Notes under the pieces: generated by a model
What the model was told of the DNA's origin: nothing
Seen by the model: the letters and a program-made list of their open reading frames with translations, nothing else
Database searches by the model: none
DNA from: Rhizobiaceae bacterium
GTDB lineage: Bacteria > Pseudomonadota > Alphaproteobacteria > Rhizobiales > Rhizobiaceae
DNA length: 64,000 nt
Direction of reading: 5' to 3'
Assembly (NCBI GenBank): GCA_016742175.1
Contig: JACVCH010000001.1
Location: 372,001-436,000 of the forward strand
Translations under genes and position numbers: made by a program
In this document: piece by piece, positions 1 to 64,000 of the stretch
How positions within the stretch are numbered: position 1 is the first letter of the stretch
How the letters are laid out: each line of letters opens with the position of its first letter

Positions 1-854
1 GGCCGGCCTCGGCTTCGCTCGTCGCCAATCTCGTGCCGGCGAAGGACTTTGCCAACGCGGTGGCGTGGAATTCCTCGGCCTGGCAGACGGCGACGATCGT
101 CGGGCCGGTCGCGGGCGGTCTCCTCTACGGCCTCGCCAGCGAAGCGGCCTACGGCACGGCGGCAGCGATGATGGGCATCGCCTCGCTCCTGATCTTCTCG
201 ATCCCGAAGCCGAAGCAGCACACCGAGACCGAGCGCCCGTCGCTGGAGACGATCTTCGCCGGCTTCCGCTACATCCGTTCGGAAAAGGTGGTGCTCGGCG
301 CGATCTCGCTCGATCTCTTCGCCGTGCTTCTCGGCGGCGCTGTCGCGCTCCTGCCCGTCTACGCGCGCGACATCCTGGAACTTGGACCCTGGGGCCTCGG
401 CCTCCTGCGCGCCGCGCCCGGCATCGGCGCCATCGGCGTCGCCATCTGGCTTGCCGGCCATCCGATCCGCGATCATGCCGGCATCATCATGTTCGTCTTC
501 GTCGGCCTGTTCGGCGTCTTCACCGCCGTCTTCGGCCTGTCGACCATTCCGTGGCTGTCGATCGTCGCGCTGGCGCTGCTGGGCGCCGCCGACATGATCT
601 CCGTCTACATCCGCGAGACGCTGATCCAGCTCTGGACACCCGACCGGGTGCGCGGCCGCGTCAATGCGGTCAACATGGTGTTCGTCGGTGCATCGAACGA
701 GCTTGGCGAGTTCCGCGCCGGGACGATGGCCGCCATGATTGGAACGGTGCCGGCAGTGGTGCTGGGCGGCATCGGTGCGGTCGGCGTCGCGGGCCTTTGG
801 GCCTGGCTATTTCCCGAGCTCAGGAAAGCGCGCCGCCTCGACGGACGCATGTGA
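1..854 (+). CDS. MFS exporter, EntS/MFS_3-like, 5' truncated
   Basis: This is the C-terminal two thirds of a major facilitator superfamily transporter. The frame is open from the first bases of the window, and the opening residues (PASASLVANLVPAKDFANAV) are the cytoplasmic loop typical of the MFS_3 / enterobactin-exporter group, so the true start lies outside. Several hydrophobic helices follow, for example the stretches around positions 290-350, 460-540 and 720-800. The likely role is inner-membrane efflux of a small molecule; the substrate cannot be read from the sequence. The last 48 bases overlap the 3' end of the convergent amidotransferase gene. The family assignment is good, the substrate unknown. 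Confidence 0.75.
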   Translation, partial: PASASLVANLVPAKDFANAVAWNSSAWQTATIVGPVAGGLLYGLASEAAYGTAAAMMGIASLLIFSIPKPKQHTETERPSLETIFAGFRYIRSEKVVLGAISLDLFAVLLGGAVALLPVYARDILELGPWGLGLLRAAPGIGAIGVAIWLAGHPIRDHAGIIMFVFVGLFGVFTAVFGLSTIPWLSIVALALLGAADMISVYIRETLIQLWTPDRVRGRVNAVNMVFVGASNELGEFRAGTMAAMIGTVPAVVLGGIGAVGVAGLWAWLFPELRKARRLDGRM

Positions 855-1592
855 AGCCTCGAACGCCTCGCGGTCGAAGATCAGCTTCAGAAAACCGTCG
901 AGCCAGGCCTTGAGCTTCAGATCCCACAGCATGCGGCCATGCAGATGGTCGCGGCCCTGCTGGGCGCCGGGCAGCACGAAGCGGTGCGCGCCCTTGACCA
1001 CCCATTTGTGCATCATCACGCGCGTCAGCTCGGCATGGAACTGGATGCCCCACGCATTGTGGCCGTAGCGGAACGCCTGGTTGGGGTAGGATTCGGCCGT
1101 CGCCAGGAGTTTCGCGCCGGAGGGCAGCGAAAAACCCTCGCGGTGGAACTGGTAGACCATGGACGGCCAGTCGAGCGGCATGGCACGTGCCTCGTCCGTC
1201 GCCTCGATCGGATACCAGCCGATCTCGACATGGCCGTCGTCGCGCCCGCCGACCTTGCCGCCGAGATGATTGACCAGCATCTGCGCGCCGAGGCAGATGC
1301 CCAGAAACGGCTTTTCCTCGCGCAGCGGCACGGAAATCCAGTCCGTCTCGCGCTTGACGAATTCTTCCGGGTCGTTGGCGCTCATCGGCCCGCCGAAGAT
1401 CACCGCGCCGGCATGGTCGGCGAGCGTTGCCGGCAGGGCGTCGCCGAGCGGCGGGCGGCGGATGTCGAGATGGTAGCCGTCGGCGGCGAGCAATTGTCCG
1501 ACGCGGCCGGGGCTCGAATGCTCCTGGTGCAGGACGACCAGGATCTGCTTTCCATGATGGGTCGCGGCTTTCGAAATCGGTCCGTGCAGCAT
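807..1592 (-). CDS. Class I glutamine amidotransferase domain protein (GMP synthase-like GATase)
   Basis: A stand-alone class I GATase of 261 residues. The nucleophile elbow GICLGAQ places the catalytic Cys at about residue 100, and QFHAE supplies the His/Glu pair at about 186/188. Such proteins hydrolyse glutamine to feed ammonia to a partner, or act on a gamma-glutamyl compound; no synthetase partner is present here. I chose the ATG at 1592 because the frame further upstream runs into the preceding TerB-like gene. That gene stops 4 bases before this start, so the two form an operon. The 3' end overlaps the convergent MFS gene. The substrate is unknown. Confidence 0.8.
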   Translation of the reverse strand: MLHGPISKAATHHGKQILVVLHQEHSSPGRVGQLLAADGYHLDIRRPPLGDALPATLADHAGAVIFGGPMSANDPEEFVKRETDWISVPLREEKPFLGICLGAQMLVNHLGGKVGGRDDGHVEIGWYPIEATDEARAMPLDWPSMVYQFHREGFSLPSGAKLLATAESYPNQAFRYGHNAWGIQFHAELTRVMMHKWVVKGAHRFVLPGAQQGRDHLHGRMLWDLKLKAWLDGFLKLIFDREAFEASHASVEAARFPELGK

Positions 1593-1596
1593 CCGT

Positions 1597-2061
1597 CTAT
1601 CCGTTGTTCGCGCCCTTGGCCCGTTCGGCGACCCGCTGGCGCAGCGCGACGCGGTCCGGCCCGTCGATGCCGACGAGTTCGGAAACGCGCCAGACGAGAT
1701 TGTCCTCCAGCTCGTGGCGCTCGCCATCGGCATAGACCATCTCCCACAGGAGCAGGATCAGTTCCTGGCGCGCCGGCTGGTCGAGATGGCGGTTGATGAC
1801 GCTCGTGAAGGCGTAGAGATCGACAGCATCACGCTCGGCGCTCTCGCCGGCGACGAGGATGCGGTCGAGTTCGTCTCCGGAAAGCTGGTACGCCTCGGCG
1901 ATCGTGCGCCGCAGCGCCTCGGCCTCGTCCGCCTCGCGCACGCCGTCCGCATCGATGATGTGGTACATCAGCGCCGCGACCGCCACGCGGGGATCGTCGG
2001 AACGATCGGCATCGCGGCCGGCGGGGATGTCACGAAAGAGCGAAAGCAGGCGATCGAGCAT
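1597..2061 (-). CDS. TerB-family tellurite-resistance-like protein
   Basis: A 154-residue, acidic, largely helical protein that matches the TerB-like fold. The recognisable parts are the segment around residues 28-60 (alanine-rich helix, then DADGVREADEAEALRR) and the second acidic repeat WEMVYADGERHELEDN near residues 106-121. TerB-like domains bind metal ions through such acidic clusters and sit at the inner face of the membrane in stress responses. In alphaproteobacteria single-gene copies like this are common and need not mean tellurite resistance. It is transcribed with, and 4 bases upstream of, the GATase gene. The family is fairly sure, the function uncertain. Confidence 0.7.
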   Translation of the reverse strand: MLDRLLSLFRDIPAGRDADRSDDPRVAVAALMYHIIDADGVREADEAEALRRTIAEAYQLSGDELDRILVAGESAERDAVDLYAFTSVINRHLDQPARQELILLLWEMVYADGERHELEDNLVWRVSELVGIDGPDRVALRQRVAERAKGANNG

Positions 2062-2180
2062 GAGGCGGCGTCAGGTCCCTTGGGACGCATCCATCGAATC
2101 GCGCCCGATTGCCTTCATTTAACGCAAGGATGGCGAAAAGGCCAAGATGCGGGCAATCCCCTGCGCAGCGGGCTCCAGTT

Positions 2181-3992
2181 TCAGAACAGCCTGAACCGGC
2201 TTTCCGCCACCGGCTTTTCGCCGTCCTCGACGCCCGGATCGTCGGGCAGGGGCATCTTCGCCAGGCGCTTCTCGTCTTCTTCGATCAGTTCGGCATCAAT
2301 CGGAGCTTCGGCCGTCGTGTCGGTGGCCGCCGGTTTCGCAGCGAGCGGCGTTACGGTGGCCGGGGCCTTGGCGTCGTTCGCCGCGACGGGGCGGGCCGGT
2401 TCGGGCTTGGCTGCCGGTTTCTCGGCGAGCTTTTCTGCCGGCTTCTGTTCGACGACCGGTTCGGGCTCGACCTTGGCGACCGGCTCGGCCGCAGGCGCGG
2501 GGGCGGCCGGCGCGGCTTCCGATTTCGCGGGCTTTGCCGTCTCGGGCGCCGTCTTCATCGGTTCTTCGACGATGATGTCCTCGACGTGCTCCGGCTCGGC
2601 TGCGACCACCGGCTTAGAAGACCGGTGCTCGTCGTGCTCGATCGGCGCGGGCAGGGTCGGGGTGATCGCCAGCGCTTCGTCGCCCGCCTCGATGACCTGG
2701 CCGAGCCGCTCGACCGGGGCGCGCCATTCGAAGGCGTCGAGGCGGCCGGTGACCGGCGAGAGCGGCGCCCAGCGGTCCGAGACGTAGCCGTCGGCGATCC
2801 AGACCGGATCGCGCGGCGCGCGGACGGCCTTGCCGAGCCACTGGCGCACGCGGCCCTGGTCGCCGGTTTCGGCTTCCTCGATGTCGGCGAGGAGCAGGTA
2901 CGCGCCTTCGCGCGGCTCCTGCCGGATCGCGGCCTCGGCCTGCGCGCGGGCGAGCTTGTAGTCGCCGGCGGCGAGGGCCGCGCGGGCGACCGTGAGCGCC
3001 GATTCCGGGTTGTTCTGCTTCAGCGCCTGCAGCTTCTTCGCCCGCGTCAGGCGGTCGAGCGTCGAGTCGCCGAGGCGCGCATTGACATAGGCGTCGGCGA
3101 TTTCAGGATGCGCGTTGCGCTTCCAGCCGGCTTCGAGGATCTTGGCGCCCTTACGCAAATCGTCGAGGCGGAAGAGCGCCTTGGCCGCGACGATCGCGGC
3201 CGGGACGAGGTCGGGCGCGAGGCGGTGCGCCTCGAGAGCCGCGTTCTTGGCCTGCACCGGTTCGGCGTCGAGGAGTTCGGTGGCCTTGGCGGTCAGCAGC
3301 ACGGCCTTGCGGCGTTCGGCCGTCTCGCGGTCGATCTGCTGGGTCGATTTCTGCGTGTCGACGAGACGCAGCGCGGCGTCCCACTCGCCGGCCTCGGACT
3401 TTTCCTCCAAGGCGGCGCCTGACGCCCAGGCAAGCTGCGGCGCGGTTTCGACGGCGCGCTCGGCATAATGCCGCGCGGCCTGCCGATCGCCGACGCGTTC
3501 GGCTTCGAGGTAGAGGCCGCGCAGCCCGAGCAGCTTCATCTCGGGCTTGTCGAGCATCGCCTCGAACTTCTGCCGCGCGCCGGGATGGTCGCCTTCGAGC
3601 AGCGAAGCCTGCGCGTCGAGGAGATGGACCAGCGGTTCGCGGTCGGAGGAGAGGAGCTTCAGCGCCTCCTTCTTCTTGCGCCGCGCGAGCGCCGGATCGC
3701 CCGCGCCGGCCGCGATCATGCCCATGGAGAGCGCCTCATAACCGCGGTCGCGGCGGCGGTTGCGGAAATGGCGCGAGATCGCGTGCGGGCTGGTGACGAT
3801 CGACTTGACCAGCCACCAGAGGATCATCGCGGCGGCGACGACGGCGGTGATCAGGATCGCGGCGACCAGCAGGCTGACCTGCATCTGGTAGCCGCCGAAG
3901 GTCATCGTCAGATCGCCCGGGCGGTCGGCGAGCCAGGCGAAGGCGAAGCCGAGGATGAAGACGGGAACGAGGAAGAACAGGATGCGGATCAT
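2181..3992 (-). CDS. hemY: HemY-type heme biosynthesis membrane TPR protein
   Basis: An inner-membrane protein of 603 residues with the HemY N-terminal domain. Two hydrophobic segments (about residues 1-20 and 40-65) precede a basic cytoplasmic loop and then a long TPR-like helical region to about residue 450. The C-terminal 150 residues are a low-complexity Ala/Pro/Glu/Lys linker, making it longer than most HemY proteins. In Proteobacteria it lies downstream of hemD and is tied to late porphyrin synthesis, though no enzymatic role is proven; it is not the protoporphyrinogen oxidase also called HemY. It starts 14 bases after the mitofilin-like gene and is the last gene of hemC-hemD-mitofilin-hemY. 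Confidence 0.88.
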   Translation of the reverse strand: MIRILFFLVPVFILGFAFAWLADRPGDLTMTFGGYQMQVSLLVAAILITAVVAAAMILWWLVKSIVTSPHAISRHFRNRRRDRGYEALSMGMIAAGAGDPALARRKKKEALKLLSSDREPLVHLLDAQASLLEGDHPGARQKFEAMLDKPEMKLLGLRGLYLEAERVGDRQAARHYAERAVETAPQLAWASGAALEEKSEAGEWDAALRLVDTQKSTQQIDRETAERRKAVLLTAKATELLDAEPVQAKNAALEAHRLAPDLVPAAIVAAKALFRLDDLRKGAKILEAGWKRNAHPEIADAYVNARLGDSTLDRLTRAKKLQALKQNNPESALTVARAALAAGDYKLARAQAEAAIRQEPREGAYLLLADIEEAETGDQGRVRQWLGKAVRAPRDPVWIADGYVSDRWAPLSPVTGRLDAFEWRAPVERLGQVIEAGDEALAITPTLPAPIEHDEHRSSKPVVAAEPEHVEDIIVEEPMKTAPETAKPAKSEAAPAAPAPAAEPVAKVEPEPVVEQKPAEKLAEKPAAKPEPARPVAANDAKAPATVTPLAAKPAATDTTAEAPIDAELIEEDEKRLAKMPLPDDPGVEDGEKPVAESRFRLF

Positions 3993-4006
3993 GATGTTTC
4001 GTTCCC

Positions 4007-5308
4007 TCAGGCGCCCTGGAGCGCGGTGGTCAGAGCACGGTCGATCAACTGGTCGGCGGCATGGCGGGCGCGCACCTTGGCCATGAAGTCGGCGCCGGCC
4101 GCCTGAACGTTCTCCGGCAGGCCGTCATATTCGGCGATGGCGCGTTCGTAGTCGTCCGCGCGCACCGAGGCTTCGAGCCGCGCGACCTTCGCGCCGACAT
4201 CCTCGCCCTCGGCCATGCCGACGGGGCGCACCTGGACGAGCGAGCGGGCGCTGGCCGATAGGCGGTCCATGATGCCGGCAGTCTCGTCGACCCCGGCGGA
4301 GGCCGAGACCATCGCCTGTGCGGCCGGTCCTGCCTCCTCGGCAATCTGAGCCCGCGTTGCGACGCCGTCGGCCGCGAAGTCGCGCAATTCGCCGACCTCC
4401 GCCGCTTCGGCGTCGAGGCCGGCATAGGTTTCGAGTTCGGTCATGAAGGGCTGGCCGCGGTCGATCGCGGATTTCAGCGCCGAAGCCGCGATGACGCGCT
4501 CCGAGCCGCTGTCTTCCAGTTCGCCAAGCCGCGCCTCGATATCGTCGAGCCGCGCGGCATTGGCGGTCGTCGCCTCGCCGGCGCTCGCAAGCTGCTGCTC
4601 CACTTCGGCGAGCGCAGCTTCGGCGTCGGGCGCGTCGTTGACGGCCGCGATCGCCTGCTCGAGCGCGGCGAGCCTGTCGTCCGTCGCCGAACTTTCGCCG
4701 GAAGCCGTGCGCAGTTGCTCGATCTCGGAGCGCAGCGCCGCGACATCGTCCGATGCGCCGGCATTCGCGATCTCGCCGCGCAGCGTCTCGATCTCGGCCT
4801 GGAGCGCTGCGACCTGCTCGTCATTTCCACCCTGCGCGCCCGGCCAGACGCCGGCCGCCTGAAGCCCCGCGCCGAGCGCCAGTACGATCAGGCCGCCGAC
4901 GATCCCGCCCATCAGAGCGCTGCCGCCGCGCTTCGTCTCCGCGCGGGTGGACAGGGAGGCTGCCTGCGAGGTGGCGAAGGCTGAGGGCGTCGCCGGCTTG
5001 GCATCGGCCTTGGGAGCCGGGATCGGCGTTTCGGCCGGTTTGGATGTGGAAGCCTTGTCCGTCTTGGCAGTCTCCACATTGGCGTCGGGCGCCTTGGCCT
5101 TCATCGGCTCCGGCTTGGCCTCGACGGCAGCCGCCGCTGCCTTGTCGGCGCCGAGCGCGGCCGGGTCGGTGATGTCGCTGATATTCTGCTCGGAGGTGCC
5201 GGGCTTGGCGGCCTTGTCGTCGAGACGCGTCACGTCCTTCGGGTCGATGTCGATGGTCGATTCGGCCTTCTTCGGCTCCGAATAGCGTGATTTCGGCGTC
5301 TTCGACAT
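4007..5308 (-). CDS. COG4223 mitofilin-like inner membrane protein
   Basis: A 433-residue protein with a disordered, charged N-terminus (Lys/Ala/Pro/Asp-rich, residues 1-115), one transmembrane helix (about residues 130-150), a long coiled coil rich in Ala, Glu and Leu (about 160-300) and a C-terminal helical domain. This is the alphaproteobacterial homologue of mitochondrial Mic60/mitofilin, which shapes inner membranes and touches the outer membrane. The ATG at 5308 has AGGGGA just upstream; an in-frame TTG 15 bases earlier is less likely. Its place between hemD and hemY is the conserved alphaproteobacterial order. Confidence 0.85.
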   Translation of the reverse strand: MSKTPKSRYSEPKKAESTIDIDPKDVTRLDDKAAKPGTSEQNISDITDPAALGADKAAAAAVEAKPEPMKAKAPDANVETAKTDKASTSKPAETPIPAPKADAKPATPSAFATSQAASLSTRAETKRGGSALMGGIVGGLIVLALGAGLQAAGVWPGAQGGNDEQVAALQAEIETLRGEIANAGASDDVAALRSEIEQLRTASGESSATDDRLAALEQAIAAVNDAPDAEAALAEVEQQLASAGEATTANAARLDDIEARLGELEDSGSERVIAASALKSAIDRGQPFMTELETYAGLDAEAAEVGELRDFAADGVATRAQIAEEAGPAAQAMVSASAGVDETAGIMDRLSASARSLVQVRPVGMAEGEDVGAKVARLEASVRADDYERAIAEYDGLPENVQAAGADFMAKVRARHAADQLIDRALTTALQGA

Positions 5309-5341
5309 GCCATTCCCCTTCAATTACCCAGATGCGGCCGA

Positions 5342-6052
5342 TTACCCGGACGTGGCCGCGCGTTGATCCAATTCGGCGAGCCTTGCCAGCATGCCCGCCT
5401 CGTCGGGCGTCGCGGCGACGGCTGTTCGCCGCCCGTTCAGCCCCGCTGCCGCCTCGGCGGAAATGCAGACGAAAATCGTGGACTCGAAGCTGGACGGCGC
5501 CGCGGCGACGATCCCGCTCAGGATTTCGCGCCCGCGCTGCGAATAGACCAATGCCGCCCAAAACGGCCGAGCCCCCAGTTTGGTTCCGATTTCATCGGCC
5601 GAAAATTCAGCCGCGCGGGCGTCGTAAAGCTCGATTTCGGCGACGGAATGCCCCTCTGCCTCCAGCGCCCGCTTCAGGTCGGGACGGCGCACGCGGCCGG
5701 TTAGGTGTAGCACGTGCGAGGCTGGCGGAAGGCGACGAAGAAGCATCTCCACGAGCGTCCTCGCATCGGGCGCGACCGACGCGACGTCGCGGCCTGCAGC
5801 CTCGGCAGTCTTCGCGCCTACGACATGGGGCGGAACGTTTTGGAGCTGTTCCAGCAGGGAAGCCGGCGCATGGCGAAAAGCGTTAGCGCTCGTCGCCACG
5901 ACGGCGTCGATCCGGTCGGGCAGTTGTGCCGGCGCGACCGCCACGATCTCGGTCAACGGCAGCACGACCGGCTCGAACCCGCGCTCGATCAGCCGCGCGG
6001 CGGTGGCGGAGGCGCCGGGCTCGGGCCGGGTCACCAGCACGCGCCGGCGCAT
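5342..6052 (-). CDS. hemD: Uroporphyrinogen-III synthase
   Basis: Closes and inverts ring D of hydroxymethylbilane to give uroporphyrinogen III, in the cytoplasm. The product is 236 residues, the usual size. It opens with RRVLVTRPEPGA, the conserved HemD start, and has the two-domain alternation of short strands and helices; sequence conservation in this family is low. The ATG at 6052 lies one base after the hemC stop, so the genes are translationally linked; an upstream in-frame TTG at 6070 would overlap hemC and is less likely. The neighbours hemC and hemY support the call. Confidence 0.88.
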   Translation of the reverse strand: MRRRVLVTRPEPGASATAARLIERGFEPVVLPLTEIVAVAPAQLPDRIDAVVATSANAFRHAPASLLEQLQNVPPHVVGAKTAEAAGRDVASVAPDARTLVEMLLRRLPPASHVLHLTGRVRRPDLKRALEAEGHSVAEIELYDARAAEFSADEIGTKLGARPFWAALVYSQRGREILSGIVAAAPSSFESTIFVCISAEAAAGLNGRRTAVAATPDEAGMLARLAELDQRAATSG

Positions 6053-6053
6053 G

Positions 6054-6983
6054 TCAGTTCCAGCTTTCAAAGAAGGCGGGGCCGGCGCGGTCGCGGATGT
6101 CCGCGCCCGCCTTCGCGCCGATCCAAGAGGCGTCGCCGGCGCGGCCTTCGGCCCGGATTTCGTGCACCTGCCGGCCGTCCGGCGACAGGATCATGCCGAA
6201 AAAGGAGATGGCGTCGCCCTCGATTTGCGCATGGCCGGCGAGCGGCGTGCGGCAGGAGCCGTCGAGCGTCGCCAGGAAGGCGCGCTCGCAGGTCAGCGCC
6301 TCGGTCGTCGCGCGATGCCCGATCGGCCCGAGCAGGCGGCCGATGCGCGCGTCACCGATGCGGCTTTCGATGCAAATGGCGCCCTGGCCCGGCGCGGGCG
6401 GAAAGGTCTCGACCGGCAGGAGCTCGGTGATGACATGCGCAAGCCCGAGCCGCTTCAGCCCGGCATTGGCCAGAAGCGTCGCGTCCACCACGCCTTCCTC
6501 CAGCTTGCGCAGCCGCGTCTGCACGTTGCCGCGATAGAGCACCACGTCGATGTCGGGGCGCAGGCGCCGGATCAGCGCCTGCCGGCGCAGCGAGGAGGAG
6601 CCGATGACGGCGTGTTCGGGCAGGTCGAGGAGCTTCGGCGCCACGCGGCCGATATAGGCGTCGCGTACATCCTCGCGTTCGAGGAAGCAGGAGAGTTCCA
6701 GCCCTTCCGGCAGCGCGGTCGGCATGTCCTTCGACGAATGGACGGCGATGTCGATCGCGCCCGACAAAAGTGCTTCCTCGATCTCCTTGGTGAACAGCCC
6801 CTTGCCGCCGGCTTCGGACAGAGGACGGTCCTGGATGCGGTCGCCGGAAGTCGAGATGACGACGATCTCGAACGCCTCCTGCGGCAGGGCGTGCGCGGCC
6901 ATCAGGCGCGCGCGCGTCTCTTCTGCCTGCGCCAGCGCAAGGGCGCTGCCGCGCGTTCCGATCCTCAAAAGGTCTGTTTGCAT
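6054..6983 (-). CDS. hemC: Hydroxymethylbilane synthase (porphobilinogen deaminase)
   Basis: Polymerises four porphobilinogens into hydroxymethylbilane. The 309-residue product has the expected length and motifs: [14 protein letters not shown] at the N-terminus, HSSKDMPT in the active-site cleft, IGSSSLRRQ, and the cofactor attachment motif [13 protein letters not shown] whose Cys carries the dipyrromethane. The ATG at 6983 is preferred over the TTG directly before it. It is the first gene of the heme operon and is divergent from tsaD across about 90 bases, which must hold both promoters. Confidence 0.95.
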
Positions 6984-7074
6984 CAAGTGGCGTCCATGAT
7001 AGGTCGCCCCTACCTAGCGACGATGGCCGGCAACGGCAACCGAACGACCCGTTCCGAAAAGGTGTAGCGACGAA

Positions 7075-8148
7075 ATGCGCGTGCTTGGCATCGAGACGAG
7101 CTGCGACGAGACGGCGGCAGCGGTTGTCGAGCGCACGCAGGACGGTGCGCCGCGCATCCTGTCCAACATCGTCTTGAGCCAGATCGAGGACCACGCGGCC
7201 TTCGGCGGCGTCGTGCCGGAGATCGCCGCCCGCGCCCATGTAGAGGCCGTCGACGGCGTCCTTGAGGCGGCGCTGGCCGAGGCGGGCGTTAAGCTTTCCG
7301 ATCTCGACGCCATCGCCGTCACTGCCGGGCCGGGGTTGATCGGCGGGCTCATCGTCGGACTGATGACGGCGAAGGCGCTGGCGGCTGCGTCCGGCGTGCC
7401 GCTGGTCGCGATCAACCATCTCGAAGGCCATGCGCTGACGGCGCGGCTGGTCGAGGACGTCGCGTTCCCTTACCTGCTGCTGCTCGTCTCCGGCGGCCAT
7501 ACCCAGATCGTCGAGGTGCGCGGCGTCGGGGACTATCGCCGGCTCGGCTCGACCATCGACGATGCGCTCGGCGAGGCCTTCGACAAGACGGCGAAGCTTC
7601 TCGGCCTGCCCTATCCGGGTGGCCCCAGCGTGGAGGAATGGGCGGCGCGTGGCGATGCGAAGCGCTTTGCCTTCCCGCGCCCGCTGCGCGGCGAGGCGCG
7701 TCCGGATTTTTCGTTCTCCGGGCTCAAGACGGCGGTGCGACAGGCGGCGAATTCCATCGCGCCGCTCTCCGAGCAGGACGTCGCCGACATATGCGCCTCG
7801 TTTCAGCGCGCCATCGTCGAGACGCTGCAGGAGCGGCTCGGCAAGGCACTGTCTGCCTTCCCGCCCGTCGAGGATCGCGTGCTCGTCGTCGCCGGTGGCG
7901 TCGCGGCCAACAAGGCGATCCGCGCCGCGCTCGAAGCCTCCTGCGCGGCCGCCGGCTTCCGGCTGATCGCGCCGCCGCTGGCACTTTGCACCGACAATGC
8001 GGCGATGATCGCCTGGGCCGGGCTCGAACGGCTGGCCGCAAATATCGAAGGCGAGGACGCAATGGCGCTCAGCCCGCGCTCGCGCTGGCCGCTCGACGAG
8101 GGCGCCGCGCCGGTCATCGGTTCGGGCAAGAGGGGAGCCAAGGCATGA
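7075..8148 (+). CDS. tsaD: tRNA N6-adenosine threonylcarbamoyltransferase
   Basis: Catalyses the last step of t6A37 synthesis, moving the threonylcarbamoyl group to A37 of ANN-decoding tRNAs, with TsaB and TsaE as partners elsewhere. The 357-residue protein has the ASKHA fold signature [11 protein letters not shown] at the start and the metal-binding motif NHLEGH with His115 and His119; GGHTQIV and the glycine-rich [10 protein letters not shown] loop also fit. The stop overlaps the gpsA start in ATGA, and the pairing with gpsA and divergence from hemC is common in this order. Confidence 0.95.
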
Positions 8149-9128
8149 GCGCGACAATCGCGATCCTCGGCGGCGGGGCGTGGGGCACGGCGCTGGCCGT
8201 CACCATGATCCGCGCCGGACACGATACGCGGCTGTGGGCACGCGACGCGGAAACGGTTTCGGCCATCAACGAGCGCCGCGAAAACCCGCGTTATCTGCCG
8301 GGCGTCACGCTCGATGAGGGACTGGTCGCCTCGACCGATCTTGCCGCGACGCTTTCCGGCGCGGACGCGATCTTGAGCGTCATCCCGACGCAGGCGACGC
8401 GCGCCGTGCTGACCGAAGCAGCACGTCACATCGCGTCGGGCGTGCCGCTGGTACTGGCTGCCAAGGGCATCGAGCGCGCGACGGGCCGTCTCGTCTCCGA
8501 GATCGCCGCCGAGATTTTGCCCGCCTCGCCCATCGGCGCGCTGTCAGGCCCGAGTTTCGCCGCCGATGTCGTGCGCGGCCTGCCGACGGCGGTGACCGTG
8601 GCGTGCGAAGACGGCGAGCGAGCCTTCGCGCTCGCCGAACTTTTCTCCGCGCCGGCCTTCCGCTGCTATTCGACCGACGACCTCGTCGGCGTCGAGATCG
8701 GCGGGGCATTGAAGAACGTCCTCGCCATCGCCGCGGGCGCTGTATCGGGCGCCGGTCTAGGCGCCAGCGCGCAGGCGGCCACCATCACGCGCGGCTTCGT
8801 CGAACTGCGCCGCATCGGCGCAGCGTTCGGCGCGCGGCCCGAGACGCTGATGGGCCTGTCGGGGCTGGGCGATCTGCTGCTCACCTGCGGCTCGGCGCAA
8901 TCGCGCAACTTCGCCTACGGCATGGCGCTCGGCGCGGGAAAGTCGCGCGAGGGACTGGCGCTGGCGGAAGGCGCGGCCACGGCCGGCATCGCGCTCAAGA
9001 TCGCTCGAGAACGCGACGTCGACGCGCCGATCATCGAGGCGACCGCCGAACTGATCGACGGACACATCACGATGAAGGACGCCGCGACACGGCTTTTGGC
9101 ACGACCGCTGAAAAGCGAGGCGGAGTAA
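8145..9128 (+). CDS. gpsA: Glycerol-3-phosphate dehydrogenase [NAD(P)+]
   Basis: Reduces dihydroxyacetone phosphate to sn-glycerol 3-phosphate for phospholipid synthesis. The product is 327 residues. The Rossmann motif [12 protein letters not shown] (residues 7-18) starts the protein, followed by [15 protein letters not shown], the catalytic-lysine region [14 protein letters not shown], and [12 protein letters not shown]. The ATG shares four bases with the tsaD stop, so translation is probably coupled. The downstream 145 bases before the convergent peroxidase-like gene hold a palindromic repeat that may terminate both transcripts. Confidence 0.95.
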
Positions 9129-9137
9129 GCGCTCTTC

Positions 9138-9262
9138 CCTTCTCCCCTTGTGGGAGAAGGTGCCCCGAAGGGGCGGATGAGGGGTGTGCGGCGGTGCCAG
9201 GCTGGAACACCCCTCATCCGACTTCGCTTCGCTCAGCCACCTTCTCCCACAAGGGGAGAAGG
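9138..9262 (+). repeat. Compound palindromic intergenic element A
   Basis: Two 25-base arms, 9138-9162 and 9238-9262, are perfect reverse complements, and inside them a second pair (9174-9187 and 9207-9220, core CGGATGAGGGG / CCCCTCATCCG) is also complementary. Each outer arm can form its own small hairpin (CTTCTCCC / GGGAGAAG). It fills the gap between convergent gpsA and the peroxidase-like gene. The composition is that of intergenic palindromes widespread in rhizobia; a role in transcription termination or mRNA 3'-end stability is inferred. Confidence 0.85.
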
Positions 9263-9273
9263 AAGGGCGCGCC

Positions 9274-9837
9274 CTACCGCGCCATCGCGTGGTACTCATC
9301 GTTCGGGCGCATGTCGATCGCCGCGGCTACCCGGTTCGACATGTTGTAGAAGCCCACCGTCGAGGCGATGTCGAAGATGTCGCGGTCCGAAAAGCCGGCA
9401 TCGCGCAGGCCCTTGCGGTCGGCCTCCTCAATCTTGTCGGGGCTCTCGGTCAGCTTGACCGCGAAATCGAGCATCGCCTTCTGCTTCGCCGGCAGCTCCG
9501 CGGCGCGATAATTGGTCACCATCATCTCGCCAAGCTTGGGATCGCCCGACAATTGCCGCACCGCTGCGCCGTGGGCGACGAGGCAGTAATAGCAGTGGTT
9601 CACCGAAGAGACCGCGACCGCGATCATCTCGCGCTCGAGCTTCGACAGGCCGGAGTCGCCGAGCATCAGGTCGTTGTACATGTCGGTGAAGGCGCGCAGC
9701 TTCTTCTCGTCGAAGGCGTAGGCGCGCAGGACGTTGGGGACCAGTCCCAGCTTCTCCTCGCATTTGGCGAAATAGGCCTTCGTGCCGTCCGACAGTTCGG
9801 GCAGTTCGATGTTCAGTGCCGTGACCCGCTCGCTCAT
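9274..9837 (-). CDS. Peroxidase-related AhpD/CMD-fold protein
   Basis: A 187-residue carboxymuconolactone decarboxylase/AhpD-fold protein of the 'uncharacterized peroxidase-related' group. The redox motif CYYCLVAHG gives Cys82 and Cys85 with His89, the arrangement used by AhpD-type alkylhydroperoxidases. The all-helical remainder and the length fit. The start has GGGAGA about eight bases upstream. It is monocistronic: convergent with gpsA and divergent from gdhB. The physiological substrate is unknown; a thiol-dependent peroxide defence role is an inference from the family. Confidence 0.85.
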   Translation of the reverse strand: MSERVTALNIELPELSDGTKAYFAKCEEKLGLVPNVLRAYAFDEKKLRAFTDMYNDLMLGDSGLSKLEREMIAVAVSSVNHCYYCLVAHGAAVRQLSGDPKLGEMMVTNYRAAELPAKQKAMLDFAVKLTESPDKIEEADRKGLRDAGFSDRDIFDIASTVGFYNMSNRVAAAIDMRPNDEYHAMAR

Positions 9838-9969
9838 GCCGTCATCTCCCTTTCAAACTTGTCTGTAACTGACGCAGCGTCGCTCATTTTCGTGAAACCG
9901 GTGCCACTTTCTCGGCGGATGTTCTAGTCTGGAAAGAAAAATGCGATGAAATCGGGGAGATCGCCGTCC

Positions 9970-12900
9970 ATGGCTGTGCGCAAGACCGCAACCGCATCGA
10001 AGGTCAAGACCGAGGCGGGCGCCGAAAAGCTCGCGGGCTTCTTCAAGGCGCGGGCGCCGGAGGAGGATCGCGAGGCCTATACGAGCGAGGCCTTCGCCAC
10101 CGCCGGCGCGCTCGCCTACCGGGCGCTGAAGCACCACAAGCGCGGCGACAGCCTCATCGTCTTCGACAATGAGGGCGAGATCGAGCGGCAGGGGCGGGCC
10201 GTGACGGCCATCACCGTCATCAACGACAACATGCCGTTCCTGTTCGATTCGGTGCTGGCCGAAATCACCGAACAGGCCGGCGAGGCCGCGCTCGTTCTCC
10301 ATCCGGTCGTCCTCGTGCGGCACGAAAAGAAGGGCGTCGCCGAGCTTCTGGGCGAGGCGGGCAGCGCCAAGGGCGACGATGCGACCGACCGCGTCTCGAT
10401 CATCCACGTCCATGTGCCCAAGCTGACGGCGGAGGAGTGCGAGGCGCTGAAGCGTGGGCTCGAACACGTGCTGGCGCAGGTCAAGCTGGCGGTGACCAAC
10501 TGGCGGCCTATGCTCGCCCGGCTCGACCAGGCGATCACCGAATACCGCTACCAGCCGGTGCCGATCGACAAGGCGCAGGTCGGCGAGGCCATCGCCTTCC
10601 TCGAATGGCTGCGCGACGACAATTTCACCTTCCTCGGCATGCGCGAATTGCGTTATTCGGGCGGCGAGGAGACCGGCACGCTGGAGCGTTCGCCCAAGGG
10701 CGGGCTCGGCATCCTGTCCGATTCGGAAGTGCGCGTGTTGCGGCGCGGCGGCGAGCCGGTGACGACGACACCGGAAATCCGCGCCTTCCTCTATGGTCCC
10801 GAAGCGCTGCTGGTCACCAAGGCCAATGCCAAGTCGGTCGTCCACCGGCGCATCTATCTCGACTATATCGGCGTCAAGACCTTCGACCAGAAGGGCAAGC
10901 TCCTCGGCGAACTGCGCATCGTCGGGCTCTTCACCTCCACCGCCTACACGCGCTCGGTGATGAAGATCCCCTATCTGCGCTCCAAGGCGGCCGCGGTGAT
11001 CGAGAAGTCCGGCTTTGACCCGTCCGACCATTCGGGCAAGGCGTTGATCAACGTCTTGGAATCCTATCCGCGCGACGAGCTGTTCCAGATTTCCGTGCCG
11101 ATCCTGCGCAAGCACGCCGAGGCGATCCTGGCGTTGGGCGAACGGCCGAGGGTGCGCGCGCTCTACCGGGTCGACCAGTTCGACCGCTTCGTCTCGGCCA
11201 TCGTCTACGTGCCGCGCGACCGCTACGATTCCGACGTCCGCGAGCGGATCGGGCAGTATCTCGTCAAGACATTCGACGGCCGGCTGTCGGCCTATTATCC
11301 CGCCTTCCCCGAAGGCTCGCTCGCCCGTGTCCACTTCATCATCGGCCGCTCCGGCGGAAAGACGCCGAAGGTCGATCCGGCCGAGCTCGAGGCCGGAATG
11401 CGCGACATCGTGCGGACCTGGGACGACGCGCTGCGCGAGGAAGTGACGGAAAACCGCGCCGACCCGAAGCTCGCCGCGCTCGCCGCCGGCTTCGACCAGA
11501 CCTACCGCAACAGCTTCTCCGCCGCGGTCGCGATGCGCGATGCGGCGGTCATTTCCGACATCGGCGACGACCGGCCGATCGCGATCGACTTCTATCGCGA
11601 AAAGCCGGAGACGGCGTCCCATGCCGGGCTGAAGATCTATCACCAGGGCGAACCGGTGGCGCTGTCGAAGCGCGTGCCGCTCCTGGAAAATATGGGTTTT
11701 CGGGTGATCTCGGAACGCACGTTCGAGATCGCGCGGGCGGGTGCCAAGCCGGTCTTTTTGCACGACATGGAGCTCGAAAGCGCATCCGGCGCCGAGATCG
11801 ATCTGGCCGATGGCGGCGCGCTTCTGGCCGACGTCTTCCTGTCGGTCTGGAACGGCGAGAGCGACAATGATTCCTATGCGGCGCTGGTTCAGACGGCAGG
11901 TCTGACGGCCCGCAATATCGGCTTGCTGCGGGCCTATGGCCGCTATCTCCAGCAGGCGGGGATTCCGCAGAACCAGGAGTTCGTGGCCTCGGTCCTGAAC
12001 CGCTATCCTGCCATCGCAGGCCATCTGATTGCGCTTTTTTCGGCCCGTTTCGATCCGAAACGAGCTGAAAACAGCGAAGTTTCAGCTCAAAAAGCGGCGG
12101 AATCGATCGAAACGGCCTTGGAATCGGTGCCCCAGATCGACGATGACGCCGTCATTCGGCGTTATCTGAACCTCATCCAGTCGACCCTGCGGACCAATTT
12201 CTACGCGCCCGAGAGGGACGGCGTGTCGCTGGCGCTGAAGCTCGATTCGCGCGCCGTGCGCGGTCTCCCGGCACCACGTCCGTGGCGGGAAATTTTCGTC
12301 TATGGGCCAGAGGTCGAGGGCGTCCATCTGCGCTTCGGCGCGGTGGCGCGTGGGGGCTTGCGCTGGTCGGACCGGGCGCAGGATTACCGCACCGAAGTGC
12401 TCGGCCTCGTCAAGGCGCAGCAGGTCAAGAACGCGGTGATCGTGCCGGTCGGAGCCAAGGGCGGGTTCTTTCCGAAGCAGTTGCCGGCGGGTGGTTCGCG
12501 CGGCGAAATCTTCGAGGCGGGCAAGAAGGCCTATATCAACTTCATCACCTCGCTTCTCTCCGTTACGGACAATATCGAGGGCGACCATGTGGTGCCGCCG
12601 GCGGACGTGGTACGGCATGACAGGGACGACCCGTATTTCGTGGTCGCGGCCGACAAGGGCACGGCGACCTTTTCCGACACGGCGAACGCGATCAGCCAGG
12701 CGCACGGATTCTGGCTCGACGACGCCTTCGCCTCGGGCGGATCGGCCGGATACGACCACAAGAAGATGGGCATCACCGCGCGCGGCGCGTGGGAGGCGGT
12801 GAAGCGGCATTTCCGCGAGATGAACCGCGACATCCAGACAGAACCCTTCACCGTGACCGGCGTCGGCGACATGTCGGGCGACGTGTTCGGCAACGGCATG

Positions 12901-14742
12901 CTGCTTTCGAAGGCGACGCGGCTGATCGCGGCGTTCGACCATCGCGACATCTTCATCGATCCCGACCCCGACACGGCGTCTTCTTTCGAGGAGCGGCAGC
13001 GCCTCTTCGACAAGGGCCAGTCGAGCTGGCAGGACTACGACCGCGAAAAACTTTCCGAAGGCGGCATCATCGTCTCGCGCAGCCAGAAGTCGATCGAGCT
13101 GTCGAAGGCTGCGGCCGCCGCGATCGGGCTTTCCTCGACGACGGCGACGCCGGTCGAGATCATGCGCGCGATCCTGATGGCGAATGTCGATCTCCTGTGG
13201 TTCGGCGGTATCGGGACCTATGTGCGGGCGGAGGCCGAGAGCAACGCCGATGTCGGCGACAAGGCCAACGACACGCTGCGCATCACGGCGAAAGAGGTTG
13301 GCGCCAAGGTGATCGGCGAGGGCGCCAATCTCGGCGTCACCCAGCGCGCGCGTATCGAATACGGGATGAATGGCGGGCGCTGCAATTCGGACGCCATCGA
13401 CAATTCGGCCGGCGTCAATTCGTCGGACGTCGAGGTCAACATCAAGATCGCGCTCGCGTCTGCGATGCGGGCGGGCGACCTGACGCGGCCCAACCGCGAC
13501 AAGCTCCTGGCCGACATGACGGACGAGGTGGCGCATCTGGTGCTTGCCAACAATTACCGGCAGTCGCTGGCGATCTCGCTGACGGCGCTGCGCGGGGCGG
13601 CGGACCTCGGCTATCAGGAGCGATTCATGGAGGCGCTCGAAGATCGCGGCCTGCTCGACCGCGATGTCGAGGTGCTGCCTTCGGCCGCCGCGATGGCCGA
13701 GCGCGAGGCGCGCGGCGTGCCGCTGACGCGGGCCGAGATCGGCGTGCTTCTCGCCTATGCCAAGATCGTGCTCTTCGACGACATCGTGGCCAGCAGGGTG
13801 CCGGACGATCCACATCTCGAAGCCGACCTTCTCGACTATTTCCCGCAGAAGATGGTCAAGAAGTTCGCCGGGCCGATCAAGTCGCACCGGCTGCGCCGCG
13901 AGATCATCGCGACGCAGCTCGGCAACGAGGCGATCAATCGCGGCGGTCCGTCCTTCGTCAGCCGCCTGCAGGACCTGACAGGCCGCTCGGCTGCCGAGGT
14001 CGTCGCCGCCTTCGCGATCGTGCGCGACGGGTTCGACCTGCCCGAACTCTATGGCGAGATCGACGCGCTGGACGCGAAGATCGACGGGGCGACGCAGCTC
14101 GAGCTCTACCAGCAGGTCGGCCGGCTGGTGCATTCGGCGAGCGCCTGGTTCCTCAAAAACGACCTGACGTCGGATACGATCGGCGCCGAGATCGAGGGGC
14201 TGCAGGGCGCGCGCAAGGCGCTGGAGCCGAAGCTGGCGAAAATGCTGCCGCCGTTCACGCAGGAAAAGCAGGACGAGCGCATGGCCGGACTTCTCAAGGC
14301 CGGCGTTTCGCAAAAGCTCGCCGAGCGGATCGCGCAGCTTCACGTGACCGAACTCGTGCCCGACATCGCGCTGGTTGCCGAGACGGCGAAGGCGGAACTG
14401 GAGACGGCCGCGCGGGCCTTCTTCGCCGTCACCGATGCGTTCCGGATCGGGCGCATCGCGGATGCCGCGCGCTCGATCGCGCCGTCCGACTATTATGACG
14501 GGCTGGCGCTGGCGCGCGCGACCGACCAGATCAACGCAGCGCGGCGAGGGATCGCTGCCGCCGCGCTTAGCGCCTTCCCGAAGGAAAAGGCGCCGGTCGA
14601 GGCCTGGATCGAGGCGGGCGGCATGCGGATTTCGCGCACGCGCGACCGGCTGCAAAGCCTGACGGAGGGCGGCGACATCACCGTTTCGCGGCTGACGGTT
14701 GCAGCGGGGTTGATGTCGGATCTGACTGACGTAACGCATTAG
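9970..14742 (+). CDS. gdhB: NAD-specific glutamate dehydrogenase, large type
   Basis: Interconverts glutamate and 2-oxoglutarate plus ammonia with NAD, mainly for glutamate catabolism. At 1,590 residues it belongs to the giant Bac_GDH group. N-terminal ACT-like regulatory segments occupy roughly the first 500 residues. The catalytic domain lies in the middle, with ARGGLRWSDRAQDYRTEV and VPVGAKGGFFPKQL around residues 790-840 and GDMSGDVFGNGML further on. A helical C-terminal region follows. I chose the ATG at 9970, nine bases after GGGGAGA, over the one at 9946. It appears monocistronic; the next gene begins 22 bases later on the same strand and could be co-transcribed. Confidence 0.93.
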   Translation: MAVRKTATASKVKTEAGAEKLAGFFKARAPEEDREAYTSEAFATAGALAYRALKHHKRGDSLIVFDNEGEIERQGRAVTAITVINDNMPFLFDSVLAEITEQAGEAALVLHPVVLVRHEKKGVAELLGEAGSAKGDDATDRVSIIHVHVPKLTAEECEALKRGLEHVLAQVKLAVTNWRPMLARLDQAITEYRYQPVPIDKAQVGEAIAFLEWLRDDNFTFLGMRELRYSGGEETGTLERSPKGGLGILSDSEVRVLRRGGEPVTTTPEIRAFLYGPEALLVTKANAKSVVHRRIYLDYIGVKTFDQKGKLLGELRIVGLFTSTAYTRSVMKIPYLRSKAAAVIEKSGFDPSDHSGKALINVLESYPRDELFQISVPILRKHAEAILALGERPRVRALYRVDQFDRFVSAIVYVPRDRYDSDVRERIGQYLVKTFDGRLSAYYPAFPEGSLARVHFIIGRSGGKTPKVDPAELEAGMRDIVRTWDDALREEVTENRADPKLAALAAGFDQTYRNSFSAAVAMRDAAVISDIGDDRPIAIDFYREKPETASHAGLKIYHQGEPVALSKRVPLLENMGFRVISERTFEIARAGAKPVFLHDMELESASGAEIDLADGGALLADVFLSVWNGESDNDSYAALVQTAGLTARNIGLLRAYGRYLQQAGIPQNQEFVASVLNRYPAIAGHLIALFSARFDPKRAENSEVSAQKAAESIETALESVPQIDDDAVIRRYLNLIQSTLRTNFYAPERDGVSLALKLDSRAVRGLPAPRPWREIFVYGPEVEGVHLRFGAVARGGLRWSDRAQDYRTEVLGLVKAQQVKNAVIVPVGAKGGFFPKQLPAGGSRGEIFEAGKKAYINFITSLLSVTDNIEGDHVVPPADVVRHDRDDPYFVVAADKGTATFSDTANAISQAHGFWLDDAFASGGSAGYDHKKMGITARGAWEAVKRHFREMNRDIQTEPFTVTGVGDMSGDVFGNGMLLSKATRLIAAFDHRDIFIDPDPDTASSFEERQRLFDKGQSSWQDYDREKLSEGGIIVSRSQKSIELSKAAAAAIGLSSTTATPVEIMRAILMANVDLLWFGGIGTYVRAEAESNADVGDKANDTLRITAKEVGAKVIGEGANLGVTQRARIEYGMNGGRCNSDAIDNSAGVNSSDVEVNIKIALASAMRAGDLTRPNRDKLLADMTDEVAHLVLANNYRQSLAISLTALRGAADLGYQERFMEALEDRGLLDRDVEVLPSAAAMAEREARGVPLTRAEIGVLLAYAKIVLFDDIVASRVPDDPHLEADLLDYFPQKMVKKFAGPIKSHRLRREIIATQLGNEAINRGGPSFVSRLQDLTGRSAAEVVAAFAIVRDGFDLPELYGEIDALDAKIDGATQLELYQQVGRLVHSASAWFLKNDLTSDTIGAEIEGLQGARKALEPKLAKMLPPFTQEKQDERMAGLLKAGVSQKLAERIAQLHVTELVPDIALVAETAKAELETAARAFFAVTDAFRIGRIADAARSIAPSDYYDGLALARATDQINAARRGIAAAALSAFPKEKAPVEAWIEAGGMRISRTRDRLQSLTEGGDITVSRLTVAAGLMSDLTDVTH

Positions 14743-14763
14743 GGGCACGAACTAGGGGGCGGA

Positions 14764-16149
14764 ATGGACGGGACTGTCGAGGCGCGGGCGCCGAAACGCG
14801 CGATCTGGGGCTGGATGCTCTTCGACTGGGCGCAGCAGCCCTTTCACACGCTGATCATCACCTTCGTCTTCGCGCCCTATTTCGCCGCCGCCGTCGCGCC
14901 GGATGCGGCGCGGGGGCAGGAGCTCTGGGGCTATGCGACGGGTATCGGCGGGCTGCTGATCGCCTTTTCCTCGCCCGTTCTCGGCGCGATCGCCGATGCG
15001 AGCGGGCCGCGCAAGCCGTGGATTGCGGTGTTTTCCGTCATCGGCATCGTCGGCTGCTGGATGCTGTGGTTCGCAGCGCCCGGCATGAGCGACCTGACCT
15101 GGATACTCATCATCATCGCGGTCGCGGTGTTCGGCATGGAATATGCCGCCGTCTTCAACAATGCGATGATGCCGACGCTGGTGCCGCGCTCCGAACTCGG
15201 GCGGCTTTCGGGCTCGGCCTGGGGGCTCGGCTATGTCGGCGGGCTGATCTCGCTGATCATGGTTCTCGGCTTCATGTCGGCTTCGCCGGAAACAGGGCGA
15301 ACGCTGATCGGGCTGGAGCCGGTGCTCGGCCTCGACCCGGCGATGCGCGAGGGCGACCGGGCGGCGGGGCCTCTGACGGCGCTCTGGTATCTCGTCTTCA
15401 TCATTCCGATGTTTCTTTTCACCCCCGACGTGACGCGCAAGCCCGCGATCAAGGGCGCGGTGCGCGACGGGCTTTCCAAGCTGAAGCAGACGCTGAAGCG
15501 CCTGCCGTCCGAGCGCAGCTATTTCTCGTTCCTGATCTCGTCGATGTTCTACCGCGACGGGCTGAACGCGCTTTATGCGTTCGGCGGCATCTATGCGGCG
15601 GGCGTGCTCGGACTTTCGATCATCCAGATCGGCATTTTCGGCATCCTTTCCAACATCACCGGGGCGATCGGCGCCTATGTCGGCGGGCGGATGGACCAGC
15701 GCTTCGGGCCGAAGATCGTCGTGGCGTGGTCGGCGGTGATCCTCGCGCTCTGCTGCGCGCTCATCATCTCGACGACGCAGACACAGGTGCTGTTCACGGC
15801 CGTGGTCGAGGGGAGCGGCCTGCCGGTGCTGGTGTTCTACTTCGCCGGCTGCCTGATCGGGGCGGCGGGCGGGTCGATCCAGGCCGCCTCGCGCACGCTT
15901 CTCGTCGACCAGGTCGACACGGACAGAGTGACGGAGGCGTTCGGGCTCTACGCGCTGTCGGGCAAGGCGACGAGTTTCATCGGGCCGCTGTCGATCGCGT
16001 TCGTGACAGGCATCGTCGCCTCGGAAGGATTCGGGCTTTCGCCGGTCGACGCGCAGCGCGTCGGCGTGACGCCGATCATCGTGCTCTTCATCATCGGGCT
16101 GGCGCTCTTGCCCTTCGTGAAAAGCCGGCACCGGGAAGTCGTCGCGTAA
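14764..16149 (+). CDS. UMF1-type MFS transporter
   Basis: A 461-residue, 12-helix major facilitator protein of the UMF1/Atg22-like group. The opening WGWMLFDWAQQPFHTLIITFVFAPYF is the family's characteristic first helix (written here only as evidence of the FDWAxxPF signature). Another group feature is the cytoplasmic loop near residues 225-245 (KLKQTLKRLPSERSYF). These transporters sit in the inner membrane and their bacterial substrates are unknown. A GGGGGCGGA stretch lies directly before the ATG. It follows gdhB by about 20 bases on the same strand, which may point to export or uptake of amino acids in Atg22 style; that is inference only. Confidence 0.82.
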   Translation: MDGTVEARAPKRAIWGWMLFDWAQQPFHTLIITFVFAPYFAAAVAPDAARGQELWGYATGIGGLLIAFSSPVLGAIADASGPRKPWIAVFSVIGIVGCWMLWFAAPGMSDLTWILIIIAVAVFGMEYAAVFNNAMMPTLVPRSELGRLSGSAWGLGYVGGLISLIMVLGFMSASPETGRTLIGLEPVLGLDPAMREGDRAAGPLTALWYLVFIIPMFLFTPDVTRKPAIKGAVRDGLSKLKQTLKRLPSERSYFSFLISSMFYRDGLNALYAFGGIYAAGVLGLSIIQIGIFGILSNITGAIGAYVGGRMDQRFGPKIVVAWSAVILALCCALIISTTQTQVLFTAVVEGSGLPVLVFYFAGCLIGAAGGSIQAASRTLLVDQVDTDRVTEAFGLYALSGKATSFIGPLSIAFVTGIVASEGFGLSPVDAQRVGVTPIIVLFIIGLALLPFVKSRHREVVA

Positions 16150-16219
16150 GGGGCTTGCCATCGTGGGGCATGGGTCCCACATTGGGATCGTGTTCAACGA
16201 ACTGAAAGGAGGTGATCCG

Positions 16220-16288
16220 ATGTCGAGTGTTATCGTTAGCCGTAGCGTGGCCCGAGCGGATTGCCCTTTCGGGAAGCAGCCTTCCTGA
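16220..16288 (+). CDS. Putative 22-residue micro-ORF
   Basis: ATG at 16220 follows the longest possible Shine-Dalgarno match at ideal spacing (GGAGG ends 7 bases before the ATG), which is strong evidence for translation. The peptide begins MSSVIVSRSVARADCPF and ends at TGA 16286-16288. It has no signal or transmembrane segment and one Cys. It could be a leader peptide, but no gene lies downstream on this strand before the terminator. I do not recognise a family. Confidence 0.4.
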   Translation: MSSVIVSRSVARADCPFGKQPS

Positions 16289-16344
16289 CGGGGTTGATGC
16301 GCGGCCGGGCCTAACCCGGATGCCGCGCGGATATCAGACACGGA

Positions 16345-16375
16345 AGGGCCGGTCGGCGAGACCGGCCCTTTTTTT
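16345..16375 (+). terminator. Intrinsic terminator
   Basis: A perfect 10-bp stem AGGGCCGGTC / GACCGGCCCT with a five-base loop is followed by seven Ts. It ends the small transcript that starts near 16205 and faces the 3' end of the VWA gene. There is no A-run on the other side, so it works mainly on the plus strand. Confidence 0.9.
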
Positions 16376-16388
16376 GTTGCCTGCATGT

Positions 16389-17801
16389 CTACATGGTCAG
16401 GAACAGGCGCTCGGTGTTGCTGATGATTTCCTGAAAGGCGGCATCGAGTTCGGGGCCGGTCGAGGCTTCGAAATAGTGCTTGATGGTGCCCGTATCGTCG
16501 CTGGCGCAGGCGTTCAGCACGGCCTTCGCGTCGCGGCGGTCCTGCGCGGGGATCGAACGGTTGTCGAGATCGAAGCCGATGGTGAAGATCTCGATGCCGT
16601 CGGCCTTCATCCGGTCGCACAGCGCCTCGGCCGTATTGCGGGCCGCGCGGCCCTGCGCGTTGACCGGGCGCGAATCGCCTCCGGCGAAGACGGTGTTGAA
16701 CTGGCCGTCCGTCATCAGGATCGCGATCTTGCCGACATCCTGCGGGTCGGCGTCTTCCGGGCCGGCACCGAGCCGCGCGTTACGGATCGTGTCGCGCCAT
16801 TCGGGCGACAGCATGTATTGCGTCCACTGGATGCCGATCGAGCCGGCCGTGTAGCCGACTGCGTTGAAGGCGTTGATGGAACGCTTCAGCGCATCGGCGT
16901 CGGCGGTCAGGGGCACGATTGTCGCCTTGGGGCAGTCCTTGGTGTCGAGGCGGTCGTCGCGATTGATGCGGGCGTGATACTTCCTGCCGGAACCGTCGGG
17001 ATATTCACGGAGCATCATCGGGCTGTCGTCCGAATAGTCGGGCGAGAGGTCGGGCCGCTTGCGCTCGGTCGCGCAATTGTCGGCGAAGCTGCCGGTGTTG
17101 TCGGAGACATAGCGCGCGCTCGCTCCGACATAGGGCGGCAGGTCGCTCGCGCCCCTGCGTTCCTGGAAGACGACCGACGAGGATGCGAGCGTGCCGACAT
17201 TCACCGCCTCCGCATAAGGTACGATCGATACGCGGACGCGCGGATTGCGCGGGTCCTGGCTGCCGAGCAGGGCGTTGACGGCATTGGTGGCGGCGCTCTT
17301 CAGATCCCTGATCTTCTGCCCCGCCATCGAGCCGGTGACGTCGAGCATCATCGCGACTTCGATCCGACGGTCGGCGTAGAGCGCGGCGGTGGTGGCGGCG
17401 ACGTCGCGGGTCTTTTCGGCGCCGAAGAGCGGGAAGGCGAGGTCGATATTGGCCTTGGCGGTCGCCGCGACGGTGCGGGCGGTGCGGTCGACGGTCAACG
17501 TCTCCAGCGTGACAGCACCTTCGCGGGCGAAGGCGCCGCCGCCATTGGCGATGAGGAACGCCTCGACCGAGGCCCGGGCGTCGGTCTCGGCGATCACGCC
17601 GGTCGTCAGGTCGCGGGCGGTGGAGGCGACGGCGGCGTCGAGCGCGTTCTGCAGCGCCGACTTCGTGTTCATGAGCTGCGCCGTATTGACGCCGAAGCCG
17701 GCGCCGACCGCCAGCATGGACAGGGCCGCGCCCGTCAGGATCGCGAAGTTGCCGCGCCGGTCGGACATGAACCGCGTCAAGATGTTCGAAAACCGTGCCA
17801 T
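16389..17801 (-). CDS. TadG-like pilus assembly protein with VWA domain
   Basis: A 470-residue protein with a single N-terminal transmembrane helix (about residues 18-40, after MSDRRGNFAIL), typical of Flp pilus TadE/TadG proteins (TadE-like start RRGNFA). It is followed by an extracytoplasmic von Willebrand A domain. The MIDAS motif DVTGSM is at residues 154-159, and a later acidic strand AILMTDGQFN completes the metal site. TadG anchors or assembles Flp/tad pili; stand-alone copies like this, away from a tad cluster, are common in Hyphomicrobiales. The start has GAGGAGAG a few bases upstream. It is monocistronic. Confidence 0.85.
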   Translation of the reverse strand: MARFSNILTRFMSDRRGNFAILTGAALSMLAVGAGFGVNTAQLMNTKSALQNALDAAVASTARDLTTGVIAETDARASVEAFLIANGGGAFAREGAVTLETLTVDRTARTVAATAKANIDLAFPLFGAEKTRDVAATTAALYADRRIEVAMMLDVTGSMAGQKIRDLKSAATNAVNALLGSQDPRNPRVRVSIVPYAEAVNVGTLASSSVVFQERRGASDLPPYVGASARYVSDNTGSFADNCATERKRPDLSPDYSDDSPMMLREYPDGSGRKYHARINRDDRLDTKDCPKATIVPLTADADALKRSINAFNAVGYTAGSIGIQWTQYMLSPEWRDTIRNARLGAGPEDADPQDVGKIAILMTDGQFNTVFAGGDSRPVNAQGRAARNTAEALCDRMKADGIEIFTIGFDLDNRSIPAQDRRDAKAVLNACASDDTGTIKHYFEASTGPELDAAFQEIISNTERLFLTM

Positions 17802-18017
17802 CGATCTCTCCTCGTCGGCCGCCGCGGCCGGTTGCCAGAAGAGGTGCAGGATCGACGCCAGAAAGCGGGATTCTGGCGCAGTTTGCGGCTAAGTTCCTGA
17901 AAGTGCTATCGTTTACCGGCCGTTAGGGTTAATGTCCGGTTAATTTCCGCAGGTGTACTTGCGGGCGCTGCTGCGGGCGTTTCAATCCGGGGTTGGGGCG
18001 CGTCCCGTTTCGGGACG

Positions 18018-18440
18018 TCACTCGCACCAGGAGGCGCGAGCCTTGCCGTCATAGGGACGCGCGAGGCCGGTGGCGATCAGGCGGTCGACGATCGCGTCGC
18101 CTTCGGGCGTCTCGATGTCGGCGACGACGCGGCCGAAGAACTTGTCGCCGTCGACATTGCGGACATGGAAGGCGCCGGAGGCGAGGAGGCCGGCGAGCGT
18201 GTCGCGCGCGTCGAGCGCGGCCGTCTTCTCCGCCTCGCAGCGGGCGCGAAGTTCCGGCGCATCGATGCCGCGCAGGCGGACGGAGACGCGCACCGTGTGG
18301 CCGGGCCAGACATGGACGTCGGCCTCAACCGTATCGCCGTCGATGACGCGCACGAGGCGCGCGCTGACCGGGCCGGCGATTTCGGCGGCCTGGACGGGCA
18401 GGGCGAAGAGGACTAGGAGCAAAATAGGAATAAAAGCCAT
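18018..18440 (-). CDS. Secreted thermonuclease-like (SNase) protein
   Basis: A 140-residue SNase-domain protein with a signal peptide (residues 1-18, cleavage after VQA). The active-site pattern of staphylococcal nuclease is visible. IDGDT supplies the calcium ligands (Asp34, Asp36), RLRGIDAPE gives Arg57, Asp60 and Glu63, and FFGR gives the second catalytic Arg. It probably cleaves nucleic acid or phosphodiesters in the periplasm or outside the cell. The start codon and Shine-Dalgarno lie inside a 13-bp inverted repeat, so translation may be controlled by RNA structure. A 7-bp hairpin without a T-run follows the stop (18001-18017). Confidence 0.85.
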   Translation of the reverse strand: MAFIPILLLVLFALPVQAAEIAGPVSARLVRVIDGDTVEADVHVWPGHTVRVSVRLRGIDAPELRARCEAEKTAALDARDTLAGLLASGAFHVRNVDGDKFFGRVVADIETPEGDAIVDRLIATGLARPYDGKARASWCE

Positions 18441-18459
18441 TCGGCATTTATTCCTATTT
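18422..18459 (-). promoter_or_regulatory. AT-rich inverted repeat enclosing SD and start codon of the nuclease gene
   Basis: Arms 18422-18434 and 18447-18459 are perfect 13-base reverse complements. Inside them 3 more base pairs (GCC/GGC) close a GAAU tetraloop with a single U-U mismatch between the two stems. In the mRNA the upstream arm carries the AGGAA ribosome site, and the AUG (18440-18438) spans loop and stem. This is the geometry of an RNA thermometer or a translational repressor site; as DNA it could also be an operator. Its A/T richness stands out in this GC-rich sequence. Confidence 0.6.
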
Positions 18460-18479
18460 GCGTCATTCTGGCAAGAGGG

Positions 18480-19355
18480 TCAGGCGGAGAGGCTGAGGAT
18501 CGCTTCAGCGGCGCGTGGCGCACGGCGCAGATCGGCGGCCATCGGCTCCGATTTCTGCTCGTACGTCCAGACCTCGAACTTGGTCAATTGATGGGCGCCG
18601 AAGGTGTGGACGATCGGCACGTCGGTCGCGTCGCGCCCACGGGCGAGGACGACGCGGCCGGTGCGCGGAATGTTGTGGCGGGCGTCGAACGTATACCAGC
18701 CGCCTTCCAGATAGACCTCGAACCAGGCGGAGAAATCCATCGGCGCGGGGTCGGCGGGCACGTTGATGTCGCCGAGATAGCCGGTCGCGTAGCGGGCGGG
18801 GATGTTCATCGCGCGGCACAGCGTGACGGCGAGATGGGCGAAGTCGCGGCAAACGCCGACGCGCTCGTCATAGGCCTGGCCGGCGGTGCGGCTGGCGCGG
18901 GCGTAGCCATAGCTGAACGAGATGCGGTTATGGACGAAGTCGCAGATCGCCTGCACGCGCTGCCAGCCCGGCTTGACGTTGCCGAAGAGCTGCCAGGCGA
19001 TCGGCGTCATCAAATCGGTCTCGCAATAGCGGCTGCCGAGGAGATAGATCAGCGTGTCGGCGGGGAGCTGGTCAACCGGGACCTCGCCCGCCTCCTCGGC
19101 GATCAAATCGGGCCGGCCGGTGTCCTCCACCACCGCGTCGTAGCGCACGGTGAAGTCGCCCTGCGGCGCGACGAGGCGGCGGCAGCGATTGCCGAACTGG
19201 TCGACATAGGTGCGCATCGGCACCATCGGGTGCGAGGTGACGCCGCTTTGCCAGCGGATGTCGGCGCGGCGGTCGGGATGGAGGTCGAGGGAGAGGATCA
19301 GCGGCGTGGGCTGCGCGCAATTGATCGCGATTTCGTAGCCGAGACGAATGAGCAT
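18480..19355 (-). CDS. Transglutaminase-like domain protein
   Basis: A 291-residue protein with an N-terminal beta-rich domain and a transglutaminase-like core from about residue 155. The Cys motif GVCRDFAHL gives Cys169, and YTFDARHN gives Asp224. Where most family members have SHAW (the catalytic His), this one reads DFSAWFEVYL, with Ser at position 209. His227 close to Asp224 might substitute, or the protein may be non-catalytic. These cytosolic proteins are widespread in rhizobia, are often annotated as putative cysteine proteases, and have no firm role. It lies on the same strand as the nuclease gene, about 40 bases upstream of it. Confidence 0.8.
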   Translation of the reverse strand: MLIRLGYEIAINCAQPTPLILSLDLHPDRRADIRWQSGVTSHPMVPMRTYVDQFGNRCRRLVAPQGDFTVRYDAVVEDTGRPDLIAEEAGEVPVDQLPADTLIYLLGSRYCETDLMTPIAWQLFGNVKPGWQRVQAICDFVHNRISFSYGYARASRTAGQAYDERVGVCRDFAHLAVTLCRAMNIPARYATGYLGDINVPADPAPMDFSAWFEVYLEGGWYTFDARHNIPRTGRVVLARGRDATDVPIVHTFGAHQLTKFEVWTYEQKSEPMAADLRRAPRAAEAILSLSA

Positions 19356-19448
19356 GCCGCAACCCTCCTCTGATGTGTCGAGGGTGTAACTCGCATTGCT
19401 TCGCGCTGTTCCTTCCGCGATGCGGCAATTCGTGCGTGTGGCGATAGA

Positions 19449-19646
19449 TTAGAAATCGCTTGCGCGACCCTTCACCTCCCAGTCGCCGTAGCGGGCCGGA
19501 TCGCGCCCGCCGCGACCGCCTTTTTCGACCGGCAGATCGGCCTCGGCGGCATCATATTCGCGCCGGCGCGCTTCGGCCTCGGCCAGCGCACGGCGGGCGG
19601 CTTCGGTGAGAATGCGAGGGGCGGGGGCGTCGGCGGGGTCGGACAT
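19449..19646 (-). CDS. DUF1674 / SDHAF4-like small protein
   Basis: A 65-residue protein ending in RDPARYGDWEVKGRASDF, the diagnostic C-terminal motif of DUF1674, homologous to the eukaryotic succinate dehydrogenase assembly factor 4. That factor binds the flavinated SDH subunit before complex assembly; a similar role is likely here. The ATG at 19646 is the first start before the conserved part. It is divergent from htpX across about 100 bases. Confidence 0.82.
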   Translation of the reverse strand: MSDPADAPAPRILTEAARRALAEAEARRREYDAAEADLPVEKGGRGGRDPARYGDWEVKGRASDF

Positions 19647-19752
19647 GGGGTCTTCAAGGCTGCGATATTGAAACAAGGGCTTGATCTTCCCATCATATAA
19701 GCCGCATTCACGCGCTTTGCGACCGCCCGATGAACGAGGACAGGACAACGAG

Positions 19753-20673
19753 ATGAACATCATGCGCACCGCCATGCTTCTGGCGTTCATGACCGCGCTC
19801 TTCATGGGCGTCGGCTACCTGATCGGCGGGTCGGGCGGCATGATGATCGCCTTCTTCGTCGCGGCGGCGATGAACCTCTTTTCCTACTGGAACTCCGACA
19901 AGATGGTGTTGCGGATGCACAATGCCGTCGAGGTCGACGAGCGTTCGGCGCCAGAATATTACGGCATGGTGCGCGACCTCGCGGCGCGGGCGCAGCTTCC
20001 GATGCCGAAGGTCTATCTCATCCGCGAGGACCAGCCGAATGCGTTCGCCACCGGCCGCAACCCCGAGAACGCCGCCGTCGCTGCGACGACGGGGCTGCTC
20101 GACCGGCTCTCCTATGAAGAGGTGGCGGGCGTGATGGCGCACGAACTGGCGCATGTGCAGAACCGCGACACGCTGACCATGACCATCACCGCCACAATCG
20201 CCGGCGCGATCTCGATGCTGGCCAATTTCGCGTTCTTCTTTCGCGGCAACAACAACAATCCGCTTGGCTTCATCGGCGTGCTGGTGGCGATGATCGTCGC
20301 GCCGCTGGCGGCGATGATGGTGCAGATGGCGATCAGCCGGACCCGCGAATATGCCGCCGACCGGCGCGGCGCGGAGATCTGCGGCAGCCCGCAATCGCTC
20401 GCCTCGGCCTTGAACAAGATCGCGAGTTCCGCAGGCCGCCTGCGCAACGACAATGCTGAGCGCAACCCGGCGACGGCGCACATGTTCATCATCAATCCGC
20501 TGTCCGGCGAGAAGATGGACAATCTGTTCTCCACCCATCCCGACACGCAGAACCGCATCGCCGCGCTGATGAAGATGCAGGGCGAGTTCGCGCCGCAGGC
20601 CGCGGCTGCGACCTCTGCCAGCGGTCCGTGGGGTGGCGACACGCCATCCGGCCCGCGGGGTCCGTGGTCGTGA
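19753..20673 (+). CDS. htpX: Protease HtpX homologue
   Basis: A membrane zinc metalloprotease that degrades damaged or misfolded membrane proteins with FtsH. The product is 306 residues. Two N-terminal transmembrane helices (about 5-23 and 28-46) precede the zinc motif HELAH (His130, Glu131, His134). Two further helices follow (about 150-170 and 178-198), then the third-ligand region [12 protein letters not shown]. The C-terminus is Gly/Pro-rich, as in rhizobial HtpX. The ATG at 19753 fits the family start. The stop overlaps the presumed GTG start of rsmB. Confidence 0.92.
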
Positions 20674-22043
20674 GTGTGGTGAAGACCGCGCGCACGAAAC
20701 CGCAGCATACCGAAACCCATGACGACACGCCGGGCCTTGCCGCCCGGCGTGTCGCCGTTCGCCTGCTCGGCGCGGTGATCGACACGAAGACGCCGCTGGA
20801 CGGGCTGACCGACGGCGAGCACGGCCATCCGCAATATCGCGCGCTCGATGCGCGCGACCGGGGTCTGGTGCGCGCGATCCTGACGACGGCGCTGCGGCAT
20901 CGCATGTCGATCCAGGCGCTGATCGACGCGCGGCTCGACCGGAAGCTGCCGGGCAATGCGGCGGCGCTGAACCACATTCTCCATGTCGGCGCGGCGCAGT
21001 TGCTGTTCCTCGACATTCCAGACAGCGCGGCAGTCGACCTTGCCGTCACGCATGCCAAGGCCGATCCGCGCACGCGACGCTTCGCCAACCTCGTCAACGC
21101 CATCCTGCGCGAGATCGGGCGGCGCAAGGAGCGCGCGCTGCCGGCCGTGCTGGCGAAGACCATAGAGGCGCCGGACTGGTTCGCCGACCGGCTGGAAGCC
21201 GCCTACGGCAAGGACCGGGCACGGGCGATCCTCGATATGCACCGCCACGAGGCGGCGATCGACCTGACGGTGAAATCGAACCCGGAGGAGTGGTCCGAGA
21301 AGCTCGGCGGCTTCGTGCTGCCGACGGGCTCGGTGCGGCTGACCTCGATCGAGGGACCGGTGTCGGAGCTTCCCGGATTTGCCGAGGGCGAATGGTGGGT
21401 GCAGGACGCGGCCGCTGCGCTGCCTGCGCGGCTGATGGGCGACATTGCGGGCCTGCGCGTCGCCGACATTTGCGCGGCGCCAGGCGGCAAGACGGCGCAG
21501 CTTGCGCAGGCGGGGGCCAGGGTCGTCGCGATCGAGAAGGTTCCGAACCGGGCGAAGCGCCTGGCCGGCAATCTGGAGCGGCTGAAGCTTGATGCCGAGA
21601 TCGTCGTCGCCGACCTCTTCGACCACCGGCCGGACGAACGCTACGATGCCGTGCTGCTCGATGCGCCGTGCTCGTCGACGGGCACGATCCGCCGACACCC
21701 GGACGTGCTCTGGACGAAGACGCCGGAGGACATTGCGCGGCTTGCCGGGCTGCAGCGGCGGATGCTCGACCATGCGGCGACGCTGGTGAGGCCGGGCGGA
21801 ATGATCCTGTTTTGCAACTGCTCGCTCGACCCCGAAGAGGGCGAGGCGATGATCGCGACGGCGCTCAAGGAGAACGCAAAGCTGGAGCGGATGCCCTTCG
21901 CCGCCGGTGAGTTTCCGATCGTCGACGGGTTCCTCGATGCCGATGGCGCGGTGCGCACGACGCCCGCCGGGCTACCCGATCAGGACCCCAAGCGCGCGGG
22001 GCTCGACGGATTTTATGCCTTACGGTTACGGGTCAAAGGATGA
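20670..22043 (+). CDS. rsmB: 16S rRNA m5C methyltransferase, RsmB family
   Basis: An SAM-dependent cytosine-5 RNA methyltransferase of 457 residues. An NusB-like helical N-terminal domain covers about residues 25-160. A Rossmann methyltransferase domain follows, with [14 protein letters not shown] (SAM loop), the catalytic motif [15 protein letters not shown] and the second cysteine motif [11 protein letters not shown]. No ATG is available near the start. I picked the GTG at 20670 because it overlaps the htpX stop in GTGA; nearby in-frame GTGs at 20664, 20676 and 20679 are alternatives. The target is probably C967 of 16S rRNA, but related Fmu proteins differ in site. Confidence 0.87.
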
Positions 22044-22199
22044 AGCGTTCCAATTTGAAACGCATTTGACCTTCGCACAACCACTTGAATCAGCTATGAT
22101 TCCTTGATTGCGAGCATCGCAGTCGCCCGGCAACCTGTATTTCCGCCGGGACGCATGCTCGGGGCTGCATCGCGGAGCGGCGATGAGGAGGTCGGGGTC

Positions 22200-23909
22200 T
22201 TGGCAATGGCGTTGAACTACGATCCCCAATTGTGGGGTTTCGTGGCGAGCGAGGCATGGCGCCGCGCGCGTCGGCGCCTGCGTTCGGGGCCGCTCTACCG
22301 CTGGCGCTTTTCCGGCCGGACGCCGCAGCGCATCCTGATCGCACCGCCGGATTTGCGGCTCGCCGACGGCGCGCTGGCGCAGGAATTCTATCGCGGCCGC
22401 TTTCCGCTCGCCGGTTCCGTCGTCGCGACGGGCGGCACGTCGCCCTTTCGCGCCGAGCGCGCGCCGGCCGCATGGCTGGAAGCGCTGCACGCGTTTCGCT
22501 GGCTGCGCCACATGCGCGCTGCCGAAACCAATCTGGCCGCCGGCAATGCCCGCGCGCTCGTTTCCGACTGGATCGCGATCCATGGCCGGCGCATCAACGG
22601 CCCTGCCTGGGCGCCGGCGACCGTCGCCAAGAGGCTGATCGCCTGGCTGCAGCATTCCTCGATCGTGCTCGCGGGCGCCGATATCCAGTTCTACCGCATT
22701 TTCCTGAAATCGCTCGCCGTGCAGATGCGCTATCTGCGCGCCGTCGCCGGCGAGATGCCGGACGGCGAGGAGCGGTTGCGGGCACGAATCGCGATCGCGT
22801 TCGCGACGCTCTCGCTGCCTTCGTCGCCGGCACGGCTTCATGCGGCGTCGAAGGCGCTGGCGCTGGAACTCGACCGGCAGATCCTGCCGGACGGGGTCCA
22901 TATCTCGCGCAATCCGGGTGCCGTCCTCGAACTTCTGGCCGACCTGTTGCCGCTGCGCCAGACCTATTTCAACCAGGCCGAAGCGCCGCCGGACGCGCTG
23001 ATCAATGCCATCGAGCGAATGCTGCCGGCGCTGCGCTTCTTCCGCCACCAGGACGGGGTGCTGGCGCGCTTCAATGGCATGGGCGCGACGAGCCACGACC
23101 GCGTGGCAGCGATCCTCCATCATGACGACACCGGCGGCGCGCCGATCCTGCACGCCTCGCATGGCGGCTACGACCGCCTGTCGATGAGCGGCACGACGAT
23201 CGTCGCCGACACCGGCGCCCCGCCGCCGCCAGATGTCAGCCACGAGGCGCAGGCGGGGTGTCTCTCCTTCGAGATGTCGTCGGGGCGGCACCATTTCATC
23301 GTCAATTGCGGCGTCGACAGTTTCGGCGCGGAGGATTTCCGGCTGCTCTCGCGCTCGACGGCAGCACATTCGACCGCGACCGTCAACGAGACCTCGTCGG
23401 CACGCTTCAACCTGCCGAACCGGCTGCGCGCCATGGTCGGCTCGCCGCTGATCGGGCCGATCCGCAAGGTGCGCGCGAAGCGCTTCGACAGCCCGGGCAT
23501 CCAGGGCGTTTCGGCCAGCCATGACGGCTATGTCCAGCGCTTCGGCATCGTGCACGAGCGCGAACTGATGCTGGCGGCGGGCGGCGACGTCTTCGAGGGC
23601 ACGGACCGGTTCTTCACCGAGCGCAACGGGGTCGCGCGGCCGGGGCCGGGGATGACGGTGCAGATTCGGTTTCACCTGCATCCCGACGTCGGCGTGTTTC
23701 GCAACGAGCGCGGGCAACTCGTGCTCAAGGGCAACGAGACGGATATCTGGACGGTGGATGTCGAGGGCGTGGCGCCGGTGGTGGAGGAATCGATGTTCTT
23801 CGCCTCGATCGGCGGGCCGCGGCGGTCGCGGCAGTTGGTGGTGGAGATCGACCCGTCGGTGCTGCCGGAGGTGGCTTGGCGGTTTACGCGGGTGGAGAGG
23901 GCTGGGTAG
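22200..23909 (+). CDS. Heparinase II/III family protein
   Basis: A roughly 569-residue protein with the alpha/alpha-toroid N-terminal half (helical, about residues 60-320) and a beta-sandwich C-terminal Hepar_II_III domain (about 320-560, including HASHGGYDRLSMSG and RHHFIVNCG). Family enzymes are lyases for uronic-acid polysaccharides, but rhizobial members of this length have no signal peptide and an unproven substrate, perhaps a cell-surface glycan. AGGAGG at 22186-22191 sits eight bases before a TTG at 22200, followed two codons later by ATG 22206; either may be used. It precedes purH in the same direction with repeat B between them. Confidence 0.8.
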   Translation: MAMALNYDPQLWGFVASEAWRRARRRLRSGPLYRWRFSGRTPQRILIAPPDLRLADGALAQEFYRGRFPLAGSVVATGGTSPFRAERAPAAWLEALHAFRWLRHMRAAETNLAAGNARALVSDWIAIHGRRINGPAWAPATVAKRLIAWLQHSSIVLAGADIQFYRIFLKSLAVQMRYLRAVAGEMPDGEERLRARIAIAFATLSLPSSPARLHAASKALALELDRQILPDGVHISRNPGAVLELLADLLPLRQTYFNQAEAPPDALINAIERMLPALRFFRHQDGVLARFNGMGATSHDRVAAILHHDDTGGAPILHASHGGYDRLSMSGTTIVADTGAPPPPDVSHEAQAGCLSFEMSSGRHHFIVNCGVDSFGAEDFRLLSRSTAAHSTATVNETSSARFNLPNRLRAMVGSPLIGPIRKVRAKRFDSPGIQGVSASHDGYVQRFGIVHERELMLAAGGDVFEGTDRFFTERNGVARPGPGMTVQIRFHLHPDVGVFRNERGQLVLKGNETDIWTVDVEGVAPVVEESMFFASIGGPRRSRQLVVEIDPSVLPEVAWRFTRVERAG

Positions 23910-23935
23910 CCCTGCCGCGGGTTTCTCGTACGATT

Positions 23936-24072
23936 GCGCTCTGTCGCGCCCCCCTCTGCCCTGCCGGGCATCTCCCCCGCGAGGGGGGAGATCACGCGCG
24001 GCGATGGCGAGACTAATCTCCCCCCTTGCGGGGGAGATGGCCGGCAGGCCAGAGGGGGGCGCCATAGAGCGC
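23936..24072 (+). repeat. Palindromic intergenic element B
   Basis: An imperfect palindrome about 137 bases long. It opens with GCGCTCTGTCGCGCCCCCCT and closes with the complementary GAGGGGGGCGCCATAGAGCGC-type end. Two internal hairpins of the CATCTCCCCC / GGGGGAGAT kind lie inside. A near-identical copy (element C) lies at 58164-58303, inside the liv operon. It is a rhizobial-type intergenic mosaic repeat and sits between the heparinase-like gene and purH. Confidence 0.9.
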
Positions 24073-24156
24073 GATCCGGCCAATCCCATGGATTGATTCA
24101 CCGCCGATGTGTGATAGGCGGGGCGCACCTGCCGTTTGCCCAAAGGACATCCCGCC

Positions 24157-25773
24157 ATGGCCGTCGCGTCGAAGAACATTCCCGCACCCGACCGCGTGCG
24201 CGCCACCCGCGCGCTGCTTTCCGTTTCCGACAAGACCGGCCTCGTCGATCTGGCGCGCGAACTTTCCGCGCTCGGGATCGAGCTCGTGTCGACGGGCGGC
24301 ACGTCGAAGGCGATCGCGGAGGCTGGCCTGCCGGTGAAGGACGTTTCCGACCTGACGGGCTTTCCCGAGATCATGGACGGGCGCGTGAAGACGCTGCATC
24401 CATCCGTCCATGGCGGGCTGCTCGCGATCCGCGACGACGCCGAGCACAAGGCCGCCATGGAGGCCCACGGCATTGGGCCGATCGACCTTGCGATCATCAA
24501 TCTTTACCCGTTCGAGGAGGTGCGGCGCGCGGGCGGGGACTATGCGGCGACGGTGGAGAATATCGACATTGGCGGGCCGGCGATGGTGCGCGCCTCGGCA
24601 AAGAACCACGCCTATGTGGCGATCGTCACCGACCCCGCCGATTACGGCCGTCTCGTCGAGACGCTGAAGGAAAATGACGGCGGGACGGGCTATCGCTTCC
24701 GGCAGGAACTGGCCGCCAAAGCCTATGCCCGCACGGCGTCCTACGACGCGGCGATCTCGGGCTGGTTCGCGGAGGCGCTGGAAATCGAAGCGCCGGCCTC
24801 GCGGGCGTTCGGCGGCAGGCTGCAGGCCGAGATGCGCTATGGCGAAAACCCGCACCAGAAGGCGGCGTTCTACGTCAATGGCGATCCGCGGCCGGGCGTC
24901 GCGACGGCGCGGCAGCTTCAGGGCAAGCAGCTTTCCTACAACAACATCAACGACACCGATGCGGCGTTCGAACTGGTCGGCGAATTCGCGCCGGAAACGG
25001 GCGCGGCGGTCGCGATCATCAAGCACGCCAACCCCTCCGGCGTCGGCACGGGCGGCACGCTGAAGGCCGCGTATCTGAAGGCGCTCGAATGCGATCCGGT
25101 GTCGGCCTTTGGCGGCATCGTGGCGCTGAACGGCCTGCTCGACGCCGAGGCGGCAGAGGAGATCGTCAAGACATTCACCGAAGTCATCATCGCGCCGGAG
25201 GCTTCGCAAGAGGCCATCGCGCTGGTGGCAGCGAAGAAGAATCTGCGGCTGCTGGTGACGGGCGGACTGCCCGATCCGCGCGCCGCGGGGCTGGCGTTCA
25301 AGTCGGTCGCGGGCGGGATGCTGGTGCAGGGCAGAGATAACGGCGTCGTCGACGATCTCGACCTGAAGGTGGTGACGAAGCGCGCGCCGTCAGAGACGGA
25401 GATGGCCGATCTGCGCTTCGCCTTTCGCGTCGCCAAGCACGTGAAATCGAACGCGATTGTCTATGCGCGGGGCGGCGCGACGGTCGGCATCGGCGCGGGG
25501 CAGATGAGCCGGGTGGATTCCTCGCGCATCGCCGTGCGCAAGGCGCTCGACGCGGCGGAGGCGGCCGGCTGGGCGGAGCCGAAGACCAAGGGCTCGGTGG
25601 TGGCGTCGGACGCGTTCTTCCCATTTGCGGACGGGCTGGTCGCGGCCATCGAGGCGGGGGCGACGGCGGTGATCCAGCCGGGCGGCTCGATGCGCGACGA
25701 CGAGGTGATCGCAGCGGCGGATGCGCATGGCGTTGCGATGGTGTTTACCGGGATGCGGCACTTTAGGCATTGA
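24157..25773 (+). CDS. purH: Bifunctional AICAR formyltransferase / IMP cyclohydrolase
   Basis: Performs the last two steps of IMP synthesis: formylation of AICAR by 10-formyl-THF, then ring closure. The 538-residue product has the cyclohydrolase (MGS-like) domain first, with [15 protein letters not shown] and VKTLHP. The transformylase domain follows, with [25 protein letters not shown], and the active-site Lys/His of this last motif. The ATG at 24157 has AAAGGA ten bases upstream. It is convergent with acs. Confidence 0.95.
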
Positions 25774-25833
25774 GGGTCGGCGATCGTCGCGCGCATTTGG
25801 TGGGGGTGGCCCGTTGGGGATGGCGAGGCCTGG

Positions 25834-25856
25834 ACCCCTGTCACAAGGACAGGGGT
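25834..25856 (+). terminator. Perfect 9-bp hairpin between convergent purH and acs
   Basis: ACCCCTGTC / GACAGGGGT with a five-base loop. There is no T-run, so this is a weak terminator candidate that could act on both strands, or a copy of a short intergenic palindrome. Confidence 0.4.
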
Positions 25857-25897
25857 GACGGCATCAACGTGTTTGCCATTCCGCCGAACAGCGAACG

Positions 25898-27853
<1,956 letters not shown>

Positions 27854-27906
27854 GCAGTTCCTCCCGATCAGCATTGGGTTGCGGGCGCGGCCGCTCAAGA
27901 TGCGGG

Positions 27907-27935
27907 CATTATTAGCATTTGGGCCGCAGGCACAA
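27907..27935 (-). promoter_or_regulatory. Possible sigma-70 promoter of acs
   Basis: On the minus strand TTGTGC (27935-27930) is separated by 17 bases from ATAATG (27912-27907), about 54 bases before the acs ATG. The overlapping TAATAA adds alternative -10 registers. It was identified by eye only. Confidence 0.35.
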
Positions 27936-28118
27936 CATTAGACGATGGGTGCGGCGCACAAGCGATCGCGAACGGCGGTAGCACTGGCCGCGCCCTGCTG
28001 CCAAGACGCTGATTCGATGCGATAAATTTGTCTTGAGCAACGCGCGCGTCAGTAGACGGTTAACATCTGCGGCCGCACAATGATCCTCGCTTCATGAGCG
28101 AATGCGGGGTGCAAAGCC

Positions 28119-28391
28119 ATGCAACGTGGAAGTGAAATGGAGCTGATGCTCCAGGGCTACGGCCTGACGACGGCGCAGATCCTCTACCGGATGCCGGATC
28201 ATCCCGGCCTTCTGCAGACCTTCATCTGGCAACATTACGATCTGGCGCCGAAATTCCCCGAACTTTTCCGCTTTCTCGACTTCTGGCGCGCAAAGCTCGA
28301 CGGCCCGCTCCATTCGGTGAGCTACACGCACAAGAAGCTGATCTCGCCGAACGAGTGGCGGAATGTGAGCGGGGAGTTGGTGATTCACTGA
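28119..28391 (+). CDS. usg: Usg protein family
   Basis: A 90-residue protein of the alphaproteobacterial Usg family, recognised by GYGLTTAQILYRMPDHP, FIWQHYDLAPKFPEL and FLDFW...LDGPLHSV. In other bacteria it was named for a gene beside trpF; the function is unknown, and the protein is probably cytosolic. ATG 28119 and ATG 28137 (preceded by GGAAG) are both possible starts; the conserved part begins after the second. It is divergent from acs and convergent with yggS. Confidence 0.8.
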   Translation: MQRGSEMELMLQGYGLTTAQILYRMPDHPGLLQTFIWQHYDLAPKFPELFRFLDFWRAKLDGPLHSVSYTHKKLISPNEWRNVSGELVIH

Positions 28392-28398
28392 CGGCCTT

Positions 28399-29058
28399 CT
28401 ACCTGCTCCCGAAGATCGCCGAGCCCACGCGGACCGAGGTCGCGCCGAACTGGATGGCGGTCTCGTAGTCGCCGGACATGCCCATGGAGAGCTTTGTCAC
28501 GCCGGCTTCGCGGGCGAGCTTTTCGAGGAGGGCGAAGTGGGGGCCGGGGTTTTCGTCGGCGGGCGGAATCGCCATCAGGCCTTCGATGGCGAGGCCGTGA
28601 TGCTCGCGGCAGCGGTTGACGAAGGCGACGGTCTCGCGGGGGTCGATGCCGGCCTTCTGGTCTTCGAGGCCGGTATTGACCTGGACGTAGAGGCGCGGGC
28701 GCTTGCCCTGCTTTTCCATCTCCTTCGCCAACTCAGTCGCGATCTTCTCGCGGTCGACGGTTTCGATGACGTCGAAGAGGGCGACCGCTTCTTTCGCCTT
28801 GTTGGACTGGAGCGGGCCGATCAGATGGAGTTCGAGATCGGGGAAGGCGTCGCGCAAGGCGGGCCACTTGCCTTGCGCTTCCTGCACGCGGTTTTCGCCG
28901 AAGACGCGCTGACCGGCGTCGAGGACGGGGCGGATCGCGTCGGCCTCGAAGGTTTTCGAAACGGCGACGAGCGTGACCTCGTCCTTGCGGTTTGCGTCAT
29001 GCGTCGCCCGCGCGATCTTCGCGCGGACTTCTTCCAGTCGTTCCACCGCATCGGTCAT
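28399..29058 (-). CDS. yggS: PLP homeostasis protein, YggS/PROSC family
   Basis: Binds pyridoxal 5'-phosphate and balances B6 vitamers; no catalysis is known. The 219-residue protein is the alanine-racemase-fold barrel with the PLP lysine in LVAVSKTF (Lys35), FGENRVQEAQGKW, HLIGPLQSNK, QVNTGLEDQKAG and SMGMSGDYETAI. I chose ATG 29058, which matches the usual rhizobial start MTDAVERL; ATG 29070 is also in frame. It is divergent from leuS. Confidence 0.9.
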   Translation of the reverse strand: MTDAVERLEEVRAKIARATHDANRKDEVTLVAVSKTFEADAIRPVLDAGQRVFGENRVQEAQGKWPALRDAFPDLELHLIGPLQSNKAKEAVALFDVIETVDREKIATELAKEMEKQGKRPRLYVQVNTGLEDQKAGIDPRETVAFVNRCREHHGLAIEGLMAIPPADENPGPHFALLEKLAREAGVTKLSMGMSGDYETAIQFGATSVRVGSAIFGSR

Positions 29059-29152
29059 TGGTTCGGCCATCCCCGCGAGTGTTGACGCTTGTGCCAAACC
29101 ATGGTGAAGGTCCGGCACGATTTTTCAGTCCCACTTAAGCAAAAAAGCGGTC

Positions 29153-31780
29153 ATGGCAACCGAACGATACAATCCGCGCGCAAGCGAACCGAAATGGCAG
29201 AAGGCCTGGGACGAGGCCAAGCTCTTCGCCACGCAGAACGACGACCCGCGCGAGAAGTACTACGTGCTCGAAATGTTCCCCTATCCCTCGGGGCGCATCC
29301 ATATGGGCCATGTGCGCAACTATGCGATGGGCGACGTGGTGGCGCGCTACAAGCGGGCGGCCGGATACAACGTGCTGCACCCGATGGGCTGGGACGCCTT
29401 CGGCCTGCCGGCGGAGAACGCGGCGCGCGACAACAAGGTCAACCCGCGCGACTGGACCTATGCCAATATCGAGACGATGAAGGGCCAGTTGAAGACGATG
29501 GGCCTGTCGCTCGACTGGGCGCGCGAATTCGCGACCTGCGATCCGAGCTACTACAAGCACCAGCAGAAGATGTTCCTCGACTTCTGGCAGGCGGGGCTCG
29601 TCGAGCGCCGCAACGCCAAGGTCAACTGGGACCCCGAAGACATGACCGTCCTCGCCAACGAGCAGGTGATCGACGGGCGCGGCTGGCGCTCCGGCGCTCT
29701 GGTCGAACAGCGCGACCTGACGCAATGGTTCTTCAAGATCACCTCGATGGCGCAGGACCTGCTCGACGGGCTCGACACGCTCGAGCGCTGGCCCGAGAAG
29801 GTCAAGCTGATGCAGTCGAACTGGATCGGCCGCTCGGAAGGCCTCCAGCTTCGCTGGAAGCTGGACCCGGCGACCGCTCCCGAAGGTGAGAGCGAGCTCG
29901 AAGTCTACACGACCCGGCCCGACACGATCTTCGGTGCGTCCTTCATGGCGATCGCGGCCGACCATCCGCTGGCGAAGAAGGCGGCGGAGAAGAACCCGGC
30001 GCTGGCGGATTTCATCGCGGAGATCAAGCGCAGCGGAACGTCCGCGGCCGAGATCGAGACGGCGGAAAAGAAGGGCTTCGACACCGGCATCCGCGTCGTC
30101 CATCCCTTCGATGAGAGCTGGACGCTGCCGGTTCACGTGGCCAATTTCGTGCTGATGGATTACGGGACGGGCGCGATCTTCGGCTGCCCGTCGGGCGACC
30201 AGCGCGACCTCGACTTCGCCAACAAATACGGCCTGCCGGTCGTGCCCGTGGTGATGCCGAGGGACGGCGATGCGGCGAATTTCCAGATTATCGACGAGGC
30301 CTATGTCGACGACGGCGTGATGATCAATTCGCGCTTCCTCAACGGCATGACGCCGAAGGACGCGTTTGAAGACGTGGCTTCGCGGCTCGAAGCCGCGACG
30401 CTCGGCAACCGACCGCAGGCGCAGCGCAAGGTTCAGTTCCGCCTGCGCGACTGGCTGATTTCGCGCCAGCGCTACTGGGGCTGCCCGATCCCGGTCATCC
30501 ATTGCGACGATTGCGGCGCGGTGCCGGTTCCGGCCGAGCAACTGCCGGTGCGGCTGCCCGACGAAGTGTCGTTCGACAGACCGGGCAACCCGCTCGACCA
30601 TCACCCGACGTGGAAACTCGTCGCCTGCCCGAATTGCGGCAGGCAAGCGCGCCGCGACACCGACACGATGGACACGTTCGTCGATTCCTCGTGGTATTTC
30701 GCGCGCTTCACCGACCCGTGGAACGAGAACCAGCCGACCGATCTCGCCCATGTCGACGGGCCAAATGGATGGCTGCCGGTCAACCAGTATATCGGCGGCA
30801 TCGAGCACGCGATCCTGCACCTGCTCTATTCGCGCTTCTTCGCCCGCGCGATGAAGGCGACGGGGCACCTCAACAGCGTCGAGGAGCCGTTCGAGGGCCT
30901 GTTCACGCAGGGCATGGTCGTCCACGAGACCTATCGCGGCCCGAAGGGCTGGGTGACGCCGGCCGAAGTGAAATTGGAAGAGGTCGACGGGCAACGGCGC
31001 GCGAGCCTGATCGCGACCGGCGAGGACATCACGATCGGCTCGATCGAGAAGATGTCGAAGTCGAAGAAGAACGTGGTCGATCCCGACGACATCATCGCCA
31101 GCTACGGCGCGGATACGGCGCGCTGGTTCATGCTGTCGGATTCGCCGCCGGACCGCGACGTGATCTGGACGGAAGCAGGCGTCGAGGGTGCGCACCGGTT
31201 CGTGCAGCGCGTGTGGCGGCTGGTTTCGGAAGCTTCGGAGGCGCTGAAGGGCGTTGCCGGCGCGCCCGCGCGGGAAGGCGAGGCGGCGGCGCTGTCCAAG
31301 CTCGCGCACAAGACGGTGAAGGCGGTGGGCGCGGATATCGAGCGTCTCGGCTTCAACAAGGCGGTCGCGCGGCTCTACGAACTGGTCAACGCGCTGGCGC
31401 CGCGCGTGCAGGCGCTGGACACGGCAAGCGAGGCCGACAAGGCGGCGCTGCGCGACGCGTTTGACAAGCTGCTCGTGATGGTGGCCCCGATGATGCCGCA
31501 TCTGGCCGAGGAATGCTGGGCGGCGCTGGGCGGCGAGGGGCTGATCGCGAATCAGGCCTGGCCGCAGTTCGACGCGGCGCTGACCGTCGACGACGAAGTC
31601 ACGCTGCCGGTGCAGGTCAACGGCAAGAAGCGCGGGGATTTGACAATCGCGCGCGCGGCGGACCAATCTGAAGTCGAGGCTGCGGCACTCGCTCTCGACT
31701 TCGTCCAGAAGGCGCTCGAAGGCAAGGCACCGCGCAAGATCATCGTCGTGCCGCAGAGGATCGTGAATGTCGTTGCTTGA
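29153..31780 (+). CDS. leuS: Leucyl-tRNA synthetase
   Basis: Charges tRNA-Leu, with editing. The 875-residue product shows the class I HIGH motif as [11 protein letters not shown], the KMSKS motif as [10 protein letters not shown], and the CP1 editing domain with TTRPDTIFG and [17 protein letters not shown]. Four cysteines near residue 455-500 (CDDCG, CPNCG) mark the zinc-like insert. The C-terminal anticodon-binding and leucyl-specific domains are complete. Its end overlaps the lptE start by 14 bases, the usual alphaproteobacterial arrangement. Confidence 0.96.
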
Positions 31781-32315
31781 TCGGAACCGGCTGCGGCTGG
31801 CGGGACTCGGCCTTGCGCTCTCGCTCGCGGTTGCCGCGGGCTGTACCGTGCAGCCGCTCTATGGCACGGGCGGGACGACGGCTTCGGGCGTGCCGATGAG
31901 CGCGGAACTTGCGTCGGTCGCGGTGGCGCCGGTGCGCGATCGCGTCAGCCAGGAGGTGCGCAACCACCTGATCTTCCTTTTGTCGGGCGGCGCGGGCGAG
32001 CCTTCCGCCGCGCGCTATACGGCGCAGCTCGGCGTTTCCGTCGCCAATGCCGCCGCCGCTTCCGTTCAAGTCGGGCGCGACGAGGAGCCGACGGCTTCGC
32101 TCGTCACGGTCGCCGTTTCCTATACGCTGACGGATACGAGCGGCACGACGATCGGCTCCGGCTCGCGCTCGGCGCAGGCGCCCTACGACGTTTCGCGCCA
32201 GCAATTCGCCGCGCTGCGCGCCTCGCGCGATGCACAGAACCGGGCGGCGCGCGAAGCAGCCGAACTCGTTCGACTTGCGATTGCGAAAGACATTTCGCGG
32301 CTATCTACACGTTAG
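31767..32315 (+). CDS. lptE: LPS assembly lipoprotein LptE
   Basis: Outer-membrane lipoprotein that plugs and assembles LptD for lipopolysaccharide export. The 182-residue protein has a lipoprotein signal peptide with lipobox VAAGC, the lipidated Cys being residue 26, followed by TVQPLYG, a common start of mature rhizobial LptE. The mature part is alternating beta strands plus a C-terminal helix. Overlap with leuS matches the leuS-lptE-holA order of many Proteobacteria; holA does not follow here. Confidence 0.85.
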
Positions 32316-32415
32316 CTAATATTCAGGAACTTTTTGTTACCAAAGACATTCTTGCAAGAATGTCATGGCCGCGTCATCCCGTTCGGCGATGAAGGCGCGT
32401 GACGGAGTGCACAGA

Positions 32416-33312
32416 ATGAACCTTCGGCAGGCGCCGTACAGTCTTACCTCGATCATCAGTTACCTGATGCCTTCGGCCCAGCCGCGCGACCATGTGGTCG
32501 ACCAGCTCATCGCGGAGCGCGCCACGCACCTGTCGCGCAATCCGGCCTGGCCGGCGCTGCGGCCGCTGATCTATCGCTATTTCGACTACGATCTCGCGGT
32601 CTCGATGGCAAACGACATGGCGCCGCTGTCGGGCCTCGAGGCATTCGACTATCTGTCGAAGCTGCTCGCGCTCGACGTGACGGTGACCGGGCTCGGGAAC
32701 ATTCCCAAGTCCGGCGGCTTCGTGCTCGCGCCGAGCCATCCGACCGGCATCGCCGACGGCATCGCCGTCTACGAACTGATGAAGCCGGTGCGGAGCGACC
32801 TCTCGATCTTCGCCAATCGGGACGCGCTGCGCGTCTCGGCTGGCCTGCGCGACCTGATCATCCCGGTCGAGTGGCGGCAGGGCGAAAAGAGCCATTCGAA
32901 GAGCCGCGACACGCTGGAAATGACGGCCAAGGCGTTTTCAAACGAGCGCGCGGTGGTGCTTTTCCCGTCGGGCCGCATCGCCTACTGGAACAAGGACAAG
33001 CTGACGGAGCGGCCCTGGCAGCCTTCCTTCGTGGCGCTCGCGCGACGCTACAACGTGCCGGTCGTGCCGGCGCACATCACCGCGCGCAATTCGGGCCTGT
33101 TCTATTTCCTGTCGAAATACTCGACGGAAATGCGCGACATGACCGTGTTCCACGAACTGCTCAACAAGAAGAACCGGCCCTTCGAGATCACCGTCGGCAA
33201 GCCGATCGCGCCGGAGCTTTTGCAGGGGGATGCGGCGGAAGTCGCGGCGCTGTTGCAGAAGCACACGGTCGAGGATCTGGCGCGCGATCCGGGCGCGGAG
33301 TTCCAACGGTAG
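32416..33312 (+). CDS. Lysophospholipid acyltransferase-like protein
   Basis: A 298-residue PlsC-superfamily acyltransferase. Block I reads PSHPTGIADG, giving His and Asp separated by five residues rather than the canonical four, and block III reads FPSGRI instead of FPEGTR. Both features are, from memory, shared by a rhizobial subgroup. It probably transfers an acyl chain to a lysophospholipid or a related lipid; the acceptor is unknown. ATG 32416 has GGAG about ten bases upstream; an earlier in-frame start at 32365 is less likely. A bidirectional terminator follows. Confidence 0.75.
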   Translation: MNLRQAPYSLTSIISYLMPSAQPRDHVVDQLIAERATHLSRNPAWPALRPLIYRYFDYDLAVSMANDMAPLSGLEAFDYLSKLLALDVTVTGLGNIPKSGGFVLAPSHPTGIADGIAVYELMKPVRSDLSIFANRDALRVSAGLRDLIIPVEWRQGEKSHSKSRDTLEMTAKAFSNERAVVLFPSGRIAYWNKDKLTERPWQPSFVALARRYNVPVVPAHITARNSGLFYFLSKYSTEMRDMTVFHELLNKKNRPFEITVGKPIAPELLQGDAAEVAALLQKHTVEDLARDPGAEFQR

Positions 33313-33316
33313 ATGC

Positions 33317-33344
33317 AAAAAACCCCGCTCGAAGCGGGGTTTTT
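33317..33344. terminator. Bidirectional intrinsic terminator
   Basis: The stem AAAAACCCCGCT / AGCGGGGTTTTT with a three-base loop has an A-run on the left and a T-run on the right, so it can stop both the acyltransferase transcript and the convergent transaldolase transcript. Confidence 0.92.
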
Positions 33345-33365
33345 CATATTGGGGAGATCGGTCTT

Positions 33366-34019
33366 TCAGCCGATCTTCTGGCCGGTCTTGGCCCAGTCGG
33401 CGAGGAAGGTTTCGAGGCCCTTGTCCGTCAGCGGGTGCTTGACGAGTGCCTTGAGGGTCGCCGGCGGCACGGTCGCGACGTCGGCGCCGATGAGGGCGGC
33501 GAGCTTGACGTGGTTCACGGTGCGGATCGAGGCGGCGAGGATCTCGGTCGTGAAATCGTAGTTGGTGTAGATCTGCTTGATCTCGGAAATCAGCTCCATG
33601 CCATCGATGCCCATGTCGTCGATGCGGCCGATGAAGGGCGAGATGAAGGTGGCGCCCGCCTTGGCGGCGAGCAGCGCCTGGTTGGCCGAGAAGCAGAGCG
33701 TGACGTTGACGAGGCGGCCGTCGCCGGTGATCGCCTTGCAGGCCTTGAGGCCGTCGAGCGTCAGCGGCAGCTTGATGCAGATGTTGTCGGCGATCTTCGA
33801 CAGGACGTCGGCCTCGCGCATCATCTCGGCATATTCGGTGGCGGCGACTTCCGCCGACACGGGGCCGTCGACGATGTCGCAGATCTCCTTGGTGACTTCC
33901 TTGATGTCGCGGCCCGACTTGAGGATCAGCGACGGGTTGGTCGTCACGCCGTCGAGCAGGCCGTATTCGTTGAGTTCGCGGATTTCGGCGACATCGGCCG
34001 TATCGACGAAGAATTTCAT
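33366..34019 (-). CDS. fsa: Transaldolase / fructose-6-phosphate aldolase, small type
   Basis: A 217-residue class I aldolase barrel of the TalC/Fsa group. The Schiff-base lysine lies in NICIKLPLT (Lys83). [22 protein letters not shown] and [10 protein letters not shown] are conserved. In rhizobia this protein is usually called probable transaldolase and serves the non-oxidative pentose phosphate pathway; fructose-6-phosphate aldolase activity cannot be excluded. The start has GAAGGAG about six bases upstream. It is divergent from priA, a conserved pairing in the order. Confidence 0.9.
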
Positions 34020-34119
34020 GTGCGTCTCCTTCAGGCTTCTGGGCAGGCGGCGGATGGGAAGTCCGCCAGCCGGCGGTTGGGACTTGCACTAGCGCAAGAT
34101 CGGGGCAAGGTCACGTCCG
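34020..34119. promoter_or_regulatory. Shared promoter region of divergent fsa and priA
   Basis: This 100-base gap separates two divergent starts and must hold both promoters and both ribosome sites (GAAGGAG for fsa at 34026-34032 region). I could not pick convincing -35/-10 pairs by eye. Confidence 0.4.
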
Positions 34120-36315
34120 ATGAGCCAAGATTCGCCTTCCCTGTTTCCGCCAAGCCAGGTCGTGCCCGTTCTCGTGCCGATGCCGGCCGAGCGGGCCTAT
34201 TCCTATGCCGTGCCGGACGGCATGCGCGTCGCGCCGGGCTCGATCGTGCGGGTGCCGCTTGGTCCGCGGCTGGTCGCGGGCGTCGTTTGGGACGGCGACG
34301 GGGGATCGGTCGACCCGAAAAAGCTGCGGCCGATCGACCATGTGTTCGACTGTCCGCCGATAAGGGCCGAGCTGCGCCGCTTCGTCGACTGGGTGGCGAG
34401 CTATACGCTCTCGCCGCCCGGCATGGTGGCGCGGATGCTGCTGCGCGCGCCGGCGGCGTTCGATCCCGAGCCGATGATCGAGGGGATGGTGCTTTCGGGC
34501 GCCGAGCCCGACCGGATGACGGATGCGCGCCGGCGGGTGCTCGAAACGGCGTCGGACGGGTTTGCGTGGACACGCTCGGGGCTGGCGCGCGCGGCGGGCA
34601 CGTCGCTGACGGTGATCGACGGGCTGAGGGCGCAGGGCGTCTTCGACGAGGCGCTGATCGCGCCGCGGCCGGTCGTCGCCGCGCCCGATCCGGACTACGC
34701 GCAGGCGGAGCTGATGCCGGAGCAGGCGGAAGCGGCGCAGAGCTTGCGCGAGAGGGTCGCGGGCGGCGGGTTTTCGACGACGCTGATCGACGGGGTAACG
34801 GGGTCTGGCAAGACGGAGGTCTATTTCGAGGCGATCGCGGAGGCCGTGCGGGCGGGGCGACAGGTGCTCGTGCTGGTGCCGGAGATCGCGCTGACGGCGG
34901 CGTTTCTGGAGCGCTTCCAGGACAGGTTCGGCGCCAAGCCGGCCGAATGGCATTCCGACCTTGCGCCGCGCACGCGCGAGCGGGTCTGGCGGCAGGTGGC
35001 GGAGGGCCGCGTCAGGGTAGTGGCGGGAGCGCGCTCGGCGCTGTTCCTGCCGTTCAAAGAGCTCGGGCTGATCGTCGTCGACGAGGAGCACGACCCCGCC
35101 TATAAGCAGGAGGATCGCGTCTTCTACAATGCGCGCGACATGGCGGTGGTGCGCGGGCATATCGGGCAGTTTCAGGTGGTGCTCGCTTCTGCGACGCCGT
35201 CGGTCGAAAGCCGCGTCAATGCGGGGCAGGGACGCTATGCACGAGCCGTGCTTTCGGGGCGCTATGCCGAGGCCGCGCTGCCCGACATTCGCGCGATCGA
35301 CATGCGCAGGCATCCCCCGGCGCGCGGCGGGTTCATTTCGCCGGTGCTCGTCTCGGCGGCGCGCGCCACTGTCGAGCGCGGCGAGCAGGCGCTGTTCTTC
35401 CTCAACCGGCGCGGCTATGCGCCGCTGACGCTGTGCCGGGTCTGCGGGCACCGCTTCCAGTGCCCGTCCTGCTCGAGCTGGCTGGTCGAGCATCGCTTTC
35501 GCGGCCAGTTGATGTGTCATCATTGCGGGCACTCGGAAGCGCGACCCGAGGCCTGCCCGTCCTGCGGGACGCTCGACCATCTCGTGCCGTGCGGGCCGGG
35601 CGTCGAGCGGATCGCCGAGGAGATCGTCTCGCACTTTCCCGACAGCCGCGTGATCGTGCTCTCGTCCGACATGCTCGGCGGGGTGAAGCGGCTCAGGCTC
35701 GAACTCGACGCCATCGCCAAGGGCGAGGCCGACATCGTCATCGGTACGCAGCTCGTCGCCAAGGGGCACAATTTTCCGAACATGACGCTGGTCGGCGTCG
35801 TCGACGCCGATCTGGGGCTGGCGAACGGCGACCCGCGGGCGGCGGAGCGCACGTTCCAGCTTCTGAGCCAGGTGACGGGCCGGGCCGGGCGCACGGGCAA
35901 GAAGAGCGTCGGGCTGCTCCAGACCTACCAACCGGACCACCCGGTGATGCGCGCGCTCGTCTCGGGCGATGCGGAGGCGTTCTACGACCGCGAAGTCACG
36001 GAGCGCGAGCGCGGACGCCTGCCGCCCTTCGGCCGCCTCGCCGGCGTCATCGTCAGTGCGGCAACGCGGGCCGAGGCCGAAGGCCACGCGCGCGGGCTGC
36101 GGCAGGCGGCGGCGCGCTCGAACGAGATCATGGTGCTCGGCCCGGCCGAAGCCCCCTTGTCGCTCATCGCCGGGCGGCATCGGTTCCGGCTGCTGGTTCA
36201 CGCCGAACGGAAGGCGGACATCCAGGGATATATCCGTGCGATGCTTGGCGCCGGGCCAAAGGAGCGCGGATCGGTGCGGGTCAATGTCGACATCGACCCG
36301 CAGAGCTTTTTGTAA
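34120..36315 (+). CDS. priA: Primosomal protein N' (PriA helicase)
   Basis: Restarts stalled replication forks by recognising branched DNA and loading DnaB. The 731-residue protein has the 3'BD N-terminal domain (about residues 12-110), helicase motif I GVTGSGKTE, and motif II DEEH. Zinc cysteines occur in pairs (CRVCG, CPSC, CHHCG, CPSCG at about residues 440-490), and GTQLVAKGHNFP and QVTGRAGR form the later helicase motifs. A proteobacterial full-length protein. The usual next gene in Hyphomicrobiales is atpH; here two extra genes intervene. Confidence 0.95.
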   Translation: MSQDSPSLFPPSQVVPVLVPMPAERAYSYAVPDGMRVAPGSIVRVPLGPRLVAGVVWDGDGGSVDPKKLRPIDHVFDCPPIRAELRRFVDWVASYTLSPPGMVARMLLRAPAAFDPEPMIEGMVLSGAEPDRMTDARRRVLETASDGFAWTRSGLARAAGTSLTVIDGLRAQGVFDEALIAPRPVVAAPDPDYAQAELMPEQAEAAQSLRERVAGGGFSTTLIDGVTGSGKTEVYFEAIAEAVRAGRQVLVLVPEIALTAAFLERFQDRFGAKPAEWHSDLAPRTRERVWRQVAEGRVRVVAGARSALFLPFKELGLIVVDEEHDPAYKQEDRVFYNARDMAVVRGHIGQFQVVLASATPSVESRVNAGQGRYARAVLSGRYAEAALPDIRAIDMRRHPPARGGFISPVLVSAARATVERGEQALFFLNRRGYAPLTLCRVCGHRFQCPSCSSWLVEHRFRGQLMCHHCGHSEARPEACPSCGTLDHLVPCGPGVERIAEEIVSHFPDSRVIVLSSDMLGGVKRLRLELDAIAKGEADIVIGTQLVAKGHNFPNMTLVGVVDADLGLANGDPRAAERTFQLLSQVTGRAGRTGKKSVGLLQTYQPDHPVMRALVSGDAEAFYDREVTERERGRLPPFGRLAGVIVSAATRAEAEGHARGLRQAAARSNEIMVLGPAEAPLSLIAGRHRFRLLVHAERKADIQGYIRAMLGAGPKERGSVRVNVDIDPQSFL

Positions 36316-36330
36316 GCGGGGATTGAATCT

Positions 36331-36384
36331 ACCGATATATAATGGTGTATATCAAAGTTGAGATATAAACGGTTATATATCGGT
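36331..36384 (+). promoter_or_regulatory. Nested AT-rich inverted repeats upstream of the AAA ATPase
   Basis: ACCGATATATAA (36331-36342) and TTATATATCGGT (36373-36384) are perfect complements, and between them TATATC (36348-36353) pairs with GATATA (36362-36367). The outer arm ends 6 bases before the ATPase start codon. This looks like a paired operator or a cruciform and is strikingly AT-rich for the region. Autoregulation by the ATPase's own winged-helix domain is a possible use. Confidence 0.6.
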
Positions 36385-36390
36385 ATAGGC

Positions 36391-37557
36391 ATGGACCCGG
36401 TCAGAAATCCTTTTGCGCCCGGCGCCGGCTCCCAACCGCCGGAGCTCGCTGGCCGCGATGCGATCATCGCCGATGCGGCAACCGCCCTGCAACGGGCAAT
36501 CATCGGCAAGCATGGGCGCTCGCAAATTCTTCTTGGACTTCGGGGCGTTGGCAAGACGGTCCTGCTGAACAAGATCGAGGAACTGGCGACGCAATATGGC
36601 CATGTAACCTCCTTCATCGAGGCGCCCGAAAGCAAGCCGCTGACGGAGTTGCTCTATCCACGCCTGCATCAGGTCGTGCGCCAGCTTTCCCTCATCGACT
36701 CAGCCAAAGCCAGCGCCTTTCAAGCGATGAGGGCCCTTCGGGCATTCGCCAGCGTGTTCAAGATTTCCGTGGGCGATTTCTCCATATCGGTCGATCCCGA
36801 AGAGGGCGTCGCCGACAGCGGAAACCTGGAATACGACCTGTCGGACCTCTTCCTGCGGATTGGCGCCGCCGCACAAGCTGCCGGGCGGGGATGGACGCTG
36901 TTGATCGACGAGGTGCAATATCTCAACGAGACCGAATATGGCGCGGTGATCGTTGCAATCCATCGGATCAATCAGAAGAACCTTCCGGTCATGTTTTTCG
37001 GTGCGGGATTGCCGCAGGTGGCGGCGCTGTCCGGCGATGCCAAATCCTACGCTGAGCGGCTGTTCGCATACCCAGCAATCGGGCCGCTCTCCGACGAAGC
37101 CGCCGAGGACGCCATCCGCCAGCCTATCGAAAAGGAAGGCGAATCCATTTCGCCCGAAGCGCTTGCACAGATCGTCGGCAAAACGCATGGATATCCCTAT
37201 TTCCTGCAGGAATGGGGATATCAAACCTGGAATGCCGCCGACGCTTCGCCGATCGACAGCGAAGACGTTGCCAGCGCATCGCAAGCGGCGCTTCGCCGCC
37301 TCGACGAGGGCTTCTTCAAGGTTCGGTTCGACAGGCTTACACCCAAAGAGCGCGAATACGTGATCGCCATGGCACATCTGGGCAAAGGGCCATACCGATC
37401 TTCCGATGTCGCCGACCGACTTGGCGAGAACGTCCAGAGCCTTGGGCCGCGCCGGGCAAAGATCATCAGCAAGGGAATGATCTACAGTCCCGCACATGGA
37501 GACATTGCCTTCACGGTTCCCATGTTCGAAGAGTATCTCAAGCGCAACTGGATTTAG
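36391..37557 (+). CDS. AAA family ATPase with C-terminal winged helix (Orc1/Cdc6-like architecture)
   Basis: A 388-residue P-loop protein. Walker A is GLRGVGKT (49-56) and Walker B is WTLLIDEVQ (168-176), with the AAA lid near EDAIRQPIEKEG. A C-terminal winged helix (about 320-380: KEREYVIAMAHLGKGPYRSSDVADRL, then a wing) suggests DNA binding. The layout resembles AAA_16 / archaeal-type ATPases; such genes occur sporadically in bacteria with unknown function. Codon use is visibly less GC-biased than in the flanking priA and atp genes. It interrupts the usual priA-atpH order, so it was probably acquired. ATG 36391 lies just after the inverted repeats; ATG-less starts further upstream would run into them. 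Confidence 0.75.
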   Translation: MDPVRNPFAPGAGSQPPELAGRDAIIADAATALQRAIIGKHGRSQILLGLRGVGKTVLLNKIEELATQYGHVTSFIEAPESKPLTELLYPRLHQVVRQLSLIDSAKASAFQAMRALRAFASVFKISVGDFSISVDPEEGVADSGNLEYDLSDLFLRIGAAAQAAGRGWTLLIDEVQYLNETEYGAVIVAIHRINQKNLPVMFFGAGLPQVAALSGDAKSYAERLFAYPAIGPLSDEAAEDAIRQPIEKEGESISPEALAQIVGKTHGYPYFLQEWGYQTWNAADASPIDSEDVASASQAALRRLDEGFFKVRFDRLTPKEREYVIAMAHLGKGPYRSSDVADRLGENVQSLGPRRAKIISKGMIYSPAHGDIAFTVPMFEEYLKRNWI

Positions 37558-37621
37558 GTCGGCCAAGCGGACCGACCAAATCCTATGAACTCAGCCGTCA
37601 TTCACATCAGAGGTTGTCTCA

Positions 37622-38017
37622 ATGGAACTCGCATTTCCGTGGCCGTATTCGCAGGGCGAGTGGCTGGCCTGGTCGTCGGCGGCGGTGACCGTCCTGTTCG
37701 GGCTGGTGACGCTGTTCGCGCCGCGGCTGTCGCTAAAGGTGCTGCGGTTGCAGACCGCGCCGAACCATCCAGAGGCGGTGGCCGAATCGCGGGCGACGAT
37801 GTCGGGGTTTTATCTCGGCGTCGGGCTTTGCTGCATCCTGCTCGCCCAGCCGCTCCTCTACCTGACGCTCGGCGCGTCGTGGGCGCTGACGGCGTTCGGG
37901 CGGGTCGTTTCGATGCTGTCGGACCGCGGGAACACGGCCTATAACTGGTTCGTCCTGGCGATTGAGATCGTGCTTGCGGGACTGCCGCTCGCCTTTGCGC
38001 TCGGCTTCGTCGGCTGA
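37622..38017 (+). CDS. Small four-helix membrane protein
   Basis: A 131-residue inner-membrane protein with four predicted helices (about residues 15-34, 62-80, 83-95 and 107-128) and a conserved-looking loop VLRLQTAPNHPEAVAESRAT. From memory it resembles the small proteins named 'AGROH133_08824 family phage infection protein' in rhizobia, but I cannot verify that. It starts about 65 bases after the ATPase on the same strand and precedes the atp operon. If the phage link holds, the gene would be a host factor for phage entry. Confidence 0.6.
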   Translation: MELAFPWPYSQGEWLAWSSAAVTVLFGLVTLFAPRLSLKVLRLQTAPNHPEAVAESRATMSGFYLGVGLCCILLAQPLLYLTLGASWALTAFGRVVSMLSDRGNTAYNWFVLAIEIVLAGLPLAFALGFVG

Positions 38018-38065
38018 TCCTTTCGAACTGCGACAAAACGGCCAAAAACCGCCCGGCAAGGCGTG

Positions 38066-38093
38066 TTGCGAGTCCTCAAAGCGTGTGCTAGAC
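38066..38093 (+). promoter_or_regulatory. Possible promoter of the atp operon
   Basis: TTGCGA (38066-38071) and CTAGAC (38088-38093) at 16-base spacing, in the 212-base gap before atpH, fit an alphaproteobacterial housekeeping promoter. It leaves a leader of about 130 bases. Called by eye. Confidence 0.35.
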
Positions 38094-38229
38094 GGCAATC
38101 GACTTTTGACCGGGGGAGGCGGCCTGCCCGCGCGTTCCGGGGAAATTTTCAACGAGGTCCGCGATTTAGCCGGGCATTTGCCCCGGTGTTTGAATTTGCT
38201 GCCTTCCAGATGAAGAGAAAACACACCTC

Positions 38230-38789
38230 GTGGCACAGTCCGGCTCGATGATCTCAGGTGTTTCGCAGCGCTACGCGCGCTCGCTGTTCGAACTGGCGAA
38301 GGACGAGAACTCCGTCGCCGAAACCGAGAAAGAACTCGGCCGCTTCGCCGCCATGCTCGACGAGAGCGACGACCTGAAGCGCCTCGTCTCCAGCCCCGTC
38401 TTCTCGGCCGAAGACCAGCTTCGCGCCATCTCGGCGATCCTCGACAAGGCGGGCATCAAGGGCCTCGTCGGCAACTTCCTGCGCGTCGTCGCGCAGAACC
38501 GCCGGCTCTTCGCCGTGCCGGGCATGATCGCGGCGTTCGCCAGGATCGCGGCCGAGGCGCGCGGCGAGGTTTCCGCCGACGTGATTTCGGCGCATGCGCT
38601 CTCGGCGGCGCAGGAAAAGGAACTCAAGGCGGCGCTGAAGAGCGTTGCCGGCAAGGACGTGACGGTCAACCTCACGGTCGACCCCTCGATCCTCGGCGGT
38701 CTCGTCGTCAAGATGGGCTCGCGCCAGATCGACACGTCGCTCAAGACTAAACTCAATTCGCTCAAGCTTGCACTGAAAGAGGTCGGCTG

Positions 38790-38790
<1 letters not shown>
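38230..38790 (+). CDS. atpH: ATP synthase F1 subunit delta
   Basis: Links F1 to the peripheral stalk b subunits (OSCP homologue). The 186-residue product has the N-terminal six-helix domain ([15 protein letters not shown]) and the C-terminal [25 protein letters not shown] motif. The start is a GTG (VAQSG..., matching rhizobial MAQS starts); an ATG six codons later is a weaker option. The stop overlaps the atpA start by one base (TGATG). Confidence 0.93.
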
Positions 38791-40319
<1,529 letters not shown>

Positions 40320-40349
40320 GGCCTTTGACGAGAAAGCAGAGATTGCCGC

Positions 40350-41237
40350 ATGGCTTCACTGAAAGACCTTCGTAACCGCATCGCCTCGGTCAAGGCGACG
40401 CAGAAGATCACCAAGGCGATGCAGATGGTCGCCGCGGCGAAGCTGCGTCGCGCCCAGGAAGCCGCCGAGGCCGCGCGCCCCTATTCGCAGCGCATGGCGA
40501 CGGTTCTGGCGAACATCTCGGCTGCCGTCGACGGCGCCGACGCGCCGGCGCTGATGGCGGGCACCGGCAAGGACGACGTGCACCTGCTCGTCGTCGCGAC
40601 GGCCGAGCGCGGGCTTTGCGGCGGCTTCAATTCGCAGATCGCGCGCCTTGCCCGCGAGCATGTCCGCCGGCTTCTCTCCGAGGGCAAGACGGTCAAGATC
40701 ATCACCGTCGGCAAGAAGGGCTACGACATCCTTCGCCGCGACTACGCCAATCTGATCATCGAGCGCATCGAACTGCGCGACGTGAAGCAGGTGGGCTTTG
40801 CCAATGCCGACCAGATCGCGCGCAAGGTCATCCAGCTCTTCAACCAGGGTGAATTCGACGTTGCGACGCTGTTCTATTCGCAGTTCAAGTCGGTGATCAG
40901 CCAGATCCCGACCGCGCAGCAGATCATTCCGGCTTCGGCGCCGGTCGCACCGGAAGCTTCGGCCGACCAGGCCGGCGTCAACGCGGTGTACGAATACGAG
41001 CCGGACGCGAGCGAGATCCTCGGCGACCTCATTCCGCGCAACATCTCGGTGCAGATCTTCCGGGCGCTGCTCGAGAACGCCGCCGGCGAGATGGGCGCCA
41101 AGATGACGGCGATGGACAACGCCACGCGCAATGCCGGCGACATGATCAACAAGCTTTCGATCACCTACAACCGTCAGCGCCAGGCGCAGATCACCAAGGA
41201 ACTGATCGAAATCATTTCCGGCGCGGAAGCGCTGTAA
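40350..41237 (+). CDS. atpG: ATP synthase F1 subunit gamma
   Basis: The rotor shaft of F1. The product is 295 residues, with the N-terminal helix [36 protein letters not shown] region (residues 1-36) and the C-terminal helix ending in [17 protein letters not shown] and [21 protein letters not shown] middle insert near residues 192-215 ([20 protein letters not shown]) fits rhizobial gamma subunits. Confidence 0.96.
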
Positions 41238-41266
41238 TCGACCGGGCGTCTTTTCAGGCGCCGTGA

Positions 41267-42748
<1,482 letters not shown>

Positions 42749-42751
42749 TCG

Positions 42752-42849
42752 CAGTGAATGGTGAATGGTGAATAGTGAATGGAGCGTAGGGGATAGTGAG
42801 TGTCGGAATAGTCGAATGGCGATGACCATTCACCATTCACCATTCACTG
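42752..42849 (+). repeat. Heptad-built inverted repeat between atpD and atpC
   Basis: Left arm 42752-42773 and right arm 42828-42849 are perfect 22-base reverse complements separated by 54 bases. The left side is four tandem heptads of the type GTGAATG (42755-42782), the right side three ACCATTC heptads plus a variant (42825-42852). Together they would form a long mRNA hairpin ending 15 bases before the atpC ATG. Confidence 0.9.
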
Positions 42850-42864
42850 TTCACTCGGTTTGAC

Positions 42865-43263
42865 ATGGCACAAACTTTCAAGTTCGAACTCGTCTCGCCG
42901 GAGCGTCTGCTCGTCTCCGAAGAGGTCGAGGCTGTCGTCATCCCCGGCACCGAGGGTGAGTTGACCGTCATGGCCAACCATGCGCCGCTGATGACGACGA
43001 TCAAGCCGGGCGTCGTGCGGGTGCAGTTCGGCGGAGGGCGCGAGGACCGCTACGTGGTGTTCGGCGGCTTCGCCGACATCCTGCCGGAAGGCTGCACGCT
43101 GCTCGCCGAATCCGCGATCGCGGTTGCGGACGTCAACAAGGACGACATCGCCCAGCGCATCCAGGACGCACGCGAGGACCTCGACGACGCCAAGGACGAC
43201 GACCAGCGCTCCAAGGCCGAGCAGCTCATCTCGCAGCTCGCGACGCTGCAGGACGCCGTCTAG
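42865..43263 (+). CDS. atpC: ATP synthase F1 subunit epsilon
   Basis: Inhibitory central-stalk subunit. The 132-residue product has the N-terminal beta-sandwich (FKFELVSPERLLVSEEVEAVVIPGTEGELTVMANHAPLMTTIKPG region, residues 4-50). A C-terminal acidic helical part (INKDDIAQRIQDAREDLDDAKDD-like, about 90-115) follows. It is shorter than the E. coli protein (139) and similar to other alphaproteobacteria. The gap from atpD is unusually long because of the inverted repeat. Confidence 0.95.
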   Translation: MAQTFKFELVSPERLLVSEEVEAVVIPGTEGELTVMANHAPLMTTIKPGVVRVQFGGGREDRYVVFGGFADILPEGCTLLAESAIAVADVNKDDIAQRIQDAREDLDDAKDDDQRSKAEQLISQLATLQDAV

Positions 43264-43324
43264 GGCACGCCGATGTTCGGGCCTGGGCGGCCTGCACATG
43301 ACGACTTTCTGCGCTTCCGGTGCT

Positions 43325-43344
43325 AGTGTACCCAAACGTACACT
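43325..43344 (+). promoter_or_regulatory. Perfect inverted repeat AGTGTAC-N6-GTACACT
   Basis: A 7-bp perfect dyad with a 6-base spacer, shaped like a dimeric repressor operator (TetR/GntR/LacI size). It lies 61 bases after the atpC stop. Which regulator binds, and whether it serves the downstream transcript, cannot be read from the sequence. Confidence 0.45.
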
Positions 43345-43437
43345 CCGCTTCGGTTCTCGAAATCCGCCATGTTCGACTCGCCCATCCCCGAGCCTCGACG
43401 CACCCTTGTCGAGCCTTCGTTAATGCGAAATTGACCA

Positions 43438-43461
43438 CGGCGGGCGAAAGCCCGCCGTTTT
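43438..43461 (+). terminator. Intrinsic terminator downstream of atpC
   Basis: An 8-bp stem CGGCGGGC / GCCCGCCG with a GAAA tetraloop, followed by TTTT. It lies 175 bases after the atpC stop and 124 bases before the MFS start, and probably ends the atp transcript. Confidence 0.88.
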
Positions 43462-43584
43462 CGCATCCGCCGTCGGTAATTCAGCGTTCCTTAAAGCATC
43501 GCTGGCTTGCTCTGTTCGATGCCTGCTCGAAAAGAAGCGGCACGACAGCTTCATTCCGGCTGGGGCGCCGGGCGGGAGAACGAC

Positions 43585-44886
43585 ATGGCACTGGTTTCTG
43601 CCGAACTCGACCAACGATCCGGCACGGCGCGTCCGGGGCGGCTCAACATCGCCTATGCGATGCTCGCGGTCCTTGCCGTCATCAACCTCATGAACTTCAT
43701 GGACCGGGTGCTCTTCTCGGTCATGCTCGAGGCGATCAAGGTCGACCTCGCGCTGTCGGATTCGCAGATGGGCATCGTCAGTGGCGTCGCCTTTGCGGTG
43801 CTCTACGGGGCTTTCGGGCTGGTGATGGGCAGGCTTGCCGACACGCGCAACCGCGTGAAGCTGATTTCCGGCGCGCTCGCCTTCTGGAGCACGGCGTCGG
43901 CACTTTGCGGCTATGCGGCCGGGTTCGGGCACATGTTCGCCGCGCGCGCCATGGTCGGCGTTGGCGTGGCGGGTTGCGCGCCCTGCGGCCAGTCGATCAT
44001 CGCCGACTACTTTCCGCCGGAACGGCGGGCGCTGGCGCTGTCGGTCTTCGCCGGCGTCGGCACGCTCGGGACGTTCATCGGGCTCGTCGTCGGCGGGCAT
44101 CTCGCGCAGGCCTATGGCTGGCGAACGGCCTTCCTCCTCTTTGCCATTCCCGGCCTGATCGTCGCGCCGCTGGTCTTCCTGCTCGGGCGCGAGCCGAAGC
44201 GCGGCGCGTTCGACAAGGTCGTTTCCAGCCAGGTTCCCTGGTCGCGCGCGATCCGCCATCTGCTTGGCATGCGCACCGCGCGCAGCCTTCTGATCGGCAC
44301 GCCGATGGTGCTGGTCACCGTCGGCGTCGCCAACTGGATACCGGCCTTCCTGCAGCGCGCGCACGGCGCGAGCGCGGCCGAAGTGGGCACCTATGGCGGG
44401 GCGAGCCTCGGTGTCGGCCTCGTCATCGGGACGCTTGCCGGCGGCATCGTCGTCAACGCACTGCGCAAGCGCAACCGGCTGTGGGAATTCTGGTGGCCGG
44501 CGTTGGCTACCGTCGTCTCCGTGCCGCTGCTGGCCGCGTTCTACCTCGCCGGCAGCGCATCGGCGGCGTACACGATCCTCTTCTTCGCCTTCCTCGTCGC
44601 CGGAACGAGCCTCGGGCCGTCGCTCGCCTGCATCATGGTGGTGGCGGATGCGTCGCTGCGCGGGACGATGGTGGCGCTTGCGGTCCTCGCCTCCTCGCTC
44701 GTCGCCTACGGACTTGCGCCGGCGCTGGTCGGCCTCGTCAGCGATGCGCTGATCGCGCAAGGCTTCGGCGAAGCCAACGGGGAATCACTGCGCTATGCGC
44801 TGATGTCTGCGCTGGTGTTCCCGCTCGTGGGGGCGTTCTTCTTCCATCGTGCCGCGTCCAGTGCGGCGGCAGACGCTGTGGACTGA
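43585..44886 (+). CDS. MFS transporter
   Basis: A 433-residue, 12-helix major facilitator. The first helix (YAMLAVLAVINLMNFMDRVLFSVML) carries the N-x-x-DR signature of the sphingolipid transporter/anion-cation-symporter-like group (spinster type). The loop 2-3 motif reads GLVMGRLADTRNR. Bacterial members carry organic anions, aromatics or drugs; the substrate is unknown. ATG 43585 has GGGAGA about eight bases upstream; open frame continues upstream but without a good site. It is convergent with the AI-2E gene, with one base between the stops. Confidence 0.82.
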   Translation: MALVSAELDQRSGTARPGRLNIAYAMLAVLAVINLMNFMDRVLFSVMLEAIKVDLALSDSQMGIVSGVAFAVLYGAFGLVMGRLADTRNRVKLISGALAFWSTASALCGYAAGFGHMFAARAMVGVGVAGCAPCGQSIIADYFPPERRALALSVFAGVGTLGTFIGLVVGGHLAQAYGWRTAFLLFAIPGLIVAPLVFLLGREPKRGAFDKVVSSQVPWSRAIRHLLGMRTARSLLIGTPMVLVTVGVANWIPAFLQRAHGASAAEVGTYGGASLGVGLVIGTLAGGIVVNALRKRNRLWEFWWPALATVVSVPLLAAFYLAGSASAAYTILFFAFLVAGTSLGPSLACIMVVADASLRGTMVALAVLASSLVAYGLAPALVGLVSDALIAQGFGEANGESLRYALMSALVFPLVGAFFFHRAASSAAADAVD

Positions 44887-44887
44887 A

Positions 44888-46075
44888 TCAGCCTAGTGTG
44901 GTTGCCGGCGGGGTTGCATGGGGCGAATCCGGCGGCACGGTCTCGGCGACCGGGTCGGTCAGCTCCAGTTCGCGCACCCATTCGCGCCAGATGGCGACCA
45001 GGAGCGCCATCAGCACCGGGCCGATGAAGAGCCCGACGAAGCCCATCGTCTTCACGCCGCCGATGAGGCCGAAGAAGGTCGGCAGGAAGGGCAGCTTGAT
45101 CGGCCCGCCGACGAGCTTGGGGCGCAGCGTCTTGTCGACGATGAAGAGTTCGACCGAGCCCCAGACCCAGAGCGCGACGCCGGCGAGCGGCGAGCCCGAG
45201 GCGATCAGGTAGATCGAGACCAGGCTGAAGGAGAGCGGCGCGCCGCCGGGGATGAGCGCCATGACGCCTGTGATGACGCCGAGCGTGACGGGCGAGGGCG
45301 CGCCGGCGATCCAGTAGGCGATGCCGAGCACGATGCCCTCGCCGATGGCGATCAGCGTCATGCCGGTGACGGTGGACGAGATGGTCGCCGGGACGACGCG
45401 GGAGATGCGGCCCCAGCGGGTCGGCAGGATGCGTTCGCCGATCCGGTCGACCTGGCCAACGAAGCGCTCGCCGTCCTTATAGATGAAGAACAGCGCGATC
45501 AGCATGAAGAGCAGGTTGAGGAACAGCTCGAACAGGCCGCCGCCTGCGGCAAGAACCGCACGGTAGATGTTGCCGATATTGGCGCCGGAGACGAGCTGGA
45601 CGAGTTCGCCGATCGCGCCCGGATGGCCGATATAGCGCACCCATTGCTCGTCGATCCAGCCGCCGACGGCGGGTAGCGCCGCCATCCAATCCGGCGTCGC
45701 GCTGCCCGTGCGATTGGTCTCGACGGCCCAGAAGAACCATTCGCGCATCTCGTTGGCCGCATAGCTGACGGCCATGATGATCGGCACGACGAGGAAGGTG
45801 ACGATGAGCAGGATGGCGAGCGAGGCCGCCAGGATGTTGGAGCCGCCGGCATTGTCGCGCAGGCGGCGATAGAGCGGCCAGCTCGCAAAGCCGATGACGA
45901 GCGCCGCCAGCACGGGCACCAGGAAACCATGGAAGAAATAGATGCCGGCCGCGACCACGAGCACAAGCAGCCAGCGCGCGGCAGACAGCGGCGGCACGAG
46001 CGCGACGCGGCCGGAGGCCGTGGGCCCGAGCCAGCTCTGTTCCTTCGGGGGACGTTGCGGATTGTGCTCGTTCAC
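44888..46075 (-). CDS. AI-2E family transporter
   Basis: A 395-residue protein of the AI-2 exporter (PerM/TqsA) family. Paired hydrophobic helices near residues 33-65, 80-110, 178-205 and 240-370 surround a middle extracytoplasmic segment, and GIVLGIAYWIAGAPSPVTLGVI and IPGGAPLSF-type loops are seen. Family members export AI-2 or act in Na+/H+ exchange; the role here is open. The start is a GTG (46075) with no clear Shine-Dalgarno, so it is uncertain. Confidence 0.82.
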   Translation of the reverse strand: MNEHNPQRPPKEQSWLGPTASGRVALVPPLSAARWLLVLVVAAGIYFFHGFLVPVLAALVIGFASWPLYRRLRDNAGGSNILAASLAILLIVTFLVVPIIMAVSYAANEMREWFFWAVETNRTGSATPDWMAALPAVGGWIDEQWVRYIGHPGAIGELVQLVSGANIGNIYRAVLAAGGGLFELFLNLLFMLIALFFIYKDGERFVGQVDRIGERILPTRWGRISRVVPATISSTVTGMTLIAIGEGIVLGIAYWIAGAPSPVTLGVITGVMALIPGGAPLSFSLVSIYLIASGSPLAGVALWVWGSVELFIVDKTLRPKLVGGPIKLPFLPTFFGLIGGVKTMGFVGLFIGPVLMALLVAIWREWVRELELTDPVAETVPPDSPHATPPATTLG

Positions 46076-46154
46076 CGGATTGCCGTCGATTGGCCTGACA
46101 TCGTGACGCTGGTGTCATTCATCAGGGCAGCAAGGCATTGTTTTGACGGGCCGG

Positions 46155-46541
46155 TCAAGGTTCGCTTTCGCCGCGGGTGCATGGGGAGAGGCGGATGATG
46201 GAGCCGGAGGCCGGCACGAGCTGCGAAAGCTGCCGGCAGCGCCCGTCCGGCCCGCACAGCGTCCAGTCCGCGCCGCGGCCGGCATCCGACAGGACGAGTT
46301 CGGGAAGTGGCGGCAGGTTCGGGCGATAGTGCCAGGCGCCGTCGCGCAGGACGGCGCCTTCAGGGAACTCCATGCCGGCGCCGGTTCCCTCGACCGAGGC
46401 CTCTTCCAGGACGAGGCCCGCGTCCGTCACGCTCCAGCTTTCGGACCATTCGATCTTCTCGACCGAATGATCCCAGGAGAGCGTGAAGGATTGAAGCGCC
46501 AAGGCGACGATGGTTCCCGCCGCCTCGATGCACAGGTTCAT
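46155..46541 (-). CDS. DUF1850 protein of the TRAP transporter operon
   Basis: A 128-residue protein with a hydrophobic N-terminus, probably a signal peptide (ALALQSFTLSW follows it), and a small beta-rich domain containing FTLSWDHSVEKIEWSESW. That is the DUF1850 pattern: substrate-like 'hSVE...W.E.W'. Genes of this family nearly always sit next to TAXI-TRAP permeases; the function is unknown, possibly an accessory of the receptor in the periplasm. The ATG overlaps the permease stop in ATGA, so the two are translated together. Confidence 0.78.
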   Translation of the reverse strand: MNLCIEAAGTIVALALQSFTLSWDHSVEKIEWSESWSVTDAGLVLEEASVEGTGAGMEFPEGAVLRDGAWHYRPNLPPLPELVLSDAGRGADWTLCGPDGRCRQLSQLVPASGSIIRLSPCTRGESEP

Positions 46542-48700
46542 GCGGCCGTCGCCGCGCTGCGCGCTGTGCGCGTGCGCCACCAGTGATAGGCGACAAGCGC
46601 GAAGCCGAGCCCGAAGCCGAACTCGTCGGTGATGGGCAGGGCGAGAACCATGGTGAAGGCCGCGACCATCGCCAGGAACCGCTCGAGCCAGTTCAGCGGC
46701 GCGAACAGGAAGCCGATGGCGGCCGCGCCCCAGAGCGTGATCGAGAAAACGGTCTTGATGGTGATGTAGACGACTGCGGGCCAGAAGCCGATCGCGGCCT
46801 CGAGCGCGCTGCCGGACTGCATCATCAGCGCCGGCGTGTAGACCGCCATATAGGGGATGACGAAGCCGGCGAGCGCGATCTTGACCGCCTGCATGCCGAT
46901 CTTCATGCCCGATTCCTTGGCGATCGGCGCGGCCGCGAAGGCGGCGAGCGCGACCGGCGGCGTCAGGTCGGCCAGGATGCCGAAATAGAACACGAACATG
47001 TGGCTGACGAGCAGCGGCACGCCGAGTTCGAGCAGCGCCGGGCCGGCGATGGACGAGGTGATGATGTAGTTCGGGATGGTCGGGATGCCCATGCCGAGCA
47101 CGAGGCAGGTGAGCATCGTCAACACCAGCGACAGGAACAGGCTCTGTTCGCCGATGCGCACGATGAAGGACGCGAAGGTGGAGGCCGAGCCGGTGAGGCT
47201 GAGGACGCCGATGATGACGCCGACCATGGCGCAGGCAATGGCGACCGGCAGGGCGTTCTTGGCGCCTTCGGCCAGCGCGTCGCGCGAGGCGGCGAGCGTC
47301 TCGCGGCCGCCCTTGACGAAGAAGTTGACGAGGACGAGCGCCGCGATGGTCCAGATGATCACGTTGACGCCGTAGCGGAAGAAGGATGCGCAAACGAGGC
47401 CGAGCAGCACCCAGTAAAGATAGCGGAGCGACTGACTGGGCAGGCCGCGCGCGATCGCGCCGCCGAGGATGAGCACGGCGGTGAGCGCGAGGCCCATCGT
47501 GCCTGCGAAGAGCGGCGTGAAGCCGGTGAAGAGCAGGTAGACGAGGACGCCGAGCGGGATGAGCAGATACCAGCCGACCTTGAGCGCGCCGAGGGCGCTC
47601 GGGGTGTCTTCCTTGCGCATGCCGAGCAGGCCGCGCTTGCCGGCTTCCAGATGCACCATCCAGAAGGCGGAGAAAAAGTAAAGGCAGGCGGGGATGATCG
47701 CGGCAATGACGACCTGCGCATAGGGGATGTTCAGCGTCTCGGCCATGATGAAAGCGACCGCGCCCATGACCGGCGGCATGATCTGCCCGCCCATCGAGGA
47801 GACGGCCTCGACGCCGCCGGCGAAGGCGGGCTTGTAGCCGAAGCGCTTCATCAGCGGGATGGTGAATTGGCCGGTGGTGACGACGTTGGCGACGCCCGAG
47901 CCGGAAATCGTGCCCATGAAGGCGGAGGAGACGACCGCGACCTTGGCCGGACCACCCCTAGTGTGGCCGACGAGACCGAGCGAGACGTCAGTGAAGAGCT
48001 TGATCATGCCGGCCTGCTCGAGGAACGAGCCGAACAGGATGAAGAGGAAGATGTAGCTCGACGAGACGTAGACGGGGGTTCCGTAGATGCCTTCCGTGCC
48101 GAAGCCGAGCTGGCCGATCACCTGGTCCCAGTCATAGCCGCGATGGGCAAGGACGCCCGGCGCGTATTCGCCGAAGAGGCCGTAGAGGAGGAAAATGCCG
48201 GCGATGATCGGCAGCGCCGCGCCCATCAGGCGACGCGTGGCCTCGAAGACGAGGACGATCAGGAGGCCGCCGACGATCAGGTCCTGCGTCAGGAGGAAGC
48301 CGCCCTCGCGCAGGATCAGGTCGTCGTAGAAGACCCAGTAATAGCAGCCGATGCCGAAGCCGACGATGCCCATTGCCCACAGGATCGTCTTCTTGATCAT
48401 GCCGCCGCCGGTCAGGTTGGCGATCAGCGTGAAGCCGAGGAGAAGCACGAAGCCGACATGCATGGAGCGCACGACCTGGCTCGGGATCGAGTGGAAGGCA
48501 GCGACCCAGAGCTGGAAGACCGAGAACGCGATGGCGATGCCGAAGACGACCTTGCCGGCGAAGCCGATGCCGAAGCCGGACGGCAGGCCGTGCTCGGGAT
48601 CGACGGGCGCGGCGGACGGCGTTTCCGCAGCCGCGGCCAGCGGCGCGTCGCCGAGCCGGTTCTCGGCTTCGCTGCCGGCAAGTTCGGTGTTCTTCGTCAT
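46538..48700 (-). CDS. TRAP transporter fused permease (4TM/12TM)
   Basis: A 720-residue inner-membrane protein in which the small (DctQ-like, about residues 45-190) and large (DctM-like, about 195-700) TRAP subunits are fused, as is usual in TAXI-type systems. Conserved motifs include GSGVANVVTTGQFTIPLMKRFGY, AGGVEAVSSMGGQIMPPVMGAVAFIMAE and LGMGIPTIPNYII. It drives Na+- or H+-coupled uptake of an organic acid, possibly glutamate or 2-oxoglutarate as in other TAXI systems. It lies downstream of the TAXI receptor gene with a terminator-like hairpin between. Confidence 0.93.
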   Translation of the reverse strand: MTKNTELAGSEAENRLGDAPLAAAAETPSAAPVDPEHGLPSGFGIGFAGKVVFGIAIAFSVFQLWVAAFHSIPSQVVRSMHVGFVLLLGFTLIANLTGGGMIKKTILWAMGIVGFGIGCYYWVFYDDLILREGGFLLTQDLIVGGLLIVLVFEATRRLMGAALPIIAGIFLLYGLFGEYAPGVLAHRGYDWDQVIGQLGFGTEGIYGTPVYVSSSYIFLFILFGSFLEQAGMIKLFTDVSLGLVGHTRGGPAKVAVVSSAFMGTISGSGVANVVTTGQFTIPLMKRFGYKPAFAGGVEAVSSMGGQIMPPVMGAVAFIMAETLNIPYAQVVIAAIIPACLYFFSAFWMVHLEAGKRGLLGMRKEDTPSALGALKVGWYLLIPLGVLVYLLFTGFTPLFAGTMGLALTAVLILGGAIARGLPSQSLRYLYWVLLGLVCASFFRYGVNVIIWTIAALVLVNFFVKGGRETLAASRDALAEGAKNALPVAIACAMVGVIIGVLSLTGSASTFASFIVRIGEQSLFLSLVLTMLTCLVLGMGIPTIPNYIITSSIAGPALLELGVPLLVSHMFVFYFGILADLTPPVALAAFAAAPIAKESGMKIGMQAVKIALAGFVIPYMAVYTPALMMQSGSALEAAIGFWPAVVYITIKTVFSITLWGAAAIGFLFAPLNWLERFLAMVAAFTMVLALPITDEFGFGLGFALVAYHWWRTRTARSAATAA

Positions 48701-48745
48701 GTCGGGTGACCTCTCCCCATCGCGGGCGTCAAGCCCGCTTCATCG

Positions 48746-48780
48746 AAAAATCCGCCGGCGGGGCACGTCCCCGCCAACGG
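48746..48780 (-). terminator. Intrinsic terminator/attenuator between TAXI receptor and TRAP permease
   Basis: On the minus strand a 12-bp stem (two G-U wobbles; core GGCGGGG / CCCCGCC, loop ACGTG) is followed by A and five Ts. It lies about 40 bases after the receptor stop and about 45 bases before the permease start. Partial termination here would give more receptor than permease. A second hairpin (48722-48738) lies closer to the permease. Confidence 0.75.
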
Positions 48781-48819
48781 ATGCGTCAAGTCTGGCAGTC
48801 TGTCGCGCCAGAGCGATCC

Positions 48820-49782
48820 TTACTGGATCAGGCCCTGCTCGCGGTAGTAGCGCTCGGCGCCCGGATGCAGCGGCACCGGGTTCTCGTCGACGGCGTTTTC
48901 CAGTGCGATGGCCGATGCGGCCGAATGCGAGGAGACCATGCGGTCGAGGTTTTCGAAGAGCAGCTTCGTCATCTGGTAGGCGGTCTCTTCGGAGACGTCC
49001 TCGTGGGTGACGAGGTAGTTGATGACGGTCGCCGTCTGTACGTCCGCATCCTGGCCCTCATAGGTGCCGGCCGGGATGACGCCCGGCGCATAGGGCGCGC
49101 CGATGGATTCGACGAGCGCGGCCGGGATTTCGACGACGGTTGTCGGGTTCGTGGTCGCCAGATCCTGGATCGAGGCGACGCCGAGGCCGGCGGACTGCAG
49201 CGTGGCGTTGAGCTGGCGGTTCTTCATCAGCTCGACCGACTCGGCGAAGGGGAGATACTGGACCTGGCCGAGGTCTTCATAGGTCATGCCGGCCGCTTCG
49301 AGGATCGCGCGGGTGTTGAGCTCGGTGCCGGACGCCGGGGCGCCGACCGAGAGCGTCTTGCCGCGCAAATCTTCCAGCGTGGCGATGCCGCTGTCGGCGG
49401 TCGAGACGAGCTGGATGTAGTTCGGGTAGATCGCGGCGATGCGGCGCAGCTTGGTCAGCGGCTCGCGGAAGCCGGCTTCCTCGTCGCCTTCCCAGCCCAT
49501 GACCAGCGAGTCGCCGAGCGAGAAGCCGATTTCGCCGCGGCCCTGCTGCAGAAGGTTGAGATTCTCGACCGAAGCCTTGGTCGCCTGGACCTGCGTGCGC
49601 GAGCCCTCGATGCCTTCGCCATAGATTTCCGACAGGGCGACGCCGAGCGGATAATAGACGCCGGACGTGCCGCCCGTCAGCACGTTGATGAATTCCTGCG
49701 CCTTGGCGCCGGTCATGGCAACGCCGATGACGAGCGAAGCACCGACGATGCGGGCGAGGGTCTTGGTCGGTCGATTGAGCAT
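48820..49782 (-). CDS. TAXI family TRAP solute-binding protein
   Basis: A 320-residue periplasmic receptor with a signal peptide (residues 1-28, cleavage after GAKA). The mature start QEFINVLTGGTSGVYYPLGVALSEIY contains the family signature TGGTxGxYYPxG (shown in part). Two lobes alternate, with GAPASGTELNTRAILEAAGM typical of TAXI proteins. It delivers substrate to the fused TRAP permease. AGGGAGGAA precedes the ATG at good spacing. It is the first gene of receptor-permease-DUF1850. Confidence 0.93.
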   Translation of the reverse strand: MLNRPTKTLARIVGASLVIGVAMTGAKAQEFINVLTGGTSGVYYPLGVALSEIYGEGIEGSRTQVQATKASVENLNLLQQGRGEIGFSLGDSLVMGWEGDEEAGFREPLTKLRRIAAIYPNYIQLVSTADSGIATLEDLRGKTLSVGAPASGTELNTRAILEAAGMTYEDLGQVQYLPFAESVELMKNRQLNATLQSAGLGVASIQDLATTNPTTVVEIPAALVESIGAPYAPGVIPAGTYEGQDADVQTATVINYLVTHEDVSEETAYQMTKLLFENLDRMVSSHSAASAIALENAVDENPVPLHPGAERYYREQGLIQ

Positions 49783-50028
49783 GCACGTTCCTCCCTGGAA
49801 ACTGACTGTTCTTGTCTGGTCGATATCTCATGTGACGAGACTTGTTCGATAACCCGCCGGGCCGACAAGTCAAGCCGGAACGGACCCTTGCTCCCTCGCA
49901 GGCTGCCGCAAAGGGGTATTTTGCAACTTTCGGGCGCAGTTCGCGCGTTGCGCCATCGTGCCGCCCTTTCGCGCGGGACGCACTTCGCGTATCAGCCGCG
50001 CTCCAGCGCGCGCGAGGTTTCCCCCGGA

Positions 50029-51651
50029 ATGATACGTCTCGAGAATATCAGCAAGCAGAACGGCAAGCAGATCGTCTTCATCGAGGCGTCGGCGGCACTG
50101 CAGAAGGGCGAAAAGATCGGCCTCGTCGGCCCGAACGGGGCGGGCAAGACGACGCTCTTTCGCATGATCACTGGCGAGGAACACCCGGACGAAGGCCAGG
50201 TCGCGATCGATCGCGGGGTGACGATCGGCTATTTCAGCCAGGATGTCGGCGACATGGCGGGCAAGAGCGCGGTGGCGGAAGTCATCGACGGTGTCGGGCC
50301 GGTGAGCGCGCTTGCCGCCGAGATGGCCGAACTCGAGGCGGCCATGGGCGATCCGGACCGGGCCGACGAAATGGACGCAATCATCACCCGCTACGGCGAG
50401 GTGCAGGGACGGTTCGACGAACTCGACGGCTATGCGCTCGATGGGCGCGCCCGCGAGGTGCTGGCCGGGCTGGGGTTCAGCCAGGAGATGATGGACGGCG
50501 ATGTCGGCAAGCTTTCGGGCGGCTGGAAGATGCGCGTCGCGCTCGCGAAGATCCTGCTCATGCGGCCCGACGTGATGCTGCTCGACGAGCCGAGCAACCA
50601 TCTCGACCTCGAAAGTCTGATCTGGCTCGAAGCCTTCCTGCAGGGCTTCGACGGCGCGCTTTTGATGACGTCGCACGATCGCGAGTTCATGAATCGCATC
50701 GTCAACAAGATCGTGGAGATCGATGCGGGCTCGCTGACTTCCTATTCTGGCGACTATGCCTTCTATCAGGAACAGCGCGCGCTGACAGACTTGCAGCAGC
50801 AGGCGCAGTTCGAGCGGCAGCAGGCGATGCTGGCCAAGGAAATCGCGTTCATCGAGCGCTTCAAGGCGCGCGCGTCGCATGCAGCGCAGGTGCAGAGCCG
50901 GGTGAAGAAACTCGACAAGATCGACAAGGTGGAGCCGCCGAAGCGGCGCCAGACGGTGCGCTTCGAGTTCCAGCCGGCGCCGCGCTCGGGCGAGGACGTC
51001 GCGACGCTGAAGAACGTGTCCAAGAGCTATGGCAGCCGGACCATCTATGACGGGCTCGACTTCCAGGTGCGCCGGCGCGAGCGCTGGTGCGTGATGGGCA
51101 TCAACGGCGCCGGCAAGTCGACGCTTCTGAAGCTCGTGACCGGCACGGCCGATCCGGACAACGGTTCGGTGGCGCGGGGACCGAGCGTCAAGATGGGCTA
51201 TTTCGCGCAGCACGCGATGGAAGTGCTCGACGGCGAACGCACGGTGCTGCAATCGCTGGAGGACCAGTTCCCGCAGGCGGGCCAGGCGCCTTTGCGCGCG
51301 CTTGCCGGCTGCTTCGGCTTTTCCGGCGACGAGATCGAGAAGAAGTGCCGCGTGCTTTCGGGCGGCGAGAAGGCGCGGCTGGTGATGGCGAAGATGCTGT
51401 TCGATCCGCCGAACTTCCTCGTCCTCGACGAGCCGACCAACCATCTCGACATCGCCACCAAGGAGATGCTGATCGCCGCGCTCAAGCAGTACGAAGGCAC
51501 GATGCTGTTCGTCAGCCACGACCGGCATTTCCTCGCGGCGCTGTCGAACCGGGTTCTGGAACTGACCGAGGACGGCATCCGCACCTATGGCGGCGGCTAT
51601 ACCGAATATGTCGCCAGCACCGGGCAGGAAGCGCCGGGACTGCGCAGCTAG
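50029..51651 (+). CDS. ABC-F family ATPase
   Basis: A 540-residue cytosolic ABC-F protein: two ABC domains and no membrane segment. Walker A motifs are GPNGAGKTT (near residue 36) and GINGAGKST (near 360). Signature motifs are LSGGWKMRVALAKIL and LSGGEKARLVMAKML, and the Walker B lines are MLLDEPSNHLDLES and LVLDEPTNHLDIAT. The linker (about residues 245-310) is charged and helical. ABC-F proteins act on the ribosome E site; this one looks like the YbiT/Uup-like housekeeping kind rather than an antibiotic-resistance type. It is divergent from the TAXI gene and convergent with the LysR gene, whose stop it overlaps by four bases. Confidence 0.92.
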   Translation: MIRLENISKQNGKQIVFIEASAALQKGEKIGLVGPNGAGKTTLFRMITGEEHPDEGQVAIDRGVTIGYFSQDVGDMAGKSAVAEVIDGVGPVSALAAEMAELEAAMGDPDRADEMDAIITRYGEVQGRFDELDGYALDGRAREVLAGLGFSQEMMDGDVGKLSGGWKMRVALAKILLMRPDVMLLDEPSNHLDLESLIWLEAFLQGFDGALLMTSHDREFMNRIVNKIVEIDAGSLTSYSGDYAFYQEQRALTDLQQQAQFERQQAMLAKEIAFIERFKARASHAAQVQSRVKKLDKIDKVEPPKRRQTVRFEFQPAPRSGEDVATLKNVSKSYGSRTIYDGLDFQVRRRERWCVMGINGAGKSTLLKLVTGTADPDNGSVARGPSVKMGYFAQHAMEVLDGERTVLQSLEDQFPQAGQAPLRALAGCFGFSGDEIEKKCRVLSGGEKARLVMAKMLFDPPNFLVLDEPTNHLDIATKEMLIAALKQYEGTMLFVSHDRHFLAALSNRVLELTEDGIRTYGGGYTEYVASTGQEAPGLRS

Positions 51652-52862
51652 GTCGACTTTGCGGCGACGCGCAGCGCGTCGAGGAGTTCGGCCTGCAGGG
51701 TGGTCGGCATCCAGCCCTGACGGGTGGCGATGCCGATCGGGCGCGCGGTGGCTGGCAAAGAGAGCTTCAGCGGCACCAGAAGGCCGGAGTTCTCCTCGTA
51801 GGCGATCTGGCGGCGCGACATCAGCGTCAGCCGGTCGGAGTTGACGAGGAGGCCGCGCAGCGCGACCAGCGAGCCGGTCTCGACCAGGCCGCTGCCGCAT
51901 TGCGCGAGGTCGTGCCGCGCCGACAATTCGTCGAAGATCGCGCGGGTGGGCGTGCCCTTGCGCGGTAGTATCCATGGATAAGCGCGGAGGTCGTCGAAGG
52001 CGACGTTTGACAGCGCGGCGAGCGGATGGCCGGCGCGCACCACGACGGACAGCGGATCGTCGAAGAGCGCTTCCTGCGCGATACCTTTCGCCTCCGAGGC
52101 GGAGCGCAGGGCGCCGACCAGCATGTCGATCTCGCCGATGGCGAGCGCATGGGCGAGCGTGTCGTAGGAGCCGTCGACGATTTCCACCGACGCCGCCGGG
52201 CGCCGGCCGGTCCATGCGACGATGGCCTCCGGCACGATGCGCGTGCGGGCGAAGGGCAGGGTGCCGATGACGACGCGGCCGGTGAAGCGGCCGTCGAGTT
52301 CGCGGGCGTCCTCCAGCGCGTTTTCGAGTTCGCGCAGAACGAGGCTGGCCGCGCGTGCGAGCATGGTGCCGGTCGCAGTCAGGCGGATCGAGTTCTGCCG
52401 GCCTTCGAAGAGCGGGACCGTGCCGATGCGTTCCAGTTCGCGCGCGGCGCGCTGGACCGAGGGCTCGGCCTGTTCCAGGCGGCGGGCGGCAGCGGTGAAG
52501 CTGCTGGTCGAAGCGAAGGCTGCGACGGCGCGCAGATGTGCGATGGTGGCATGGGTTTCCAGGAGGTCGATCGCCAAGGCGCGGCCGATGGAGGCGTGGC
52601 GCGCAAGACGCTCGTTGGCTTCGCGCAACAGCGACAGGGCGCGCGCGGCGCGCTCGGTCAGAAGCCGGCCGCGCTCGGTGACGAACACGCCGGAGCCGCG
52701 CCGCTCGAACAGCGCGCCGCCGAACTGGCCTTCGAGCTTGGCGATGGCCTGCGAGGCGGCGGGTTGCGACACGCGCACAGCTTCGGCCGCGCGGGTCAGC
52801 GAGTTGGTTTCGGCGGCGAACTGGAAGAGCCGGACATGGCGCAGATTGGGGTAGGACGACAT
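51648..52862 (-). CDS. LysR-type regulator with two N-terminal HTH segments
   Basis: A 404-residue regulator, about 100 longer than a normal LysR protein. Residues about 7-66 form a LysR helix-turn-helix (LTRAAEAVRVSQPAASQAIAKLE). A second HTH-like segment follows at about 108-168 (FTAAARRLEQAEPSVQRAARELE, then FEGRQNSIRLTATG), and the effector-binding domain starts near residue 190. It lies 41 bases downstream of the galD-like gene on the same strand. It is the likely regulator of the aromatic cluster, comparable in role to GalR of the gallate pathway; that is inference from position. Confidence 0.88.
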   Translation of the reverse strand: MSSYPNLRHVRLFQFAAETNSLTRAAEAVRVSQPAASQAIAKLEGQFGGALFERRGSGVFVTERGRLLTERAARALSLLREANERLARHASIGRALAIDLLETHATIAHLRAVAAFASTSSFTAAARRLEQAEPSVQRAARELERIGTVPLFEGRQNSIRLTATGTMLARAASLVLRELENALEDARELDGRFTGRVVIGTLPFARTRIVPEAIVAWTGRRPAASVEIVDGSYDTLAHALAIGEIDMLVGALRSASEAKGIAQEALFDDPLSVVVRAGHPLAALSNVAFDDLRAYPWILPRKGTPTRAIFDELSARHDLAQCGSGLVETGSLVALRGLLVNSDRLTLMSRRQIAYEENSGLLVPLKLSLPATARPIGIATRQGWMPTTLQAELLDALRVAAKST

Positions 52863-52903
52863 GGCGCGGATTTAGGCAGGTGCCGTGCCGTTTGGGAAGT
52901 GGC

Positions 52904-53959
52904 TCAGTCGTAGACCAATCCGTCGAAGAGCTTGCGCGCGGTTCGAAGCACGCCTGCTTCGGCCAGATTGCCGTCGTCGTCGAGGCTCGCGGTGACGGTG
53001 AATTCGCCGGTCGGATGCTCGATGGAAATGAGCATGTCGCGCGCGCGTTGGAGCTTCGCGATTTTTGCTGCCGGGCCGTTTTCGAGCAGGCAGGCGGTGG
53101 CGACGCTGACGGCGCCCAAGACGCCGATCGCCTGGTGGCAGACATGGGGGATGAAAGTGCGGGTGGAGATCGCGCCGCCGGCCTGCGCGGCGCTGACGAG
53201 CGTCATCTTGGGCACGGATTTTTCCGTGACGTCGCCGAGATTCATCAACGGCCCGGCCTTCAGCCGGATCGCTTCGATGCGCGCCTTCAGTTCCGCATTG
53301 GCGTTGAGATCGGCCGGGGTTTCCGTGCCGGTGAGGCCGAAATCGTTGGCCGCCATGACGACGCAGGGCATGCCGTTGTCGATCAAGGTGACGTCGACGC
53401 CGTCGATCGTGTCGACCTCGTTGCCGGTCGGCAGGAGCGCGCCGCAGGAGGAGCCGGCGGTGTCCTTGAAGACGATGGGAACGGGCGCCGCCATGCCGGG
53501 GACGCCGTCGATGCGGGCGTCGCCGGCGTAGGTGACGCGTCCATCCGGCGTCCTCACGGTCGCGATGGCGATCTGGCCGGTGTTTTCCATGAAGATGCGC
53601 ACGCGCGTTTCGCCATCACCGGCCGCAACGAGGCCGCGCTCGATGGCAAAAGGGCCGATGCCGGCGAGGATGTTGCCGCAGTTCTGCGCGTCGGTGACGA
53701 TGGGCTTGTCGACGAAAACCTGCAGGAAGAGATAGTCGACATCGACGTCCGGCCGATCGGATTTCGACACGACCGCGACCTTGGAAGTGAGCGGATCGGC
53801 GCCGCCGAGGCCGTCGATCTGGCGGGGATCGGGCGAGCCCATGACGCGCAGGAGGAAGGCGTCGCGCGCCGCCGGATCGGCGGGCAAGTCGTCCTTGAGG
53901 AAATAGCCGCCCTTCGACGTACCACCGCGCATCCACATGGCGCGAATACCGTTCGTCAT
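52904..53959 (-). CDS. galD: 4-oxalomesaconate tautomerase-like PrpF protein
   Basis: A 351-residue PrpF-family protein (diaminopimelate-epimerase fold). The opening MWMRGGTSKGGYFL, then MGSPDPRQIDGLGGADPLTSKVAVV, FMENTGQIA and the Cys motifs NCGNILAGIGPFA and SSCGALLPTG all match GalD closely. GalD converts the keto tautomer of 4-oxalomesaconate to the enol for hydration in gallate catabolism. The ATG shares one base with the stop of the galB-like gene (TGATG); a GTG three bases earlier is possible. Adjacent galB supports 4-oxalomesaconate over other PrpF substrates such as methylaconitate. Confidence 0.82.
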   Translation of the reverse strand: MTNGIRAMWMRGGTSKGGYFLKDDLPADPAARDAFLLRVMGSPDPRQIDGLGGADPLTSKVAVVSKSDRPDVDVDYLFLQVFVDKPIVTDAQNCGNILAGIGPFAIERGLVAAGDGETRVRIFMENTGQIAIATVRTPDGRVTYAGDARIDGVPGMAAPVPIVFKDTAGSSCGALLPTGNEVDTIDGVDVTLIDNGMPCVVMAANDFGLTGTETPADLNANAELKARIEAIRLKAGPLMNLGDVTEKSVPKMTLVSAAQAGGAISTRTFIPHVCHQAIGVLGAVSVATACLLENGPAAKIAKLQRARDMLISIEHPTGEFTVTASLDDDGNLAEAGVLRTARKLFDGLVYD

Positions 53960-54684
53960 CACAGCGCGTCCACGGTGCGCGGGAAGATCGACTGGAAGCC
54001 TTCGGCATATTTCGCCTCACGCCCGCCGGCCTGGCCGCCGGAATTGCGCCGGAACTGGTTGGCGCGGTTCTCCGCGACGTTGGTGTAATAGTCCCAAAGA
54101 TGCTGCTGGCCCTCCATGCACTCGATGGCGGCCTTCTTCTTTTCCCAGACCGGCGTGATGTCGAGGATCGTGTCGGGCTTCCAGGCGCATTGTTCGGTCT
54201 GGTGCGGCTCGAACAGATAAAGCTGCGGCGCGCCGAGTACCTTCTCGCCGGGATTGTGACCCCAGGCCTGCGCGATCATCCGGCATTCGAGCGCGACGCG
54301 CGTCGCGTAGGGGTGGTCGGTGTTGTAGGGGTCCTCCATCGAGTGCGACAGCATGAAATCCGGCTGGACCTTGCGGATGACATCGACGAGGCGGAATTTC
54401 GCGTCGCGATCGAGTTCGAGCGGATAGTCGCCGCAATCGAAGAACTGGATGTCGGCTGCGCCAAGCGCAGAAGCGGCGGCTTCCGCCTCTTTACGGCGGG
54501 CGGCTTTGACGCCTTCAAGCGTCGCGCCCGCATTCTTCCACAGTTTCGCGCTTTCGCCGCGCTCGCCATAGGAGAGGCAGACGACGGTCACGTCGATGCC
54601 CTTTTCGGCGTGGAGCGCGATCGCGCCGCCGCAGCGCCAGACGAAATCGGCCGAGTGGGCGCTGATGACGAGGGCGGTGCTCAT
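53959..54684 (-). CDS. galB: 4-oxalomesaconate hydratase-like PIG-L protein
   Basis: A 241-residue LmbE/PIG-L fold protein. The metal site is SAHSADF (His10, Asp13) and the later NTDHPYATR (His124); FVWRCGGAIALHAEKG and CLSYGERGESAKLW are strikingly like Pseudomonas GalB, which adds water to 4-oxalomesaconate to form 4-carboxy-4-hydroxy-2-oxoadipate. It overlaps the dioxygenase-like gene upstream (ATGA) and the tautomerase gene downstream (TGATG). A deacetylase role is possible by family, but the context and the atypical AHSADF (not AHPDD) favour GalB. Confidence 0.82.
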   Translation of the reverse strand: MSTALVISAHSADFVWRCGGAIALHAEKGIDVTVVCLSYGERGESAKLWKNAGATLEGVKAARRKEAEAAASALGAADIQFFDCGDYPLELDRDAKFRLVDVIRKVQPDFMLSHSMEDPYNTDHPYATRVALECRMIAQAWGHNPGEKVLGAPQLYLFEPHQTEQCAWKPDTILDITPVWEKKKAAIECMEGQQHLWDYYTNVAENRANQFRRNSGGQAGGREAKYAEGFQSIFPRTVDAL

Positions 54685-55655
54685 GGTTTGGTGCCTCCTT
54701 TGGCGACGGGCGGCGTGCCGTGGGTGTGGAAGGATTCGATCGTCTTCAGGCCCCAAGCCTGGCCCTTTTTCCGCTCGGCCTCGGTCCAGACGATCGTCTG
54801 CCAGTCGGGGTCGAGGACGAGGCGCGCGCCGGCGTTGGCGATCTCGATGCGATTGCCGGCGGGCTCGTAGACGTAGAGGAAGAAGGTGCCCTGGATGGCG
54901 TGGCGATGCGGGCCGGTTTCGATGAAGACGCCGTTTTCGAGGAAGACGTCGGCCGCCCGCAGGATGTCGTCGCGGTGGTCGGCGGCATAGGTCAGATGGT
55001 GGAAGCGGCCGCGCGTGCCGGAATGATCTTCCGTGCAGGCCATGTCGTAGCCCTTGTTGTTGACCGTGAACCAGCAGCCGCCGATGCGGCCATTGTCGAG
55101 CTGGATCATCTCGGTCACGCGACTGCCGAGCGCCTCGACCATGAAGTCGCGGATCTTCGACACGTCGGTCGCCAGAAGATTGAAATGGTCGATGCGGCGC
55201 GGCGCGGCGCCGCGTGCGTGGAAGCGTTGGGCGACGTTCTTGAGGGCGGGACGTTCGGCTTCGGGCGCCTGGTATTTGTGCGTGTCCCAGTAGAGCTCGA
55301 AGACGTGGCCGTCCGAGCTATGGAAGCGGTAGGAACGGCCGTGGCCGAGATCGCCGTCGGTCCAGCCGATGCCGAGGCCCATCTTCTCGATGACGGCCAC
55401 GCGTCGGTCGAGCGCGGCCTCAGACGACGTGCGGTAGGCGCAGTGCGCCATGCCGGTGGTGTTCGATGCCGTCAGCTTGAGGGAATGGAACTCGTAGTCG
55501 TCCCAGGCGCGCAGATAGACCGAAGGGCCCTCGCGGCCGGCTTCCGTCAGGCCGTAGACGTTGACGAAGAAATCGAGGCTTTCCTCGAATTTATCGGTCA
55601 GGAGTTCGACATGGCCGAGATGGGCGACGTCGAAGCAGGGTTCACTCATGGTCAT
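54681..55655 (-). CDS. Type I extradiol dioxygenase (VOC, catechol 2,3-dioxygenase-like)
   Basis: A 324-residue protein with two VOC modules. The C-terminal module has the full iron site of extradiol dioxygenases: His157 (RRIDHFNL), His220 (RFHHLTYA) and Glu271 (GNRIEI). His252 and Tyr261 sit at the spacings of the acid-base residues in XylE (His246, Tyr255 before Glu265). It should open a catecholic or gallate-like ring with O2. Known gallate and protocatechuate 4,5-dioxygenases are type II enzymes, so the substrate here is not obvious. The ATG overlaps the livF stop (ATGA); another ATG is two codons later. Confidence 0.85.
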   Translation of the reverse strand: MTMSEPCFDVAHLGHVELLTDKFEESLDFFVNVYGLTEAGREGPSVYLRAWDDYEFHSLKLTASNTTGMAHCAYRTSSEAALDRRVAVIEKMGLGIGWTDGDLGHGRSYRFHSSDGHVFELYWDTHKYQAPEAERPALKNVAQRFHARGAAPRRIDHFNLLATDVSKIRDFMVEALGSRVTEMIQLDNGRIGGCWFTVNNKGYDMACTEDHSGTRGRFHHLTYAADHRDDILRAADVFLENGVFIETGPHRHAIQGTFFLYVYEPAGNRIEIANAGARLVLDPDWQTIVWTEAERKKGQAWGLKTIESFHTHGTPPVAKGGTKP

Positions 55656-56389
55656 GCCTTTCGGGAGGCTGCGTCGTCGACATCGAGATTCATGCCGACA
55701 TAGCGGTCGAGCGTCGCGCGGTCGTCGAGGAGCGCCTGCGACTTCGCGCGATGGGCGACCGTGCCGCGCTCGATGACGAGGGCGTCCTGCGTCAGCGCGA
55801 GCGCGACGTCGGCGTGCTGCTCGACGAGGACGAGCGCCATGCCCTCGTTCTGCGCCATGGCGCGGATGGCGGCGGTGAGTTCCTCGACGATGATCGGCGC
55901 GAGGCCCTCCAGTGGTTCGTCGAGCAGGAGAACGGCGGGGTTTGTCATCAGCGTGCGGCCGATGGTGAGCATCTGCTGCTCGCCGCCGGAGAGCTGGTTG
56001 CCCATGTTGCCGCGCCGTTCCTTCAGGCGCGGGAAGAGGTCCCAGATGGCGTCGAGCGTCCAGCGGCCGGAGCGGGCGGCGACGGTCAGGTTCTCCTCGA
56101 CGGAGAGCGAGGGGAAGATGTCGCGCTCCTGCGGGACCCAGCCGAGGCCGTGCCGCGCGCGCTTGTGCGAGGGCAGGCGCGAGATGTCCTGGCCGCGGAA
56201 ATGGATGCTGCCGCCCGTCAGTGGCAGGAAGCCCATGGCGGTCAGGATCATCGTCGTCTTGCCGACGCCGTTGCGGCCGAGAAGGGCAAGGCTGCCGCCT
56301 TCCGGCACCGCAAACGAGACATGGTCGAGCACGATGCCGGACCCGTAGCCGGCGCTGACGTCCCGGAACTCGAGGATCGGCTCAGCCAT
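55652..56389 (-). CDS. livF: Branched-chain-type ABC transporter ATPase LivF
   Basis: A 245-residue ABC ATPase with Walker A GRNGVGKTT, signature LSGGEQQMLTIGR and Walker B LLLDEPLEGLAP, the last two in the form typical of LivF. With LivG it powers uptake through LivHM. The ATG at 56389 overlaps the livG end by 8 bases; its stop overlaps the dioxygenase start. In this setting the transporter probably carries an aromatic acid rather than leucine. Confidence 0.92.
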   Translation of the reverse strand: MAEPILEFRDVSAGYGSGIVLDHVSFAVPEGGSLALLGRNGVGKTTMILTAMGFLPLTGGSIHFRGQDISRLPSHKRARHGLGWVPQERDIFPSLSVEENLTVAARSGRWTLDAIWDLFPRLKERRGNMGNQLSGGEQQMLTIGRTLMTNPAVLLLDEPLEGLAPIIVEELTAAIRAMAQNEGMALVLVEQHADVALALTQDALVIERGTVAHRAKSQALLDDRATLDRYVGMNLDVDDAASRKA

Positions 56390-57146
56390 GCGCGCCGTGC
56401 CCCAGATAGACGTCGCGCACGCGCGCATCGGTGCGGATGTTCGCCGTCGTGTCCTCGACCAGCACGCCGCCGCTGACCAGGACGATGATGCGGGTGGCGA
56501 AGCGGAAGACGATGTTCATGTCGTGCTCGATGAAGAGCACCGAAATGTCCGCCGGCAGGCCGGCGATGACCGAAAAGAGCATCGCGCTCTCGTCCTTCGG
56601 GACGCCGGCGGCAGGCTCGTCGAGGAGCAGGACCTTGGGGCGGGTGGCGAGCGCCAGCGCGATTTCCAGAAGGCGCTGCTGGCCGTAGGCGAGGGTGCGC
56701 GTCGGCTGCGTCGCGACGTCGGCGAGGCGAAGGCGCATCAGGATTTCGAAGGCCTCGTCGATCGCCTCGGTCTGCGTCGACAGGCGGCGCCAGAACTGGC
56801 CGGCGACGGCCTCGCGTTCGCTGACAGCGAGCGTCACCGCCTCGATCGGCGTCAATTCGGGAAAGAGCGTGTTGATCTGGAAGGTGCGCGCGAGGCCCTT
56901 TCGCACGCGGGTAGCGGCCGGTGCGGCGGTGATGTCCTCGCCGTCGAGCTCGATGGTGCCTGAATCGGGCTTGAGCTGGCCGGTGATGAGGTTGATCAGC
57001 GTCGTCTTGCCGGCGCCGTTGGGACCGATCAGCGCGTAGCGGCAACCGCGCGGCAGTGTGAGCGAGACGTCGCGCGCGACCTTGAGCGCGCCGAAATTCT
57101 TCCGCAGCGCGTCGGTCCTGAGCATGATCGGCTGCGCGTCCGCCAT
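56382..57146 (-). CDS. livG: Branched-chain-type ABC transporter ATPase LivG
   Basis: A 254-residue ABC ATPase with Walker A GPNGAGKTT, the LivG hallmark ARTFQINTLFPELTPIEAV, signature-region TLAYGQQRLLEIALAL and Walker B LLLDEPAAGV. The signature has Ala-Tyr-Gly in place of Leu-Ser-Gly, as often in LivG. The ATG overlaps the livM stop by one base (TGATG). Confidence 0.93.
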   Translation of the reverse strand: MADAQPIMLRTDALRKNFGALKVARDVSLTLPRGCRYALIGPNGAGKTTLINLITGQLKPDSGTIELDGEDITAAPAATRVRKGLARTFQINTLFPELTPIEAVTLAVSEREAVAGQFWRRLSTQTEAIDEAFEILMRLRLADVATQPTRTLAYGQQRLLEIALALATRPKVLLLDEPAAGVPKDESAMLFSVIAGLPADISVLFIEHDMNIVFRFATRIIVLVSGGVLVEDTTANIRTDARVRDVYLGHGAHG

Positions 57147-58126
57147 CAGCCGCGCCTTCCTGCGAGCCTGGCGAGGAAGCCGAGGATGCCCTTCGGCATG
57201 AACAGCACGACGACCATCAGGAGGAGCCCGATCCAGAAATACCAGTATTGCGGGTTGATGCCGGCAAGCTGGTCGCGCGCGATCATGAAGATGATGGCGC
57301 CGAGGATGGCGCCGTAGAGCCGGCCGGTGCCGCCGAGGATCAGCATTACGACCACGTCGGCCGAGCGCTGGAAGCTTAAGACGTCGAGGCCCACCGTGTT
57401 GGTTGTCTGCGTCAGGAGGCCGCCGGCAACGCCCGCCAGCGCGGCGGAGATCGTGTAGATCTTGCGCAGATGCCAGGAATGGTCCGAGCCGATCGCCGGC
57501 ATGCGCTTGACGTTCTCGCGGATGCCGCGGAGCGCGAGGCCGAAGGAGGAGTTGACGATGGTGCGGCTGAGGAGAAAGCCGAGGAAGAGCACGACGAGCG
57601 AATAGGTGTAGGCAGTGTAGCCCCACAGGTCGAAACGGAACGCGCCGAAGATTTCCCAGGTGTCGACGCCGCGCAGGCCGTCGGTGCCCCCGGTCAGCCA
57701 CGTCATCGCGTTGGCGAGTTCGTAGGCGAGGAAGCCGAGGCCGAGCGTGACCATGATCAAGGCGAGGTGCTGGACGCGCACGATCAGGTAGCTCGCCACG
57801 AAGCCGACGAGGCCGGCCACCGCGCCGGCGAAGAGGAGACCGGAAATCGGCTCGCCCCAGCCGAGCCTGGCGCTGAGAAGCCCGACGGAATAGGCGCCGA
57901 GGCCGAAGAACAGCGCATGGCCGAGCGTGACGATGCCGGCATAGCCGAGGATGAGGTCGACGGAGATGGCGAAGAGGGCGGCGATGGCGATCTGGCTTGC
58001 CAGGGTCAGGTAGGTCGGGAACAGGAAGAACGGCACGAGCGTCGCCAGCCAGAAGGCGATCTCGAAATACGACCAGCGGCTCTGGCGGGCGAGCCAGGCG
58101 TGGGCGGTGGTGGTTAGGGGCGTCAT
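57146..58126 (-). CDS. livM: Branched-chain-type ABC transporter permease LivM
   Basis: A 326-residue permease with about eight to ten transmembrane helices and the LivM motifs LGYAGIVTLGHALFFGLGAYSVGLL and GIRENVKRMPAIGSD (the EAA-like cytoplasmic loop). GTDGLRGVDTW is also a LivM feature. It is separated from livH by 190 bases that are filled by repeat element C, whereas all downstream junctions overlap. Confidence 0.92.
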   Translation of the reverse strand: MTPLTTTAHAWLARQSRWSYFEIAFWLATLVPFFLFPTYLTLASQIAIAALFAISVDLILGYAGIVTLGHALFFGLGAYSVGLLSARLGWGEPISGLLFAGAVAGLVGFVASYLIVRVQHLALIMVTLGLGFLAYELANAMTWLTGGTDGLRGVDTWEIFGAFRFDLWGYTAYTYSLVVLFLGFLLSRTIVNSSFGLALRGIRENVKRMPAIGSDHSWHLRKIYTISAALAGVAGGLLTQTTNTVGLDVLSFQRSADVVVMLILGGTGRLYGAILGAIIFMIARDQLAGINPQYWYFWIGLLLMVVVLFMPKGILGFLARLAGRRG

Positions 58127-58163
58127 GGGCGGTTACACCCGCGATCAATGCCGTGATCACGCA

Positions 58164-58303
58164 GCTCTCTGTCGCGCCCCCCTCTGTCCTGCCGGACATC
58201 TCCCCCGCGTGGGGGGAGATCACGCGCGTCGAGGTTGGCGATTAGCCAATCTCCCCCCTTGCGGGGGAGATGGCCGGCAGGCCGGAGGGGGGCACCGTAG
58301 AGC
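58164..58303 (+). repeat. Palindromic intergenic element C, inside the liv operon
   Basis: A second copy of the element at 23936-24072. It has the same outer ends (CTCTGTCGCGCCCCCCTCTG ... GAGGGGGGCACCGTAGAGC), the same two CATCTCCCCC / GGGGGAGAT hairpins and a diverged centre. It lies between livH and livM and would form a long hairpin in the mRNA. Confidence 0.9.
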
Positions 58304-58316
58304 ATGACCATCTCCC

Positions 58317-59177
58317 TCACCGCCTTCCGAACAGGCCGATCGGCCGCCACAGGAGGATCGCGACGAGGATGAGGTAGATCAGGAAGGAGCCGATCTCGGG
58401 GACGAAATACTTGCCGGCGACGTCGCCGATGCCGAGGAGGGCGGCGCCGACGAAGGAGCCGGTGATGGAGCCGAGGCCGCCGACGGAGACGACGATCAGG
58501 ACGTAGACGAGGTAGTGGAACGCGAAGGACGGGTCGAGGCCGACGATCTCGATCGCCAGCGCGCCGCCGAGGCCGGCAAGGCCGCTGCCGAGCGCGAAGG
58601 TGATGCCGAATATCTGTTCGACATTGAGGCCGAGGCCTTGCGCCACGCGCTGGTTGTCGACGGCGGCGCGGATCTGCGCGCCGAGGCGCGTGCGCTCGAT
58701 GCCGAAGACGAGCAGCGCGGTGATGGCGAGCGCAATGGCGATGAGGAAGATGCGGTAGGTGCCGAAGCGGATACCGCCGATCTCGACCGTGCCGCGCAGC
58801 CATGCGGGCAGGCGGATCGGCTGCTGGACCGTACCGAAGAAATAGGTCGCCGCCGCCGTCGCGACGAAGACCATGCCGATGGTGAAGAGGACCTGGTTGA
58901 GTTCACCGGCCCGGTAAAGCCGGCGAAATAGGGTCCGTTCGATGACGATGCTGGCGAGCGCGGCGGCGAGGAACGCGACCGGCAGCGCCAGGATGAAGGG
59001 CAGGCCGAGTTGGCGCATGACGAGCACGGTGACGTAGCCGCCGAGCATGCCGAACGCGCCATGCGCCAGGTTGATGAAGTTCATCATGCCCAGCGTCACC
59101 GACAGGCCCACCGACAGGACGAACAGAAGCATCCCGAAGGCGAACCCGTCGAAGAGGACGATGACGAGATTGGTCAT
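58317..59177 (-). CDS. livH: Branched-chain-type ABC transporter permease LivH
   Basis: A 286-residue inner-membrane permease with about eight helices, opening with FDGFAFGMLLFVLSVGLSVTLGMMNFINLAHG, the conserved LivH start, and the loop RTRLGAQIRAAVDNQRVAQGLG containing the EAA-type coupling segment. It partners LivM. It starts 28 bases after the binding-protein gene. Confidence 0.93.
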   Translation of the reverse strand: MTNLVIVLFDGFAFGMLLFVLSVGLSVTLGMMNFINLAHGAFGMLGGYVTVLVMRQLGLPFILALPVAFLAAALASIVIERTLFRRLYRAGELNQVLFTIGMVFVATAAATYFFGTVQQPIRLPAWLRGTVEIGGIRFGTYRIFLIAIALAITALLVFGIERTRLGAQIRAAVDNQRVAQGLGLNVEQIFGITFALGSGLAGLGGALAIEIVGLDPSFAFHYLVYVLIVVSVGGLGSITGSFVGAALLGIGDVAGKYFVPEIGSFLIYLILVAILLWRPIGLFGRR

Positions 59178-59205
59178 CTAGGCGCCGGCCCGGTCCGTGG
59201 TCGCT

Positions 59206-60381
59206 TTACTGCGTGCCGTGCAGCGGGTCCTTCACGTCGGGAATTTCGTGGATGACGACGTTCTGCAACTCGCCGTCGACCTCCTGCACCTCGCGGATGT
59301 AGACGGTCTGGACGACGTCGCGCGTTTCCGGGTCGATCGACATCGGCCCGCGCGGGCTGTCCCACGCCATGCCCTTCGCGGCCTCGATCAGCGCATCGCC
59401 GGAGGTGTCGCCCTCGGTCTTCTTCAGCGCCTCGTAGATCAGGTGCATGCCGTCATAGCCGCCGATCGAGAACAGGTCGGGCGAGCGGCCGCCATTGGCT
59501 TCGCGATAGGCCTCGCGGAACTCGTTGTTCAGCGGATCATCGCGCTCGAGCGAGTAGTGGTAGGTGGTGATGATGCCGTTGGCCGTGTCGCCCATGCTTT
59601 CGAGCGCTTCGGGGTGGGTGAGTTCGCCCTGCGCGAAGATCTTGGTTTCCGGCGGGGCAAGGCCGCGGTCGACCAGCGCCTTGCCGATGGCGGCCGGCTG
59701 CGCGCCGCCCGGAACGAAGATGTAGACGGCTTCCGGGTTCGCATCGCGCACGCGCTGGACGAAGGCCGAGAAGTCGGGATTGGCGACCGGGGTGCGGTCG
59801 GCGCCGACGATCGTGCCGCCCGCCTCGGTGAAGCCCGCGGCGAAGGCCTTTTCGGCATCGTGGCCGGGGCCGTAATCGGCGACGAGCGTATAGGCTTCCT
59901 TGACGCCGGATTCGAACGCCCACTGGCCGAAGACGGTATTCAACTGCGGGATGGTGACGCCCGTGCGCACGATGTATTCGGACTGCTCCGTGACGATCGA
60001 GGTCGCGGCGTTCATGACGACCATCAGCTTCTGCGCCTCGGTCGCGATCGGCGCGGCGCCGAGTGCCTCGGGGGTGAGCGCGAAGCCAGCGATGATGTCG
60101 ACGCCGTCACGCACGACGAGCTCCTGCGCGAGGCGCTGGGCGACGTCCGGGGCCGGGCCGCCTGTGTCCTTCTTGACCAGTTCGATGGTCTTTCCGGCGA
60201 CCTCGTTGCCGTGCTTGGCGATGTAGAGGTCGATGCCGGCCTGCAACTGGTTGGCAGCGTCCGCGAACGGGCCCGAATAGGGCAGGATGACGCCGATCTT
60301 GACGGTTTCCTGCGCTCCGGCGTGCACCGACCACGACAGGCCGGCGGCCAGAATCGTGGCGAACATCATCTTCGTCTTCAT
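59206..60381 (-). CDS. Liv-type ABC transporter substrate-binding protein
   Basis: A 391-residue periplasmic binding protein (Peripla_BP_6 type) with a signal peptide (residues 1-22, MKTKMMFATILAAGLSWSV...AGA). The mature domain begins ETVKIGVILPYSGPFADAANQ and contains DPETRDVVQTVYIREV near the end. Proteins of this group bind aromatic acids (as in Rhodopseudomonas CouP-like systems) or amino acids. The operon context with an O-demethylase and ring-cleavage genes favours an aromatic ligand. GGGAGG precedes the ATG at 60381. Confidence 0.9.
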   Translation of the reverse strand: MKTKMMFATILAAGLSWSVHAGAQETVKIGVILPYSGPFADAANQLQAGIDLYIAKHGNEVAGKTIELVKKDTGGPAPDVAQRLAQELVVRDGVDIIAGFALTPEALGAAPIATEAQKLMVVMNAATSIVTEQSEYIVRTGVTIPQLNTVFGQWAFESGVKEAYTLVADYGPGHDAEKAFAAGFTEAGGTIVGADRTPVANPDFSAFVQRVRDANPEAVYIFVPGGAQPAAIGKALVDRGLAPPETKIFAQGELTHPEALESMGDTANGIITTYHYSLERDDPLNNEFREAYREANGGRSPDLFSIGGYDGMHLIYEALKKTEGDTSGDALIEAAKGMAWDSPRGPMSIDPETRDVVQTVYIREVQEVDGELQNVVIHEIPDVKDPLHGTQ

Positions 60382-60482
60382 TCTTTTTTCCTCCCTTGGG
60401 CCGGCCGCCAGGCGCGGCCACCGGACCCCAGTTTCGGCGTATCGGGGAAGGTCTGCAACCGCCAATCGAAAGGCAGGCCGGC

Positions 60483-60497
60483 GGCATAAGCTTTGCC
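60483..60497. promoter_or_regulatory. Possible operator upstream of the binding-protein gene
   Basis: GGCATAAGCTTTGCC is an interrupted dyad (arms GGCA/TGCC around a HindIII-like centre) in the 126-base gap between the O-demethylase and binding-protein genes. It could be a LysR-type half site pair or chance; the case is weak. Confidence 0.2.
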
Positions 60498-60507
60498 TAC
60501 TGGAGGT

Positions 60508-61908
60508 TCAGCTTGCCCGGGTGCGCCAGCTATCGACGTAGTTCTCGCGCGCTTCGCGGGCATAGGGGACGGGCGAGACGCGAACGCGGATCTCGGCCTG
60601 CTTGTGGCGCTCGGTCGAGGTCTTGCCGGTGCCGCCGTCGGGCTCGCCCCAGACGAGCGTCAGCACGTCGCCGACATTGACATCGGGATCGACGATGCCG
60701 AGCGAGAGCATGGCGCGCTCATTGAAGGAATAGCCGTTGAACATGGACAGGCCGACGAGCCTGCCGTCCTTCTCAACCCTGTCGAAGGAGGAGGAGGCGT
60801 AGTTGGGCTGTGGCAGGTCGATCCACTTGTAGTTCTGCTCGCCATTGCGGAAGCTAGAATGGATGATCTTCATCACATCCTCGTCGTTCCACTCGAAGGT
60901 GACCTTCTTGCGCTGCGTCTTCGCGTCCATCTTCTCCAGCGCCTGCCGGCCGACGAAGTCGTGGTCGAACTTCACGTAGAAGCCGTAACCGAGTTCATAG
61001 GGCGTCGTGTAGTAATCCTCGATGTCGTCGGAGACGTAGGAGCCGCCGATCGAGCCGGTCGCCTCGTAGCCGTTGGCGGGCAGCCATTCGCGATAGGCGC
61101 GCATCTCGTCGCCGGAATAGATGGCGGGAAGCGGCGAGGGAATCCAGCCGGATTCGAGCGTGTTGGTCGAATAGGCGCGGCTGCCGACCTGGTAGAGGTC
61201 GTGGCCCTTGCCGGCCTCGACGATGGCGGCCTGGATTTCGTCCTTCTCCTCGTAGGGCCCCCAGATTTCCAGCCCCGGCGCGCCGGCCATGCCGTGGCGC
61301 AGTGCGCGGACCTTGCGGCCGGCGATGGTGATGCGATCCATGTTGAAGAATTTGATCTCGGGGATCGGGCCGCCATTCAGCTTTTCGAGGATGGCGGTGG
61401 CGTTCGGCCCCTGGATCTGGAAGCGGTAGTGGCGCCGGTCGACTTTCTTGCCGTCGGGGCGCGAGGGCGAGCGGTCATCGCGGGTGACCTTGACGTCGTG
61501 CTTGCCGAGGGACGCGTTGTACTCGACCCAGTTGACGGTCGGCGCGCGGCCGACGAGCAGATACTGGTTGTCATCGAGGTGGAAGAGGATGACGTCGCCG
61601 ATGACGTGGCCCGAGGGGCCGACCGGGACGTAGTGCTTCGCCTTGTCGACGGTGAAGCCATTGAAGGAATTGATCGACAGGCTTTCGAGGAACGGCCCGG
61701 CATCGGGGCCTTCCACCATTAGCTCGGCCATGTGGTGCGACTGGTCGAAGAGCACCGCGCTGTCGCGCCAGGCGCGCTGTTCGTCGCGCCAGTTGGTGAA
61801 CTCGGCGGCGACGACCGGATAGACATACATGCCGATCTTCGAATTGCGCAGAAGACCGACCGTGTCGCCGTTCTGCCGCAGCACGTCCTCGAGATTGCGC
61901 GCGCCCAT
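60508..61908 (-). CDS. LigM-like aromatic O-demethylase (GcvT fold, tetrahydrofolate-dependent)
   Basis: A 466-residue protein of the aminomethyltransferase (GcvT) fold. It is close in length and pattern to LigM of Sphingobium, which moves the methyl group of vanillate or 3-O-methylgallate to tetrahydrofolate. Recognisable parts are LRNSKIGMYVYPVVAAEFTNW, LFDQSHHMAEL (His58/His59) and GPNATAILEKLNGGPIPEIKFFNM. The C-terminal lobe is GcvT_C-like, with GYSFNERAMLSLGIVDPDVNVGD. From memory LigM uses a Tyr near 31 and a His near 60, and Tyr30 and His58/59 are present here. GGAGG precedes the ATG. DesA-like syringate demethylase or a dimethylsulfoniopropionate-type relative are the alternatives. 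Confidence 0.78.
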   Translation of the reverse strand: MGARNLEDVLRQNGDTVGLLRNSKIGMYVYPVVAAEFTNWRDEQRAWRDSAVLFDQSHHMAELMVEGPDAGPFLESLSINSFNGFTVDKAKHYVPVGPSGHVIGDVILFHLDDNQYLLVGRAPTVNWVEYNASLGKHDVKVTRDDRSPSRPDGKKVDRRHYRFQIQGPNATAILEKLNGGPIPEIKFFNMDRITIAGRKVRALRHGMAGAPGLEIWGPYEEKDEIQAAIVEAGKGHDLYQVGSRAYSTNTLESGWIPSPLPAIYSGDEMRAYREWLPANGYEATGSIGGSYVSDDIEDYYTTPYELGYGFYVKFDHDFVGRQALEKMDAKTQRKKVTFEWNDEDVMKIIHSSFRNGEQNYKWIDLPQPNYASSSFDRVEKDGRLVGLSMFNGYSFNERAMLSLGIVDPDVNVGDVLTLVWGEPDGGTGKTSTERHKQAEIRVRVSPVPYAREARENYVDSWRTRAS

Positions 61909-61997
61909 GGTCTTTCCTCCCTAACCAAAACGTCGGAGAGGTATCCCTTGCGAGGGTGCGGCTGTCACATTCGAAACGGGCCTGCCGGCATAACGCG

Positions 61998-63269
61998 CTA
62001 GACGAGCGCGCCCTGTTCGGCGAGGCGCGCCTGGACGCTGCGCGCATCGTTGCGGTGGTCGCCATCGACATGATCCGCGGCCGCGACGCCGGCGGCCTGG
62101 CCGGTGGCGAAGGCCGTTCCCATGACCCGGATCGAGCCATAGGCATGCGGATCGGCGCCGATGACGCGGCCGCCATACCACAGATTGTCGAGGCCCTTGG
62201 CGCGGATCGAATCGTAGGGGACGTGGCAGTAGCCCTTGCCGCCGATCGAGGTGTAGCTCGGCTTGCCGGCCTCGCCGTGAAGCTCGATCGGCCAGGCGGC
62301 GCGGGCGATGCCGTCCTCGCGCAGTCGACCGGAGACCACGTCCTCGCCGGTCATCTCGTAGCGCGCGGCGGGGTGGCGCGTTTCGCGGACGCCGATCTGG
62401 GGGCCGGTGGCAACGAGATAGGCGCGCTCGAAGCCGGGCATGTCGCGCTTGAGCATGGCGACATAGTCGTTGGCGCGGGCGCGCGCTTCCATCTCGGCTG
62501 CCGTGAAGCTTTCGGAGGAGAGGTCCGGCAGGGCGACATCGACGGTCATCCACCACATGTCGTGCGAGAGCGGCAGGCGGATGATGATGCCGCCGTCGGT
62601 GCGCTGGATCGGGTGTGCGCCATCCTGGTTGTAGCGCGCGATGGCCGCCTGCAGCGCCTTGCGGTCGATGTCGAGATCGGGCGCGATGCCGCCGACGCGG
62701 ATCGGCATGGTGAGCGCCTGGAGCTTGCCTTCGGCGTCGCCGGTGCGGAACGGAATGCCGGCCAGCATGGCGAGATTGGCGTCGCCCGAAGCGTCGACGA
62801 AGGCCTCGGCGACGACACGGCTGCGCCCGCCCATGCCGGCGAGCGTGACGGCTTCGAGTCTGTCTGCCGTGCGCGCGACGGAGGCGACACGCGTGTGGAG
62901 CCTGACGTCGATGCCGTAGCGGCGGACGAGATTGTCGAGCGCGAATTTGAGGACTTCGCCGTCGAGGAGGACGATCCAGTTTCCGGTCGTCTCCGAGCGG
63001 AAGGCTTCGCCGTCGAGCCCGTGCCGGCGCAGTTCGCCGACGACCTCCTCGCCGACGCCGCCGACGGCCTTCACCGGCTCGCGCCCCTGCTGGAACAGGC
63101 CGCAATAGGCGTAGACCTGCGAGGTCGTCGCCGCGCCGCCGAGAAAGCCGTATTTCTCGACGAGGCACACCTTCGCGCCCGCCTTCGCCGCGCCGATGGC
63201 GGCGGCAACGCCCGCCGTCCCGCCGCCGCACACGACGACGTCGTAATCGGCTTCCACTCGCTTGGTCAT
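61998..63269 (-). CDS. FAD-dependent oxidoreductase (FAD_oxidored family)
   Basis: A 423-residue flavoprotein with the dinucleotide motif VVVCGGGTAGVAAAIGAAKAG (residues 11-31, shown in part) and LVEKYGFLGGAATTSQV, typical of the PF12831 group. A second glycine motif VDASGDANLAML and the C-terminal FAD-contact GGRVIGADPHAYGSIRVMGTAFATGQAAG complete the fold. Family substrates vary widely. It starts 10 bases after the permease gene and is 89 bases upstream of the LigM-like gene, so a role in the same catabolic route is plausible but unproven. Confidence 0.85.
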   Translation of the reverse strand: MTKRVEADYDVVVCGGGTAGVAAAIGAAKAGAKVCLVEKYGFLGGAATTSQVYAYCGLFQQGREPVKAVGGVGEEVVGELRRHGLDGEAFRSETTGNWIVLLDGEVLKFALDNLVRRYGIDVRLHTRVASVARTADRLEAVTLAGMGGRSRVVAEAFVDASGDANLAMLAGIPFRTGDAEGKLQALTMPIRVGGIAPDLDIDRKALQAAIARYNQDGAHPIQRTDGGIIIRLPLSHDMWWMTVDVALPDLSSESFTAAEMEARARANDYVAMLKRDMPGFERAYLVATGPQIGVRETRHPAARYEMTGEDVVSGRLREDGIARAAWPIELHGEAGKPSYTSIGGKGYCHVPYDSIRAKGLDNLWYGGRVIGADPHAYGSIRVMGTAFATGQAAGVAAADHVDGDHRNDARSVQARLAEQGALV

Positions 63270-63279
63270 GTCAGGTCCG

Positions 63280-64000
63280 TCAGGTGCGCCAGTTGAGGAA
63301 ATACTGCTCGGCCTTGCCGATCAGCCAGCCGATGGTGAGGCCGAGGATGGAGAGCATCGCGACGCCGGCGATGAGCTGGTCGGTCGCGAAGATCGCGCCG
63401 GCCATCAGGATGTAGGCGCCGATGCCGTATTGCGCGCCGATCATCTCGGCCGCGACGAGCAGCACGATCGCGATCGACGCGGAGATGCGGAAGCCCGACA
63501 GGATCGCCGGCAGCGCGCCGGGGATGATGATCTTGCGCACGATCGACAGCCACGACAGGCCGAAGGACTGGCCCATGCGGATCAGATTGCGGTCGACATT
63601 GTCGACGCCGCCATAGGTGGCGATGACCGTCGGGAAGAAGGTGCCGAAGAGGATCGTCGCGACCTTGGAGCCTTCGCCGATGCCGAACCAGACGATGAAG
63701 AGCGGCAGGAGCGCGATCTTGGGGATCGGGAAGAGCGCCGAGACGATGGGCGAGAGGCCGGCGCGGGCGACCGAGAAGAGGCCGATGGCAAGCCCCACCG
63801 TCACGCCCAGCATCGAGCCGAAGAACCAGCCGACCGACAAGCGGTAGAGGCTCGCCTGGAGATGGGTCCAGATCTGGCCGGTTCGGAACAGGTCCTGGAT
63901 GGCGCCGAAGGCCTCCGACGGGGCGGGCAGCGCGATCGGGCTGATGATGCCGGACTGCGAGCCGAACTCCCAGATCGCGATGATGACGATGAAGACGAGC
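63280..64000 (-). CDS. ABC transporter permease, SsuC/TauC type, 5' truncated
   Basis: The open frame runs out of the window on its 5' side. The visible about 239 residues begin LVFIVIIAIWEFGSQSGIIS and include PAPSEAFGAIQDLF, the EAA loop GQSFGLSWLSIVRKIIIPGALPAILSGFRIS and about five helices, which is the SsuC/TauC/NMT1-associated permease pattern. Such systems take up sulfonates, nitrate, pyrimidine precursors or aromatic acids. An internal TTG at 63840 is not the start, because the upstream residues continue the family sequence. The stop is 10 bases before the FAD protein gene. Confidence 0.88.
   Translation of the reverse strand, partial: LVFIVIIAIWEFGSQSGIISPIALPAPSEAFGAIQDLFRTGQIWTHLQASLYRLSVGWFFGSMLGVTVGLAIGLFSVARAGLSPIVSALFPIPKIALLPLFIVWFGIGEGSKVATILFGTFFPTVIATYGGVDNVDRNLIRMGQSFGLSWLSIVRKIIIPGALPAILSGFRISASIAIVLLVAAEMIGAQYGIGAYILMAGAIFATDQLIAGVAMLSILGLTIGWLIGKAEQYFLNWRT

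Follow-up and report, generated by a model that had tools for sequence, protein, structure and literature searches.

A VOC-type extradiol dioxygenase as the proposed gallate ring-cleavage enzyme in a gal gene cluster of a Rhizobiaceae bacterium

Gallate is a breakdown product of plant tannins and lignin. Its degradation in Pseudomonas putida KT2440 proceeds through GalA, GalD, GalB and GalC, the ring being opened by GalA, a dioxygenase of the LigB type, and in Pseudomonas the regulator GalR senses 4-oxalomesaconate. The DesA/LigM/DesB/LigAB system of Sphingobium SYK-6 acts on syringate and vanillate, with an O-demethylase of the LigM type leading toward gallate. The ability to use gallate is usually inferred from homologues of GalA, DesB or LigAB, as in the homologue survey PMC12314914. 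A gallate dioxygenase of the VOC (type I) fold was not found in the open-licence PubMed Central papers searched, judged by titles and the beginnings of abstracts.

Here we describe a minus-strand cluster from a Rhizobiaceae bacterium, located in a stretch of 64,000 nucleotides (the window), which encodes a LigM-type O-demethylase, a five-gene Liv ABC transporter, a VOC extradiol dioxygenase, GalB and GalD (Table 1). From sequence comparison it is quite probable that gallate-type plant aromatics, methoxylated or free, are imported and broken down by the products of this cluster, and that the VOC enzyme replaces the type II dioxygenases GalA/DesB/LigAB. Like many of its relatives, this bacterium, which is related to soil rhizobia, appears to open the gallate ring with an enzyme unrelated to the known one. 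Homologues of GalD, GalB and GalC and an adjoining LysR regulator are shared with P. putida KT2440, and the same intermediates would be expected; the two systems differ in the fold of the ring opener, in the presumed Liv-type ABC uptake, in the coupling to LigM and in the unlinked position of galC. The LigM-type O-demethylase is shared with Sphingobium SYK-6, but a LigB-family match, LigC and a close match to a LigI-like query are all absent from the window genome.

Table 1 Features of the gallate-type cluster and its flanks (window coordinates)
Feature	Coordinates	Strand	Evidence
LysR-type regulator, GalR-like candidate	51648..52862	-	PF00126/PF03466
GalD, 4-oxalomesaconate tautomerase	52904..53962	-	NF033377, 6p3j/6p3h/6p3k
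GalB, 4-oxalomesaconate hydratase (PIG-L fold)	53959..54684	-	5cgz, PF02585
VOC (type I) extradiol dioxygenase, proposed gallate ring-cleavage enzyme	54681..55655	-	PF00903, H157/H220/E271, Tyr203
LivF-type ATPase	55652..56389	-	Walker A-like motif (translation read by eye), homologues in relatives
LivG-type ATPase	56382..57146	-	Walker A-like motif (translation read by eye), homologues in relatives
LivM-type permease	57146..58126	-	ORF and 93% identical homologue at the same place in L001-L003
LivH-type permease	58317..59177	-	PF02653 4.3e-33
Liv-type periplasmic substrate-binding protein	59206..60465	-	PF13458 5.7e-68
LigM-type vanillate/3-O-methylgallate O-demethylase	60508..61908	-	NF047885, 5x1i/5tl4
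FAD-dependent oxidoreductase, upstream of ligM	61998..63269	-	PF12831 1.8e-91

The genes named in an earlier note on this DNA, their order and their location on a single strand were all borne out, and the family scores indicate that the ORFs are not due to chance. The ORF coordinates likewise agree with the overlapping junctions described there from livM to galD: livM and livG have 1 base in common, livG and livF overlap by 8 bases, and overlaps of 4 bases each occur at livF/VOC, VOC/galB and galB/galD (galD counted from its GTG). The true start of the substrate-binding protein is probably internal to the listed ORF, which begins with TTG. The LysR gene lies 41 bases beyond galD, and the best NCBIfam match of its product is PcaQ (215.9 bits, under the cut-off of 303.8).

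All three enzymes of the lower gallate pathway are encoded in the window genome, which is 96% complete. GalD scored 547.5 bits against the 4-oxalomesaconate tautomerase model (cut-off 440) and matched the solved structures at 1e-160 or better, and for GalB the solved 4-oxalmesaconate hydratase was matched at 1.1e-100. No aldolase gene is in view in the window, as the earlier note stated, but this does not hold for the contig, on which GalC is encoded 16.5 kb past the window end (G000:C19; TIGR02798 394.8 bits, cut-off 304.5). LigM, a member of a tetrahydrofolate-dependent family, reached 722.9 bits with NF047885 (cut-off 580) and about 1e-185 with 5x1i/5tl4; its score against the DesA model (673.5 bits) falls under the cut-off of 800. 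A second LigM-type gene of the same genome scored 727.7 bits. A point against the gallate assignment is that LigM is also able to act on vanillate, which does not yield gallate.

The proposed ring-cleavage enzyme matches PF00903 (68.4 bits) and has the VOC/glyoxalase fold; a match to PF02900, the LigB fold of GalA and DesB, was absent in the profile scan. Its predicted structure (pLDDT 83.8) gave as best Foldseek matches AphC and the RHA1 extradiol dioxygenase (7q2a, 3lm4; TM by query 0.86-0.88, about 0.87), which share with it the two-domain VOC fold, the 2-His-1-Glu site and the equivalents of His252 and Tyr261, but are about 37% identical, and the window protein is set in a gal operon. The alignment confirmed the residues His157, His220, His252, Tyr261 and Glu271 noticed earlier, and the metal site H157/H220/E271 is kept in 81 of 81 aligned proteins. 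In the same 81 proteins the canonical second-sphere His position (His200 of homoprotocatechuate 2,3-dioxygenase) is occupied by Tyr203, a residue missing from the earlier list; in the alignments LapB, AphC/3lm4 and homoprotocatechuate dioxygenase carry a histidine at this position. Since the fold and the metal site are those of the type I (VOC) superfamily, Tyr203 is taken to mark a variant inside it. The catalytic route is uncertain because Tyr203 removes a histidine important in homoprotocatechuate dioxygenase.

The gal-linked VOC proteins have a common active-site signature, Y203/T247/H250; the corresponding residues of 3lm4 are His, Ala and Asp. In a FastTree tree of 46 sequences the 41 with this signature were grouped without others, but the support was only 0.30, so that monophyly against 9wgj is not established. 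The latter, deposited as 'catechol 1,2-dioxygenase', is the closest solved sequence (8e-113) and was not among the Foldseek matches listed; it has Tyr at position 203, like the window protein, but Leu247 and Ser250.

The claim of the earlier note that the VOC enzyme takes the place of GalA gains support from the genome evidence, both from the lack of LigB and LigC in the window genome and from the replacement pattern in relatives. A functional LigAB/GalA encoded elsewhere had been named as the result that would speak against it; the PF02900 profile search, positive in 4 of 14 control genomes, gave 0 matches in the window genome and 0 in G060, a 99% complete genome of the same genus with VOC and GalB, which lacks LigC too. 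The LigC-type dehydrogenase PF19858 was also absent from the window genome in the profile search. Among 199 genomes of the family (tallies compiled by hand from profile and homology match lists) VOC was present in 52 and GalB in 62, GalB accompanying VOC in 52 of 52. Nine of the ten genomes with GalB and without VOC carry LigC and a strong LigB (>150 bits, a limit chosen by us), whereas in the VOC genomes LigC was found in 2 of 52 and strong LigB in 10 of 52; the genomes are related to each other, and Fisher values thus overstate independence. In the remaining genome, G145, LigC and strong LigB are both lacking, and no ring opener was identified. Strong LigB without GalB occurred in 7 genomes and LigC without GalB in one (G110, 68% complete). 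Among 385 genomes of the class, including the window genome, GalB was present in 6 of 6 with a VOC protein of at least 65% identity and in 0 of 5 with one of 43-48%. Across relatives galB tends to be accompanied either by the VOC gene or by the type II dioxygenase module, the one replacing the other. Strong LigB is also present in 10 of the 52 VOC genomes, in several of them in the same cluster with LigA/hydrolase, so VOC is not always the sole ring opener.

In the neighbourhoods of 80 relatives (flanks of up to 9 kb, some shorter) GalB was found in 61 loci, a same-strand gal gene no more than 300 bases from VOC in 42, and a convincing gal gene nearby in 62; 15 had no gal gene and three more (L033, L039, L056) only a GalC-like match of 28-29%. 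On Agrobacterium tumefaciens pAt the order GalB-VOC-GalC-GalD is followed by a tannase (PF07519, 437.9 bits); a wider search of the loci for tannase neighbours gave only L120, and the link was seen in one lineage only. A Pantoea plasmid and a Klebsiella plasmid share the galBCD order, but the former has VOC where the latter has GalA; within 23 kb the Pantoea plasmid has no annotated GalA and no LigB tblastn match. VOC, PIG-L and GalC lie together in Thermus oshimai. Another Neorhizobium plasmid galB is accompanied by galC, with VOC and LigB absent in the stretch examined.

That the VOC enzyme mainly cleaves 3-O-methylgallate, as DesZ or MgaAB do, with LigM serving vanillate, is unlikely. The product would then lose methanol to give 2-pyrone-4,6-dicarboxylate, or be hydrolysed by an esterase before GalD, GalB and GalC. 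A LigI-like homologue of at least 50% identity in 12 of the 52 VOC genomes, its position directly beside VOC in some (G101, G105) and the common O-demethylase clusters (LigM in 31 of 80 loci) are consistent with such a route, but the best match in the window genome to the LigI-like query (assigned from its own cluster and PF04909) is just 34% identical (G000:C34) and is probably another amidohydrolase. Moreover, a LigB and LigA/hydrolase set adjoins VOC in several loci and appears to resemble the 3-O-methylgallate enzymes MgaABC described in PMC12314914, so that gallate would be left for VOC, and the tannase-linked cluster has no O-demethylase within 19 kb.

It is very improbable that VOC is a protocatechuate 4,5-dioxygenase with LigC replaced by an unrecognised dehydrogenase, even though LigM yields protocatechuate from vanillate and the VOC gene of Thermus oshimai has genes for a 4-hydroxybenzoate 3-monooxygenase and an aldehyde dehydrogenase nearby. 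The candidate substitute, a DUF1932 dehydrogenase found at 36 of 80 loci, is weakened since a DUF1932-like gene also follows galBCD in Klebsiella, beside an annotated gallate dioxygenase, and occurs in LigC-bearing clusters; its presence is therefore no sign that VOC cleaves protocatechuate. Protocatechuate is further disfavoured by the missing LigC in 50 of the 52 VOC genomes. The alpha and beta subunits of protocatechuate 3,4-dioxygenase are encoded in the window genome, both above their cut-offs, so that this compound has its own intradiol route; two further intradiol-family matches were found there (C2, 137.4 bits; C20, 38.2 bits). A VOC enzyme in the ring-cleavage slot without the dehydrogenase needed for protocatechuate cleavage points to gallate, and the lack of both LigC and a close match to the LigI-like query in the window genome favours gallate over protocatechuate.

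Least credible is the view that VOC acts on an unrelated catechol (in detoxification or on a side compound) and merely neighbours the gal genes, for although its score is just short of the curated TIGR03211 catechol 2,3-dioxygenase cut-off (315.8 against 320.2 bits), relatives of 40-44% identity (Thermus thermophilus, Rhodococcus) lie in apparent catechol meta-cleavage clusters and VOC genes on two Enterobacterales plasmids have no gal genes within 9 kb, those relatives keep His203 and lack Y203/T247/H250, the start and stop codons of VOC and galB overlap in the window, and the presence of GalB in 52 of 52 VOC genomes and the LigAB/LigC replacement pattern speak against this view.

We infer from sequence the substrate, the bond cleaved, the metal, the mode of action with Tyr203 in the position of the catalytic histidine, transport and regulation. 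The Liv-type transporter would take up the substrate, LigM would O-demethylate 3-O-methylgallate (and vanillate), and the VOC enzyme would use Fe(II) to cleave the gallate ring between C4 and C5 in extradiol fashion, directly yielding 4-oxalomesaconate, after which GalD would catalyse the keto-enol shift, GalB the hydration and GalC the splitting into pyruvate and oxaloacetate. The LysR gene beside galD may encode a sensor of 4-oxalomesaconate comparable to GalR.

We lean towards regarding the Y203/T247/H250 group as a non-orthologous gallate dioxygenase family that would open a carboxylated triol without relying on the second-sphere histidine that its relatives have, and that may be a main gallate-type ring-opening route in Hyphomicrobiales while also being represented in Rhodobacterales, Enterobacterales and Thermus. 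If so, α-proteobacteria seemingly unable to open the gallate ring would have a complete route, the family would be a natural example of extradiol cleavage without that histidine, and lignin conversion would gain a new ring opener. Genes of the group, annotated in the records examined as 'VOC family protein', 'catechol 2,3-dioxygenase' or 'bphC', could then be named. The FAD-dependent oxidoreductase upstream of ligM is kept at >90% identity in 2 of the 80 relatives (L001, L003) and is perhaps outside the pathway.

The description that best fits the cluster is a gallate pathway in which the ring is cleaved by a type I enzyme, with substrate and chemistry predicted from gene content. The genes that an earlier note had recognized in it, and the overlapping junctions from livM to galD, were confirmed: GalD and LigM score above the curated equivalog cut-offs, the best solved match of GalB is the 4-oxalmesaconate hydratase 5cgz, and start and stop codons overlap across this stretch. 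Among named organisms, Aliihoeflea and a Mesorhizobium strain hold the closest relatives of the VOC gene (the type I extradiol dioxygenase gene), at 95-97% identity.

Genes of the cluster with their positions in the window
Gene	Position	Strand
ligM	60508-61908	minus
livK	59206-60465	minus
livH	58317-59177	minus
livM	57146-58126	minus
livG	56382-57146	minus
livF	55652-56389	minus
VOC	54681-55655	minus
galB	53959-54684	minus
galD	52904-53962	minus
LysR gene	51648-52862	minus

Upstream of ligM (window 61998-63999) lie a FAD-dependent oxidoreductase (PF12831) and a TauC/SsuC-like ABC permease, a stretch retained at >90% identity only in loci L001 and L003 among the best 80 of 338 relatives. Open reading frames at window 46538-49782 resemble, judged by translations alone, a TRAP transporter with a TAXI-type binding protein.

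The window occupies G000:C19:372001-436000 of a genome of 34 contigs and 4.30 Mb. In this genome the PF02900 profile of type II ring openers gave no match, although a draft of 96.1% completeness could miss a gene; LigC (PF19858) was absent, a LigI-like query reached 34% identity at best, and the VOC query matched only itself. Genome G060 of the same genus (99% complete) has VOC (95%) and GalB (98%) with neither PF02900 nor PF19858 matches, and so repeats the pattern in a more complete assembly. A second same-genus genome carries VOC (75%), GalB (76%) and a single weak PF02900 match (86.2 bits). The aldolase, reported earlier as out of view, is indeed missing from the window but not from the genome, as GalC is encoded on the same contig at G000:C19:452482-453150 (L114:16482-17150; TIGR02798 394.8, cut-off 304.5), adjoined by a TRAP solute-binding gene. 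The genome also encodes a second LigM-type protein (contig C14, 727.7 bits), protocatechuate 3,4-dioxygenase alpha and beta (C8) and further intradiol-family matches (C2, 137.4 bits; C20, 38.2). Between 3-O-methylgallate and central metabolism, each step bar ring cleavage has a standard enzyme assigned to it; for ring cleavage, VOC is the fitting candidate found. This genome evidence supports the earlier proposal that VOC replaces GalA.

Among 199 family genomes (own included, evenly drawn from a larger group), VOC (E <= 1e-60) was present in 52 at 65-100% identity and GalB (E <= 1e-50) in 62, including all 52 with VOC (Fisher 3.8e-38; this and the following P values are descriptive because the genomes share ancestry). 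Nine of the ten genomes with GalB and no VOC carried both LigC and LigB >150 bits, as against LigC in 2/52 (Fisher 2.6e-8) and LigB >150 bits in 10/52 (Fisher 3.8e-5) VOC genomes. Eight of these nine (loci L099-L106) have galB, galC and galD together with a LigI-like gene, ligB in all eight and a LigA-like match in seven (not L104); with a 4-hydroxybenzoate 3-monooxygenase also in L099 and a PF19858 LigC-type gene in L103, they look like protocatechuate 4,5-cleavage clusters. In the ninth, G146, galBCD lie apart from LigB (L107, L108). The tenth, G145 (L109, L110), has two galB and no VOC, LigC or strong LigB, and possibly opens the ring with an enzyme of a third kind. A further sample, 385 class genomes (own included), gave VOC of at least 65% identity in six, all with GalB, and VOC of 43-48% in five, none with GalB; 14 genomes had GalB without such a VOC.

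Cleavage of protocatechuate at the 4,5 position yields a semialdehyde, and LigC and LigI are needed before 4-oxalomesaconate is reached. Gallate cleavage gives 4-oxalomesaconate directly, as the GalA route is outlined in PMC12314914. Gallate is the predicted substrate because VOC clusters have the GalD/GalB/GalC tail, mostly without LigC. For part of the VOC family 3-O-methylgallate is a possible entry substrate, via PDC and LigI or a MgaC-like hydrolase, since 12 of the 52 VOC genomes carry a LigI-like gene of at least 50% identity. Where VOC and LigB share a locus (6 of the best 80 of 338, genomes G028, G064 and G120, and Roseomonas), LigB comes with LigA and an alpha/beta hydrolase; compared by description of gene content only, this resembles MgaABC, the 3-O-methylgallate set in the account of PMC12314914, and may represent a 3-O-methylgallate branch beside VOC. 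In 6/80 relatives (best 80 of 338; L073:8301-9356) the hydrolase is fused to or read through into the LigA domain, and the gene adjoins LigB and a GntR regulator.

In the neighbourhoods of these best 80 of 338 relatives, drawn from a genome collection and some shortened by contig ends, GalB was found in 61, GalC in 60 (three weak at 28-29%: L033, L039, L056) and GalD in 58; 36 have DUF1932, 34 a Liv-type binding protein, 31 LigM and 6 LigB. All of galB, galC and galD occur in 53/80 loci, and a same-strand gal gene lies within 300 bases of VOC in 42/80. A MetE-like cobalamin-independent methionine synthase II (L079:7889-8995; L138:15778-16893) accompanies 19 of the 80, 18 of them without LigM in the same locus; a methyl-transfer role is possible.

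The VOC protein is predicted to adopt a two-domain VOC fold (pLDDT 83.8, pTM 0.86), closest to 3lm4 and 7q2a (TM about 0.87). This protein and the 80 relatives all share the metal residues His157, His220 and Glu271 as well as His252 and Tyr261 of the second sphere. All 81 aligned proteins have Tyr203 at the position of His200 in homoprotocatechuate 2,3-dioxygenase, described in PMC10760822 as the proton carrier without which the rate is vanishingly small; such a second-sphere His to Tyr change is unexpected. Tyr203/Thr247/His250 recur in 15 of 18 plasmid rows (14 distinct proteins, L117 and L138 carrying the same gene; 61-72% identity), whereas the other three (40-46%) have His203 and lack this pattern. 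The closest solved sequence, 9wgj, shares Tyr203 but has Leu247 and Ser250. The AromaDeg description (PMC4250580) assigns gallate dioxygenases to the LigB superfamily, and the type I substrates that it names do not include gallate. The open-licence literature searched yielded no description of a gallate dioxygenase of VOC type; as it mostly excludes subscription journals, this does not prove absence.

Several named plasmids share the order GalB-VOC-GalC-GalD: those of A. vitis, Thioclava, Rhizobium sp. Q54, Rhizobium sp. SL42 and a Paracoccaceae strain, and pAt of A. tumefaciens strain 186, where a gene of the tannase/feruloyl esterase family follows after 189 bases. Of the other plasmids, that of R. 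etli IE4771 carries GalB, VOC, two-piece GalC-like matches and GalD; A. tumefaciens H25/79 has GalC, GalD and VOC, with GalB not found in the stretch; Methylobacterium currus has VOC with GalC 7 kb on, GalB and GalD being unmatched in the stretch. There is also counter-evidence: in Chimaeribacter and Pantoea At-9b no gal genes lie within 9 kb of VOC, another 49 kb to one side of the At-9b gene gave no gal match either, and the Roseomonas VOC cluster combines LigA/LigB, hydrolase and VanAB-type genes of its own with no gal match. Named controls for the LigAB arrangement, the Azospirillum argentinense and Nitratireductor sp. OM-1 plasmids, carry galB-galC-galD, an amidohydrolase, LigAB-type genes and a Gfo/Idh/MocA oxidoreductase, with VOC unmatched in these stretches. 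Pantoea piersonii carries a VanAB-type oxygenase, LysR, galBCD, a dehydrogenase, a MetE-like gene and VOC; over 34-57 kb no gallate dioxygenase is annotated and the LigB query was unmatched, whereas GalA is present on a plasmid of Klebsiella aerogenes in which galBCD and the dehydrogenase gene follow the same order. On a Thermus oshimai plasmid (L129:8956-12865), a VOC gene whose product is 64% identical to that of the window lies with PIG-L and GalC genes; the module has thus reached Deinococcota. A DUF1932 NAD(P)-dependent dehydrogenase (L008:6867-7784 and 35 more of the best 80 of 338 relatives; L137:10511-11386) accompanies gal genes with VOC, LigAB or GalA alike as ring opener.
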